A stretch of DNA of 64,000 nt, from NCBI GenBank assembly GCA_946699065.1, contig CAMPDV010000090.1, forward strand, positions 186,001 to 250,000, given 5' to 3'. This document shows, one piece after another, positions 1 through 64,000 of the stretch; positions within the stretch are counted from its first letter, which is position 1, and each line of letters opens with the position of its first letter. This DNA comes from Loxodes magnus. Its lineage: Eukaryota > Ciliophora > Karyorelictea > Loxodida > Loxodidae. The notes under the pieces were generated by a model that saw nothing but the letters and a program-made list of their open reading frames with translations, made no database searches and was not told the DNA's origin. Position numbers and translations under genes: made by a program.

Positions 1-1009
1 TACTACTTATTAAAATATTTAAAGCGTTTGTAATAAATAAAAAATCTAATTTTTTCTTAAAATCTTTAAAAATCTATTATTTAAATATTATTTTTATTCA
101 GATACAAGCATACAGCTTATAATATACCAAAACCTATTCAACGCAGTCAAAAAAACTATCTTTAAATACCTTCTTATATTCAAATTATACAAGTACTACT
201 TAGATTACTCTATTATTTATCTAATAAAATCAAAAATATAATCAAATAATAATTAAGCTATACCTATATCTAAATACTAATTAAGTCATCACTAACATCA
301 TCAAAATCAACATCTTCAAATTTAGAATACATTATTTACTTTCGCATTTAAACTAACTACTATATATAATTAAAAATATATCTTCTAAAGCCAAAAATAA
401 AATGAAAAATTATAAACCATATACTGTCGATAAAATTCAATCATAATAACTTTTCGAGATTAATATGATAAAAGTAACATTTAAACAACATCGAAATCAA
501 GTTTTTAGTAGGGATGTCTAATGATGAAACAAAGCAAGGAGTATGATGAACTAATAAGCAGAAAATAAAATTTTCTTAAATAAGCTACTTTTTAAAGAAA
601 AAAAATAGAAAACTTCATCTAAAAAATAAGAGTAATCTATCTCAATTTTTATATAGAGAGACATTTTAAAAATTATAACTCAAGCATAACAAAAATAAAT
701 AATGTGCCATAATAATGGGACTCTTCGGATACATATAGAGAGAATTTGGATAACACATAGATTAAGTACGAATAATGCTAACTGGACTTATTCTAATTTT
801 TTATCTTATTAAGAATAACTTAATAATTCTCTAACATAAAAAATGATAATATTTCTCTTATGATATTTCTATCAAGAAGAGAAATATTAATGGATATTAC
901 AGCAATAATAGCTATCTAAGTCTCCACTCTTTAGGTTAGGACAAAAGCTCAGTTCCAATAGTAAAATAGTTATAAGCCTTCGGGAACATTAAAAAAAAAT
1001 TTGCATATA
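1..1009. other. No gene recognised
   Basis: AT-rich sequence. Short Gln/Lys-rich stretches can be read with the altered code, but none has the composition or motifs of a protein that I can support. It ends where the inverted-repeat arm begins. Confidence 0.4.
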
Positions 1010-1535
1010 AATAAATAAATTTGATTATAGAGCGCGTAGCACTCTCGTTGGTGCGCAGCTCTTTAAAAAATGTTTCATACTGACAAGAATGTTTCTTACT
1101 GATAAAATTATCAGATACTGATAAACCTTGTTCAATACTGGTATAATTATTCAGTACTGATAAAAATGTTCAATACTGATATAGTTTCAGAATACTCGTA
1201 ATCTTTAATATTTGTTGGAGGTCCAAGGACATGACAGGATTGTGTCTCATTGCATCACCAAAGCAGAGGACGACATGTGTCAATTATGGGTACTTAATAT
1301 CCCCACCTCTGACGAAGCTCGCAATATTATTTCTTTTTCGTTCCAGAATTACAAATAAACAAAGCCAAGCCAGTGTCGAAGGTCTAAGAATCTTATGTCT
1401 CGAGGCCAAACCAAAGCAGAGGAAGACATAAAGTCGATTATGGGTACTTAACTTCCTAACCTCTGATGAAGATGACCTTGTTGTTCACCTTCGAACAACT
1501 ATTGCGGTTTTAAAAAAATATATATAATAATATTG
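1010..1535 (+). repeat. Left arm of a long inverted repeat (partner 58055-58570)
   Basis: About 520 bp match the reverse complement of 58055-58570 with only scattered differences. From outside in, the arm contains a GC-rich hairpin (1029-1062), a run of short iterations built on CAGTACTGA (about 1075-1190), and two tandem copies of a roughly 75-bp GC-richer unit (about 1240-1320 and 1390-1480). The tandem units can be read as short peptides but show no intact gene. The same hairpin type closes several other elements in the window, so the arm is probably a mobile-element fragment inserted in opposite orientation at two places. Confidence 0.85.
1029..1062 (-). other. GC-rich element-terminal hairpin
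   Basis: The stem pairs AGAGC..GCAC with GTGC..GCTCT around a short loop. Related hairpins lie at 42911-42941, 44558-44590, 48642-48674, 57104-57139 and 58521-58554, each at the 3' side of an element. Stem bases differ between copies while pairing is kept. Confidence 0.7.
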
Positions 1536-1635
1536 AGCTCGAATAACAAACTCTATTCCAAAAGATTTGTTTAAATATTTAAACTAGCGTAAAATAGCTT
1601 AAATGACAGCTAATTAATTGTAAATTATATTAAAT

Positions 1636-1860
1636 TATAAAATGGATATCGGTCGCTGTTAGGAGAACTAGTAGATAATCTGGGGCAGTGTAAATTACAT
1701 TGCGAGTAATCTTGCACTAGATGCAACATGGAGAAGGGTTGATAAGCTGAGAAGAAGCAAACCTAACTGCTCGAGGGCTCTTGCTAGCAGTATGAAAGGT
1801 TGACTGACGAGCCATTTAATAGTCTTAATTACTAATTCTTATTTGGATCTTATTCAATAA
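1636..1860 (+). other. GC-rich island, candidate short coding segment or structured RNA
   Basis: This block is far richer in G+C than its surroundings. With the altered code it opens at ATG 1642 and reads as a basic peptide of about 75 residues with two Arg/Lys patches (for example WRRVDKLRRSKPN). It also contains a clean hairpin near 1770-1796 (CTGCTCGAG pairing with CTTGCTAGCAG). Either a diverged coding fragment or an RNA gene is possible. I recognise no family. Confidence 0.3.
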
Positions 1861-2344
1861 GATTGGAGCATTTGATTCAAACCTCAAAAAAATTAAAAAA
1901 AAAGTTCTCCATTTGGAATAAGCTGATGTGCCTCATTGGAGGAATAGAATGGCAACAAAAAAAGTATGAGAATACTTTTATAAATATTAATAATGATAGA
2001 TCTACATGTAACGAGGTACTACTCACCCTATAATCATATTTATTTAAATAGTTTTTTGTTATATGCTCGTGTTAGGTAAAATTTACCTTGCTTTATATTT
2101 AAAATTCCTTTAAGCATCAATATTATTCTGATTTTTGGCAAAATTAATACAAAACTTAGTTTTTTAAATCTTAAATTTTCAATTTTTTATCAAGAGTTTT
2201 CGCATCTGATTTATTTCCTTTTTTGCACTAATAGTATTAAAAATGGTTTATCAAACACGCAAAATCCTTTGCAATAAATTAACTTTGCTTTTTACTATAT
2301 TTTAAATTAAGAGCACATAAAATTTAAATAAAAGAAGATATTGG

Positions 2345-3145
2345 AACAAAAAATAGTAGCTTTGAAAAGGATTTGTTGAAGAGGTAAAAAGGAATGAAAG
2401 AGTCTGAGATATTTTTTAAATTACTCCTCATAAAGCAGTAGTAAAGCATGTGAGCCTTTTTGGTGAGACTAAGAAGCCCTAGAAAAAAAAAACTCTAGCA
2501 ATTTACCTAAGAACTTTCAATCTAAGATATTCAATAATTTGAAGCCTTAAACTAAATCAGGAGTTGGAAAAACTCAAAAATGAAGAATTTGCTACTCTTA
2601 TTAAGGAATTAATGAATCACTTGGACATTTAAGAATAAAAAAAAGTTTAGCTACAAAAAAAACTGGAGTGTCATATTGAAGTGTATCATCGCCATGGATT
2701 CTCTCAATGAAATAAGAATAATTCCAAGAATTTAAGAGAGGTATTGGAATATTGGGAGAACAACAGGACATCAAGTTGTAAGAGGTGTTTGTTAATGATT
2801 TTAGAGAGAATAGATATAAGGAATAAAGCAAGAAACTATTACCAGGATGGAAATAGAATCGAAGATATCAATATGATGTTAAACATTAAAATAGGCAAGA
2901 AATATTAAAAAAAAATATCATAGTTACCACTCTTATAGAAATTTGCTAAGAAAATGTTTTATTTATTGAGCAGAGAAGAAAGGAAGCCGAGAAAATCTTA
3001 AGAGAGGTAACAATATTATAACCACACCGAATGGAGTATATAAAGGAAAGATATTGGCCTCAATTATTAGCTTGCCCTTTTACTCACAATAGAGAAACAT
3101 TAAGATTTCTATATTAAGCATAAGGGTAAATAATTTTCCGAATGA
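2345..3145 (+). CDS. Unrecognised coding region, partial model
   Basis: With TAA/TAG as Gln and TGA as Trp, one frame gives a Lys/Glu/Gln-rich protein of about 260 residues with amphipathic helices (for example ELEKLKNEEFATLIKELMNH) and two paired cysteines (SSCKRC). The first in-frame TGA after the coding-like composition ends is 3143-3145. The true start was not found. An antisense ORF at 2601-2831 is its shadow. It lies beside zinc-knuckle elements and may belong to one, but I see no CCHC box, so no function is assigned. Confidence 0.4.
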
Positions 3146-3349
3146 TTAATGATCAAATATTGCTCATTTTTTTGATTCACTACTTTATATAATAATTAGA
3201 ACTAAAAAATGAAGAATTAAAATGTATGAGAAAAATTAAATAACATTTTTAATAAATTCTTAATTAAACCATGAAAGCTTATGATATAGATAAATTTTAA
3301 AATTACATATTTTATTAAAGTAACTTCTCCTTTATTAGGTTTATTATAT

Positions 3350-4060
3350 ATTATTTTATGGAGAAAGTTAATTCCCAATAATAACCTTCTTCTTTATGAT
3401 GGAATTGTATTATGTCTTCCTTTCTCTTATTTCCGCTGAGTTTTTTCTTCATGAGTTTTTCTTCGTCAAACTGATATTGTCTTTTGTTTCATTCTCTTGC
3501 TTCCATTTTTATTTGAGGTATTGTTTGTAGGATTTATTGTTCTTCCCTTCTGTAAAGCTTTGCTTCTCATGTGCAGTATATCATAAGAATTTTATTTCAA
3601 TTTTTTCGTTCTTCTATTTTTCTTTTTTCCTAAAATTTCCAACAGTTTTTTAACTTGTGGCCTTGCTTCTTACAATATCAGCGCCTTGCTATCGATTTTC
3701 TGTATGTATAAATTAATACTTAATTTATTTCTTCTTTCTCTACCTCTACATATTGGAATCACAGCTCATCCCATTTTATATTTTCTAGTTCCTTTCAGAA
3801 TTTATTATTTATAAGCTTTATTCAGTCTGGTGGATTATTGAGAATATTGCCGATCAAAAGGCCTATCAGATATATTATTTTAACTTATTGTTTTCTTGCC
3901 TCAGTTAATCATTATGCTAAATTAGAACACTCACCTTGTTCAAAAATTCTTAGACTGCTTGCTGGAGTTCGTGATTTTCTTTTTGTAGATATTAAAAATA
4001 GATTTATATTTGTTATTGTATTTTAGTGATCTAATTTGGAGATTTTTATTTTTTAGGTTC
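3350..4060 (-). pseudogene. Zinc-knuckle (Gag-like) element ORF, repeat copy 1
   Basis: The minus strand reads, in order, a coiled-coil (KENHELQQAVQEF region), a spacer with several Trp, then a knuckle-like box (WYCKKQGHKLKNCW), then N-Trp-NKILMIY followed by KLYRR. The box keeps C-x4-H-x4-C, but the first Cys is CGC (Arg) in both this copy and the 61-kb copy. The Trp before NKILMIY is TGA and aligns with TGG in the intact element at 20943-21713. At least one frame change lies near 3870 between the coiled-coil and the spacer. Probably a decayed copy of the retroposon family. Confidence 0.6.
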
Positions 4061-4229
4061 CATTTTATTACATATCCTAATATTTTTCATTCCAATGAAA
4101 AATTATTAGATAAAAGGAGATAAAATTCTTAGCTTTTTATTTTAAAAGCTCTTTGTTTATTTTTTTAATGAAAGGCTTTATTATACTTTTGCTTATCATT
4201 TTTGTCAAATAATTTACTAGGAAAATTTT

Positions 4230-5322
4230 TTGTCTCATAAACTACTCAGATATTTACCCTAATTTAATTAATTTGCCATCCAAAGTTTTTCATGACAATA
4301 TTCGGAATTATTTTACCCATCTGCATAAATAAACTTTTTTATTTACTTTTAAGAGCACTGGTTAAAATATGATTTATAGAAAAAATCCAAATATATCTAC
4401 TCAAACTATTAAGCAAGATCATCGTCTTTGATACCACATTGATATTAACGATTATAGCTTTTCGTTTGTCTTTTCCAATAAGAATGGTTTCGTTCAAGTT
4501 TTATTATCCTATTTACCTTAGAAACTGAATTTTTAAAAGATTGCTCCAAATGCATTTCTTACCTTCTAAGTAAAAGTAAAAATATGTAATGTTTGCTTCT
4601 TTAAAGGATTGAAAGATTATTTCTATTAGCCTTTACCAAGATACAATTATGCCATTTATTTAGATTCAATAATTTTTACTCATAGCAGTTTTCGAATGAA
4701 ATCATATAAGACTAACAAGCATATAAAATTAAAATGCTCTAGAATTCCACAGAGTCAGAGTTTTATTATACTCGTTTTGATAAAATATGAAAACTGACAA
4801 AAAAAACTATTTTTTGATTTTGATCCCTCTGATAAAATGATAGATGCTCAAAATTACTAAACTACTATAAAAGCATGATCAACACTCATTATTGAGCACT
4901 TTATTTTTATGCATACAAGCATATTCGTATTTTTCTCAAGTTTATTAAGATAATAACTGATAATGGAATAGTAATGTAGAATGATAAGATAGTAGATGTA
5001 ATTGTTGATAAAGATTGAGTATAAAAATCTTAAACGAGAATCGTTAGAATAATTTCATTTTTCTGCTTAGAAAACTATATATCTGACGTTACTCTTCAGT
5101 TAAAAGAGATAATATTATATTAAAGATGATTTGTCTTAATTAGTTAGAGAACTGAATATGATAACAATAGTATGTTATATTCTCATTTGAAAATACTTGA
5201 AGTAAGCTTAAATTTATCCTTCTAAAAGTTTAAAAAAAATAAAAGATTTAAAAGATAAAGTTCGACTGAACTTTTAAATTCTGTACATAATTACTATTAA
5301 TCTACACTTTTAATAATATTTT
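4230..5322 (+). pseudogene. Decayed two-pass membrane-protein family copy (F1)
   Basis: The plus strand carries the family signatures in order: NYSDIYPNLINL (compare NYIDIYPTQISLL in copy B), GQNMIYRKNPNI, a CNVCFFKG motif, and a TGA-encoded Trp at about 4868 where copy D has TGG. The transmembrane segment and much of the second half are frame-broken. The second membrane segment and C-terminal region cannot be followed, and the gene is cut at 5322 by an inserted element. The 61-kb repeat carries the same decayed gene without the insertion. Confidence 0.65.
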
Positions 5323-6163
5323 AAAAAAAATGGATTAATCTCTTCGACTCTCAAAGAATTAACTTAAAAACCTAAAAAGAAAAGCGGCAAAAGAAATGTA
5401 GAAAAAACAATAGCAACGAGAGAAGTCAAGTTCGTCATCAGAAGGTAAAGTGATGGTAGGACCTATAGAGATAAGATAACCTAAGAACGAAGCTGATCAA
5501 AAACTTTAAATTTAATTAGATCAAATGTAAAAATTAATTTCAAAGTATGAAGAAATAGCTTATAACTAAGGAGAAAAATAAGGGAATTAATGAATAGCAT
5601 AGAGGATTAAAACAACGAATTATTAATACTCAGAAGACAGCTCATTCAAAGCAATTTGATAACGGAAGAACAACTCTGAACTTAGTCACAATAAAACTTT
5701 AAATATGACACGAAAATGGAAATAGAAAAAACACCAATATACTCAAAAGTAGAATAAAATACAGGAAAAGAAATGATCGATATGAACTTCATTTAAAGAC
5801 TAGAAAAAATAGAAAATAAACTATCGATAAAAAGAATGAAATAAAAACGAGAAAATAAGCTGTGCTGATATTGTAAATTAGATAATCATTTATTAAGAAA
5901 CTGCTGATAATGAAAGAGAATAAACGAATAGGAGCAGAAAAGAACATGAAGACAACTTAACAAACTATGGATAACGCAAACTGGGATTTATAAATAAAAA
6001 ATCTTCGCAAGACCACTTGGAAGTTTATAGTGGTAACCTCCCACTTTCAAAAAAGGTCGTGGAACACACCCACGTTTAAAAAAATGTCCGCAGGAACTGG
6101 TCGAAATTCCAGGAAATGCAAAACCTTAATAACTTTAAGTATATTATTATTATTATTATTATT
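5323..6163 (+). mobile_element. Zinc-knuckle retroposon insertion, 841 bp
   Basis: The insertion is absent from the empty site in the 63.4-kb repeat copy and flanked by the direct repeat TAATAATATTTT (5311-5322 and 6164-6175). It starts with a poly-A run leading straight into ATG (5330), as do the elements at 20892 and 47506. Its ORF reads a basic Gln-rich start, a coiled-coil, a knuckle C-W-Y-C-x4-H-x4-C with TGA for Trp, then the RTWRQLNKLW motif. A frame change near 5585 and another near 5680 disrupt it. The 3' end is a (TTA)n tract. Variable duplication length and the simple-repeat tail suggest LINE-type integration. Confidence 0.85.
5330..6120 (+). pseudogene. Coiled-coil plus CCHC zinc-knuckle protein, frame-broken
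   Basis: This is the ORF of the element above. The N-terminus is MDQSLRLSKNQLKNLKR, then a Glu/Gln coiled-coil, then a nucleic-acid-binding knuckle (Cys, Cys, His, Cys at 2-4-4 spacing). A basic C-terminal tail contains GRGTHPRLKK. CCHC knuckles of this spacing are typical of retroelement Gag/ORF1 nucleocapsids and single-strand nucleic-acid binders. TGA codons fall next to the cysteines and in the downstream Trp motif, consistent with Trp. Two indels mean it cannot be translated in one frame. Confidence 0.7.
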
Positions 6164-7196
6164 AATAATATTTTTTAGCTTTTATGCTTAGAAATCCTTT
6201 CACTATTACTTAAAATACTTAAAAATAAGAAAAAAAACTAAAAAGCATTGAAATATACCATTATTCTTAATCACCTACTATAAGTTTTAGTTTTTCTTTT
6301 ATCTCAGTATTAAAGCTATATATAAAAAGGGTAGCTTACTTCATCAAAATCAAATTGAATTTGCAAAGAAATTAATCCTATCTTTTAAAGAATATCTAGA
6401 ATTAGCCTTTTATTTAAGTCTAAATTATATTCAATTTATTACTTAGAGTTAGTTAATAATTAACTTAACAAGATTTAGTTTTTAATTAGTAAGCATTATG
6501 TTTTATTAAAGTCATAGTGCTATTTGGATATTTTTGTATCTCTTTAGTGAGAAAATTAAAGTTTATCGATTTTTAAGGATTTTATAAGGTCTTAAAAAGG
6601 AGAGTTCTAAAAAGTGTAATTGAAGTTTAGAAATGAAATTGGAGGAAGAATTGTTTCCACTTTAGCGATATGCATTACTCATAAAAGAAATTCATAAGTT
6701 AAAATTGATAAAAAAGAGCGAAAATCATTAGATGTCTTTTAGATGATTCTTTTATAGCATTATTGAGGTAGACTTTGATTTAACATTTTCTTTATTAAAT
6801 AAAATTTTTCTTAAATTAAATCTTTAGTAAAGACTCATAAATTAATTTGCATGCGTAGCAAGCAATTTTTAAGTTACCAAGAAAAATATTTCTCTTACTT
6901 AATTTAAAGTTTAATGATCTAGTTTAATACCATTCATGAAGGAAATTATTCATTAAATAGAATAAAAACAAAAAAAGTTTAAAAAGGAAATTTTCATTTC
7001 TTTTTGTTTAAAAATTTTTGTTTATTTAAGATTTTTTATTTTAGCAAGATGTTGCGAAAACGTTATTTATTTGAGAAATTAATTTAAAGATAAAAATGAT
7101 TTATCTCGCTCTTTTTGATAAATATACCTTAAAAATTATAAGAGAATTTAATTTAATTAGAAAAAATCTTATAAGATAAGTATAAATTTCGCTAAG
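6164..7196. other. AT-rich repeat tail and spacer, no gene recognised
   Basis: The first 600 bp continue the direct repeat (compare 63392-64000). The remainder leads to the stop of the next gene. I see no coding signal. Confidence 0.5.
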
Positions 7197-9413
7197 TCAT
7201 TCGCTATTCATTATTTCTACATTTTTAAGCATCTTTTTATCTATCATTTCAAATAATTTTTTATCAATTGGATCATTTGATTCCTTATTGATTACTTAAC
7301 TACAAAATTCGATAACTTTATCTAGATCCTTTTAAACAGAAGAATTTTCTTATATAGTGCTTTCTTTAAATTTAATCGAAGGAGATAAGGAGAACTATGT
7401 ACTACTCTATGATTCCTCTTGATTAATTTTGATTGCTGGTTTGGAAATATAATTAAAAACGATAATCTAATCTTCATTGAAGATTATTTTCTTCAACTTT
7501 TCAAGCTCTATCATTTTTTTAACTAAAAAATCAGCTTATAAATAATCTTAAATTGTCTCATCTGCTTTTTCAAAAAGTTCAAATTTCTTTTATTTAATAT
7601 TTCCAACCTGAAATTTATTGTATTTGCTTTTCAAGAAACTAGCAAATCTGTAAAAATAGAATTGAAAAAAGTTAATTTTTAAATTGTCTACATTTCTCAC
7701 TTGATTTTCTAAATATAAGTTCTTTTATTCATTCGTCATTCTAAGACTTATTGTTCTTTTATTTTACTAATAAAATTAAAAGTTTTCTGCATCCTCGTTA
7801 CTTGATATAGGGCTAGATTTTATGCTACTTTTTTCTTAAATTCTATTTTAATTTTCTCCTCAAGTTTATGAAAGTTAATCGTTACCTTTTTAGGTGGCAA
7901 CATTTAAAAAATTAAGTTTGGTATCTTCAACTTCTTAGATTTGATGAATATGCTTTTTTATCTCTTCTTCACTTGATGTTTTTTCATTTTAGTTTTTCTA
8001 AATTTCAGTTAACTATTCATTTTAGACCTGCTTATATAAAGATTCAAATTAATTATTTTTATCTTTTTTATTTCTCAAATGATCGTGTATAAACTAGCGT
8101 ATTCCAATTTCTTGATCTTCAATTTAATTTTCATACTATTCATTGCTTTGATTTTGTTTGTCTTCATTTAGAGAATTTATTCTGGAAGGTTTTTTATACT
8201 CTATTTTTTTTCTTTTTTTATATCATCTCAAATTTTCTTTCAATAAGTCTTCTATCTCATTATAGCTAAATTTCAGTTTTTATTATTAGACTATATTTCC
8301 AGTTTAAATTCTAATTTTATCCTCTAAAGTTTGAATTCCAATTTTGTTCTATTTTTATTCTAAATTCAACTCTCCAACATCAAAAATATCTTGAACAAAA
8401 CTATATGAAAAAGCATATCTCGAATACATTTAAACGAGAAAACTGCAGATTATAATTATTATATTAAGAACACCACCGATTTATGAAATCACGTCTTGAA
8501 ACTTCTTATACTTTCTCTTGTACTGAAGTATGTTATCAGATGAAAAAATGTTAAGCATGAAGATGTAAGGATTCTACATATTATAATTTGAGGTTATTTC
8601 TACTTAATCTTTATCTATCACAACATCTTTTATCGTATTTCTATTCTCCATCATAAATCCATCATCAGTTATTATCTCAACAGGCTTGAAAAAAATATTA
8701 GTAAATTTGCTTTGATATAGATCAAGTGCTCAATATTATGTGCTAAGTATACTGTTGACTGGTTTTTCATAGTTCGAAATATCAATTATTTTATCAGAAA
8801 AAAAGATATTAAATTATAGTTATTTCGAAATCAATTCTTCAATCTCTTCTCTCTATGCACATTGTATATCCGAGTCTGTATTATTCTAGCACATTTTAAT
8901 TTTTATATAAATGCCTTTCATTTTAGCTTCAGTTCAAAAACCTCCTAAATCAAAAACGCTTTAATCGAAACATATGTTTTGCTTATATTGCTAATTAAAG
9001 CCATTAAATTCATCTTCAAATCCTTTGAAGAAACTTTCGTTGCATTATTTTATTGGAATTTAGGTGTATATTGCTTTCAAATTTTCCGCCATTATATAAC
9101 CTACTTCGAAGGTAAGATAAGAGCGAGGTACTTGAAGAAGTTAAGTGCTATTTGTAAAGGTGAAAGAAAAACTATAATTATTTATACCTATATACTACCA
9201 AGGACGATGCTCTTATTTAATCGATTAAGATATTACGCTTGGATTAATTTTATAAAACAAATCTTAACCCATATTTATAAAAGCAATCAAAATGAGTACA
9301 TAAGTACAGATGGATAAAATAGTTCCCAAAGAGGAGTGGAATCCTTTCGCCCCTTTGTACATTAAATTAATTGGAAAAGGATAAATATCAATGAAGTTAA
9401 GGTACCTCTACAT
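7197..9413 (-). CDS. Two-pass membrane protein of an amplified family, copy A (738 aa)
   Basis: One unbroken frame from ATG (9411-9413) to TGA (7197-7199) if TAA/TAG are Gln and TGA is Trp. Order: short cytosolic start with YIDIYP; membrane segment about residues 28-49 (ILSICTYVLILIAFINMG); an extracytosolic region with spaced Cys (QCNESFFKGF, CFD, MCQN); a QYKRKYKKFQDVISQIGG motif leading into a second membrane segment near residue 320; then a long Gln/Glu/Lys-rich tail with a conserved helix (FNYISKP). In-frame TGA at 8934-8936 and 8730-8732 match Trp (TGG) in copy D. Function unknown. It resembles the large anonymous transmembrane families of ciliates. The plus-strand ORF at 8979-9317 is its shadow. 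Confidence 0.85.
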
Positions 9414-12400
9414 TTTATTTTTCAATTATAAGTAATTTATTTTATTATTTATATTTATTCACAACTTTTATTCAAAGTTGGGTAAATAATTATATGCCAC
9501 GAAATATTTTACATCTAAAGATATGAAATTTAGAAAAAGTAAAAATTCGAAAGCTCAGAGTTTTAGGTTTATTTTTATCCAAATTCCGCATCGATGAGAC
9601 TTAAGTAAAAAATGCACTTTAAATTTTCTTTTTTTATTCTAAAATTCATAAAGTATTCTTTTATGCTCTTCTTAACTTTTCTCTTTTATGGTATATCTTA
9701 TAATGCAAGGATTATGAAAGAGCTTTTATTTTAAGAATTAATTCAACTAAATTTAAATTTTATTTCTAGAAAAATTTTTTATGCTTTATTAAATCTTAAA
9801 AAGGCTTATGGTATTAACAAATTTTGGATAAATATGATGAGAAGTAAGTTAAAGAGAGGAAATTTTTATTTTAAGTTTATAATATATAATACTTTCTAAT
9901 TCTTTTTATTTTAACAAGTAGTTTTTTTGTGTATTACTCACTGTATACTTCTAAAATTTTAGCATGTAACAAAATATAAGATTTGTGTGAAAAATATCGA
10001 AATATAATGACTGAGAATAAAGCAATTGGTACACTATTTAATCACCAGAATTATATCATTTCTCATAAAAAAATTTTCGTTTGAATCTACATCAAATTTG
10101 AGAAAAAATTTTCCTTTATTTTGTAATCTTTTTTCATTTCATTTCATTTCTTTTAATAAAATATTTTTTATTTAAAAAAATTCCTTAATCATAATTTTAA
10201 ATTTTTGAAAAAAAGATGCAGAAAAATATGAAATAAGTTTAAGAAAAAAAAAGTGAGGAATTAAAAAAAAATTTTATCTAAAGAAATCATAAATTTTTAG
10301 TAATAAAATTTAAAAAAAATTGGACTTAAAATTTAAAAATATTATTGGGTATAGAAAAGCAATCTAAATTTCGAGAAGTAATTTTTTAATTTAATTACAA
10401 AAAATTTAAAATTATGTAAAAAAACAAAATAATATAATAAAATTTTAGTTAGATATTTATTTATTTAAATATTTTATAATTAAAGTTACGAATTCCATAT
10501 TAAACAATCATTCACTTTAAATAAATTTTATTTAGTAATTAAATGGAAATAAAATAATTTTTAGGTAAATTAAAATTTTACTTAATTTTCTTCTCTAAAT
10601 AAATTGAAAATTAAAAGTATAATTTCATTTTTACTTTCTCTAACTGTAAAAATAACTTAAAATAATTAATAAAATTAAAATTTTTAAATTTATTTTATTT
10701 TGATTATCTAAAATATTGCATAAAAATAAAATTTTTGCTAAAGTAAAATTATATTAGATTAAAAAAATCTGAAAACTAAAATTTTAATAACTAAAACTTT
10801 TATAATTATTTTAAAATTTTATAAACATAGATATGCTTTGTAAATATATATGTAATAACTAATATATCATCATTAAAATTAAAGAATTTTTATTTTATTT
10901 TATTTTATTTTTAAAATTCAAATTAAAAAAATTATAAATAAACTTAAATATATTTAGAAAAAAGAAATTTATTAAATTATAGTTTATTTAGAAGATGTGG
11001 AGTTACTAAAATCTTAAATTTTGAAAAAGTCAAGAATATTTAAATTTTTTTAATTTTCTAATTTAAAATTAATAAAATATAATTGCAAAAAAGAAAAAAA
11101 GTTATATAAGATATTTTTTCAAGATGATGATTTATTTTATTTAAACCTAAAAACTGAAGATTTTTTTTCAAATAAATAAAACTTAGTAGTATTATATACT
11201 TAAATATAAAAATGTTAATTAAATACATTTATTTTACTAATTTATTTCAAGATAAATCAAAATTATAAATATATTTGATTTTATGAGACTATTTTTAATC
11301 AAATAAAAAAAGCAACTTAATCTGAAATAATATTATAAAAATAAAGTTAATTTTAAATTAATAATATTTTTATTTTACCCAATAAATGAAAATTTTTATT
11401 TTATTAATATTTACATCTAAATAAATTACAAGTTTTTCTAAAATATTTTAGAAGTTTATTTATAAAATTTAATTTTCAAAAGTATTATAAGATACTTTAT
11501 TTAATAAATCTAATAAATTAATTTTATGCTAATTATTCTTCCAATAAATGCTCATTTTATAATTTTTACTTAACTTAAATAATTAAAAAAAGGAAAAATT
11601 CGTAAATTTTTTTATTTTATATTTTCATAAGTTAAATATTTTATATCTTATAATACTATAAATTAATATTCTGTTTTATAATTTAATATAAATTTAATTA
11701 TTTTTTAGGCAAAAAAGTTTTCTTTTTCTTAGTTTTTTAAGTTTTTACATTCTTTCATTCAAATGGACAAAATCCAAATAATTTATCGTTTATTTTTTTT
11801 TTTTTTATTTTTTTATTTTAATATTTTCAAGTGAAATAATACCAAAAATTTAGTAAGAAAGTTTTCTTTTAGTTAGAGATTGATCTATAGTTTTTCTGCA
11901 TCCAACGAACAAAAATTGAAAGAATGCTTTTATTTATTATTTTTTATTTTAGAAAAGTTAATTAGTTTAAAACTAATTTAAAGAAATTTCATATCATAGA
12001 AAAAGCGATATCGCAAAAGTTTATAATTAATCAACATCAAAAGACAGAAAAAAAATGTAAAACGAAAAAAAGAGAAAAGCATGAATTATCTGCAGTTTAA
12101 TTAATCTCTTTGAGAAAAATTTTATTATGTGGTCAAAATAACAATAAATCATTAATAATAAAGAAGAATTAAAATTTTTTAATTTATCTATGTTTCCAAC
12201 TTTAGTATAAAAATAAAATGTAGAAGCATATCTATTAATAAACCAAAATTATATATTCACATTCTAATCAAAAATGAAAAATTTAATATGTTATTTTCTA
12301 AAAATTAGTTGAATCAATAAAAATCTTAATTACTAAATAAAATGTTGTTTATTGCTTAGAATTTATCTCTTTTCAAAAAATGAATAAATATAAAAAAGAT

Positions 12401-15101
12401 AAAAATCTAGAATATAAATTTTTTTATAAAAGAGATGGTAAACTTCTAAAAAGAAGAAGAAAATTATATAAATTATATTTAAAATTATTTAAAATATACT
12501 TAAAGAAATCATAAATAAAATAAAAAAAATATTAGTTTAATTTAATTAAAATAATAAGAATAAAATAAAATAAAATAGGTTTGAAGGAATTTTTGAATAT
12601 AAAGTTGGTTAATTTAATTTTCTAGAAAGGGTCATAAGATATATGGCAATTAAAAGTCTTGTCTAAAAGTGAAAAATGAGCAAATGATTATAAAAATCGT
12701 ATAAAATTTTAAATAAAATTTGATAAAATTTATTTTACTCTTTAATATAACATTGTTAAAAAAATTACTAATATCGCAGTTATTTTAGTAAAAATGTTAC
12801 AAGAATCTTATAGTAAGTTCAAATAATAATTTTAGCAAGATTATAAAAATTTATTTTTAAATATAATACTTTTAAATTTTCTTAATTGATACAATTATTT
12901 TTAATTTTTTTATCTACATATAGTTTAATTTTATATATATTTTAGAATATTTTAAAATTTTACAAAAGCAAAAAACGATAATATAAGCAAATTTATTTTA
13001 ATTTAAAATTCAAAAAATATGTAATTTATTTTATAAATTATTCTTAGTTAAGAATAAAGCCGGAAAAATAAAAAAGGAATTAAAAAATAATTTCATAATT
13101 AGATTAATTACAAAAAAATTTATTAATTTCTAATTAAATTTAACTTTAAATCCTTTAAAATTTTTAAATATTTGCCAAATCTTAATAAAAATAATATTTT
13201 TATTTTTCGCTAAGAAGAGTAAAAATAATTAAATTTTTTATTAAAAAAATAAATTATTAAAATACGAATCATATCAAAATATAAAATAGATTAAGAAAAT
13301 CTTCATATGTTTTTATAGAGCTTTAAGTTATTATAATATAAACTTAATATTTATTTAGAAAAATTAGAGATAAAAAAGTTCTAAAATTTTTTATAAATAT
13401 AACGATTTAAAAAATTAAATTTTTTTTAATTATCCAAATTACTAAATAAAAAGAAATAAAGAAAATTTGAATATGAATATTAATAAGAGAAACCAAAAAT
13501 CTAAATTTATAATTTCAAAAAAGCAAAATTCGGAAATATAAAATCTGAAATAAATGACTTTTACTATTAAAAATATCTTTATTATCAATTTTTCTCTATG
13601 AATTTGTTTTTATTTTGAAGATTTGAAAAATAAAATATGTTAAAAAAAATAAAAACTAAAAGTTAAATATTTATAAATAGTGAAAGCAAAAAAAACTAAA
13701 TTAAAATTTTATAATTTCTCTAATGATTTTGCAAAAAAGTCATAAATTTCATGAACCAAAATATTTAATAAATTAAATCTTAAAATACTTAGAAATCTAT
13801 GAATTTTAAATTTTAAAGCTAAAAAAATTTATCTAAAATTGAATATGATTTCATTTGATTTTTTTAATTGGAAGAATAAAAAAAAATTAAAATAAAACTA
13901 TTTTTTTGAATTTTATTCTTTAGATAAAAGTTTTGATTTAGTTACAATATTTGTAATGAAAAAGTTTTAAAAGGAAGAAAATTTGCAAATTCAAACATTA
14001 AAATTACACTTAAAAAATTATTAAATCTAAAATTAATCTTATCACATTTATAATAATCGGAAAATTATTAATTAACGCTATTTTAGTTCTTCTATATAAG
14101 ATTCCATAATTAGGGAAATGTTTATAATTAAAGAAGATTTAGTTATTTAACTGAAATTATATTTGCAAGAATAGTCATATATATAATCTTTTTAAAATGA
14201 AATAAAAAGGTATAAAATAAAATCATAAAAAGCAAAAATATTGTAATATTCGAATAATGTAAAGAAATATATTAAAAACATTATTCTTCTATTGCTAGAT
14301 AAAAAATAAAACTTAAGCAAATCCAATAAATTTTTTACAATGATTTAAATATCTATTACAAAGAGTAAAGTTAAAAGCTTAATTTCCTTGTATCGAAATA
14401 TTTACGAATAAATTTTCTTAATAAATTAAGATCTTGAAAGAATCAGATAATCAAATGAAAACAAATTTTTTTAAAGATAAATTAAAATAAGCATCATTTA
14501 TAATTTATAAAAGGATTTATTCAAATAAATGAAACTAAAAAATTAAAATTTAATAGATTTTTTTTCTAAAAAATTAAATAGATAATAGCAAATAATAGGA
14601 TATGAATAAAATAAAGAAGAGAGAAATCATATTGATTCAACCCTTGCAGATGGTTTTGGCTAACTCTGTAATTATGCTAAGTAAATTAATAATTTTAAAA
14701 CTTAAAAATAATTCAAAATTTCAATCTGGATTATATTCTCAAGATTTATGTGACTTATAAAATCGAAAATATCATTGTAAATTACAACTAATATAAAAAA
14801 ATTAAAAATCGTATAAAAATAAAAAAATAAAGGATTAAAACTTTTACATAATTCAAATCAATTTATATCTTCTGTTAAAATAAAAAAATTTTATAAAAAA
14901 GCAAAATTATATTTATTGTTTTTTAGTATTTTAAATTTAATATTTTATTAAATTTAAATTTAATTATTATTTAATTATCAAAATAATTTCTATTAATATT
15001 TATTTCTATATATAGATTTAATTAAGAATTTTCATTAAAAGTATAATAAATTAAAAAAATTAATTAATTAATTTATAGATATAAAAAAAGAGTTTAATTG
15101 C
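9414..15101. other. Long AT-rich stretch without recognisable genes
   Basis: Nearly 5.7 kb of homopolymer-rich A+T sequence of distinctly lower G+C than the coding blocks. Neither strand shows the Gln/Lys/Glu composition of genes here, and I found no family motif, hairpin terminus or target duplication. Confidence 0.6.
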
Positions 15102-17314
15102 TCATTTCTTTTCTACTTCTAGATATTTTATAATATCTTTATCTATCAAATCAAATAGCTTTAAATCTATCACACTCTCTTTTTTATTATTAAGAATTTA
15201 ATTACAAAAATTAAGAACTTTATCTAATTCATTAAACTTCTAGATTTTATCTATTTAGTTATTCTCATTAAATCTTTATAAAGGCGATTAAAAAAATTCT
15301 TTTTCAGCATTTTTTTATGTTTCGCTAATATAAATTTTAGGTTTAGATATGTAATTAAAAACTTTCAGCTGATCTTCATTAAAGATTATGGTTTTCAGTT
15401 TGTCTAATTCTATCATCTTTTTAACTAAGAAATCTGCTTCTAAATAATCATTAAATGTTTCCTTAGCTTTTTCCAAAAGTTCGAACTTTTTCTGATTTAA
15501 TGATGAAAGCCTTTTCTTATTTTTTTTCATCCTAAAGATGCTACACAATTTTTAAAAATAGTATTTAAAAAAGTTTAATTTCAAATGATCTTGAACTTTT
15601 ATTTTAGAGCTTAAATAATAACTTTTGCTTTCATTAGACATCTAAAGCTTTATTTCAAAATTTTATTACTTCGAATCTATTTAAAAATGAGCTTGCTCTA
15701 TATTTAATTACTCAAATTGTCTTTGCTTTAATTCTTTAGCATTCTTTAAAAAATTCTCTCTTCTAGAATTGAGAAGATAATCTTTTTCTTCTTGACTTAT
15801 AATGCTAGAAATATTAAAAGATTCTGTTTCACCGGATTTTCTATAGGTATCCTAAACTTCTTATTCAGCAATTGTTTTTTCAAATGCATTGCTAGGAATT
15901 TCTTTAGGCTTCTTTTTCTTATTTTAATTTTCCTTTTATTAAACCTCAAATTCTTAGCTTTCTTTTTCATCATTCTATTTATTTCTAAAATTAGGGATTT
16001 GACTTAAATTTTCGCTGATTTTGTCTTTATCACTTTCTAAAATCCGATTTTGTCTTTCCTCTGAATAAGGAGTCACAGCTGAAGTTTTATTTTTCGAGAG
16101 TTATCTTTTAGTTTCTGTTCTTCCTGTATCTCCTTACATGCTTTTATCAATTTATTCAGCAGGAATCTTTTTTTTAAACTCAATATCAACATCTCCAATA
16201 TTTTAGTTTTAACTGCTTTTTTGATTCTAAGTATTTGCTATTTCATGATTATCTTCCTTTCTTTATAAGTCTTCTATATCAAAAATATCATTCACAAGTT
16301 CATATGTAAAAGCATATTTCGAGTATATTTAGACTAGTATTTTGGATGTTATGATTATCATACTCAAAATGCCTCCGATTTGAGAAATAACATCTTAGAA
16401 CTTTTTATATTTCCTCTTATATTAAAATAAGTTATCTGAGGAGTAAATATATACCAGAAAAACGTAAGGATTTTCTAAATCTTAGTTAGAAATAGATTCT
16501 AACAAGTCTCTATCTACTGTTACATCTTTAATTGTCTACGAGTTCTCTTTCAAATACCCATCGTCTGTTATTATCTCAATAGGCTTGAAATATATATTTG
16601 TATATTTGTATTAATAGATATCAAGCATTCAATAGTATAAGCTCAGCGTGCTTTGAATAGGATGCTCATAATTTGAAATATCTATTATTTTGCCCGAGTA
16701 TAATATGCTAAAATAAAGCTCTTTCTAAACTAGGTCCTTGATCTCACTCAAAGAAGCACATTTTATTGCTGAATCTGAAGAATTCTGGCACATTTTCACT
16801 TTTATATACAAGTTAGTCATCGACTCTTCTGTTCAATAGCCTCCTAGTTCAAATAATTCTATATCTAGACATATGTTATTATAGTATTCAGGAACTGAGC
16901 TATTGAATTATTATTCAAAGCCTTTGAAGAAGCTTGCATTACATTATTTTGTAGGAATAGGTATGTAAGAAAAGTTTTCAGGTGTTTTTTTATATAACCA
17001 ACCTCGAATGTGAAATAGGAAGGAGGAACTTAGATTATATTAGTGGCGTTTGAAAAAGCTATGGAAAAACTGTAATTGTTAGTCCCAATCTATTGCCAAA
17101 GTCTAGATTTCTGTTTCAAAGTTTAGGTAAGAACATTTGGATTAGTTCTATTAAACATATCTTGACCCATATTTACAAAAGCAAGCAAAAAGAGTATAAA
17201 AGTGCAGATGGAAAGAAATACTCCTATGTAAGTATGAAATCCTCTCGCTCTTTTGTAAAGTAAGGAAATTTGTGTAGGATAAATATCTATGTAGTTTAGA
17301 AGAAAGGGTCCCAT
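15102..17314 (-). pseudogene. Two-pass membrane-protein family, copy B (one frameshift)
   Basis: Starts MGPFLLNYIDIYPTQISLL at 17314 and stops at TGA 15102-15104. The whole family architecture is present: membrane segment (residues about 30-50), Cys-containing ectodomain, QYKRKYKKFQDVISQIGG then a second membrane segment, and a charged tail ending LEVEKK. The length is 2213 nt, one short of a multiple of three. The missing base falls in the poly-T run 16985-16991; one more T would restore agreement with copies A, C and D. TGA at 16833-16835 and 16629-16631 sit at the family's Trp columns. Either a young pseudogene or a homopolymer sequencing error. Confidence 0.8.
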
Positions 17315-20287
17315 ATTTTTATTTGCTTTTTTTCAAATCGAGAAAGAAAAATTGTATAGTTTAAAATAATTACTGGGTAACTTTAAAGCTGGAAAACAAT
17401 TTATTTAACGACAGCATAAATTAAGTTAAAACTTGAAATTTTTTGTAGAAAATGGCGTTAAAAATGTTTCTTCATTTTCCTTTATCTCTTTCATAGAAAC
17501 TTACTTTATTGTTCGTAAATTGATCTCTCTTCGTCAAAACTTCATTTTGCTTTATTTTCTTAAATTTTTATTTTTTCCATAGTCATTTAACTCTTCACAA
17601 ATTCGTTAAATATTCTTAAAATATGTTTATACATTTGCAAAAATTGAATAAAGAGGCTTATAAGTAATTTATAGAAATTTTTTTAATCGAAGTAGAAGAT
17701 TAACGAACGTTGTACGATAATTTGGAAAATATAGAGAAGGAAAATAAATTAAGAGACCCTTTGTTGGATAATACAGAATGATAGAATTTTATTAAAATAA
17801 ATTTACTCTAAAGTTAATAAGTTGTTCAAGCATTTTACACACATCGCTCCTTTACAATAATTAAGCGAGCGAAGATATTAAACTAAGATCAATAAGCATA
17901 TATAAAATTGATGACTAAAGACTTAAATTTAACTAAGTTTTTATCTGTTTTATTTCGAGTTTTTATCATATTGATATTATAGAAAAGAGAAAAAGAAAAG
18001 TTATTTAAAAAAGGAAAAATAAAATAAAAGAAGGATCTAATTCAAATTTGAATATAAAAGTAGGTAAAATATTTTATGCCTTTAACTTAGTTCACATTTC
18101 TTGGAATTTTTTTGTTTTATATAACACAAAATTAAGTTTTTAAGCATTACAATTTCAATTAAGTCTATCCTTATATCTAATCATTCTAATTTCGAGTTTT
18201 GAAGTTAATAAGCATAATTTCTTAAAATTTTTTAATGTCAATGTATGAATAAAATGTAGTGATAATTAAAAAGAAATATAAATAATGAATCAGTGGTATT
18301 TTAAATGACTCATATAAAATGCTATAATAATTCTAGCTCAGAAAGTTAAAATCATAAGGCATATAAATAATAAAGATGTTAGGTAAATAGTAATAATAAA
18401 AGACTGAAATAAGAAAAATACATTAACTAAAGGAGAAATTAATTAATACAACTATTTTAATTTTATATGCAAATAAAGTTTTTTTAGTTTATAAAGTAAT
18501 TAAGACTTGAGAAATTAAATGTTGTAAAAGGAAAATTATATAATCTTAGTTGAAATCCACTTCTGATATAAGTGTAGAATATTTAATAAAAAGTAAAATC
18601 ATAGAGTGACTTTCTAATTTAAATATTGGTAAGATAATAATTTTATATCGATCTGCATAGAACGTTGGAAACTTCTATGATAGAAACTAAAAAGAGTCAA
18701 AATAAAAAAGTTTTTCAGTATTCTTTTTTGTGCTTCTTCCTTCATAAAATTGAGTATAATTAAATTCATTCGAAAATGTTAATAATTAAAATATTCCATC
18801 ATAACTATCTTTAAGATAAAAAAAATTCAGAGAAAATGAAAAATACAAGATGTGTTTAGGATTAATTAATTATATGATTACTTAAAGTAATTTTTTGGTC
18901 ATATAACACAATATTAAAACAAAAAAATAGAACTTAAAATAAATTATAAAGTCATATAATCATATATCTGGCTCTCAAAAAAATTAGTAAGTTTAGTTCC
19001 ATACAGATTAAAATAATCATAGTTTAAAAGAAGCTGAGCTTAGAAAAATAAAAAAGTTTCAGGAGAAAAGAAAATTTGAAGCAATATTTGAGAAAATTAT
19101 AAAGGAGTTTAAAAATCTTCCAAATTTCAAGATTATTTTTTAAAGATCTATCTAGTGCTATTAGTTTCATTAAAATAAAATAATTAGAAAGAATATTTCA
19201 AAAGTACATAAGCGATTTGAAAGATTGATGAGGCAGATTAATAAATGTAATAATTGATGTCAAAATTTTTAATTTTAAGTTATATTTAAAAAAAATTAAA
19301 AAGAGATATAAAAAATGAGGACTTAAAAGTGATTAAAGATTTTTCTAAATGGATTAGTGATTAATAATGTTATTTTCGAAAATTACTAAAAGTTACTTTA
19401 ATTAAGAAAATTTTTTATTAAATTATTATAAATTTTTAGTTATAGGAAATGCCAGTGCAAAATAATCAAATAAAAGATTAAAAAAAACTTAATATATTTA
19501 TATTTTATTGAAAATAAAATGTATTTATCTTGACTTTATTCTATAAAATTTTAATTTAATCTGAATATAAAAACAAAATTATCAGGGATAAAATTGAAAA
19601 ATTAATAATTTTTAATATTTTAATTAATTAAAATTAAACCTAAATTTAAATCTATATCTATAAAATAAATTAGACTTAAATAAATTAATTTAACTTAAAT
19701 TTTTTTTTTAAATAAATCACATAATAAAAATTTAAAGGATTAAATAATAAAATTTCGATTATAAAAAATTAAAAAATTAGTTTTTATACCAAAATATATC
19801 TGATATATAAAAAACGCATAAATTTTTTTAAAATGCATTTGATTTGAAAGAAGATAAAAATAGAAATATCTTTTGAAATAAATAATTAAAGTTTCTAGTA
19901 GCTAAGTAAATAATATAAAATTAAAATTTAGTTGAATATAACATTCAATTAAATAAAATATTTTTAATATATTTAACAAAAGTTAACTACTATTTAATTT
20001 TATATTTAAATAAAATAAAAAGCATTCATTTTTATATCCTTGATTTAGTTCTAATATATCTATATCAAAGATAAAACATAATCCACTTATATAGATAGAA
20101 TTTAATTAATGTAATTACAATTTCTTAGTTGCTTTAGGAGTATCATAAGTTCCGAACTTAAAATTAAATTATCTAGTTGTGTAAAATAGTTTTTTATACT
20201 TAAAGAAATAATTAATTTTAATCATTTGATTTAAAATATTTCCTAGTTGATAACTAAATCAATTTTTATTTAATAATATAAAAATAA
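17315..20287. other. AT-rich spacer, no gene recognised
   Basis: About 3 kb of A+T-rich DNA between copy B and the Kelch-like gene. I see no conserved motif or coding composition. Confidence 0.5.
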
Positions 20288-20872
20288 ATGTAATAGAAAG
20301 GAAATTAACTTACCAAAATATTATTTTTAAGAAAGCTTTTAAGAAGATCAAGTCTTTATAACGGTAACCGAATATTTGGCAAATTTGGAATAGGAGTAAC
20401 CAAATATGAACTTTGTTCTAATCTTAAATATTTCAACAACTTCTTCAATATCTCGACCATTTAAAATAGTTCGGATAAAATAACCTTCTAAGTACTGAAG
20501 AAAAGTTTTGAGATTGAAAAAATAGAATTTTAAGTCTTCGCTTTGTTTTCTTATATTGAATAAATTTATAACAATACCTTATTAATTTCAGGTAATGCTC
20601 ATGTAAATTAAAAAAGATTTACAATTCATAATATTAATAATAAAAAAGTAGAGCTTTAAATGTAATATGAAAGAAGACATCATAGAACTAGTTTCGATAA
20701 GTCTTATTTAATTTTCGCTATTTCAGGATAATCTTTGATGAATTAGGAATATATTGATTTCTCGGAATGTGAAGTTTACAATATGAAAACCAATATGTTT
20801 TAAAAAATAAGCTCTATAAGAACTCCTGTTTCTTATTTTGGATGTGATTAAAATGCTTCATAACTTTTTGTC

Positions 20873-20891
20873 TTTGGAGGATTTTAATTTA
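20873..20891. repeat. Target-site duplication, left copy (19 bp)
   Basis: TTTGGAGGATTTTAATTTA here and at 21722-21740 bracket the element exactly. It encodes the FGGF of the Kelch blade. Confidence 0.9.
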
Positions 20892-21721
20892 ATTTAATAT
20901 ACTAAATTAAAGTGTTCGTATCTCCAGGGATTTTAAACCCCTTCAATGCATACCTCCAGAGTTCGTTCCTTGAGGTTTAAAATAAAAGTTCGGGACTCCC
21001 AGTTTTTTTGGAGTTCTGGCACTCCCTTGAAAAAGCCTCCTTCTAAATATTCTTCCATCCTTGTCTACATAAATTCTTGAAAGTTCTCTCCAAATCTCTT
21101 CACTGTTTCTTCTCTGTTTATCCAAATATATCTTGCATCTCTTGTATGTGTGGAATTTTGATTTGCACAGGTAGCACAGCTTGACGATCCTTCTGGGAGG
21201 AGTTATCTCTAAGGGTTTTGTGTATTCTAGTTCCATTTTATTTTCAGCTAAAGTTTAAGGTTAAATTCTTTTTTCTCCCAAAAGTTTCACTTCGATTTCC
21301 TGTTTCATTAATCTTTCTTCATTGTTTTAACTTTTCTATAGTAATTTTTGGTTTTCTTTCTTTAATATTTAAACTTCTTCTTATAGGTTACGGATAGATT
21401 TCATAAGTTATTCTATTATTAGCTATTCATCATTTTTCTATTTCTACATTATTTTTTAATTACCACTTTTCATGTAGTTGCTTGATCGTGGCTATGGGAG
21501 TAAAAATTCTCGCTTGCTTTAGTCAGTTTCTGTTGATTTAATTTCTTATTCAATTTAAGATTATCTTTATTTTTCTAAATTTGGGGGTTAAAGAGCTTAA
21601 GAAAATTATTATATTATTAAAGAAGACGTGGTAGGAGAAGAATTAGAAGTCTCTGGTTTTTTTTCCTTTTTCTATGGCGTTGGAAAAAAACCCTTCCTGA
21701 GACCTTCTGCCATTTTTTTTT
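20892..21721 (-). mobile_element. Intact zinc-knuckle retroposon, 830 bp
   Basis: On the minus strand the element begins with a poly-A run running into ATG (21713). It carries one intact ORF, then a 3' region with a GGGGTTTAAAATCCC hairpin, and ends AGTATATTAAAT. A perfect 19-bp direct repeat flanks it. A 5'-truncated copy with the same 3' end and two differences over 212 bp lies at 54968-55179. No terminal inverted repeats, LTRs, transposase or reverse transcriptase are present. It resembles ORF1-only LINE derivatives mobilised in trans. Confidence 0.9.
20943..21713 (-). CDS. Coiled-coil plus CCHC zinc-knuckle protein (Gag/ORF1-like, 256 aa)
   Basis: ATG 21711-21713 to TGA 20943-20945, read with TAA/TAG as Gln. 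It has a Pro/Ser/Gln-rich N-terminus, a leucine-zipper-like coiled-coil (about residues 115-160), then a knuckle C-Y-L-C-KSKF-H-TYKR-C. This is followed by a motif found in every family member, IWRELSRIY then GRIFRRRLF, and a basic tail with RTPKKLGVP. CCHC knuckles of 2-4-4 spacing bind single-stranded nucleic acid in Gag and LINE ORF1 proteins, so the likely role is packaging the element RNA. Only the second half is seen by a standard-code ORF search. It is the only copy here that is demonstrably full length and open. Confidence 0.85.
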
Positions 21722-21740
21722 TTTGGAGGATTTTAATTTA
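21722..21740. repeat. Target-site duplication, right copy (19 bp)
   Basis: Second copy of TTTGGAGGATTTTAATTTA; see 20873-20891. Confidence 0.9.
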
Positions 21741-22075
21741 GAGGATCTTAAGCTTTTAATAATATTCAGGTATATGATAAAATTTAAAATACTTGAGATG
21801 TAAGTAAGATATAGCTAGATAAAATAGCAACAGCTTCAGCTATTTATATACCCAATAAAAAATCCTTTTAGATATATAAAAATGGATATTATTAAATGAA
21901 GTCTTAATTATTTGATCTAAAAACTATAATTATATTGAATGAATATTTTCCTCCTGAAAACATTAGTTCCACAAAACCAGTTTTAAGTAGAAATACTATA
22001 TTCTAATATGATATGCATTGCGAGTTGTTTTGCTACGATCTGAATAACCAGGGATGGAGAAAAATGGTAGTTTGA

Positions 22076-23929
22076 TGAGATAAATCATTGTAAATTTTCA
22101 AAATAATTATATAATTTAAGCTTACTTTAATATTTAATCTTGAATTATAAATCTAGATAAAAAATCAACTTCATCTTAATATTTAAATTTGTTTTAAAAT
22201 ATCAAAACAGAGAATGAAGCACTTGGTAAATAAAAAAAAGTAAAAAAAGCTTAGAAATTAAAAAAAATTGATTGTAGAAAAAGCGAACAAAAATTAAAAA
22301 TTCTACAAAATTTTGTAAAAGAAAAAATTCAGTAATATTTAAAAAATAAATAATTTAAATAAATCAGAACGTAAAAAGAAAAAAGATTTTTATCCAAAAA
22401 AGATAATAAAAAGATTCTGAACAAATTTTTTATTCTTTTTTTATGAAGAATTAATGAAGAGTTTATATAAATAAATTAAATTTGATAATAGATTTTTTTC
22501 TCAATATTCTAATTAAAAAAAGTGGTAATTAAAAAAAAGTTATTCACATTGATATTTGCAAATAGTATTTCTGCTTGGAAAAATTTATTGAGAAATATTT
22601 TATCATTGAATTATTTCCAAATATAGATTAAGAAACTTTTCCAATATTTCATATTTGATTTTAAGGCGAATAAGTAAAAATGCATAGATTAGGAAAATTC
22701 ATATCAGGTATATTTTTATAAATTTTTAGTCGAATTTTACTAAAATTTATTATAAAGTCAAAGTAAAAAGGCAGCTTTCCAGAAGATTCAAAGATTATTA
22801 AAATCGTGCATGAAAAAGAAGGTGATCAGCTTTCCATAATTTGAAGAAATTAAGTATAAACAGAGAAAAAATTAGAAAGATGGCAATTAATGAATATAAA
22901 TTAAATATTCAATCTAATGATGTATGATACCATTATGTCCTACTACTATCAATACAATTTTACTTTAATAAAAAACTTTAAAAAATAAAAAAAAAATTGA
23001 TATTCAACCAAAATAAAAAAGCTAATGCTTAAAATCTAAAGTATCATAATAAAATTATGCTACATTTAGAAAAAATGCAAGACTAAAGTAAAATAATTTT
23101 ATTACTAGATTACTATATAAAAGCTATTTTCTCAATAGAAATGAAAATGATTTAATTAAGTTGTTTTTGAATATAATTATATACCTTAGTTATAATCTTA
23201 ATTATATCTATTATTAATAGAGCATAGCTATTAATATCCTAAACTTATTCGAAATATACACTCTTCAGTAAAATATATTTAGTCTAGTTATTAGCACTAC
23301 GAAAGTATATATTTATCTAATATTTTACGAGATAAAGATTAAACTTAGATTTTAAGCTATTTTTGAGATCATTATAAGAGATTCTTATAATGATATAAGA
23401 TAAAGGAATAAGTCTATTGCTTTATTCAAATTAGCTAAAATAATCATTTTATCACTGATAAAAACGCAAGATAACAAGGATAAAAAAAATGAAATTGATC
23501 TACTTTAAAAAGAAAATCAAATTTTTTAATTTATGAGATCACTTCTAGAATACAAAGTATGTAAATTTGATTTAAGAAAAAGAAGTTAAATAAACAATTT
23601 ACTATAAATGTAAAATGAAAATCATAAATATACCATATAAGATAAATTTCTGACAAGTAAGGCTTTCAGCTTGCAACTTATTAAAAATAGATTCAATAAA
23701 GGAAATAATTTAAAAAATTATTTGAGGTTAGCTTATTAATAAGAAATAATAATAAATATTAAAGCTGAAAACGTTTTAAAATATATCTGTATGAGTTCTA
23801 TTTTAAACATTCATTTTATTTAGATTTTTATCTGAAAAAAATAAAAAATAATTTTAAACCATTCAGAGCGAGTTTAGAAAAAGAAAGCTGATTTAAGAAT
23901 AATACATATTTATTTATTAAACTAAAATT
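22076..23929. other. AT-rich spacer, no gene recognised
   Basis: A+T-rich sequence downstream of the Kelch-like gene. I see no family motif in either strand. Confidence 0.45.
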
Positions 23930-24215
23930 TTTTTATTTATTCTGATCGGAATCTCAGCACATTACTCAGCCATAACTCATAGTATACGATCTTTAAGTAC
24001 TAACAGTCACCGGTGGCGTATGAGGGATTAGGTAGTTGATATTTGGATTTCTGCAGTCAGGGAGCTCCATCGCAAAGAACTACCTTTTATCATGCTCCTA
24101 GCAATTTGTAAATCTAATAATTAAATTTGACTTTGAATCAGGATACTATATTCATGCTAGTGACCTATATCTAGATATAGACGAAGTACTACTCCAGAAG
24201 CCTCCAAATTTAAAT
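23930..24215 (-). other. GC-rich island, probable coding fragment
   Basis: A sharply GC-richer block. The minus strand reads about 95 codons of protein-like sequence containing FAMELPDCRNPN and YLIPHTPPVTV, with several TGA read as Trp toward its end. Neither start nor stop is defined and no family is recognised. It could be a gene fragment or an element remnant. A structured RNA is the alternative. Confidence 0.35.
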
Positions 24216-24579
24216 TATTTATAAATTTTATAAATTGCTTGCTAAATAAGAATAATAATTTAATTCAATACTTATTTTATACTTTGTTATGGTTAAGTAA
24301 AAAAGTGAATAAAAAATCCATTTTCATTAAAAAATTTTTGTCATTTTAATTAATTTTATATTTAATAAAATAATTTAAAGATATGAATTCTATCTAGTAA
24401 TTTTTTAATATTAAGATTGTATTATTTCAAATTATTATTATATTAAATAAGTGAAATATACCAAATAATAAATCATATATTAATAAGGAATTAATTAAAG
24501 AAATTAAAAAATATTTTAAACTCGATAATTTCAAATCATTAATCATTAAAATAACTGTCCGCCTTCGACTTAATTGACG

Positions 24580-25040
24580 TTTTAAATGCATAAATCTCCG
24601 TTACAGCATGTTCGTTCCTTGCATTGTTCTTTTTCCTTGACTTCTCTCTTTTGAATAATCTGATTTAGAATTTTTTTCTCCAGATATTCCTTCTTATTTA
24701 TTTCTATTGGGGACATTCCCATCATAAATGTCAAGTGCTGTTGCAAATTATCATCTTTTTCTTGCTCTAGGAAATGTCTTCTCTTACTTCTCTATTTCCA
24801 TTGGAGTTCCTTAAGAAGGCTTCTGCAGGTTTCCTTCTATTAATTTGAGTCTTGATTCTAGTTTTACTCAGTTTTTCTCGTCTTGCTCTTGCATTTTTCA
24901 AATATCATTCTCTGAACTTGTAATTTACTCATAAACTCATACTTTAGTTCTTCGGTCTACATATGGGCTTCATCTTCATCTTCATGATTTATCAAATCCT
25001 GACTTATTACAAGAATCTCTTCCTTTCGGAAGTTTAAATT
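24580..25040 (-). pseudogene. Decayed charged ORF, possible zinc-knuckle element
   Basis: The minus strand reads about 150 codons rich in Glu, Lys and Gln, with a coiled-coil-like stretch (TEELKYEFMSKLQVQRMIF). Near 24735 a partial knuckle remnant (Cys..His..Cys in another frame) can be made out. Composition matches the retroposon ORFs, but the box and the Trp-x-x-L motif are not intact, so family membership is tentative. Confidence 0.4.
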
Positions 25041-26490
25041 CAGATTAAATTTATTTTTTATTATTTAATAAATTATATATAATTTACAAAAATTACTATT
25101 TTTTATTTATTAATATTTGCTTCATTTAAATTTATTAACTAATGCTTGAATTATTTAATTTTTATATGTTTTTTTACCTGTATTCTCTTACAGTTAAAAT
25201 TTCTATTCTTAATCTTATATATTAAATTTAAATTGAATATTTTAAGAAATAATAAGTTAATTTTTGTCTAGATGTAAAAAGTGTATTTACTTATTATTTA
25301 TATTTAAATTTAAAGAATATTCCTTTTATAGATTTTATTCTTATTCTGTATAATAATATATTAATTCTTTTATTCTAAATTAATATTATTATATTATTTA
25401 TTCATATTCTTGTAGTTAAATCATTCCATTTTTATTTTATGCTTTTTTTTAAATTTATTTCAAGTTACAATATTCTTAATGTTTTTTACCCCAATGTGAT
25501 TAAAATATTTGTAAAAATAACTTTGCTAATTCTTTTTAATTTTAATTTTTACTATTTCAGTGAATAGAAATTTATTTATTGATTCTTATTTTTTTGCTTC
25601 TATCTTCTATCTTATTCTTTAACTAAATTAAAAAGAAATTATATTGCAAATTTTCTTATTTTTTTTAACTTTTTGTCAGATTTTTAATATTTTTACTAAA
25701 ATTTTCTTAGAAGATTAATTCAATATTATTTAAAATGTACCATTTGTATTTATTTATTGAATGTATCGAATACCATGCAAATCTATATTTAAAAATATAA
25801 AACATAAAATTTATAAAAATGAATATAAAGCTTTTTTTTATTTTTTAAATGTTTTTTATTTTATTTTGTTTAATGTTGTATTTAACTAAAAATTATTTCT
25901 TTTAATCAAGTATGAAAAATCACTTGCTATTATTATTAATTTTATAAATATTTTATTTTTTTATATTATGAAAAATAAGAAACTATAATTTAATATATAT
26001 TGACTAATAATCTAAGATATTTAAAAGGAATATTTTTCACATTATAGTAAAAAAAATTACAAAGAAAATTTATTTTTTATCCTTGAATAAATAACTTTAC
26101 CTCTAATTCTGAAAACATGAGACATCATACATAAACATGAACTTTAATTAAAAAAATTGTATTAAATTTGGAAAATTAACTTGAAATTTTAAATCAGATT
26201 AACTCGTAAAGAATAATATAAAATAAATACAATTTAAAAATTAAAAAATGTTAAAATAAATTTCATTCATAAATATGAAATTTTAAAAAATAATCTAAAT
26301 TTTTCCTTTTTTATTATGAAAATTTCATCTTTTAAAATAATAAAAAAATTGAAAAATGTAAGATAAAATCCATAATTAAATTTAAACTATAAAAAATTAT
26401 TTTAAGTTCCATTGTGAAATTTCAATGCTGTAATTATCTATAAAATCATTTAAAATTAATATAAATAAAAAAAAATTTCATTTTTAATAA
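25041..26490. other. AT-rich spacer, no gene recognised
   Basis: Homopolymer-rich A+T sequence with no coding signal on either strand. Confidence 0.5.
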
Positions 26491-27444
26491 ATGGATAAGG
26501 ATTTCTATATTTAGAACAGATAGCATAATATAGTCAAGATTCTTTTTCTTAGAAAAATGCTTAGGCAAAAGTAAAATTATTAAAAGTTCAGTTTCTATAA
26601 ACTAGGGTTAGGGAATGTAAAGTGAGAAATTTGTCCTAGTTTTGCTTTCGATTATTTCAAAACATACAAGACTTTTCTTTATTGTTCTGATATTCTATGT
26701 GAGTATAACATCGAGAAAAATAATTTAGAAAAGCATAGAAAGCCCATAGAAAAACTGGATTAAAATTATACACGAGTGGTATAATTAAACGAAAATGATT
26801 TGATTATTTCTGGCGGGTGCTTGTTAAATAGACTAACGTATTTAAATCCTAATAAGTAATTAGACGGTAGTCTAAATGATGTAAGAGGAATGCATGGAGT
26901 CACTTTTACTAGAGATTAGATATTCTTTCTTAGTGGATATTAATCAAGTTCTTCCGAAATGCTTTAACTAAGATCATGACCAAAAATGATCTAAATTTAG
27001 AATATTTTTAAAGATTAAAGTTAATTTTTAAAAGGATTTGGAGCAAATTTCAAGCTTCCGTATATTTATATTTTTGGAGGTGAACATTCTGAAAAAAAGC
27101 TATAAAGAAAAATAAAAAGATACCAGATTAAAAATAACTAATGAGAAGACATAAGTGAAGCTCTAACTACAAGTTCATAAACAATGACTTCAGATATTAA
27201 AAGTAAAAATACAATTTTTATCTATAATAATAAGAGCAAAGATATAAAAACTCTTATTTTTGACTTTACTAAGGAAAAATGTTACGAGCATGGAAAAAAA
27301 TTCTATGGAAACGGACTTACTTTAATATCTAATCCTATATAATAAGGAAGCATTATTTACCAGTATAGCAATGATTGTCAATTGTTTATTTATGAAATCA
27401 ACGCTTAAGATTGGCATAGAATAGTAAATTAAGAAAGTAAATGA
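26491..27444 (+). CDS. Kelch-like repeat protein (317 aa)
   Basis: ATG 26491 (MDKDFY) to TGA 27442-27444, open with TAA/TAG as Gln and TGA as Trp. The start is supported by its paralogue at 46096-47046, which begins MDRED and shares IVKI..LRK. Visible blades contain NDLIISGG, IFFLSGYQSS, YIYIFGG followed by NNQ-Trp (TGA 27142-27144), and a last blade QLFIYEINAQDWHRI. Double glycine plus downstream Trp is the Kelch-repeat signature, and several blades would form a beta-propeller for protein binding, usually in the cytosol. Partner unknown. Flanked by AT-rich spacers. Confidence 0.8.
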
Positions 27445-30400
27445 GACCACTATAATTTAACTTTAAAATTAAATAATAAAATATCTTAAATTTTCTTTAA
27501 AAGAAAAGTTAATTATTTAAATTAAATAAATAAGTATTTTAATTTATCATATTAGATTTTTTTAATTGGACATGAATTAATAAGTTAGACATCTAAAGAA
27601 ATTTTAGAAAAGTTAAATAAAAATCGATCACATTTTTTATCAAAATTCATATTTTATCCATTTTAACATTTTTCTTTTCTTTCCTCAATTTTATAGTTTT
27701 AAATCACTTTATATAAGAAGATATTAATTTAAAAAGTTTCTTGTATAATCCTAAAATGGCTAAAAGCATTTTGAAAGGTAAATTTTATAATAATGAAAAG
27801 TTCTTAACTTTATTTATTATTTAGTAAATTCTTAGATTCTCAAAAGATTTTTAAAAAATTAAGCTCATAAAATTGTACTGAAACAAGGAAAAATTGATTT
27901 TTTTAATTATTTTGAAAATAAAGATTAAAATAAATTAAGCAATTTTTTCTATTTTTTTAAAGAAATTTCAGTTTGATGAGATAACTAGAATTTATCTTAT
28001 AATTATTTGTGTTGAAAAAATTAAAATTAAATTTTAAAACTGAAGAAGCAAATTACTTGTATCAGTCCTAAATTTCTAGTTAAAAAAGCAATTTATGAGC
28101 AATACTCGATGATTATTATAAAGTATTGATAATTGGATTATCATAATTTTCTTTAGAAGAATGAAATCACTAGAAAAGTTTAAATAAATAATATGATGTG
28201 ATATGCTTTAGATTTTAAATTTATGAATTGAGAAAAATGATTAGGGCTTGTGATCTAAAAAATTTTGCATCTATCATTAATTTTATCCTACAGTGGAAAT
28301 AAAATTTAAAGCTTTAATACCTGAAAATAATAAAAGTAGAATGCTAAAAGCTATTTATTCATTTACTTGAATTGAATTTTAGAATTAGTGTAAACAATTA
28401 TCTAAAGATAATTCAATAAAAAGCTTTATTTTAGTAGAAATTTTAAAATCAATTGTGCATCTAATATAGCTAATATAAATCATAAATTAAAACCACGATA
28501 GATGCAATAGTGTCAGAGAATAATGGGCCTCCTTAGTCTAATATATGATTTGAAATAATTAGATTTAATTAAGAAAATTAATTTTTTGCAGTAGATATGA
28601 TAAAAAGGATTGCTTTTTTAGTACATAAGACTCTATTAAAATAATGTCATTATTTAAAAAATAAGAGCTTGTATAAATTTCATTCATTTACTCCTAAAGT
28701 TTATTTTGGATTTTAGCTAAATTTTAATTTTTTCTAATGTCTTTCTATATATTTTTGCTTCTGATTTTTTGATTTTAAAGTTTTATTTTTTATAGATAAA
28801 AATCTTAAAAATAATAGAGAAATTTAAGTAAAAAAAGAAAAAATTATTTAATTTTTTCAACCTAAATAAAAGAAAATTTGAGGTTCATTTATTATATATT
28901 TTTTAGCTAATATATTAGAACTTTTAAGTTTGTTATTACTTGAAAAATAATTATCAACTAATCCTTGATTTTCTTTAAAAAAATCAATTTTTTATTAACT
29001 TTTTAATAATTTTTATTATTGCAGTTATCCTACTAGTAAGCTATTTTTTATTCTTAATCTCTCTTTCCTTTTATAAAAGCTTAATTATTTAGATTCTTAG
29101 TTTCACTTTAATTTTAGGTTATATTACAAATTTTTAGTCTATTTTGAAAATACTTGGTTATAAAATAATTTTTTGATTATAAAATTTTATAAAATTGGAA
29201 TGCCTGAAAAATCCAATTAAAGCCAGCTGGTAAAATAATAGTTAAATAAATATAATTCTAGAAATAAAATAAATAAAGATCGTTAAAAGAAGTTAAAATC
29301 CACACAATCTAACATCAAAAGAACTTCATAAAAATTATGGTGTTCTCTCCTTATAATATCCTTATTGATTGCATTGTATAATAAAGAAAATATTAAATTC
29401 ACTTATAATTTATCTTTCAGTTTAAGTGATACTTACATTAGTGTTATAAAAAATTAAAAAAAACTAAAGAAATAATCTATTCACAATATGCTAAATTAAT
29501 TTAATAGCTTATTATGTATATAAACTTAACGTTAATAAACTTAAATTAACGAAATGTTTATAAAAGATATATCAAAAGTCATGGGAGTTTAGATTCAAAT
29601 GCTCAAGATTTAAAAGAGTTTTTAAATGAGACTAAAGCAGGCTAAAATTATTTAATTCCGTTATGATAGTTGATGAAATGAATAAATTTAACTTTCGTTC
29701 TGCATTAAAGGTATCATTAAAAGAGAACAAAGTCAACTAAAAATAGCACTGAATTAGAGAAAATTCTTAATGAATATTAAGCTTAAAAAAGATATTATTT
29801 AAAAAAAATTATAAAAATGATATCTGAAGTCTATAATTTCTTCAATTAGATCTATAATATTTCATAAATGATTTAAAATAAAAAAATTAAATTATCCAAA
29901 GAAAATATTTCTTTATAAACAAATCATAAAAAAAGCTAGAAGATTAGGTAAAAAAATATTATATTTTTTTGACAAAATAATCTATTAGCATTCTAATTAG
30001 AGTTTTTAGATGCTTTTTTCATTTCAACTTTTAATAAAAAAGAAATAAATTTTTGCTGCTTTATGATGAAAATTTTTTTTTTCACAAATTCACAATATAA
30101 ATTTTTTATGTATTTAGAATTTAATCCCAAAACGCTCACTTTACTATGTAAAAGAGTAATAAAAACATTTAAATAAATTAAAATTAAATTTTGTTATCTT
30201 TTTTCTGAGAATTCTTCTAAGATTTTAATAGTAATCCATATAGATTTTGAAAAATGCATCTAAGAATTGTAAAATTCTAAATTTTTCAAATTTTGTTCAG
30301 AATTATAATCAAATTTTCAAGAAAAGATTAAAGTGATTTGTTTGAATGAGAAAAATAAAAAAGAAGACAATAAAGTAACTAAAAACCTTGAGTTTATTTT

Positions 30401-31529
30401 ATTAACTTTGTTTCAAATAAAAAAGTCAAGATAATTTCTCCTTTCAAACTTATAAAAAAAACAATTTCTTTATTTTATAACTTTCATAAATATCAAAGAA
30501 TTATTCAAAGGATTTAGGAAGATTCTATAATTAATAAATATTTAATTTTTGCTCTTAGTGGATATATAATCTTATGCTAATACCAATTTAATATAAAAGG
30601 CTAATGATTTTAATTCGTAAAAATGTTTTCATTAAAAGAAATAAAAAATAAAAATTTAGAAAGAAATAATTTTTTATCATCGGGTAGAACTACGAAAATA
30701 AAGATATTTATGATAAAGTTGGTTTATTTATAGAAAGCTTTCTATAGTGAAGAATCTCTTTTAATTAATCTATTATATATACTCTAAATTTTATAGCAAA
30801 TTTAAAAAAAAAATTTTGAGTAATATGAGTTTAAAAAATAGAGAATAAAAATTTTAATTAAATCTAAAAAAATAAAATTTCTTATTTAATCTTAAATTAA
30901 AATAAAAAGAAAAATATAATAAAATTTCAGTTAATATTTAAATTAAAATTAATTACTTAAGATAAATAAAATCTAAAGCTTGAAATAAAAGTTTGTTGAG
31001 ACGATGTTTTTATTTAAGCAGTTAAAATAATCTGAGATGATACAAATAGAATAAAAAAATTATTGATTCTTAAAAATCTAAAAGTAGAATTAATATTTTT
31101 AAAATAAAATAAATATTTATGTATATATTTTAATTCTAGCTTATTTTAAATAAAAAAAATTTGTTGAAAAATATTTAAAAAAAATAAAAAATTTTATCTA
31201 AAACAAATTTTATTTAAATAATTACTTAAAAAATAAAGATAAAAATTTAAAATGAAACAATTAAATTAAATATTTGAAATTCTAGAATTAAAACGTTAAT
31301 GAAATAGTACCATCATAAAATAATATGATTTTAATAAAATAATTTAACGAAAAAATGAATTATCGTTATAAATTTTCTTTAGCTAAAAAAATAAAAATGC
31401 TTATGTAAAAATATAAAATTTAATTATGTTACTAACTTAATATGTAGGAATCAATTTAAAAATAGTTATATGTCTTAGTCACTAATTATATAATAAAAAT
31501 AATAAAAAAAATACTTTAAATTTAAGTTC
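27445..31529. other. Long AT-rich stretch without recognisable genes
   Basis: About 4 kb of A+T-rich DNA. Short Gln/Lys stretches are readable under the altered code, as expected when no codon blocks translation, but none has supporting motifs. Confidence 0.5.
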
Positions 31530-33714
31530 TCATTTTTTCTACTTCTGCGTGCTTGAGAATTTTTTATCGAGTGGATTGGGTAAATTTATGTCTATTAAGC
31601 TTCCAATTTTTTTATTGAGGATCTTATTACAAAAATCAAGTACTTTGTCTAGATCTTTATACACAACTTTATTTTCATTTTAAGTATGTTTTCTAAAATT
31701 TACAAAAGGAGATAATATAAATTCGTGATTGGTATATGGCACTATATCGTCCACTTTAATTAACGGTTTAGATATAAAATTAAAAGCAGCCATTTGTTCT
31801 TTACCGAGGATAATTTCTTTCAGCTATTCCGACTCAATCAATTTTTTTACTAAAAACTTTGCTTCAAAGCAGTCGTAAAATGTTTCATTAGCTTTATCAA
31901 AAAGTTTAATTTTCTTCTGAATTTTTTTTCGATTTATTTTCATTCCCTTATTTTTGCAAATACCTATCATTTTGTAGAAATATTACTTAAAAAGTTTATT
32001 TTCAAGTGGTCTTCAGACTTTTTTTTCGATTTCAAATATTTGGATTTTTTAATATTTGACATTTGAATTTTTATTATCATTTTTTCATTCTAGATTCTCT
32101 TTTATTAATTAGGAATATTCTAATTTGCTTTGATTTCTTAATCTTGATTATTTTTTTCCTTAATTCTTTAGATATTTTAACGTTATGATATCAATAGATA
32201 GTCATTTTCATCTTTATTAAATACACTCATAGATTTAAGAAAAATGTTGTCAGGCTCATTGGACTTTTGATAGAATTCTGACATTTCGCTTTTAATAAGA
32301 GTTTTTTCAAATTAATTACCTGAGTTTATATCAAATTGCTTCGTTTCTGCTTTATTCTCCTTTGGTTTTTACACGAAAATTTTAGTTTTTTTACATTCAG
32401 ACTCTTCAATTAAAAATTTTTAACTTCTATAGCCTTGTTACTTAAATTACTCACGTTATTTTTTAGAATATAATTTTTCTACTCTTCTGAAAGTGACTCT
32501 ATAGTTGCTACTTAATTCGAAACTATTTTTCTTTAATTTTTTTAATCTACGCTTTCTTATATTCCATCAGTTTATATTTCTACTTTTATTATTTACCAAT
32601 ATCCCTTATTTTCATGTTTTATTCTATTTTCCAATATTCATCATTTTCTTCTTTTTAATTTGGACTAAAATTTCCTTGTAACTCTTCTAGATCAAAATAT
32701 CATTAATAGAACTATGCGAAAGCATATTTAGAATATTCTTTCACTAGAACTGAGCAAACCAGAATGATAACACTAATAACACCTCCTATTTGTGAAATCA
32801 CTTCCTAGATTTTTTTATACCTTCTCTTATATTAGAGAATGCTGTCTGACGAATAAATAATAACCTCAAAAATGTAAGAGTTCTGTAGATTTTGATTCTA
32901 TATAGACTCCACTTAGTTTTTATCAATTGCCACGCCTTTTATTATCTTTTTATCCTTCAACATAAAACCACTGTCAGGCACTATTTCGACAGGTTTTGCG
33001 GAAAATGCTAGTATATTTGTAAGTATAAATATCAAACATTCAAAAATATGCACTAACCTTGATTTTTATAGGAGTTTCCTAGTTCACAATATCTATAGGT
33101 TTATCAGCGAGGGGGATATAAAAATATAGCTCGCTTTCAATCATTTTTTCGATCTCACCCAGTGGAGCGCATTTTATATCTGAGTCGGAAGAATTCTGAC
33201 ACATATTCACTCTCACATATATACTACTCATAAAGTCTTCAGTAAAATAACCTCCCAAATCGAAGGTTCAAGATCAAGACATGTATTGAGTTAAAGTTCT
33301 TCTGAATAATCATCGAGATATTTTTTTAAGCCTTTAAAAAAACTTAAATTGCACTATTTGGTTGGAATTGGATAGTAAGTATAGTTTTAGAACTCCTCTT
33401 TCATATATCCAGCTTCAATGGTGAAATAAGAAGGAGGAACTTAAATTTATCAGTAGTGTTCGCTAAGACAAGGGAAATGCTGTAATTATTTATCCCAATA
33501 TACTGCCAAGATCTAGTTTCCTATTTTATTGTTTACGAAATAACAAAAAGGATTTCTTTGAAGTATCATATCTTATCTCATATTTACAAAAGCAAGGACA
33601 GAAAGTATATATATGCATATTGACAAAGAGATGTATGAAACCTATTTTCTCTCTTGTACAGCAGACTGATTTATGAAGGATAATATCTATATAACTAATA
33701 ATTTAAGACAACAT
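31530..33714 (-). pseudogene. Two-pass membrane-protein family, copy C (decayed)
   Basis: It extends from a possible ATG at 33714 to TGA 31530-31532. Family signatures are clear: FDLGGYFTEDFM, MCQNSSDSDIKC, the Trp column as TGA (33040-33042), QYKRRYKKIQEVISQIGG before a second membrane segment, and a C-terminus ending STQKQKK. The first 250 nt, including the first membrane segment, need several frame changes. Another change lies near 33010, between YTYKYTS and KPVEIV. It is therefore a pseudogene, although its second half is still well conserved. Confidence 0.75.
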
Positions 33715-34749
33715 GCTACTTCCTATTTAAGTTAATAAGTTTTAACTTAATAAAAAGAGGATTAGAAGCTAATCTAATTTTACATACCTATAATATTAAA
33801 AGACAGCTCTTCAGTTTGGCTATGTTTGATAAAATGATCTTACATTCCTTTATTTATATACCTTCTTATCATCTTCTAGTTTATACTTCTATCGTATAAG
33901 CAAAATAAATACTCTGATTTGTTAACTTCAGTCCGTGTATTACACCATATTAGACAACTCTGTCAATATACCAAAACTTATTTTTTTCACGATTGATTCG
34001 TGTTTTAATTATATTACTCCGTTTATTCCAGAAATGACTAAATAGAAAGCTTGGTTGATAACCATAATTATTTGATGCTATCATTTGATTAGCTACCATA
34101 ATCAAACAAGGTATAGAAATTTTTGAGGGAGAATATAGCTTAGATTTAATTGAAAGTATAGATAATCATTAAGCTTAGCTTAGATCCCTATCAGCTTTTT
34201 AGATAATATGGAAACTAAATATCATATTGATAGTGGAAAGTTACTAATAGTTCCAAACTTGATATCTGAGTATGTGTTAGTTACTACCTGTTATATATCT
34301 GAGTTACTAGCCTAATGCATAAATGATCATAATATCATTTTTTATCGAATGATAGTACGAAATATAGTGTATGTTTCTTTATACTTTTAGACAATTTACA
34401 GTGTGAAGGTTTTGCTTTGACATATTAATCTTAAAATATTGTCAATGTATGCCAATCTAAAAGACACTGAACTTAAAAGCTAGTTAAACTAAATAAAAAT
34501 TATTGATTAAGATATCTAAGTTCATAGCAAGTTGTTCCTTTCATATGAAAGATGCTATGATATTTATGAAACTCAAGCCAAGTAGAAAATGTGATTTTAA
34601 TCAGTTAATTAAAGACCTAAGAAATGTACTCCGAATTGCAAATCCTTAGTAATTAAAAGAAAATTAAAGCAATAATATTTATTTAAATGGGTAGAAAATT
34701 AGAAAATAGAAGGAAGAAGTTTTTAAGTATATTACTTGGTTATTCATAT
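33715..34749. other. Spacer, no supported gene
   Basis: Slightly less AT-rich than other spacers. Protein-like sequence can be read on the minus strand, but many TGA codons and the lack of motifs leave it unsupported. Confidence 0.35.
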
Positions 34750-35790
34750 TCAATTAGTTGATAAGTTTTGATTTTAATGTCTGAAATTATTAAGACTTTC
34801 TTATTCTGTTTGCAAGAATGATCCCATTTCCTTACAAGCTTCCTAAGATTGAAAGGAGTTTGATAATTGCATTTAAAGTAATGCATTAAAATGCTTGTTT
34901 ATTCATTATTCTTGGTTTATGTTCCGTTTTATTAAGGTATTTTAACATATTGTACTCTTTAGGTTACTGTCAAAGGTTAATCCACTTTAACTCAATCTTT
35001 GGCAGTTTTTATTTTCTTTCTAAGCTAATTAGTAATAATAAGAACTCTTCTTAGGTTTATTACTTTCCTATTCTAACACAAGAAGATTAAACTTGTTCTA
35101 ATCATTAAACTATTAATTCTAGAGGAATATATGAGCCTTTATTTAATAAGTATTGTGTGATAGTTTTAGAAAGCATCATAGACAAAGTTATAAATACATA
35201 TTGACGCTTCATGCCTTTCAGAAATAACTGAGCAGATTATACATTACATTATCCTCAATGAACCTACTTTTTACCTTGATAACTAGTACTGATGCTCTGA
35301 TTTATAACTAGCACGAAGCACTAATACTTGACTTTTAAATGTAGAAGTTAACTTAAACTGTAGCATTAATTCAGTTTTTTCCTTTGAGTTCTAATCACTT
35401 AATTAAACTCATTCACTCATTCATTTTGCTTTTATCCTTTATAAACTCATTAAATTTCCTCTTATATCTCAAGTTTTAAACCATATAAATGGATGTTTTA
35501 TGAATATAGTTAGCACGTCTTTCTATACTTCATTGTACTATCATTCTAAGTGCATTTAGTTAAGTTACTTAATCACTTAAGTTTTAACCTTTTTTATTTC
35601 GACCTTTTAACTTGAATTCCTTTAATTGCAATTAAGTGAGCCAGAAATTTAGCTTTCTATATAGAGTATTCAGATCAACTTCTGGTTGGCTTCCAAATGT
35701 GGAAATAGAAATAGTCTTCAATGCAGCTTTGTGGTTGTGTATTCTACTTCTGCGTATCTTCTTCCAACTAAGTTAGCTTATATATAAGGA
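34750..35790 (-). CDS. Unrecognised gene, start unresolved
   Basis: The minus strand carries a long stretch of protein-like composition in one frame, for example FGSQPEVDLNTLYRKLNFW and, toward the end, SQEACKEMGSFLQTEQESL, ending at TGA 34750-34752. Upstream of about 35700 another frame (KLTQLEEDTQKQNTQPQ) also looks coding, so a tiny intron may lie between them. It is divergently oriented from the short gene starting at 35808, leaving a compact shared upstream region. No domain is recognised. Confidence 0.4.
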
Positions 35791-35807
35791 GTAGCTTGTC
35801 CTATTAT

Positions 35808-36205
35808 ATGGGAAGACAGGATTCTATAGCAGTCTCTTCACGTGAAAATCTGTTTTAATACCAAAATCAATATTACTAAGATGTATAGAGATGGAATAGA
35901 AAAGAAAGGGTTGAAACGTGCAAGTTAGTAAGAGGAGAGAGGATAAAAGAGCGAAAACTGTAAGATTACAGTGATAAATAAGTAGCATCAATGGAAAATC
36001 AATTAGCGGAAGTGATTGAAGGGGGATTATAAAAAATGAAACTTCAAGGAGAAACTTAAGTAGCATCAAAGATGAAAAGAAGTAGATAACTAAACTTCAG
36101 CTAAAAGCTTTATCATCATAAATACTATCCAGCACATTGCTAACAGAATTAAAGGGTGAAAGTTCCAGTATGGAGCAGTAATATAATAATAAGTTATTTT
36201 AGTGT
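35808..36205 (+). CDS. Short charged protein gene, possible 5' part of the kinase gene
   Basis: ATG 35808 opens MGRQDSIAVSSRENLFQYQ and continues as a Glu/Lys/Gln-rich helical protein. A GT..AG segment of 26 nt (36082-36107) fits as an intron and keeps a coding-like frame (LSSTLLTELKGESSSMEQQ). That frame reaches the kinase ATG at 36314 without shift and without TGA, so this may be an N-terminal extension of the kinase rather than a separate gene. The intervening 36205-36313 looks like ordinary AT-rich spacer, so I list it separately. The minus ORF 35824-36069 is a shadow. Confidence 0.45.
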
Positions 36206-36313
36206 TCATTGTAGATTGATAAGTCATAATAAATATCTAGAATAAACAAAAATTATAAGATAAATCACTCTCTTTAAAGAGTCTTTTTAATCTTTATAAA
36301 TTGTAATAAAAAT

Positions 36314-38799
36314 ATGGATCAGCAGACTTTCGAAGCTGCTTAAGTCTATATTTAGTAATAAGGATTTCTATAAAACTTGGAATAATTTGGAGTCAAAACT
36401 ATATATGCAGAAGAACTCGAGTAAGGAGATCTACTAGGAAGTGGAGGCTATGGAGATGTTTACAAAGGGATTTATAAGTCAATTGAAGTTGCAATTAAAC
36501 GATTCAAGCAAGCCAGAAACAAGAACTTGAACCAAAGTATTGACGAATTTTTCAATGATATAACACCCTGGTGTAAGCTAAGACACCATAGGTTTGTGGC
36601 ACTTTATGGAATTAGTGTAGACAAGGGATTGGCTATAATATCTGAACTTTGTAAGGAAACTTGCTTCTAAGCGATTCCCAGACTTTAGTAGCCAGGAAAT
36701 GAAAAGCTAATGGCCAGAATATGCTGCGAGCTTGCAGAAGCTTTACTCATCATGCATGAGTTTTATAATCTAGTTCACCGAGATATCAAGTGCTTGAATG
36801 TCTTACTGGATAAAAATGATCATGTTAAAGTATGTGATATGGGACTTGCTAGGAACTTAGTGCAGATTGCAAAATCTGAAAATAAATCATAACAATAACT
36901 TTAATAGATAAGCCAACAAGCATCATCAGCAGCGACTTCAAAGTAAATAGATATGAATTAAGAATCAATTGTCATTGAAGTAAAAAAGTTCACTAATTTA
37001 GTTGAAGCTACTTTAAGATTCATGGCTCCAGAGTATTTCAAAACGAAAAAAATTTTGACAAAGGCAGTGGATACTTATGCCTATGGCTGCACACTGCTAT
37101 AGTTATATGCAAATAAGCTTCCATTTTAATATGAAGAGGAAATAAATAAAAAAAAGATGAATGATCAAGAAATCAGAAGTTCCTTGTTTAAGGATATCAT
37201 TCCTTAGATTCCACAGGGAGTTCCTTATTTTATTAAAGATATTATAGAAAGATGTCTACGAGCTGATCCTTCAAAAAGACCGAAAATGAAGGAAATATTT
37301 GATAAATTTGAGACTATTTTGAATGATGAAGATGAGTTCTAAAGGAACTTCCTTCAGTAAAGCATGCCATAACAGATACAGCCAAAAACGAAGATAATGT
37401 TTATGCCTGATTCGTAAATTTAATATGAAAAAAGCGAGTATCAATTTGTAGAAATTGAGTATTACATGAATCAAAATAACATGTTTAATGCTAGACTGGT
37501 TACAGAGTAACCAGAAGAAATTAAAATTAATTAGCCTCCTTCTAATCCAAATAATGCTTCAAATCTAAGTCAATTAGAAATGTCAAATCTAAAAAGAGTA
37601 GAATCAGAGGAAACATTTTGGGAAGATGAAAATAATTAATAAGTTTAAGAATAAAAAGTAACCTCACCTTCTGCTTTATAAGCTCAACCATTATAAGAAG
37701 AGAAAAAATTTGATGAGATTTATAAGTAAAAGCCATCTACAGTGCCTAATTTACCACCTATTGATTAAAAGCAGCATTTAATAAGAGAAGTAGATGAATC
37801 CTAAATCGTTGAAATCACTATGTACGATAAATAAACAGGAAATTCTGTTGCAGTCAAAGTACCTGAAATTAAGTTAACTAACCAAAGTGTTTAGTATTAA
37901 ATTGAATTTCAAGCTAAGAATCTATAAGGCTAAAATTAACTATAATTAGGTAAGTATTTTACTATTTAGTCCAACTAAATTAAAACTTAACTTCATAGAA
38001 TCCTAATATTGCTGTTATTTAAGAACATCCTGTTAGGTCCACTATGTATACTCAGAGTAATAACTATCTTCAGCCTTTTGAATTATAACCTCAACATTTC
38101 AGTTAAATTCAATAAAACTTACCTCAAACTTATATAGGAGATGCCCCTGGGTAAATTCCTAATGGAAGAGGCAGAAAGAAGTTCCCTGATGGAACTGTTT
38201 ATGATGGAGAGTTTAAAAATGGCATGTTTCATGGAAAAGGAACTTGCAACTATCCTGATGGAGGTGTATATACTGGTGAGTTTGTGGAAAATAAGAGATA
38301 AGGGATAGGAAAATACGTTTGGGGTGATGGAAGTTCCTATGAAGGAATGTGGTCAAATGACAAGAGAGGAGGAAGGCCTATAGGTGATAAAGGAATATTT
38401 ATACTAGCGAATGGAGATAAATACGATGGTATGTTTAGATAAGATAAAAAGGATGGAATAGGCTATTATACTTTTAAGAATGGAGATTATTATGAGGGAT
38501 AATTCAAAATTGACTTAATTAATGGAAGAGGAAAGTACAAATGGGCAAATGGCTAAATATATGATGGATAATTCGAAAAAGAAAAAATGCAAGGATTTGG
38601 AGAAATGACATACGTAAATGGAGAGATTTATAAAGGAAATTGGAAGAGAAATAAACGAGAAGGAATTGGAATTTTGACAACACCTGATGGATTAGAAATG
38701 AAAGGACCTTGGAAGAATAATTTTATGAATGGAAAATTCAAAATAGACTATCCAAATGGAAAAGAGGAAGAAGCTAAATTTGTGATGGGCGTGAGATAG
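36314..38799 (+). CDS. TKL-like protein kinase with C-terminal MORN repeats (821 aa)
   Basis: ATG 36314; one intron at 37950-37969; ends at TAG 38797-38799 after the last repeat. Kinase domain about residues 36-335: glycine loop LLGSGGYGDVYKG (41-52 region), VAIK lysine 62, HRDIKCLNVLLD (155 on), DMG in place of DFG (175), MAPEYF, then a Gln-rich linker and about eight MORN repeats (for example YPDGGVYTGEF). The order and HRDIKxxN resemble tyrosine-kinase-like families. MORN repeats often bind membranes or scaffold. No TGA is in frame in the gene. If TAG is Gln here too, the frame runs on to TGA 39073-39075, but that tail has no coding look. Substrate unknown. Confidence 0.85.
37950..37969 (+). 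other. Spliceosomal intron, 20 nt
   Basis: GTAAGTATTTTACTATTTAG. Removing it joins the kinase-linker frame to the MORN frame; without removal the two are out of phase. The length is not a multiple of three, so the call is well constrained. Confidence 0.85.
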
Positions 38800-39204
38800 A
38801 ATTAACTCTAACTTAATCATAAATTTTTTATTTCTATTATATTTTAATTTTAAACATACTAAAATTTAAGACAGGTAAAAGGTTTAGTCACATCTATGTC
38901 TATATCTCTTATTAAAGTACTGGTTTATTTAAGCTATCTCATTAAGTTTATTTTCAGTCTAACAAGAAATGTTAATAAATAATTTTTCATTAAAAGAACA
39001 AAAAGGAAGATATTAGAATAGCTCACTTGGCAATTAATTTAACTTAATACTAAAAATAGCTTCACCAATATATGAAGTCCATAATAGAAACTAGCATCAA
39101 CAAATAAATACTTTCACTATTAACTTGTTTATACAGATAATATCTATTACCTCTATAGTAAAGATAAGGAATATTTGATTTAATGGTATTATAAAAGAGA
39201 AAAT

Positions 39205-39987
39205 TTAGACTGTTTTTTAAGATTTTTAATCTTGTGCCAAATGTTTCTTATGCTATTTCGAGACATTGAGAAGAGAAGCAAATATGTAAAAGAAATAATA
39301 AGAACTTTTAAGAATTGTTTCCATTTTAATTTTATTCAGAAAGATCCTGATTTCCTGTCTTAATTTATTTTAGTTATCATAATATTAATATTATGACGAG
39401 TTCTTATACACACTCTATAAGCTGATGTTATGACCTTTTATTCTAGGTTAAAATTAGCTAGCCAGACTGTATCCAAATAGTCTGATAGAGATTTTTATTA
39501 TTATTATCAAATCCTCTCTGAGTCTTAAGCCAGTTTTTGCTTAATTTTCTATTTATTTTACTTATTAAATCTCGAAAATGATTTTGTATCTTCTTAAATC
39601 ACCTCTAACTATAACTCCCTCTCATTTCTTGAAAAATTGCTATAAAGAATATTAGCCATATAGCTCTTATTATTAGATCATTGTAGCTATCAAATATTAA
39701 GATCTTCAGTTTTATTTAAATGCTCAAATGAATTCTGTTCTATGTAACTTCTAATATCCACTTATTTCAGGAAAACTTCTACCAATTTTGATTGTATCAG
39801 TCTTAACCTTTTTCATCTCAAGCTGCTATGCTTCAGATTAAGTTATTACACTAACTAGCTCTTCTTTCTTATCCTCAATTTAATATAATCTCTTTCTCTT
39901 TTCTACAATTTCCTGGATGAACTTTCTAGATCTAATATCCAATAAAGAAGAGATAAAAGAGAATAAAAGCAAAGCAGATAATAGCAT
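39205..39987 (-). CDS. Small membrane protein with signal-like N-terminus, two tiny introns (about 246 aa)
   Basis: Starts MLLSALLLFSFISSLLDI, a signal peptide or signal anchor, at ATG 39985-39987. It continues as a charged helical region, and after the second intron has one hydrophobic stretch (SSYYFFYIFASLL) before a basic tail, so a type I or two-pass topology is possible. Introns at 39761-39782 (22 nt) and 39415-39434 (20 nt) each restore phase; total coding length is 741 nt. No in-frame TGA ends it nearby. I place the end at TAA 39205-39207 after the basic tail, which is uncertain. Two TGA are read as Trp. The family is not recognised. Its ATG is only 12 bp from the divergent ATG at 40000. 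Confidence 0.55.
39415..39434 (-). other. Candidate spliceosomal intron, 20 nt
   Basis: GTCATAACATCAGCTTATAG on the minus strand. Removal joins LANFNLEQK to SVYKNSS in a good coding frame. Less certain than the 39761 intron because skipping it also leaves an open frame. Confidence 0.5.
39761..39782 (-). other. Spliceosomal intron, 22 nt
   Basis: Begins GTAGAAGTTTTCC and ends AATAAG on the minus strand. Removal joins KTDTIKI to VDIRSYIEQ and fixes a one-base phase difference. Confidence 0.7.
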
Positions 39988-39999
39988 GATACTAGTCAA

Positions 40000-40743
40000 A
40001 TGACATCTAGAGGTTTATTATTGAAACCCTTAAGTATAGGAATTTAAGCTTAAGCTGTAAAAGATGATTGAGTAACTTAAGCAACTTCTACTTAGGAAAC
40101 ATCCTTTGATAGCAAGGAATTTTAAAAAGGGTAAATTAGAAACCAACCAAACATAAAGTAGAGTATGAGTGCTTTAAAAGGGAGAAGAAAGAACTGAGGA
40201 ATCTATAAAGTTAAGGATAGATTTTATAACTGAAGCTTTTATGACTTGAATATCAAGAATGTGAGTCTTAAGATTAAGAAATAGACTGCAATAGAAGAAA
40301 AGTAGAGTAATTGGTTGGTAAGATAGTAAGAAGCAAAAGGTTAAATGGGGAATCTGATGGAAATTTATCAGCAAAACTACATTTTAGATGCAAGGATCTA
40401 TAGAGGAAATTTTAAAAGGATATAGCTACAAGAAAGAATTTAATAATCAGTATAAAATAAGAAAGGTAAGATAGATAAGTCATATAAGTATATAGCATAG
40501 TAAGGAAAATAATTATACTAAACTTATTTAGAAGTTTAAATAGAGAAGATTTAAATAAAAAATGCTGAAGCATACGCTTTAAAATTATTATAATTAGAGT
40601 TTTAGAAGATAAAATGTCAGAAATATTTAAATAGTAGGATTAAAATTAAAGGATAGACAAAAAAGACACATAGTAAAGAAGAACGTAGAGTCTAAAGAAA
40701 CTCTATAGAAAACTTAAATGAAAAAAGTTCAAAGACTAAGTAA
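40000..40743 (+). CDS. Gln/Lys-rich protein, unrecognised (about 247 aa)
   Basis: ATG 40000 leads a frame of strong Gln/Lys/Arg/Glu composition (for example YLEVQIEKIQIKNAEAYALK) with three TGA read as Trp. Another frame is coding-like around 40190-40260, so a tiny intron may be missing from this model. The next in-frame TGA lies beyond 41000, which would run antisense through Rer1. I therefore place the end at TAA 40741-40743, just before the convergent Rer1 stop. If correct, TAA acts as a stop here. Purine bias supports this strand; the minus ORF 40174-40374 is a shadow. Confidence 0.45.
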
Positions 40744-40766
40744 ATAATTCTCTAATATCAGTCTAA

Positions 40767-41285
40767 TCACTTATGTGTTACATACTTAACTGAGCTAAGG
40801 GGAAGATATCCATATCTTCTCATTATTCTAAAACTAGTCCATAAAACATAACCAAGTATTAGACAGAGGTAGATTAGAAGTACCACTCCAAAAACAGGAA
40901 AATCTAAAAACTCAAAGCAAGTACATAAAAAACATACCACCGAGACTAAAATGCCTTACCTCCAAATTATTAGCTCATCAAATCTTCCTACTTTCTCTTC
41001 GTAAAAATCACTTAAATTACGCTTGTGACTGTCACATGAAACGTTAGTAAGATATTTTAAATACTATAAGCCTTACTCTATAAAAAACAGGGTATAAAAG
41101 TAATAAACACAATAAAAATTCTAATAAATCACCATTCGTACATAGTTAATAAGCATCAAAGCAAGCAATATAATGTACCTTAACTTCATACTATCCTCTA
41201 ACTTTTCTACATCCTTTCGAAATGTCACATTCTATTTAAAAACATCCAATAGAAGGTTGAAGTTCTGCTAAATAATAGACTTCAT
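40767..41285 (-). CDS. RER1: Rer1 family Golgi-to-ER retrieval receptor (172 aa)
   Basis: ATG 41283-41285 to TGA 40767-40769, no intron. The C-terminal half carries the Rer1 signature: GILVSVVCFLCTCFEFLDFP, then VFGVVLLIYLCLILGYVL, and RRYGYLPL close to the C-terminus. Other family members have a near-identical order (GILVAFFCTFFEF.NVPVFWPILVMY, YRYLPF). Upstream lie one or two more hydrophobic segments (residues about 33-60), giving the usual four-span W topology. Rer1 proteins cycle between early Golgi and ER and return escaped ER membrane proteins via COPI. Length is slightly below the usual 180-200. It is a single-copy housekeeping gene by nature, so it marks this block as ordinary genome. 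It converges with the gene ending near 40743. Confidence 0.85.
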
Positions 41286-42834
41286 ATTATATAATTAGGC
41301 AAAGCTTTCTTATATATTGCTAAGGAGAAAGTATTATCTTTAAAACTTTTCGTTTTTGGTATATTCAATAAAAATGGGCAACTGTATTCATAGTTTATAT
41401 CTAATAAACGAAAAATTAGAAAGCAATCATTTCTTAAAAAAGGTAAAGCTATAATGCTTAGGCTTTCTTAAAAATACCTCATTATTAAATTATAAGATAT
41501 TAAATCACAAGCATACAACACTCTCGCTTGAAAAGGTTAAGAATTACTTAAGAGAAAAAGAGACAAAAGGGTGTATGAATAATAAAAGGTAGATAAATAG
41601 AGATTATCTAGTGAATAAATAGATTAACTAAACTTGATTACTTTATAGATTTTTAGGTATAAGTTTGCATACTTGAACATTATAAATAATATTATGGATA
41701 TGAGCTAGATAAATTCTTATATTTAAGGTAATTAAAATAACTAAGCTTTCAACAAGAAATAGAACTAACAAAATATGTCTTGCAACAAGATATAAAAGAA
41801 TTCTAGATTGTGTATCTCTAATAAAAGACAATAGAGACATCTTACTTGTTCACTTACCCTTAGCTCTTCTAAATTTTCAATAATGTCTTATTTCTAAAAA
41901 TTTATATCAAAATTAATGAAAAATGCATGAAGATAAAATATGAAAGCCAAGCCCTTTTCTTTAAATTATATATTAAATAAATTTGGTTTTAAATATATGA
42001 CAAGTAGGCTTATAAAATATGATGATGGAGAGTTAAGTATACTTTAACTCTATACCATCAGAAATATTATTGAATCTATTCCGACCTTTCTATTTATGCA
42101 TATCTATAAAAGGATAATGTTCTGACTAATATACTTTATTGAACTTTCTTAAAATTATTAGAATAGTGAGATATTAACTCACTGAGTGATTTATAATCTT
42201 CATATTAAGCACTAATGAAATAGCTAACTTACTTTAATATGAAATGAGAATAAAAGAAATGCTCTAATAAAAATTTTAATTCCTTTTTGATAAGCTCATT
42301 CATCAAATTCTACAAATGGAACTATTATTTAGCTTCGTCTTCTCAAATTTACTCAAATCAAACAGTTTGTAAAAAGTTCATGCTAAACCATGAAATCATG
42401 TTGTTAGCTCAATTTTCTTAATTTCTGTCTGTTATTCTAAAATCCCATCTCAGATGTATCCCAAAAAAATTAGTTAAGTTTGAATTCTGGTACAATAATT
42501 TTAAGATTCTCCAATTTTTTATATACCTTTTAAAGCAAAATATTTAGATAACTTATGCTATGTAATTTAAAAAAATAAATTTGAGGTAAAAGTTCTTTAT
42601 GGTATGGATTAAAATAAAAAGAAAATTAAATTAAAGTGAGTATAACAATTTATTATTAAATTGCTTCAATTAAAAAATACCATATTAAAATAATTGATTT
42701 GAGAGATCCAATCTAAAATAAGGATTTCTTTTCAACTTTAAAACTTAAAATTTAGAATGGTGATTAAAATAAATAATATAAACTTAAAAATAATTAGATG
42801 AAATATATAAAAGTTAAAAAGCTTTGTTAAAACC
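41286..42834. other. Spacer with no supported gene
   Basis: The minus strand at 41643-41840 could encode a short hydrophobic peptide (MSLLSFIRDTQS start) but has no homologue in the window and no defined gene structure. Otherwise A+T-rich. Confidence 0.4.
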
Positions 42835-43569
42835 TTAGTAGTCAGCCTTCTGACCTATTCTATCAGCTTGTCTCCATTAGCTTGTCTTGAATTTCTACTA
42901 TGCTTAGTTAGGCGATGTAGCACTTTATTAGTGCACCATCCTTTAATATTCGGAATAGTTTTGATCTTGCACGTTGCGTTTCTAATTATTTCTCCAAAGA
43001 TTAAGATTTGAATTAAAGAATTTTTTTCTATAAATTTTTCCGCTTTATGTTGGATATATCCTAAATAGTTTTCTAAAAATATCTTATTTATTCTTTCTTT
43101 AAATTTCGCTAAATTAGTAACAGTATTTTCATTTGTGCTATTTATTGCACACGTAGCATTTTATTCTTCTTTTAAACTATTATTCCTGTAACACTTATTT
43201 AATTTAAATTTACTATTTATTTTAAATAAACGTTTACTGTTTATTTTAATTTGAAGCTTCATTTTATATTTCCATAGAATCTGCATAATTCTGTTAAAAA
43301 GAAAATGGCGTTTTCTGAATTTATTATTAAATTTAAAGAATTCTTTGTTCCAGTTTGTCTTCTATTTCTTATGATTATTAATATTGTTTCTCAAGCAAAG
43401 ACGTTATTAGTTTTTCTACTTTATCAGTGAGGTATCTATTTTTGAACATAAATTCTTTTAATGACTTAGATAATATTTCTATTTGAGTTTGTGTCGGAAG
43501 TTTTTACAATTCTGGATTTCCAAGTGATTAATATTCGTCATATCAATCATATTTCTCACTTTCACTCAT
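42835..43569 (-). CDS. Zinc-knuckle element protein, full ORF (about 244 aa)
   Basis: ATG 43567-43569 (MSESEKYD) reads through without break. Order: acidic start, coiled-coil (LTDKVEKLITSLLEKQYQQ), a Gln/Asn-rich spacer, a knuckle C-YV-C-NKQ-H-KWKY-C (2-3-4 spacing, one residue shorter than usual), then RKLFRIY and GKIYRKKFF. The latter matches the family motif (W/x)RELSRIY..GRIFRRRLF. TGA codes Trp in the N-terminal YDWYDE and in the knuckle HKWKYC. The end is ambiguous; TAA 42835-42837 follows the terminal hairpin region (42911-42941). No target duplication was found around it. Likely another retroposon copy, older than the 20.9-kb one. Confidence 0.65.
42911..42941 (-). other. Element-terminal hairpin, variant stem
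   Basis: On the minus strand GGATGGTGCAC pairs with GTGCTACATCGCC. Compared with the 58.5-kb hairpin the outer stem bases differ on both sides but still pair, which suggests selection on the fold. Confidence 0.5.
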
Positions 43570-44269
43570 TGTAATTATTTCGCTTTTTTATTTTTTAGAG
43601 AATTTTCCTGTTTAAATATTTTGTTCAAAGTTCTGTTATTTCTTAGAAGCCATTTTATATATATTTTAATAACAAATAACGATTCTTTATAATTAATATT
43701 ATTTCCCTTTTGGAACTAGTAAAACTTACTTTTATATTACTTTACTCAAAAGGATTGATAAAATGTCTTAGTGTTGCTCTATTTATTTAAAGAGGATTTT
43801 TTATGGGTTTGATAAGTATGTCTATCTTAAGAATTTTTTTAATTTAAGTTGTATAATTTGAGTTTGGAGTAGATTTCATACAAAGCTACTCCTACTCCAA
43901 GTTTACTGGATAAATGATTTCCGTTATAAAATTGACATTTTCTTATTAATCCCTTTTATTTTAGACTTCGACGATTTTTTTTTATTGATATATTATTATA
44001 ATAGAAATAAAATAAAATTCGTTTTGCGAAAAATTCTTAAATTTTCTGAGATGCAAAAAACTTAAAATTAAGATAAATTCAAAATTTTAAGAGTTAAAAT
44101 AGCGTTTTAGTGACAATGGAGAGATAGAAGAATTGAAAGGTAATGAGATAATGAAAGTTAATTGAAAAGAAAGCTTAAAGGATGTAAATCTTAAATAATA
44201 GTTCCTAAAGGAGAAGGGTAAAGGAAAATTTTAGCTTCAAAAAAGGATTAAAGATGGTTAAGGACTATT

Positions 44270-44590
44270 ATATAATTTAATTTAAATATGGAGAAGTAAT
44301 CCTCACTCTGAAATCGATAAGAAATTTGGTACCAGGAAGTACTTTGAGATGCAAAGAACCGATAAAGAATATTGGCAGGAGTCTAGAAGGAATTTAAGAA
44401 TAAAACATTAAGTAGTAACTTGTCGAAAGTTGCTCAGACTTTAAGATCTCTGGGAAAACATTCTGATTACACCTCTTTAGACGATGAGGAAATTCAAAGG
44501 AATGCTAGCACATGGGAGATTTTTTGAGGAACAATTAAGACTTAAATTTTTTTTTAAAGAGCTTCGCGCCAGTGAGATACTACGCGCTCT
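44270..44590 (+). pseudogene. Decayed element ORF with 3' hairpin (pairs with 48340-48690)
   Basis: The plus strand reads WRSNPHSEIDKKFGTRKYF and then, after a frame change, TLRSLGKHSDYTSLDDEEI, ending in the terminal hairpin at 44558-44590. The unit at 48340-48690 has the same order (WKSNPPAWIGKNFG, then RKHSIYSLFEDILIQENAG, then hairpin). No knuckle is visible in this part. Both are 3' ends of an element family sharing the hairpin. The second block is coding-like despite low identity, so the parent was a protein-coding element. Confidence 0.5.
44558..44590 (+). other. Element-terminal hairpin
   Basis: AGAGCTTCGCGCC..TACGCGCTCT, directly followed by ATAATCAA as in the 58.5-kb copy. Confidence 0.65.
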
Positions 44591-44873
44591 ATAATCAATT
44601 AACTTTTTAATTTTATATACTCACATTTTAGATTAAACAATTTTATAAGCATTTAACAAATTTATTTGCCCAAAAATAAATATATAATAAACCTTTAAAA
44701 ATAGTGGTTAAATTTCAAGATTAAGAATAAATAGAATTATAAAAAAGAAAGTTTTGAAATGAAAATTTACTAAATAGTCCTTTTTTATAATATTTAATTA
44801 AATAATAATATCAACTAATATGTCTACTATATTTTTATATAGGTGGTAAAACTGCTTATTTTCATTTCGTACA

Positions 44874-45590
44874 TCATTCCTACTTCACTTATCGCTCATA
44901 ATTTTTTTTGACTGCTTCAATTTTATCCAGATCATTCTATCATTGTAGTGATTCATCATTTCTCTTGAGAATTTCAAGTCTTCTCATAATTAGTTTTAGT
45001 GATAGCTTTTAATTTTAAAATTTATTTCTTTCAACAATTTTTAAGTGCGAAAAAATAAGACTAAGGTAGCTTTGATTAGTTGTTAACATGTTTATTAAGT
45101 CATAATTTTTAAGTCTTAGCATTTTTAAATAAGATCTTGAATAGCTTCACATGATTAAATATGTACAAAGCTATATAAGTCTCCACAGATGCAAATCTCA
45201 GAGGGCCTAATTTTGAAGTGCCTTTTCTATAGTCATAATAGAAATTATATCAAAAGGTTCTAAACTTGTATGTAGAAACTATTTCTCTAACCATAAGGTT
45301 ATTTAGTTTAAATTGGAAACTATCTTGTTTCATTATCCCTGTCTTCGTAATTAAAATGTGCGGCCTAAATTGGTCTCATCCTGCCTATAGCGTTTTAGAA
45401 GAATTTTTCTTCGATTTGTTATCTGCTTTTCTCAATAATTTTTTACAGTCTTCAATTTTCTATACATGTAATCCGAATATCAAAGGCAGTTTTGATTTTT
45501 AATTTATAAAAGTATAAACTAGGATATACTCCTTATTACTAAAAGTAATGATTATAAGTTTTTTCAAAGGAAAATTGCTTAGAAAAAAAC
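44874..45590 (-). CDS. Unrecognised gene, probably with a tiny intron
   Basis: The minus strand reads in one frame TFSNKEYILVYTF, FGLHVQKIEDCKKLLRKAD, then LMVREIVSTYKFRTF and KLGPLRFASVETYIALYIF, a well-composed protein of about 170 residues. The final part (RRLEILKRNDESLQ, then TGA 44874-44876) is in another frame, so an unlocated short intron or an indel lies near 45050-45100. The start is not fixed. The plus ORF at 45266-45502 is its shadow. No domain is recognised. Confidence 0.45.
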
Positions 45591-46095
45591 AAAGAGTGTA
45601 GATAGCAAAAAAGTTAAATGATTGGAGATTAGAAAAGTATAAGAGATATTTTTGTCTTTCAAAGAAACTAATTTAAGCTTAAGTCCATAATTTACTTAAG
45701 GATTAAAAGATTGAAGCAAAATATTGGATTTAGTCTTAAATAAATTTAAAGATTGTAAGTTAAATAATTGGAAAGCAGTGATGTGATAATAATATTTAAT
45801 TGACTGCTAACTAATTATTTAGTTAAGAGGTTTTATTAATATTAAAATAGAATATCGATAACTAAAAAGTCGTGATCATTATTATTAAAAGCAACTTGGT
45901 AGAAAAAAGTTGGAAGTATTAAAATAACTTCATATGGTAACGTAAATTTGAAAAGTTTATAATCTTAAATTAAATTTTGTATTTTTTAGTTCTATTAAGG
46001 AAGATAATAGTTGCTTCAAAATGAAATTAATCCAAGTATAAAGAATAATTTTTTTGGCAATCTTTTTATAAAATAAAATTGAATAAAAGTCTTAA

Positions 46096-47046
46096 TCAAG
46101 TGCTTTTCGATTTAAATATCGTCGACCAGATTCCCTTTTTTATTTCATAAATAAAAAGGTTACATATATGGTTGAATTAATAAACAACATTTCCTTGCTA
46201 TAATGGATTAGCAACTAAGCAACTATCATTCCCTTAAAAAATTCCTCCATGATTATAACATTTTTCCTAAGAACAGTCAAAAATTAAAGTTTCTAAACTT
46301 TTATTTCAATTATTATAAACTAAAAGGGATTGCTTGCTTTTTATGTTTGAAGACATTGTAGCTACACTCTTAGGTAGAACTTCAGTTATGCTTTCTCATT
46401 AGTTATTTTTCATTTCAAATCTTTTTATTACATCAAGATATTTTCCTTCAGAAAAAAAGCCTCCAAAAGCATAAACATACGACTAATAAATATTTGCCCC
46501 AAATCCTCATTAATATTTGGTATTTTTAATGATGCTTTATATTGAAGTCGTGTTTTGCCAATCTTTTAAACTTAGCATTTCACACTTGTTTGTACTTCAT
46601 CCGCTTAGGATAAATATCTTTTCCTAGTCAAAGGCAATTCCATGCATACCTCTTTCATCTTTCATTTTACTTTCTTCACTTTTTTAACTATTATAAAAAG
46701 TCAATCTCCTTGACAAACTTCCCCCAGAAATAATTAAATCGTTTTCATTAATCTGAACAACTCTGGAGAAATTTGAGCTTAGTGAATCAATTTATTTTTC
46801 AGTTTTTTCAACTTTCTATTTCTTAATATTGTACTCATACAAAAAGCAAGAAGAATAGAAAAAAGTTCTATAAGCTTTGATTTAATCATATGCAAAGTTC
46901 GGACATATTTCGTATTTTATATTTCCTAATCCGATTCTTTAGAAGCTATACTTGATATTCTTTTAACTTTCCTTCATAATTTTTCTTAGCAATATAATCT
47001 TGACTATATTGAATTGCTTATTTGTTTTTAAGTCTTCTCTATCCAT
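46096..47046 (-). CDS. Kelch-like repeat protein (316 aa)
   Basis: ATG 47044-47046 (MDRED) to TGA 46096-46098; 951 nt, open under the altered code. It aligns end to end with the 26491-27444 gene: IVKI..LRK, GLGNIKYEICP, NDLIISGG, a blade ending SGW (Trp as TGA), GFGANIY..YVYAFGG, KNNQ-Trp-ESITEV (TGA 46396-46398) and a final LFIYEI blade ending GIW. Trp after NNQ is the classical Kelch position, so its TGA codon is good evidence for the code. Likely a beta-propeller binding protein; partner unknown. It lies between element fragments. Confidence 0.8.
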
Positions 47047-47505
47047 TTTATTAGCCAAGATACTATTCCAAAACTATGTTTAAATATATTGAAATCAAAC
47101 TTCTTTATATCTACAATTTATTTTCTTAGTTGCTTTATACGAAAAACCATTTTTGACTATATGCTTATAAAGCAAAAATTTAGTTAGACTTATTTAAAAC
47201 CAAAACAAGCCTTTATTGTATTCTTATACCTTTGACTTGTATTTCGTTATGCCTAATTTATAGCTCCTTTTTTATATCCCATAAATATGCTTTAATTTAG
47301 AAAATTTTCTCAATTCTATAAACCATTAGATTAAAAAAAATGATACCTAAGAAACAATAAACTTCTTCAAAAAATCCTAATAATTAACCAGATTTTTCCA
47401 ACGTTTTTATTTGCTACAATCGAACAATTAAAAGCTAGCAAAAGAAGTTTAAGACCTTAAATAAATAACCTAATCACTAATGCTAACATTTAACAATTAA
47501 AAAAA

Positions 47506-48049
47506 ATGAAATCCTTAGAAACAATAAAAATAGCAGACTTCTTCTTAAGAGATGGAAGGGTAAATTAATCATATCGAATGGAACTTAAGTCAAAAGCTTG
47601 ACCAGACGATCAATTAACTTGAGAAAAATCAACTTAATTTACGATCGAATCCAGAATCAAGAGGAGTGCAGAAATCGTCCTTCTCATATTAGAAAATAGT
47701 AAAAAGATGTTGATACTGGAAAAAACACGGACATAAGGCAAACCGATGCTGTAGATTCAAGAGAAAATAATATTATGAAACAAAAAGAGAAATCCAAAAT
47801 CTATTTAAGATCTATTGCCCACCAAACGGAAGAACATACTTAAGAAAAAGATTTTAACCTTACGTAGAATCTCCAAAGATTACCCATGCACTGAGACAAT
47901 TTGAGAATTGATAAATAGGATTTGATTTCCAAGCAGTAGCAAGAGGATAAAATAGGCATTCGTAAGAATTTACGATCTGGAAAAACCAGATGAACATGAC
48001 ATCGAAGATTTCTGATAAGAAAAAACTTTTACAAACTCTAATTTTGTGA
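47506..48049 (+). pseudogene. Zinc-knuckle element, one frameshift
   Basis: A poly-A run leads into ATG 47506, as in the 5.3- and 20.9-kb elements. From about 47550 on the frame reads a coiled-coil (LSQKLDQTINQLEKNQLN), then a knuckle in which the second Cys is Trp (C-WY-W-KKHG-H-KANR-C), then REIQNLFKIY and GRTYLRKRF, a clear match to the family motif. The last frame runs to TGA 48047-48049. The ATG is out of frame with the rest, and the lost Cys should disable zinc binding. Decayed copy. Confidence 0.65.
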
Positions 48050-48339
48050 TTAGCCAACAAAAGGTGAAATCACTTTAATAAATTTGTTATGTTATGTTAT
48101 TGTTTTTCTATCGAAACTTCTTTAATTAATTTTCTTGTTTTTATTCTATTCAGACTGGATAATTAAAATATGGGTATACTTTTTTATGCTTACATCTTAA
48201 TTATATTGTTGATGTGCTTGTTTTTTCAGAAAGTTCCTTTTTAATTATTTTGAATGCGCAAATTTTTTGTTTATGTCTAAGTTAAGTAAAATAAATCCAT
48301 TATTGTCTATGATTTTAGCAAAAAGCCTTTAGATAAAAT

Positions 48340-48690
48340 TAATATAATTTGATTTAAATAGGAAAGAGTAATCCTCCAGCTTGGATTGGTAAGAATTTTG
48401 GTATCAGGACGTTTCCCGTTTTACGAAAAAATGTTAAAGAATCTTGGAAGGAACTAAGAAGGAACTAAGAAGGAACTCAATAATGAGGTATCAAGTAATA
48501 ACAGATTGGAAGATGCTCGAACTCTAAGCTTCCAAAGGAAGCATTCAATTTACAGCCTTTTCGAAGACATATTAATTCAAGAGAATGCTGGCACAGAACT
48601 AAACTTTCAAAGAAAAAATGAATTTTGTAAACTTTTTTTGAAGAGCAGCGTTCCATTGAGGTACTACTCGCTTTATAATCTAAGTTAATC
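48340..48690 (+). pseudogene. Element 3' end with hairpin
   Basis: Counterpart of 44270-44590: WKSNPPAWIGKNFG, a triplicated short repeat (GGAACTAAGAA, about 48448-48475), then RTLSFQRKHSIYSLFEDIL, and the hairpin at 48642-48674 followed by ATAATC. The small ORFs reported on both strands here are fragments of it. Confidence 0.5.
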
Positions 48691-49110
48691 ATGAAATTTT
48701 TTTCGATTTTACTTAAGTTTTTGGCTTAAAATATTTAAATATTTATGCCATAATTAAAATGCATATATTTTTAGCTTCTATAAGTGTTATTCTTCTCGTA
48801 GTGAAATAAAAAAATTATATACTCCCTTAAAAAAAATTAGCATTTACTATATTTTTGCCTTATATTTCAATAACGATATTTATATTCTAAGAGACCTTAG
48901 TATCTGGCATCTTTCATCAACAACATTGCTTGGTGCCTCTTCAGTTTTTTCTTTAATTCTCTTGTCTCCTACCAAAATTCTTGCTCGGTTCTTTTTCCAT
49001 GGAATAATTCCTGGTATCAGAGTTAAGTCAATTTATGTAGAGGATTGATCCTTACTATTTAAAATAAACTATAATAAGAAAATATCAATAAACACACACC
49101 GAGAACACCG

Positions 49111-49790
49111 ATGTCAGAAGAAAAACCAAGCGAACAATAGGAAATTATCATGCACCAGCAAGTGAAGTCATTCGTATTTGGAACTGAACAAGTCAATATT
49201 CTCAATTTTTAATACTGTTTTAATCTCCAGGAAGAGGTAAATAATCTCAATTATCTTAACCAGAAGCTTACAGAAAAGCTGGAAGAGAAAAATAAACAGG
49301 ATACATCCAAAATTCGAGAATTACAAACATCAACTAGAGATATTCCTCAATATTTAGAGCTACCACAAGCGCGTCTCAACCCAGATGAATGAGCACGTGA
49401 GCAAATATGAATAAGAACTACATTAATTAAAACCAAGATAAGCAAATTAGATATGAAATAAAACATGGTCATGTGGAATCTTTAATGCAACTTAAGAAAG
49501 AGAAACTATTAAAGACTACGAAGAAATGCTTCTACTTTGGAAACATGATATTTGTATTGGAACAGTTGGAAATTTCAGCAGAAAAAACAAAACTATTGGA
49601 TTCAAGAGAAAAAATAGACTAATCAGAATTTTCTGCAGCCTAAGCGGAGAAATTTACAAAATCAAGAAAGATGGTAATAATAAAAAATCCACAATCGAAA
49701 GGAAGAAAAATCTGGAGAAACCCGAGTTTCCATTCTCGCCTAAATTGAATATCCTAAACATACGCTAAATAGCAGGAAGCATGAACACTG
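49111..49790 (+). pseudogene. Zinc-knuckle element copy, frame-broken
   Basis: ATG 49111 opens MSEEKPSEQQEIIMHQQVK, then a good coiled-coil (NLNYLNQKLTEKLEEKN) to about 49400. After frame changes a damaged knuckle (KKCFY.., then KHDIC) and the downstream motif RLIRIFCSLSGEIYK are readable; the latter aligns with RELSRIYVDKDGRIFR of the intact element. Architecture and motif place it in the retroposon family. No target duplication was found. Confidence 0.6.
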
Positions 49791-50515
49791 TCCTACAGAT
49801 GGGAATGAAATTTCCCTATCGGAAAACTTTATTAAGTTAATTAATAATTATTATTATAATTTATTAATTATATTTTCATTTTATAAAATTGATTTTTTTA
49901 CTTAGTTTTGTAATAAAAAAATTTTTCATGTTTTTTTATATAAAATTAATACATTTTTTACGATTTTAAAATTTTATTAATTCATATTTATACCAGCAGT
50001 TCATTTTAAATAATACAAAAGCTCTTTTTAAATCCTTTTTAAAATTACTTTTTTTTCTTTTTTATTTTTTTGTTTTCATTAAAAAAAATATTATCTAGCT
50101 TTCGATATAATTTATATATCTTTATTTTATTTTTATAAATTTAAATAGTTGTTTATTTATTTTAAAAACTTAGCTTATTTTATTATATTATATTTAAGTA
50201 CTAATATTTCGAATAGAATGAATATATTAAATTTTGTTCAATCCTCTCTTTGCTTTTTTTCAATTTTCTTATTTCCTTCATTAATACTTAAAGCTGATGA
50301 AGCGTTTTTCTACTTTTATTTTATTATTTTCAGAATTTTTATCTAAGAAGAACTCACTCCTTTAATCTTTATGCTTTTATCTAATTTAAGGAGATTAAAG
50401 ACCTTAAATTTATATTCCTAATATCTCAACATTTTTGCGAGTATTATAGAAAATCCAAACTTCATACTTATTTCCTTTCCTTTTAATAGCTTTTTTTTTC
50501 TTTTAAAATAGCAAA
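49791..50515. other. AT-rich spacer, no supported gene
   Basis: Pyrimidine-rich on the plus strand. The ORF 50149-50346 is hydrophobic only because of T-rich composition. The downstream end of the gene at 50516 may extend into this stretch in another frame. Confidence 0.4.
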
Positions 50516-51013
50516 TCATTTTCTTATGATTTTTAATTATTTTGCTTTGGTCTCTTTTGTATTTCTTCGAATATACAATAAATAATGCTCCTATATGCAT
50601 ATGATTTCTCTTTAATATATGGATGGACTTATTAAATCTTCAGTACTATAAAAAATTTAGTTTATTGATTCAACTTTTTTTTAATAGTCGCTTTCGAGAT
50701 AAAAGGCAGTCTTAGTCATGGTTACTAATATATCTTTTATTAACTTAATTTTTGTTGTTGTAGCTTCCGAAAAAACTTCTTAATCACTCTTCATTTTTTC
50801 AACCTCTGTGTATATATTACAAAGGAGGTAGTTTTTGCCTCTCACATTTTCAATCTATCATTAGCTCAAAATTCTTACCTTTAGTGCTTTGTTTTTCTTG
50901 TTATGCTCTGAGCCTTTTTTCAACAAAAGATATGTGCATTGATAAAAAAATTTCAATTGCAACCAGATTTATCTATTTTTGATACTAATACGTTCATATG
51001 GTATGATAGCCAT
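50516..51013 (-). CDS. Unrecognised gene with a 24-nt intron (157 aa)
   Basis: ATG 51011-51013 (MAIIPYERISIKNRQIWLQL), intron at 50855-50878, TGA 50516-50518. After splicing: KIENVRGKNYLLCNIYTEVEK and KIKLIKDILVTMTKTAFYLE, a well-composed helical protein. The second half past TAA 50612 is more Lys-rich, so a stop there is possible (125 aa). Divergent from the 51106 gene with about 90 bp between starts. No domain is recognised. Confidence 0.55.
50855..50878 (-). other. Spliceosomal intron, 24 nt
   Basis: Begins GTAAGAATTTTGAG and ends AATGATAG on the minus strand. Its length is a multiple of three but it contains in-frame TAA, TGA and TAG in a row, and its removal joins LKKGSEHNKKNKALK to IENVRGKN. 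Confidence 0.55.
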
Positions 51014-51105
51014 CTATAATAGTTATCATAGCAAAAGCTAATAAGGAATTTTTTTAAGCATAAAAACACTAAAAAACGAGAAATTTGAAATAGAAGGAAT
51101 AAAAT

Positions 51106-51819
51106 ATGAGCTACTCCTCTTCTAACTAATTACTAAGGACTAACATTTTTAGACATGATCCTATATAGAATTTTCAAACCTCCTTGTAATAAAGAACAAC
51201 TAGATAATTATAAAGATTAAGCAAACCATTAAAGCAAGGAAATATTTTCCAGGATGAATGAATAAAAAGCTAAGTAATAAGGATAATTTCTGTATTAAGT
51301 TAATAAATAATTATACTTGATAACCAAGTTTAGTTATGATACCTGTAAAATAAATAATTTGAACTATCAATGAACTTGAAGATTAGAAATGAAAAGTGAA
51401 AATTTAAGTTATATGCAAGTTATGAAAAATAAGGCTTGGCTCGAAAGCTTAAGTTTCATTTTATAAAATTTATAAAATATATGGATTATGTAAAAAATTG
51501 GATTTAAATGAGAGAATAAGAAACTTTATGAAAAAAGTTAGAAGAAACTTTTTTAAATATTTGACAGTAATTCAAATCTTACAGTTATATCTAAATTGAT
51601 TTGAATTTCGATTTGGAAGAAATGAAATAATTTAATAGATAAATAAGCTGAAATGTATATGACAGAAAAAGAGCATTTAATAGTATTATTTCAACAAAGA
51701 GACTTGCAATCTTTAGTTGCTATATTCATATTTCATACCAAAAGACTCAAATAGAGAGATGTTTTATTAATTAAGTTTTTAACTTTAAAATTAAAAGTAA
51801 AGTAATCAATCAATCTTGA
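51106..51819 (+). CDS. Unrecognised basic protein (237 aa)
   Basis: ATG 51106 (MSYSSSNQLLRTNIFRHDP) to TGA 51817-51819, open with Gln and Trp reassignment. Gln/Lys/Arg-rich helices (REQETLWKKLEETFLNIWQ) and several aromatic residues; no signal peptide or membrane span. It is divergent from the 51013 gene, so the two may share a promoter region in the roughly 90 bp between. No family is recognised, and the last 40 codons are weaker in composition. Confidence 0.5.
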
Positions 51820-52415
51820 CTATTGTTAAAATTCATTTACATAAATGCAAAAATTTATTCTTCTGTTACTGTAAATCGAAGAAAAAAAAAAGGTTAAATT
51901 AGGAAATTTAATTCATGCAAATGATAAAAATTTATCTAAGTTCATAAAGGAAGAGAAGTGAATTAGATGAATGTCTGATATATAAAATCAATTTCAAGCC
52001 CTTGGAAAATTCTTGATAATAGGTTAATACAAGTAAAAGAATGTAAGATTATTTCATAAAGTATGCATAAAAGATTTCTTATTTTTAATTATTTTTATAC
52101 AAACATAACTAAGAAAGTCTTTAAAATAAAGAAATTATTTAGCATATCTCAAGGAAGTTCTTTCTACTTCAATTAAAAAAATTTGACTTTATAGCTAATT
52201 TTTACTTTCCTAAAACAATAAGCAAATCAAATAATTTTTAAAAGCATATTAAAACTTAATGACTTTATACCTTTACAATTCGATAAAATATAAATAATTA
52301 TGGGTTAGTTGTATTCCTCTTTTATGAGTTTAATAATTTTTTAGCTTAATCTAAGGAAAGAAAAAATATTAAAATGATTTAGATTTTATTAAATTGAAAT
52401 TTAACCTACATTAAA
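51820..52415. other. AT-rich spacer, no gene recognised
   Basis: Includes the possible extension of copy D if its TAA is not a stop. Otherwise no coding signal. Confidence 0.45.
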
Positions 52416-54608
52416 TTATTCCTTTTGGTTCACTTCAACATATTCTAGTATATTTTTATCCACTAAATTAAATAACTTCATGTCTATCTTATCATCTATT
52501 TCGTTACTGAGAACTTGATTGCAGAAATTAAGTACCTTATCCAGTTCTTTATAAGCAGAAATATTTTCTAACTAAGTGTTTTTCTTTAATTTTAAAGAAG
52601 GAGCTAAAGCAAATTCTAAACTGTCTTGCGATTCTGTCTCATTTGCTTTAATTCTTGGTTTAGAAATATAATTGAAAACAGCTAATTGCTCTTCATTAAA
52701 AATGATTGTTTTCAGCTTTTCAACTTCTATTAATTTTTTAAGTAGAAAGTCGATTTACAAATAATCACTAATTGCCTCATCAGCTTTTTCCAGCAGTTCA
52801 AATTTCTTCTATTTCATGGTTTTAGATTTATTTTAATTATTTTTGTTCTTGAAAAAATTTAAAAATTTGTAAAAGTAAAATTGAAAGAAGCTTATTTACA
52901 AATGATCTTCGTTTTTCATTTTAGTTTTTAAATACTATGCTTTTTATTCATTCGACATATGGAGATTTATAAAACCTATAGTTCTTATATCAACTTAAGG
53001 ATTCTTCGTAGGCTAGTTATTTTCTAATATTCTTTATTTTTGATTATTTTACTATAAAGCATTTTTCAATTTTTCTCGCCAACCTTTAAAATAATTATCT
53101 TTTTCCTAGTTGGAAGGAGTATTCGTAACTGAAATATTAGGGTTTTGAGTTTTTTCAGGTTATTGTAGATTCTTAGGCATTTCTTCTTCTATTGTTTTTT
53201 CTTAATAAGTTTCCTCATTGATTTTTTCCATAATTACATCTTATTAACTTTAAGATTCAAATTCATTAATTTTTAATTCATTGCTGATATGCTGCCTTTT
53301 TATAAAATCTTGAACTTCTTTTTCTTACTCTTCAATTTTATTTTTTATTACATGTTCTTCTCCTAAAGGAGTTATTTAGGAATCTTTATATTTTGGAATT
53401 TTTTTCCTTACGTTTTTTCATCCTTAGTTGAGTCATGACCTTTCTTTAATTTCCTTAGTTCGGAATTTGAGTTCTTATTCATTGCCTGTATTTATTGTTT
53501 AGTGATTTTGAATGCTCTATGTACTCTATTTATTGCTCTGCTATTAGTCTTAGTTTTCTTCTTATTGCTTAACATCGAAAATGTCATTAACAAAAAGATA
53601 CGCGAAAGAATATTTCGAATATATTTAAACTAGAATATGGCATGTTATTATTATTACGTTCAGAACGCCTCCAATTTATGAGATCACATCTTATATCTTT
53701 TTATATTTTCTCTTGTACTGAAGAATTTCGTCAGTTGAGTAGATGTTAAGCATAAAAATATAAGGATTCTGCATAATTTAGTTTGAAGCTGATTCTATTT
53801 AATCTTAAACAATTAAGACATCTTTGATCGTATTTTTATTCTCCATCATAAACCCATCGTCAGTTTCTATTTCGATAGGTTTGAAAAGAATACTACCATA
53901 TTTATAGGTATACAAATCAAGTGTCCAGAATAATGTTTTGATCATGCTTTTAATTGGATTTTCGAAGTTAGAGACATCGATTATTTTATCAGAAAAATAG
54001 ATGTTCAAGTATAGTTATTTCGAAACTAAATTTAAGATATCTTCTAGTGAAGCGCATTATAATTAAGAGTCTGTTTAGTTCTAGCATATTTTTACCTTTA
54101 TATTTATACTACTCATTATTGCTTCTGTCCAATATCCTCCTAATATAAAAGTTTTTAGATCGAAGCATGTTGTTAGGTAATATTCTGGAAAAGCACCGTA
54201 GTATTCCTTTTCAAAACCTTTGTAGAAACTTACATTACATTAAGTTGTTGGAATTGCTTATTAGAAAGCTCCTGAAGAATTAAGTATCATATATTCAATT
54301 TCAATGGTGAAATAAGAAGGAGGAACTATAACATGATTAGTAGCGTTTGTAAACACTACAGAAAATGTGTAGTTATTTATTCCAATATATTAGAAAGGTC
54401 TCTTTTCCTATTTTATCGTTTGAGTAATAACTGTAGGGTTAGTTCTGTACATCATATCTTATCCCATATTTATAAAAGCAAGCAGAAAGAGTATATATGT
54501 ACAGATGGATAAGATACCTCCAATAGAAGTATGAAATCCTCTTAGGCCTTTATAAGATAAGAGAATATGACTTGGATAAATATCGATGTAATTAAAAAGG
54601 TTGAGCAT
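52416..54608 (-). CDS. Two-pass membrane-protein family, copy D (730 aa)
   Basis: ATG 54606-54608 (MLNLFNYIDIYPSHILL), open throughout to TAA 52416-52418. Membrane segment about residues 29-49 (ILSICTYILFLLAFINMG), Cys-bearing ectodomain (QCNVSFYKGF, MCQNQTDSQLQC), QYKRKYKKIQDVISQIGG before the second span near residue 315, then a long Gln/Glu/Lys tail. Trp columns use TGG (54129-54131 and 53925-53927) where copies A and B use TGA. Two further TGA (RSW, QGW) sit in the tail; the second aligns with TGA in copy A. The other copies end at TGA at this point. D has TAA, and the next in-frame TGA is about 60 codons on, so TAA may serve as stop. Standard-code ORFs here are fragments. Confidence 0.85.
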
Positions 54609-54950
54609 TTTATCTTTGGGATTTAATATCTAATTTGATATTTTATTTTATCATCAATTTTAACTTTAATATTACCTAGAAAATTACCAGATAGGTATTT
54701 ATTCTTAGACCTATTTTTATTTAAATCTAGAAGCTATTTATAAGAAAAATTTGGAAAATGTCAAAGAATAAATGTTTCGAATTAAAAAAATTGGCTCAGA
54801 TGTAGGTAACGTTATTCATATTTTAGGAAAAAGGATTAAATATGTGAATGGAGGTATCAAAATGGCTTTTTAGAAGCATTATAGTTATTTTATTTCATTG
54901 CCGTATTTTGAGTAATAAGGTTACACCCGTTCTGTTATCATTTTTCATTT

Positions 54951-54967
54951 AAATAATTTTTACTCTA
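54951..54967. repeat. Target-site duplication, left (17 bp)
   Basis: AAATAATTTTTACTCTA, repeated at 55180-55196. Confidence 0.9.
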
Positions 54968-55179
54968 GTGAAGAGATTTGGAGAGAACTTTCAAGAATTT
55001 ATGTAGACAAGGATGGAAGAATATTTAGAAGGAGGCTTTTTCAAGGGAGTGCCAGAACTCCAAAAAAACTGGGAGTCCCGAACTTTTATTTTAAACCTCA
55101 AGGAACGAACTCTGGAGGTATGTATTGAAGGGGTTTAAAATCCCCGGAGATACGAACACTTTAATTTAGTATATTAAAT
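54968..55179 (+). mobile_element. 5'-truncated copy of the 20.9-kb retroposon (212 bp)
   Basis: It matches the 3' end of the intact element (20892 up to about 21103, opposite strand) with only two substitutions over 212 bp. It begins abruptly inside the ORF just before EEIWRELSRIY and ends at the same AGTATATTAAAT terminus. A perfect 17-bp duplication flanks it. A fixed 3' end with a variable 5' end and fresh duplications is the signature of target-primed reverse transcription. Confidence 0.92.
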
Positions 55180-55196
55180 AAATAATTTTTACTCTA
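55180..55196. repeat. Target-site duplication, right (17 bp)
   Basis: Second copy of AAATAATTTTTACTCTA. Confidence 0.9.
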
Positions 55197-57103
55197 ATAG
55201 CAATTAGTTTGTTATCTTAAAAAAGTAAAAGGGCTTTAACTACGAGAGCATTTTTACTAAAATAATCATCAGATAAATTGATTTGTGATATAGTGGTGTA
55301 TTAAACTGAAAAGTGATAAATCATTTTTTTATTTCTCAAGTTATTATTTTAAATAATTAGCCTCTATTTCAAAGTCATGATAACTTTAGGCTATTTTGAT
55401 AACTAAAAAAGAAATTGATATCTGCTATGTTTTCCTTTTAGTTCATTTGAACTAAAATTATATGTGAAAAGCGAAAAAATTCTGGTTTCTTTATTTTAAT
55501 TTTAGTGTAAACAAGCTGTTCTTTATTTAATATTTTGCTTTCCTAAAATGCTAGAAATTTACCAAAAAACAAGGCTTTTAAAAATGTTCATGAAAAAAAA
55601 AAAAAAATCTCATTGAAAAAAGCTTATGGCATTTATTAAGAAAATCCTTTAATTTAAATCATCTTTAAAGATATTTAAGAAATATGAATTTTGAAAAAGC
55701 TAAAATTTAAAATGCTTGAGATAAGAATAAAATAGAGTTAAGCATTTAGTTGAGTGTAAAACTGAATTTGACAAATTAAAAATGTGCTGATAATATGAAA
55801 ATTTCAAATTAGTAAACTCAAATTTAGTACTTGATTTAAAAAATCTAATCTCAGTATCTCATAAGTGAATACGATATTAAATGAAAGATTAAATCTTGAA
55901 TAGTAAATGAATTCTCCTAAATAACTTTAGCAATATAAATTCCTATTAACTTATGTCTTAGATATTTTTTTAATTTTAAGCGATAAAAATTAAATCTGCC
56001 AAAAATAAGCAGCAAATTTATCCATATTATTAATTTGACAAGTAAAAGAAGCTTATTAGCCACAATACTCAAATAGAGATTATCAAATTTTTCCTGCAGC
56101 TTTTCTTTTTCCTTGATCTCCAGCTTTTTGTAACTTTTAACTTTATAAAAAAAATTATTTTTTCAAGTTCCCTTAAAGTTATGAAAAATAAGATTGATTT
56201 AGTTCTAATATGCCTAAATCCTATCTCATTTATTTAAATATTTTACATATTTTATTTTTGTTCAATAGAGCATTGTGTTTGAGTAATCAATTATTATGAA
56301 TATTATTATTCTATATATTGTCTAAAATTATGGATAAAATTCACTTTTTACTAGATCATTTAAATTTCATCTATTTTCAATGAGTTATTTTTTAATTTTA
56401 AGAGTCTATTTATATAATTATTTGAAAGATATTTCTAAGCCTTAGAAATTATATTTTCTTTATAGTTTATACTGAATTTCCTAATTTATTTTTTATCTTT
56501 CTAGTATGTTTTACTCATTATTATTTTATATTCCATAATACTTATTTACCAATATATTTTATTTAGTCACTTAATATTTTAAAGTATTCGCTATGATTTT
56601 TACAATTGTCCTAAGCTGTAACTTTTTTTTGAATATTTTTGTTGAATATACTTAAAAATTTCCCTTACTCTAATACCATCCCATAACTTTTCTATTTATG
56701 ACTTTTTTAAGATATAGCTTATTTAGTCTTCAGCTTCAATTATTTTAATTATTTTTTTATTTTTAAACTTCATTTTTTGTTCCTTTCAATGCTCTCTATA
56801 TTTAGCATAAAGTATTTATTCCACACATTTAATAATAAAAACATCTAAAGGAAATTTTTATTTCCTTTATTAAAGATTCAGAATCTTACGTTTTGATTTA
56901 AACATATTTCAGTTATCCAAATTTTTTTTAATTTTCAACATTTTTATTCATAATTTATTTTAACTTATTATGTTTGATCTTAAACATTGCATTATGTCCA
57001 GATTTTGAGGGAAAATAATCTTTTTATCTTTCACCTATTTTAGTTTTTATTTAGATATGATGAATTTTTTTTATTTTTAATATAAAAATTTAAAATTCAA
57101 ATT
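55197..57103. other. AT-rich spacer, no gene recognised
   Basis: About 1.9 kb of A+T-rich DNA with long homopolymers; no coding composition or repeat motif seen. Confidence 0.5.
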
Positions 57104-57139
57104 AAAGATCGCGTAGCACCTTTCTAGTGCGCAGCTTTT
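57104..57139 (-). other. Element-terminal hairpin
   Basis: AAAGATCGCGTAGCAC pairs with GTGCGCAGCTTTT across a short loop. Confidence 0.6.
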
Positions 57140-57690
57140 AAATGTTAATACATCTCGAACTCTTCAAAAATATTAATTGGGATAAAAATTCTTTTTCAAT
57201 TTCGCTCATATCTTCTTCTTCCTTCTCATTTATGTCTTCTATTTCTTCATTGTCTTCTCTATTCCAGATTCTATCTTCTACTTGCCTTCTTTTGATTATC
57301 TCTTTTTTATAAGCTTAAATAATCTTCTCTTTTATTTCATTCTAAAATTCTCCTTTTTTCTTCTCTTCTATATTAGATTTTTACATACTCATAGAAACTG
57401 TCCTTTATCAGTTCTATAAACCTTACCTGTTGCTTTGCTTCATAATATTGTCTTTTCTTTATATCCTTTTTCCTTTGTTCTATAATATGCCTAATGAATT
57501 CTTTACTTCTTGACCAATTTTTATTCGTTTTCTAATTCTTAAGTTTTAATAAATCTTTCAAATATAATGAATATTAACTAAATGGAGATTGTTTCTTAGG
57601 TATAATTTTTATTTATTTAAAAGTCTCATTTTATCTGGAACCATACTCTTTTTCAGTTAAACTATTGTATACAACTGATAAGATACTTTA
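57130..57690 (-). pseudogene. Charged element ORF ending in a terminal hairpin
   Basis: The minus strand reads a Lys/Glu/Arg-rich helical protein (KEFIRHIIEQRKKDIKKRQ, then an acidic stretch EDNEEIEDINEKEEEDMSEI), changing frame once near 57330. It runs into the hairpin at 57104-57139, as the 44.3- and 48.3-kb units do. No knuckle is visible. Probably a third type or a divergent half of the hairpin-ended elements. Confidence 0.45.
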
Positions 57691-57693
57691 ATG

Positions 57694-57727
57694 CTTTTAC
57701 TCTTTTACTCTTTTACTCTTTTACTCT
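57694..57727 (+). repeat. Short tandem repeat, unit CTTTTACT
   Basis: Four perfect copies of an 8-bp unit in a row. It falls at the start side of the charged ORF above. Confidence 0.9.
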
Positions 57728-58054
57728 ATTTCTTTTTCATTTTTAAACCAAACTTTTTTTTTAATTTATCAACAGAAGAAAAAACTTCAGTTGTGTTGAT
57801 AATCAAATATTTGGAAATTAAAACTTCGCTATATCTGGAATCTTTCCTTCGGGTATATTTCAAAATATCAAGATATTAAGCTTCTAGTTCTCTGTTAATA
57901 TTGTAATTATTTACAATGTTTAGTTAGATTTTATTAGAGGTTAATTAAAATAGAGTATATTCCAATATGAATAATCCTATTTAGATAATATTAAGCATAA
58001 GAATGGATTTTATCATAAAGATGTACCTAAAATTTAAAATATAGAAGTTGAAAT

Positions 58055-58570
58055 TTATTATATCTATCTTTTTAAAACCACCATAGTTGTTCGAAGGTGA
58101 ACAACAAGATCATCTTCATCAGAGGTTGGGGAAGTTAAGTACCCATAATCGACTTTATGTCTTCCTCTGCTTTGGCTTGACCTCGAGACATAAGATTCTT
58201 AGACCTTCGGCACTGGCTTAGTTTAGCTCTAATTCTGGAACTAAGGGGAAATAATATTGCGAGCTTCATCAGAGGTGGGGAATTTAAGTACCCATAATTG
58301 ACACATGTCGTCCTCTGCTTTGGTGATGCAATGAGACACAATCATTCCATGTCCTTGGACCTCCAACAAGTATTAAAGATTAAGAGTATTCTAAAATTAT
58401 ATCAGTATTTAACATTTTTATCAGTACTGAATAATTATACCAGTATTGAACAAGGTCTTCCAGTATCTGATAATTTTATCAGTAACAAACATTCTTATCA
58501 GTATGAAACATTTTTTTTAAAGAGCTGCGCACCAATGAGAGTGCTACGCGCTCTATAATCAAATTAATTA
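58055..58570 (-). repeat. Right arm of the long inverted repeat (partner 1010-1535)
   Basis: Reverse complement of the left arm, with the hairpin (58521-58554) at its outer end, CAGTA-type iterations at about 58395-58510, and two tandem GC-richer units (about 58117-58200 and 58267-58345). On the minus strand a peptide with SDEAR and TSDEDD motifs can be read, but frames break. The two small ORFs reported here (58135-58341, 58298-58558) are fragments of the repeat. Confidence 0.85.
58521..58554 (+). other. Element-terminal hairpin
   Basis: AGAGCTGCGCACC..GTGCTACGCGCTCT; the mirror of 1029-1062. Confidence 0.7.
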
Positions 58571-59289
58571 ATTTATATGGATTAAATAATAATTAAAATA
58601 AATAAATTTATAAACATTCTGTAAAATTTTTAATTTTTAAGTTTTTTAAATCAAGCAAAATAAAATTCAAATTTATTTAAAAACTTAGTAAATAAAAAAA
58701 TACTGCGTTTATAACAAAAAGTGTCAAAATATGAATTTAATAATAAAAATTAAAAAGATTAAAGTTGGATAAATTTTTAAAAATATATCAATAGTTATTG
58801 ATTTATTAAAATATTAATAAAATACCTAAAAAAACGAAAAAATAGTTTAGTTTAGTATTTTTAGGACGATTAAAAATTATTCTTAATTTTAATTTTTAAA
58901 TCAAAGTAATAATAATTTATAAGCTGATTAAATAAAATAATTGAATCAAAATTATGTTCAAATTTTAGTAGAAAATTTATATTTTTAGCAAGTAAAATTA
59001 GAAATAATTTTATCCATAAAATAAAATATTTTATTAATTAATAGTTTAAGTTTTTTATAACAAAAATAAAAATAAAAATTTTCGATTATTTTAATTAAAA
59101 AACTATAAAACTAGTCAGCATATTAAAAATAGTCAACTAATAATTTATGAATAAAAGTAAAAATTCAATTACCAAATTTAATTTAAAATTTTATATAATA
59201 CTTCACAGTTTCAGTGAACTGTCTAGAATTTGTTAAGTAAATAAATTTAAATTTTCTTAATTTTAGAAAAAAAAATTATTCGTTTCGTT

Positions 59290-59830
59290 CTATTAACATC
59301 CTTAACTATCTTCTTATCATTTAAATTAAATATTTCTTTCGATAGAATATACAGCATCATTAGTAAGAACATAACAGTACAAATAAAACTTATCTAACTA
59401 CTAATTTATAGAAATATTTTCTCAATAGATATTTTTCTTTTTCTTTTAAAAGTTAGCAGATGAATCATATTTCTTTTTAAGATTCTTCTCACTTTCTTTA
59501 ATTATTTGCCTAGAAATATAATTGAAAACAGTTAGATACTCTTAATTAAAAATGATTATTTTCATTTTTTCAAGTTTAATCATTTTCTAGCAAAAAATTA
59601 GATTAGAAATAATCTTTTATATTCTCATTTCTTCCATAAATTAAAATTCTTTTGATTTATATGTTTAATCTTATGCTAAATTTTTTTAGATTTAAAAAGT
59701 GTATAAATTTACAGATGTCTAATTAGTTAAATTTAGTTATTAAATTATCCTAATTTTTTTACTTTAGTTTAGATTTTTTTTCATTTGAAAGATGAAGATT
59801 TATTGTGCTATTAAGTTTTTTTAAACTATT
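59290..59830 (-). pseudogene. Two-pass membrane-protein family, C-terminal fragment (E)
   Basis: Only the end of the family is recognisable on the minus strand: LEKMKIIIFNQEYLTVFNYI (copy D: VEKLKTIIFNEEQLAVFNYI) and KEIFNLNDKKIVKDV (copy D: MKLFNLVDKNILEYV). Upstream parts are absent or unreadable. A truncated relic. Confidence 0.65.
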
Positions 59831-59867
59831 GTATTTAATTAAAAAAATGAGGTAGGCTGTAAATTGA

Positions 59868-60105
59868 ATATGGACTCCAGTAGTTTGTAATCGAGAAAGC
59901 GAAGATACACAGTTAATACTGAACACTAACATTGTTTGGAAGATTTAGCTTTGAGAGCAAAATAATTCCTCTCCAATCTCACCCTTTCTAGCCTTTCTTG
60001 AGGAAAGGAAAGTATTATGTGGGTGATATGGTGGAGAGGAGCAAAAACTTGAATCTAATGTGGGTCCAAAAAAGCCGAAAGGCGAACCTATTAAATTTAA
60101 TTAAA
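59868..60105 (+). other. GC-rich island with a long imperfect hairpin
   Basis: A compact GC-richer block. 59970-60040 folds as an imperfect stem (CCTCTCCA..CTCACCC against GGGTGA..GGAGAGG) with an inner CCTTTCTTGAGGAAAGG hairpin. It can also be read from ATG 59869 as a short basic peptide (MDSSSLQSRKRRY). A non-coding RNA is possible; I cannot assign it to a class. Confidence 0.35.
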
Positions 60106-61254
60106 ACTATTGCATTTCAAACAGTCTCATAACATATTTATCCTCAGTTTTTTGGTTGTTTTTTTTATTATCAAATTTAAATATTCGAATCTTGACTTTA
60201 AAACAATTTTAAGAAAGAAAATTTGATCATGAGAAACTAGAATTCTCAACTTTTAAGAATTTTTGAAAATTTTCTTTATTTTGTGATTTTTTCATTTTTA
60301 TTTTATTAAATTTCAATGACTGCAATCTATTTCCAAAGCTTATATTTAAATTATTCTCTTACTTACCTTTTGAATAAAAATCGCAGATTAGAATGTCCTA
60401 ATTCCTTGCTTATTTTCTCTTCTTTCGAAAAATTAATTTCTCTTATCATCCGCAAAATTTATAATAAAAGAAGAATTTTTTAGCTTTTTTTTCGTTCTTT
60501 AGTTTTTAGCAAATATTTCTCTTCTTAAAGCTGAATAAACTTTTTAATTCTTTCTTAGTTTTTCCATTAGAAAGCTTGAACTTTTTCTAAAGTTTTAAGC
60601 AGCTATATTTATTACTTTCCATATTTTATTTTCTTTACATAAAAAATACCACTAATACGAATTTATAAAAGGTAACTTAAAACTTATATCTAAAAAATGA
60701 TTTAATTATATATCATTTTTTATTTTTATTTCATATCTTAAAAAAATATCTTTATGAGTATTTTAAATTTAAATGATTACTAACTTAAAATACTTATTTA
60801 ATATCTTAGCTATACTTTTCTACTAAATCACTTTTATTCATTTTTCATTTCTCTAAAATTTATGGAGTGACTTATTTAAAAAAAATGTAAATTATTTTAT
60901 GAATTTTTCTCACTAATTCCATGAGGAAATTTCTTTATTTCTTTCTGTCCTTTTTATCAGAAAAAGAAAGATAAATATTTTAGCAGCAGTCAATTTTTTT
61001 ATTCTTTTTTCTTCAAGTTATATTATAAAATAATTTAGTAAAAGTTCTTAGCAGAACTATGAATAATAAATTTCTCAAGTATTAAAAATCATATTTTTAA
61101 TCAATAAATTTATCTCATTTGCGAAAAAATAAAAAAAAATGAAATTAATTAAAAAATTTTAATTTGGTATTTCTTCAAGCTCAAGAAGTAATTTTATAGC
61201 TTTTAAGCCTTAAAAATTAAAAATATGCCTAAGAATATTTTTTTGATAACAACA
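60106..61254. other. AT-rich spacer, no gene recognised
   Basis: A+T-rich with no motif found, ending at the direct-repeat boundary. Confidence 0.5.
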
Positions 61255-61469
61255 TCATGCTTCATCCTTTTTGATGCACTACTTTTTATAAAAATTTATA
61301 TAGTGATTAAAAATAAAAAATGACGAATTAAAATGTATGAGAGAAAATTAAATAAAATTTTTAATAAATTCTTAATTTGACCATGAAAGTTTATTTTAGA
61401 GATAAATTTTAAAATTACATAATTTATTAAAGTAACTTCTCCTTTATTTGGTTTATCATATATTATTTT

Positions 61470-62130
61470 ATGAAGATAGTTAATTCCCAATTATAATCTT
61501 CTTCTTCATGATGGAATTTTATTATGTCTTCCTTTCACTTATTTCCGCTGAGACTTGTCTTCATAAGTTTTCCTACGTAAAATTTATATTGTCTTTTGTT
61601 TCATTCTCTTGCTTCCATTTTTATTTGAGGTATTGTTTGTAGGATTTATTGTTCTTTCCTTCTGTAAAGCTTTGCTTCTCATGTGCAGTATATCATAAGA
61701 ATTTTATTTCAATTTTTTAGTTCTTCTATTTTTTTTTCTCTAAAATTTCAAACAGTTTTTTAACTTGTGACTTTGCTTCTTGCAATATCAGCGCCTTACT
61801 ATCAATCTTCTGTATGTATAAATTAATGCTTAATTTATTTCTTGTTTCTCTATCTTTACATATTGGGATCATAGTTCATCTTATTTTATATTTTCTAGTT
61901 CCTTTCAGAATTTATTATTTATTATCTTTATTCAGTCTGGTGGATTATTGAGAATATTGCCGATCAGAAGGCCTATTACGACATATTATTTTAATTCATT
62001 GTTTTCTTGTCTCAATTAATCATTTTGCTAAATTAGAACACTCACTTTGTTCGAAAGTTCTTAGACTGCTTGTTAGAGTTTAATATTTTCTTTTTGTAGA
62101 TATAAAAAATAGATTTTTATTTCTTATTGT
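61470..62130 (-). pseudogene. Zinc-knuckle element ORF, repeat copy 2
   Basis: Same organisation as 3350-4060, with the knuckle read as R-WY-C-KKQS-H-KLKN-C. The first Cys is Arg in both copies, so that loss predates the duplication. The short ORF 61296-61490 in another frame is not significant. Confidence 0.55.
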
Positions 62131-62309
62131 ATTTTAGTGGTCTAATTTGGAGATTTTTATTTTTTAAGCTCCATTTTATTATTAGATAAAAGGAGATAAA
62201 ATTCTTAGCTTTTCATTTTAAAAGTTCTTTTGTTTATTTTTTTAATGAAAGGCTTTATTAAACTTTTTTTTATCGTTTTTTGCAAATAATTTACAAGGAA
62301 ATTTTTTGT

Positions 62310-63400
62310 CTCATAAACTACTCAGATATTTATCCTAATTTAATGAATTTGCCATCCAAAGTTTTTCATGACAATATTCTGAATTATTTTACCCATTTGC
62401 ATAAATAAACTTTTTTATTTATTTTTAAGAGCACTGGATAAGATATGATTTATAGAAAAAATCCAAATATATCTACTCAAACTATTAAGCAAGATCATCG
62501 TCTTTGATACCACATTGATATTAACGATTATAGCTTTTCATTTGTCTTTTCCAATACAACTGATTTCGTTCAAGTTTTATTATCCTATTTTACCTTAGAA
62601 ACTGAATTTTTAAAAGATTGCTCCAAAAACATTTCTTACCTTCTAAGTAAAAGCAAAAAATGTAATGTTTGCTTCTTTAAAGGATTGAAAGAATGATTTC
62701 TATTAACCTTTGCCAAGATATAAATATGCGATTTATTTTGATTCAATCATTTTTACTCAGGGCAGTTTTTGAATGGAATCATATATGACTGACAAGCATA
62801 TAAAATTAAAATGCTCTAGAATTCCATAGAGTCAGAGTTTTAATATACTCGTTTTGGTAAAATTTGAAAAATGACAAAAATATACTATTTTTTGATTTTG
62901 ATCCCTCTGGTAAAATGATAGATGCTTAAAATTACTAAAATACTATAAAAGCATGATCAACACTCATTATATAGCAATTTATCTTTATGCATACAAATAT
63001 ATTCGTATTTATTTCAAGCTTATCAAGATAGTAACTGATAATAGAATAGTAATGTAGAATGATAAGATAGTAGATGTAATTGTTGATAAAGATTGAGTAT
63101 AAAAATCTTAAACGAGAATCGTTAGAATAATTTCATTTTTCTGCTTAGAAAACTATATATCTGACGTTACTCTTCAGTTAAAGGAGATAAAATTATATTA
63201 AAGATGATTTGTCTTAATTAGTTAGAGAGCTGAATATGATAATAAAAGTATGTTATATTCTCATTTGAAAATACTTGAAGTAAGCTTCAAATTTATCCTT
63301 CTAAAAGTTTAAAAAAAATAAAAGATTTAAAAGATAAAGTTCATCTGAACCCTTAAATTCATTTGTGCATAATTATATTAATCTCCACTTTTAATAATAT
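62310..63400 (+). pseudogene. Decayed two-pass membrane-protein family copy (F2)
   Basis: Diverged duplicate of the 4230-5322 pseudogene, with the same start region, CNVCFFKG motif and Trp column, and comparable frame damage. It lacks the element insertion. Confidence 0.6.
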
Positions 63401-64000
63401 TTTTTAGCTTCTTATGCTTAGAAATCCTTTCACTATTACTTAAAATACTTAAAAATAAGAAAAAAAACTAATAAACCATTGAAATATACCATTATTCTTA
63501 ATCACCTACTATAAGTTTTAGTTCTTCTTTTATCTCGGTATTAAAGCTATATATAAAAAGGGTACCTTACTTCTTCAAAATCCAATTGAATTTGCAATGA
63601 AAATAATCCTATCTTTTAAAGAATATCTAGAATTAGCCTTTTATTTAAGTCTAAATTATATCTAATTTATTACTTAGAGCTAGTTAATAATTTACTTAGC
63701 AAGATTAAGTTTTTAATTAGTAAGCATTATGCTTTATTAAAGTCATAGTGTCATTTGGATATTTTTGTATCTCTTTAGTGAGAAAATAAAAGTTGATCGA
63801 TTTTTAAGGATTTTATAAGGTCTTAAAAAAGGAGAGTTTTAAAAAAGTGTAATTGAAGTTTAGAAATGAAATTGGAGAAAGAATTGCTTCCATTTTAGCA
63901 ATTTGCATTACTCATAAAAGAAACTCACAAGTTAAAATGTATAAAAAAAGATCGAAAATCATTAGAATGGCTTTTAGATGATTCTTTTATAGCATTTTGA

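Follow-up and report, generated by a model that had tools for sequence, protein, structure and literature searches.

The question raised by this locus is how an 830-bp sequence with a single open reading frame (ORF) came to be inserted in the Loxodes magnus genome, and by what machinery it is copied. The element lies at positions 20892..21721 of the stretch of DNA analyzed here (64,000 nucleotides, hereafter the window), with its sense on the minus strand and with boundaries defined by the flanking duplication and by genome copies. An exact 19-mer, TTTGGAGGATTTTAATTTA, adjoins it as a target-site duplication on the left (20873..20891) and on the right (21722..21740; neither copy is assigned a strand), and is held by the plus strand of the window at 20873 and 21722 only. 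The initial annotation had described an 830-bp element with a perfect 19-bp target duplication, and these coordinates proved exact.

Read in the sense direction, the element begins with a leader of 8 A (21714..21721, minus strand, read from the sequence) that abuts the ATG at 21713, as had been noted. The poly-A of the element is thus a 5′ leader, not a tail. The ORF (20943..21713, minus strand) runs from this ATG to a TGA stop at 20943-20945 and translates into 256 codons with no in-frame TGA (code 6, TAA and TAG read as glutamine). It is followed by a 3′ UTR and 3′ end of 51 nt (20892..20942, minus strand, delimited by genome copies) that closes with …GGAGATACGAACACTTTAATTTAGTATATTAAAT; across the family AAAT repeats usually come after it, as in …TTTAATTTAGTATATTAAAT(AAAT)n. 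Its length fits the mean 3′ UTR of 53 bp given for L. magnus genes (PMC11441545). A Pfam search found no transposase or RT domain within the 830 bp, and its ends form no inverted repeat with each other, in keeping with the proposal of an ORF1-only unit without RT or inverted termini. No tRNA was found within the element. No match to the RT motif [FY]ADD[ILMV] occurs in the window, and Rfam yielded no family in the window at gathering score, the best match within the element having an E-value of 0.79.

The window also contains a gene-family unit of ~2.2 kb in four copies (7212-9401, 15093-17302, 31521-33693 and 52432-54599) that are about 65-72% identical; three of its ORFs were scanned and gave no clear Pfam domain. 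Two 2.1-kb segments, 3184-5322 and 61295-63403, are 91% identical, and an 812-aa ORF at 36170-38608 encodes a protein kinase domain (E 1.7e-40).

Two empty sites give direct evidence of insertion. The flanks of the window copy, once joined, match without interruption at C90:264038-264358 (99%) and at C90:389044-389363 (98%), and because these empty sites match the joined flanks, insertion with target duplication is established. The segment around the element is present four times on contig C90 (at 206.9, 264.0, 335.6 and 389.0 kb), twice filled (C90:206892 and C90:335554) and twice empty. These four segments reflect either local duplications that preceded and followed the insertion, or haplotypes present in the assembly.

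To describe the family, 705,730,643 bases in 7,843 contigs were searched. The 36-nt 3′ end was recovered at 224 places in the genome (≤3 mismatches), compared with 0 for the reversed-pattern control, and a 30-nt 3′-end pattern at 147, compared with 0 for its control; first-look candidates (1337 and 9713, and 3403 for RT) were unscored and are not taken as copy counts. Loci L001-L060, after removal of those with repeated flanks, gave 44 distinct insertion sites. Flanks matched over at least 11 bp at 43 of these 44 sites (median 15), compared with 1.2% of mismatched flank pairs (44 × 43). The target duplications for which a genome-wide check had been advised are thus present at nearly all sites examined, and the description of the element as an intact retroposon was upheld. 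The duplication measures 11 to 19 bp at 42 sites, the exceptions being L040 (7 bp, exact) and L028, where a 27-bp match is uninformative because the site falls within a TAA microsatellite. The target context is T/AAA-like in a consensus from 42 sites, in which A is inflated by picking the duplication as the longest match.

Copies of the element are uniform in extent. Only two of the 44 sites are 5′-truncated (L014 and L045), and the full-length copies share identical end boundaries. None of the 44 sites carrying the element's 3′ end runs on into sequence other than the element, and none is a LINE. At 34 of the 44 sites the 3′ end is extended by one or more additional AAAT units, a count that may run into the target duplication; the window copy is among the 10 without. 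One copy, L006 (C628:122201-123028), ends in a run of ~25 A with no AAAT repeats, and because of this A-run, polyadenylated transcripts may also serve as templates. Across full-length copies the A-rich leader, which runs into ATGG, varies from 5 to 16 A and is preceded by AC or AT in 36 of 42 and by ATAC or ATAT in 20 of 42, neither of which stands ahead of the A-run in the window copy. Mean pairwise divergence among the 42 full-length copies is 0.73%. The family is very young, high in copy number, mostly full length and mostly with an open ORF.

The encoded protein was examined for features of an ORF1-type product. Residues 180-193 (21135..21176, minus strand, read by eye from the translation) spell CYLCKSKFHTYKRC, a C-X2-C-X4-H-X4-C arrangement extending from C180 to C193 which we take to be a CCHC zinc knuckle, and 63 residues lie C-terminal of it. 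A Pfam search of the protein returned nothing significant (best E 0.11), and a sequence search of the PDB found no relative (best E 1.5). A single-sequence AlphaFold model predicted one long helix at residues 82-148 (21270..21470, minus strand), with pLDDT of 89-98 in the 10-residue blocks from 91 to 140, at most 75 in all other blocks, and 59.7 on average. This predicted helix may form a coiled coil, and the earlier picture of a coiled coil plus CCHC knuckle in one ORF was upheld with that qualification.

Relatives of the element occur nearby in the window, as the initial annotation had stated. A 5′-truncated copy of the same family (L045; 54967..55179, plus strand) retains the last 213 bp at 99% identity and has its own 16-bp duplication. 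Three further sequences are more distant. Type B is represented by a 5′-truncated, decayed copy in two pieces (24535..25037, minus strand) with ~85% identity to the type B copy in L059. Type C (42732..43652, ends approximate, minus strand) is diverged and starts with TATATAAAATGGCTTCTAAG; its tblastn match covers 43006-43158 (E 8e-8). Type D (47340..47990, ends approximate, plus strand) is diverged and decayed, with a tblastn match at 47693-47878 (E 0.001). The type B unit is ~1.06 kb long and, besides the decayed window copy, has copies in L059, L013 and L062; the L013 copy was seen by eye to have its own duplication, and the 3′ end of type B is unlike that of the element. The element is nested inside a type B copy twice, at L049/L059 and at L013. 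Types C and D have related knuckle regions, although both have diverged and are either decayed or in a different frame; the alignment of the element with them was out of frame and was set aside.

Is the protein needed for mobility, or is it a passenger? If the element were a SINE-like parasite mobilized in trans, the protein would be unneeded and the ORF would be open merely since the family is young. A mean divergence of 0.73% indeed leaves little time for decay, and the 256-aa frame is kept in 34 of the 42 full-length copies but frameshifted in the other 8. No in-frame TGA was found among the best 148 of 9713 protein-search candidates, a set biased to intact copies because it is the top-scoring one. 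Changes private to one copy look neutral (36 nonsynonymous and 13 synonymous; 13/49 against a neutral expectation of 24.8% synonymous), as this explanation would have it. Changes shared by at least two copies, used as a proxy for the source lineage, lean in the other direction, with 6 nonsynonymous and 7 synonymous (7/13; p 0.023 vs. expectation), although the test has 13 shared changes to go on, and their difference from the private ones does not reach significance (Fisher p 0.094). We regard this as a weak hint of selection acting on the element's ORF. A coding ORF is not expected of the SINE class at all, related knuckle regions are found in types B, C and D (in copies that are decayed or differently framed), and the solo-ORF1 elements described in Paramecium likewise retain their ORF (PMC5405496). 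Taken with these observations, a SINE-like parasite with a dispensable protein appears unlikely.

The source of the missing enzymatic functions was sought among LINEs. The initial annotation had proposed looking for a LINE by its 3′ end or by the hairpin GGGGTTTAAAATCCC; no such match was found, and a connection is present at the 5′ end instead. An autonomous LINE, here LINE A, has RVT_1 (6e-36) and Exo_endo_phos_2 (3.5e-11) domains, and one copy on C97 extends ~5.5 kb from 5′ module to tail. Local alignment of the first ~105 nt of the element, taken from the sister copy L039 (corresponding to 21617..21720, minus strand, in the window), with the 5′ end of LINE A scored 48, compared with a mean of 17.5 and a maximum of 28 in 500 shuffles. 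The same module scored 56 against type B (maximum of 500 shuffles 29), and type B scored 110 against the 5′ end of LINE A (shuffle maximum 30), while none of six 5′-module alignments with types C and D exceeded the shuffle maximum. These alignments establish homology between the initial ~105 nt of the element and the 5′ terminus of a LINE that encodes both endonuclease (EN) and RT. It is a homology of nucleotide sequence, since the indels are partly frame-breaking. The LINE A 5′ module was found at 518 places in the genome compared with 0 for the control, and on contigs with matches listed for both module and RT (41 RT places) there were 33 module/RT pairs, 3212-3651 bp apart (median 3322). 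Given these counts and this spacing, the module is the 5′ region of the LINE.

At the other end the element and the LINEs differ. LINE A (13 copies read) closes with a GC stem and TTTA repeats, and a stem with TTAA repeats closes both LINE b, read at one locus, and LINE X, read at one site; the element's own 3′ end resembles none of these. For LINE Y (L004 and L059), a clear 3′ end was not found in the stretch read. Each of the LINE families A, b and X (read at L061 1-112, L034 1-687 and L092) has its own small GC stem followed by a short A/T repeat. Folding of the LINE A 3′ stem, the sole LINE stem folded, gave a z-score of -1.88. The element's hairpin GGGGTTTAAAATCCC did not exceed shuffled sequences in stability (z -0.51 and -0.37) and was for this reason rejected as a LINE recognition stem. 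Among the observed details that were checked, this stability was the only one that did not hold.

A helper LINE was also looked for by eye, comparing the listed 3′-end places with 150 RT places listed of 3403 candidates. Among these listed matches eight contigs were shared (C15, C225, C366, C473, C587, C689, C820 and C5131), and on these no same-strand RT had an element 3′ end in the 5 kb downstream of it; C5131 carries an element 3′ end close to an RT on the opposite strand. At C20:2028-7877 and C5131:12904-26349, RT matches recur every 2,532 bp, a pattern that a LINE fragment turned into a tandem array would give.

These comparisons bear on whether the element arose, like mammalian half-L1 (HAL1), by internal deletion of one LINE with retention of ORF1 and of that LINE's own 3′ end. 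The homology of the first ~105 nt to LINE A is what such a deletion would leave, and a CCHC knuckle is present in the LINE A ORF1 (CCLCKVKGHTDQQC) as well as in the element protein. However, the element protein does not appear to be simply the LINE A ORF1: a tblastn search with the latter over the window and L001-L060, the element included, gave no match at E≤1, and in pairwise comparison the two proteins were 24% identical over 55 aa around the knuckle only (E 7e-4). With a 3′ end and tail that also differ from those of LINEs A, b and X, derivation by internal deletion seems to us improbable, although the parent may be a LINE outside those sampled.

Two further explanations fare worse. Retrocopying of a cellular mRNA by LINE machinery would account for an intronless, mRNA-like unit with a short 3′ UTR resembling those of host genes, but it sits poorly with more than 100 near-identical copies, with AAAT repeats instead of poly-A at 34 of the 44 sites and with a 5′ module common to the element and a LINE. 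An intron-bearing, single-copy parent gene was not seen in the genome copy and protein searches, and we consider this origin very improbable. A DNA transposon, MITE or IES-type insertion would likewise appear as a discrete insertion between direct repeats, yet the two ends do not pair as inverted repeats, the duplication has no fixed length, the AAAT tail is variable and 5′ truncation occurs, which leaves this class scarcely credible.

We therefore interpret the element as a non-autonomous non-LTR retroposon, a "solo ORF1" whose sole product is an ORF1-type protein and whose copying proceeds in trans through target-primed reverse transcription, and we place the probability of this reading at roughly 0.88. 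A zinc finger toward the C-terminus of the ORF, a short A/T-rich 3′ repeat and target duplications, as in solo-ORF1 elements, are all present. Transcription of such a retroposon would start at its own 5′ end, with the shared 5′ module as a putative promoter, and a leader of ~10 nt would lead into translation of an ORF1-type RNA-binding protein. This protein would coat the element's own RNA, and the resulting RNA-protein particle would borrow EN and RT from some LINE. At T/AAA-like sites, a nick of the APE type may then prime reverse transcription on the AAAU tail, and this priming would yield mostly full-length insertions.

A more specific scenario can be put forward only tentatively, and we think it rather doubtful. 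The element could be a selected "Gag-only" retroposon and not a passive deletion product, with a protein that attaches in cis to the RNA encoding it and lets the element outcompete LINEs for their RT. Its 5′ promoter module would have been taken from a LINE and its 3′ recognition end would respond to a different helper, making it a modular chimera that spreads in the somatic genome. Ciliates usually clear the somatic genome of such elements.

The resemblance to ORF1-only LINE derivatives suggested in the initial annotation was upheld, and comparable systems are known. Its statement that no ciliate family of this design had been described was not borne out, as seven Paramecium solo-ORF1 elements (A-G) with a zinc finger at the end of ORF1 are described by Guerin et al. 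(2017; PMC5405496), the only source in a limited literature search to use the term "solo ORF1." According to the relevant sections of that paper, the Paramecium solo ORF1s are probably mobilized in trans, and three have (TAAA)n tails. As far as can be judged by description only, the architecture of those in Paramecium tetraurelia is the same as that of the Loxodes element, which differs in having 63 residues after the knuckle. The germline-limited part of the Paramecium genome is reported to hold 92% of all its TE copies (PMC5405496), whereas the 224 places with the Loxodes 3′ end were found in an assembly that is probably somatic.

More distant parallels are found outside ciliates. HAL1 is likewise a non-autonomous LINE derivative that encodes ORF1p only, but is described as deriving from L1 (PMC5753468), whereas the ~0.83-kb Loxodes unit shares its 5′ end with one LINE and its 3′ end with none of those read. 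Drosophila HeT-A, as described in PMC4700185, encodes an ORF1/Gag-type protein without RT and depends on another element, as here; it adds to chromosome ends, in contrast to the dispersed sites with target duplications occupied by the Loxodes element. The Pr77 sequence of trypanosomatids is a 5′ module of ~77 nt found in LINEs and in short non-autonomous elements, where it has promoter activity. The likeness to Pr77 is confined to the sharing of a 5′ module, and a promoter role for the Loxodes module is putative.

For Loxodes itself, the passages on repeats in PMC11441545 describe two complete LINE families together with numerous repeats left unclassified, and name no ORF1-only element; the same source gives 706 Mbp for the L. 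magnus MAC assembly and treats UGA as an ambiguous stop. The LINEs of 5-6 kb with RVT_1 and Exo_endo_phos_2 described there carry RT, which the element does not, and going by that description they probably include LINE A.

The design is thus already known in ciliates and the Loxodes element is a new example of it. What is new here is a very young, high-copy family that shares a 5′ module with a LINE, the weak hint that its ORF is under selection and, probably, the karyorelict host. The finding probably extends ORF1-only retroposons from the oligohymenophorean Paramecium to a karyorelict, and their presence in both points to a design that is either old or recurrent in ciliates. Since the copies examined are very young, and most are full length and most have an open ORF, the family is well suited to asking what a LINE ORF1 protein does for its own RNA when the RT comes from elsewhere.
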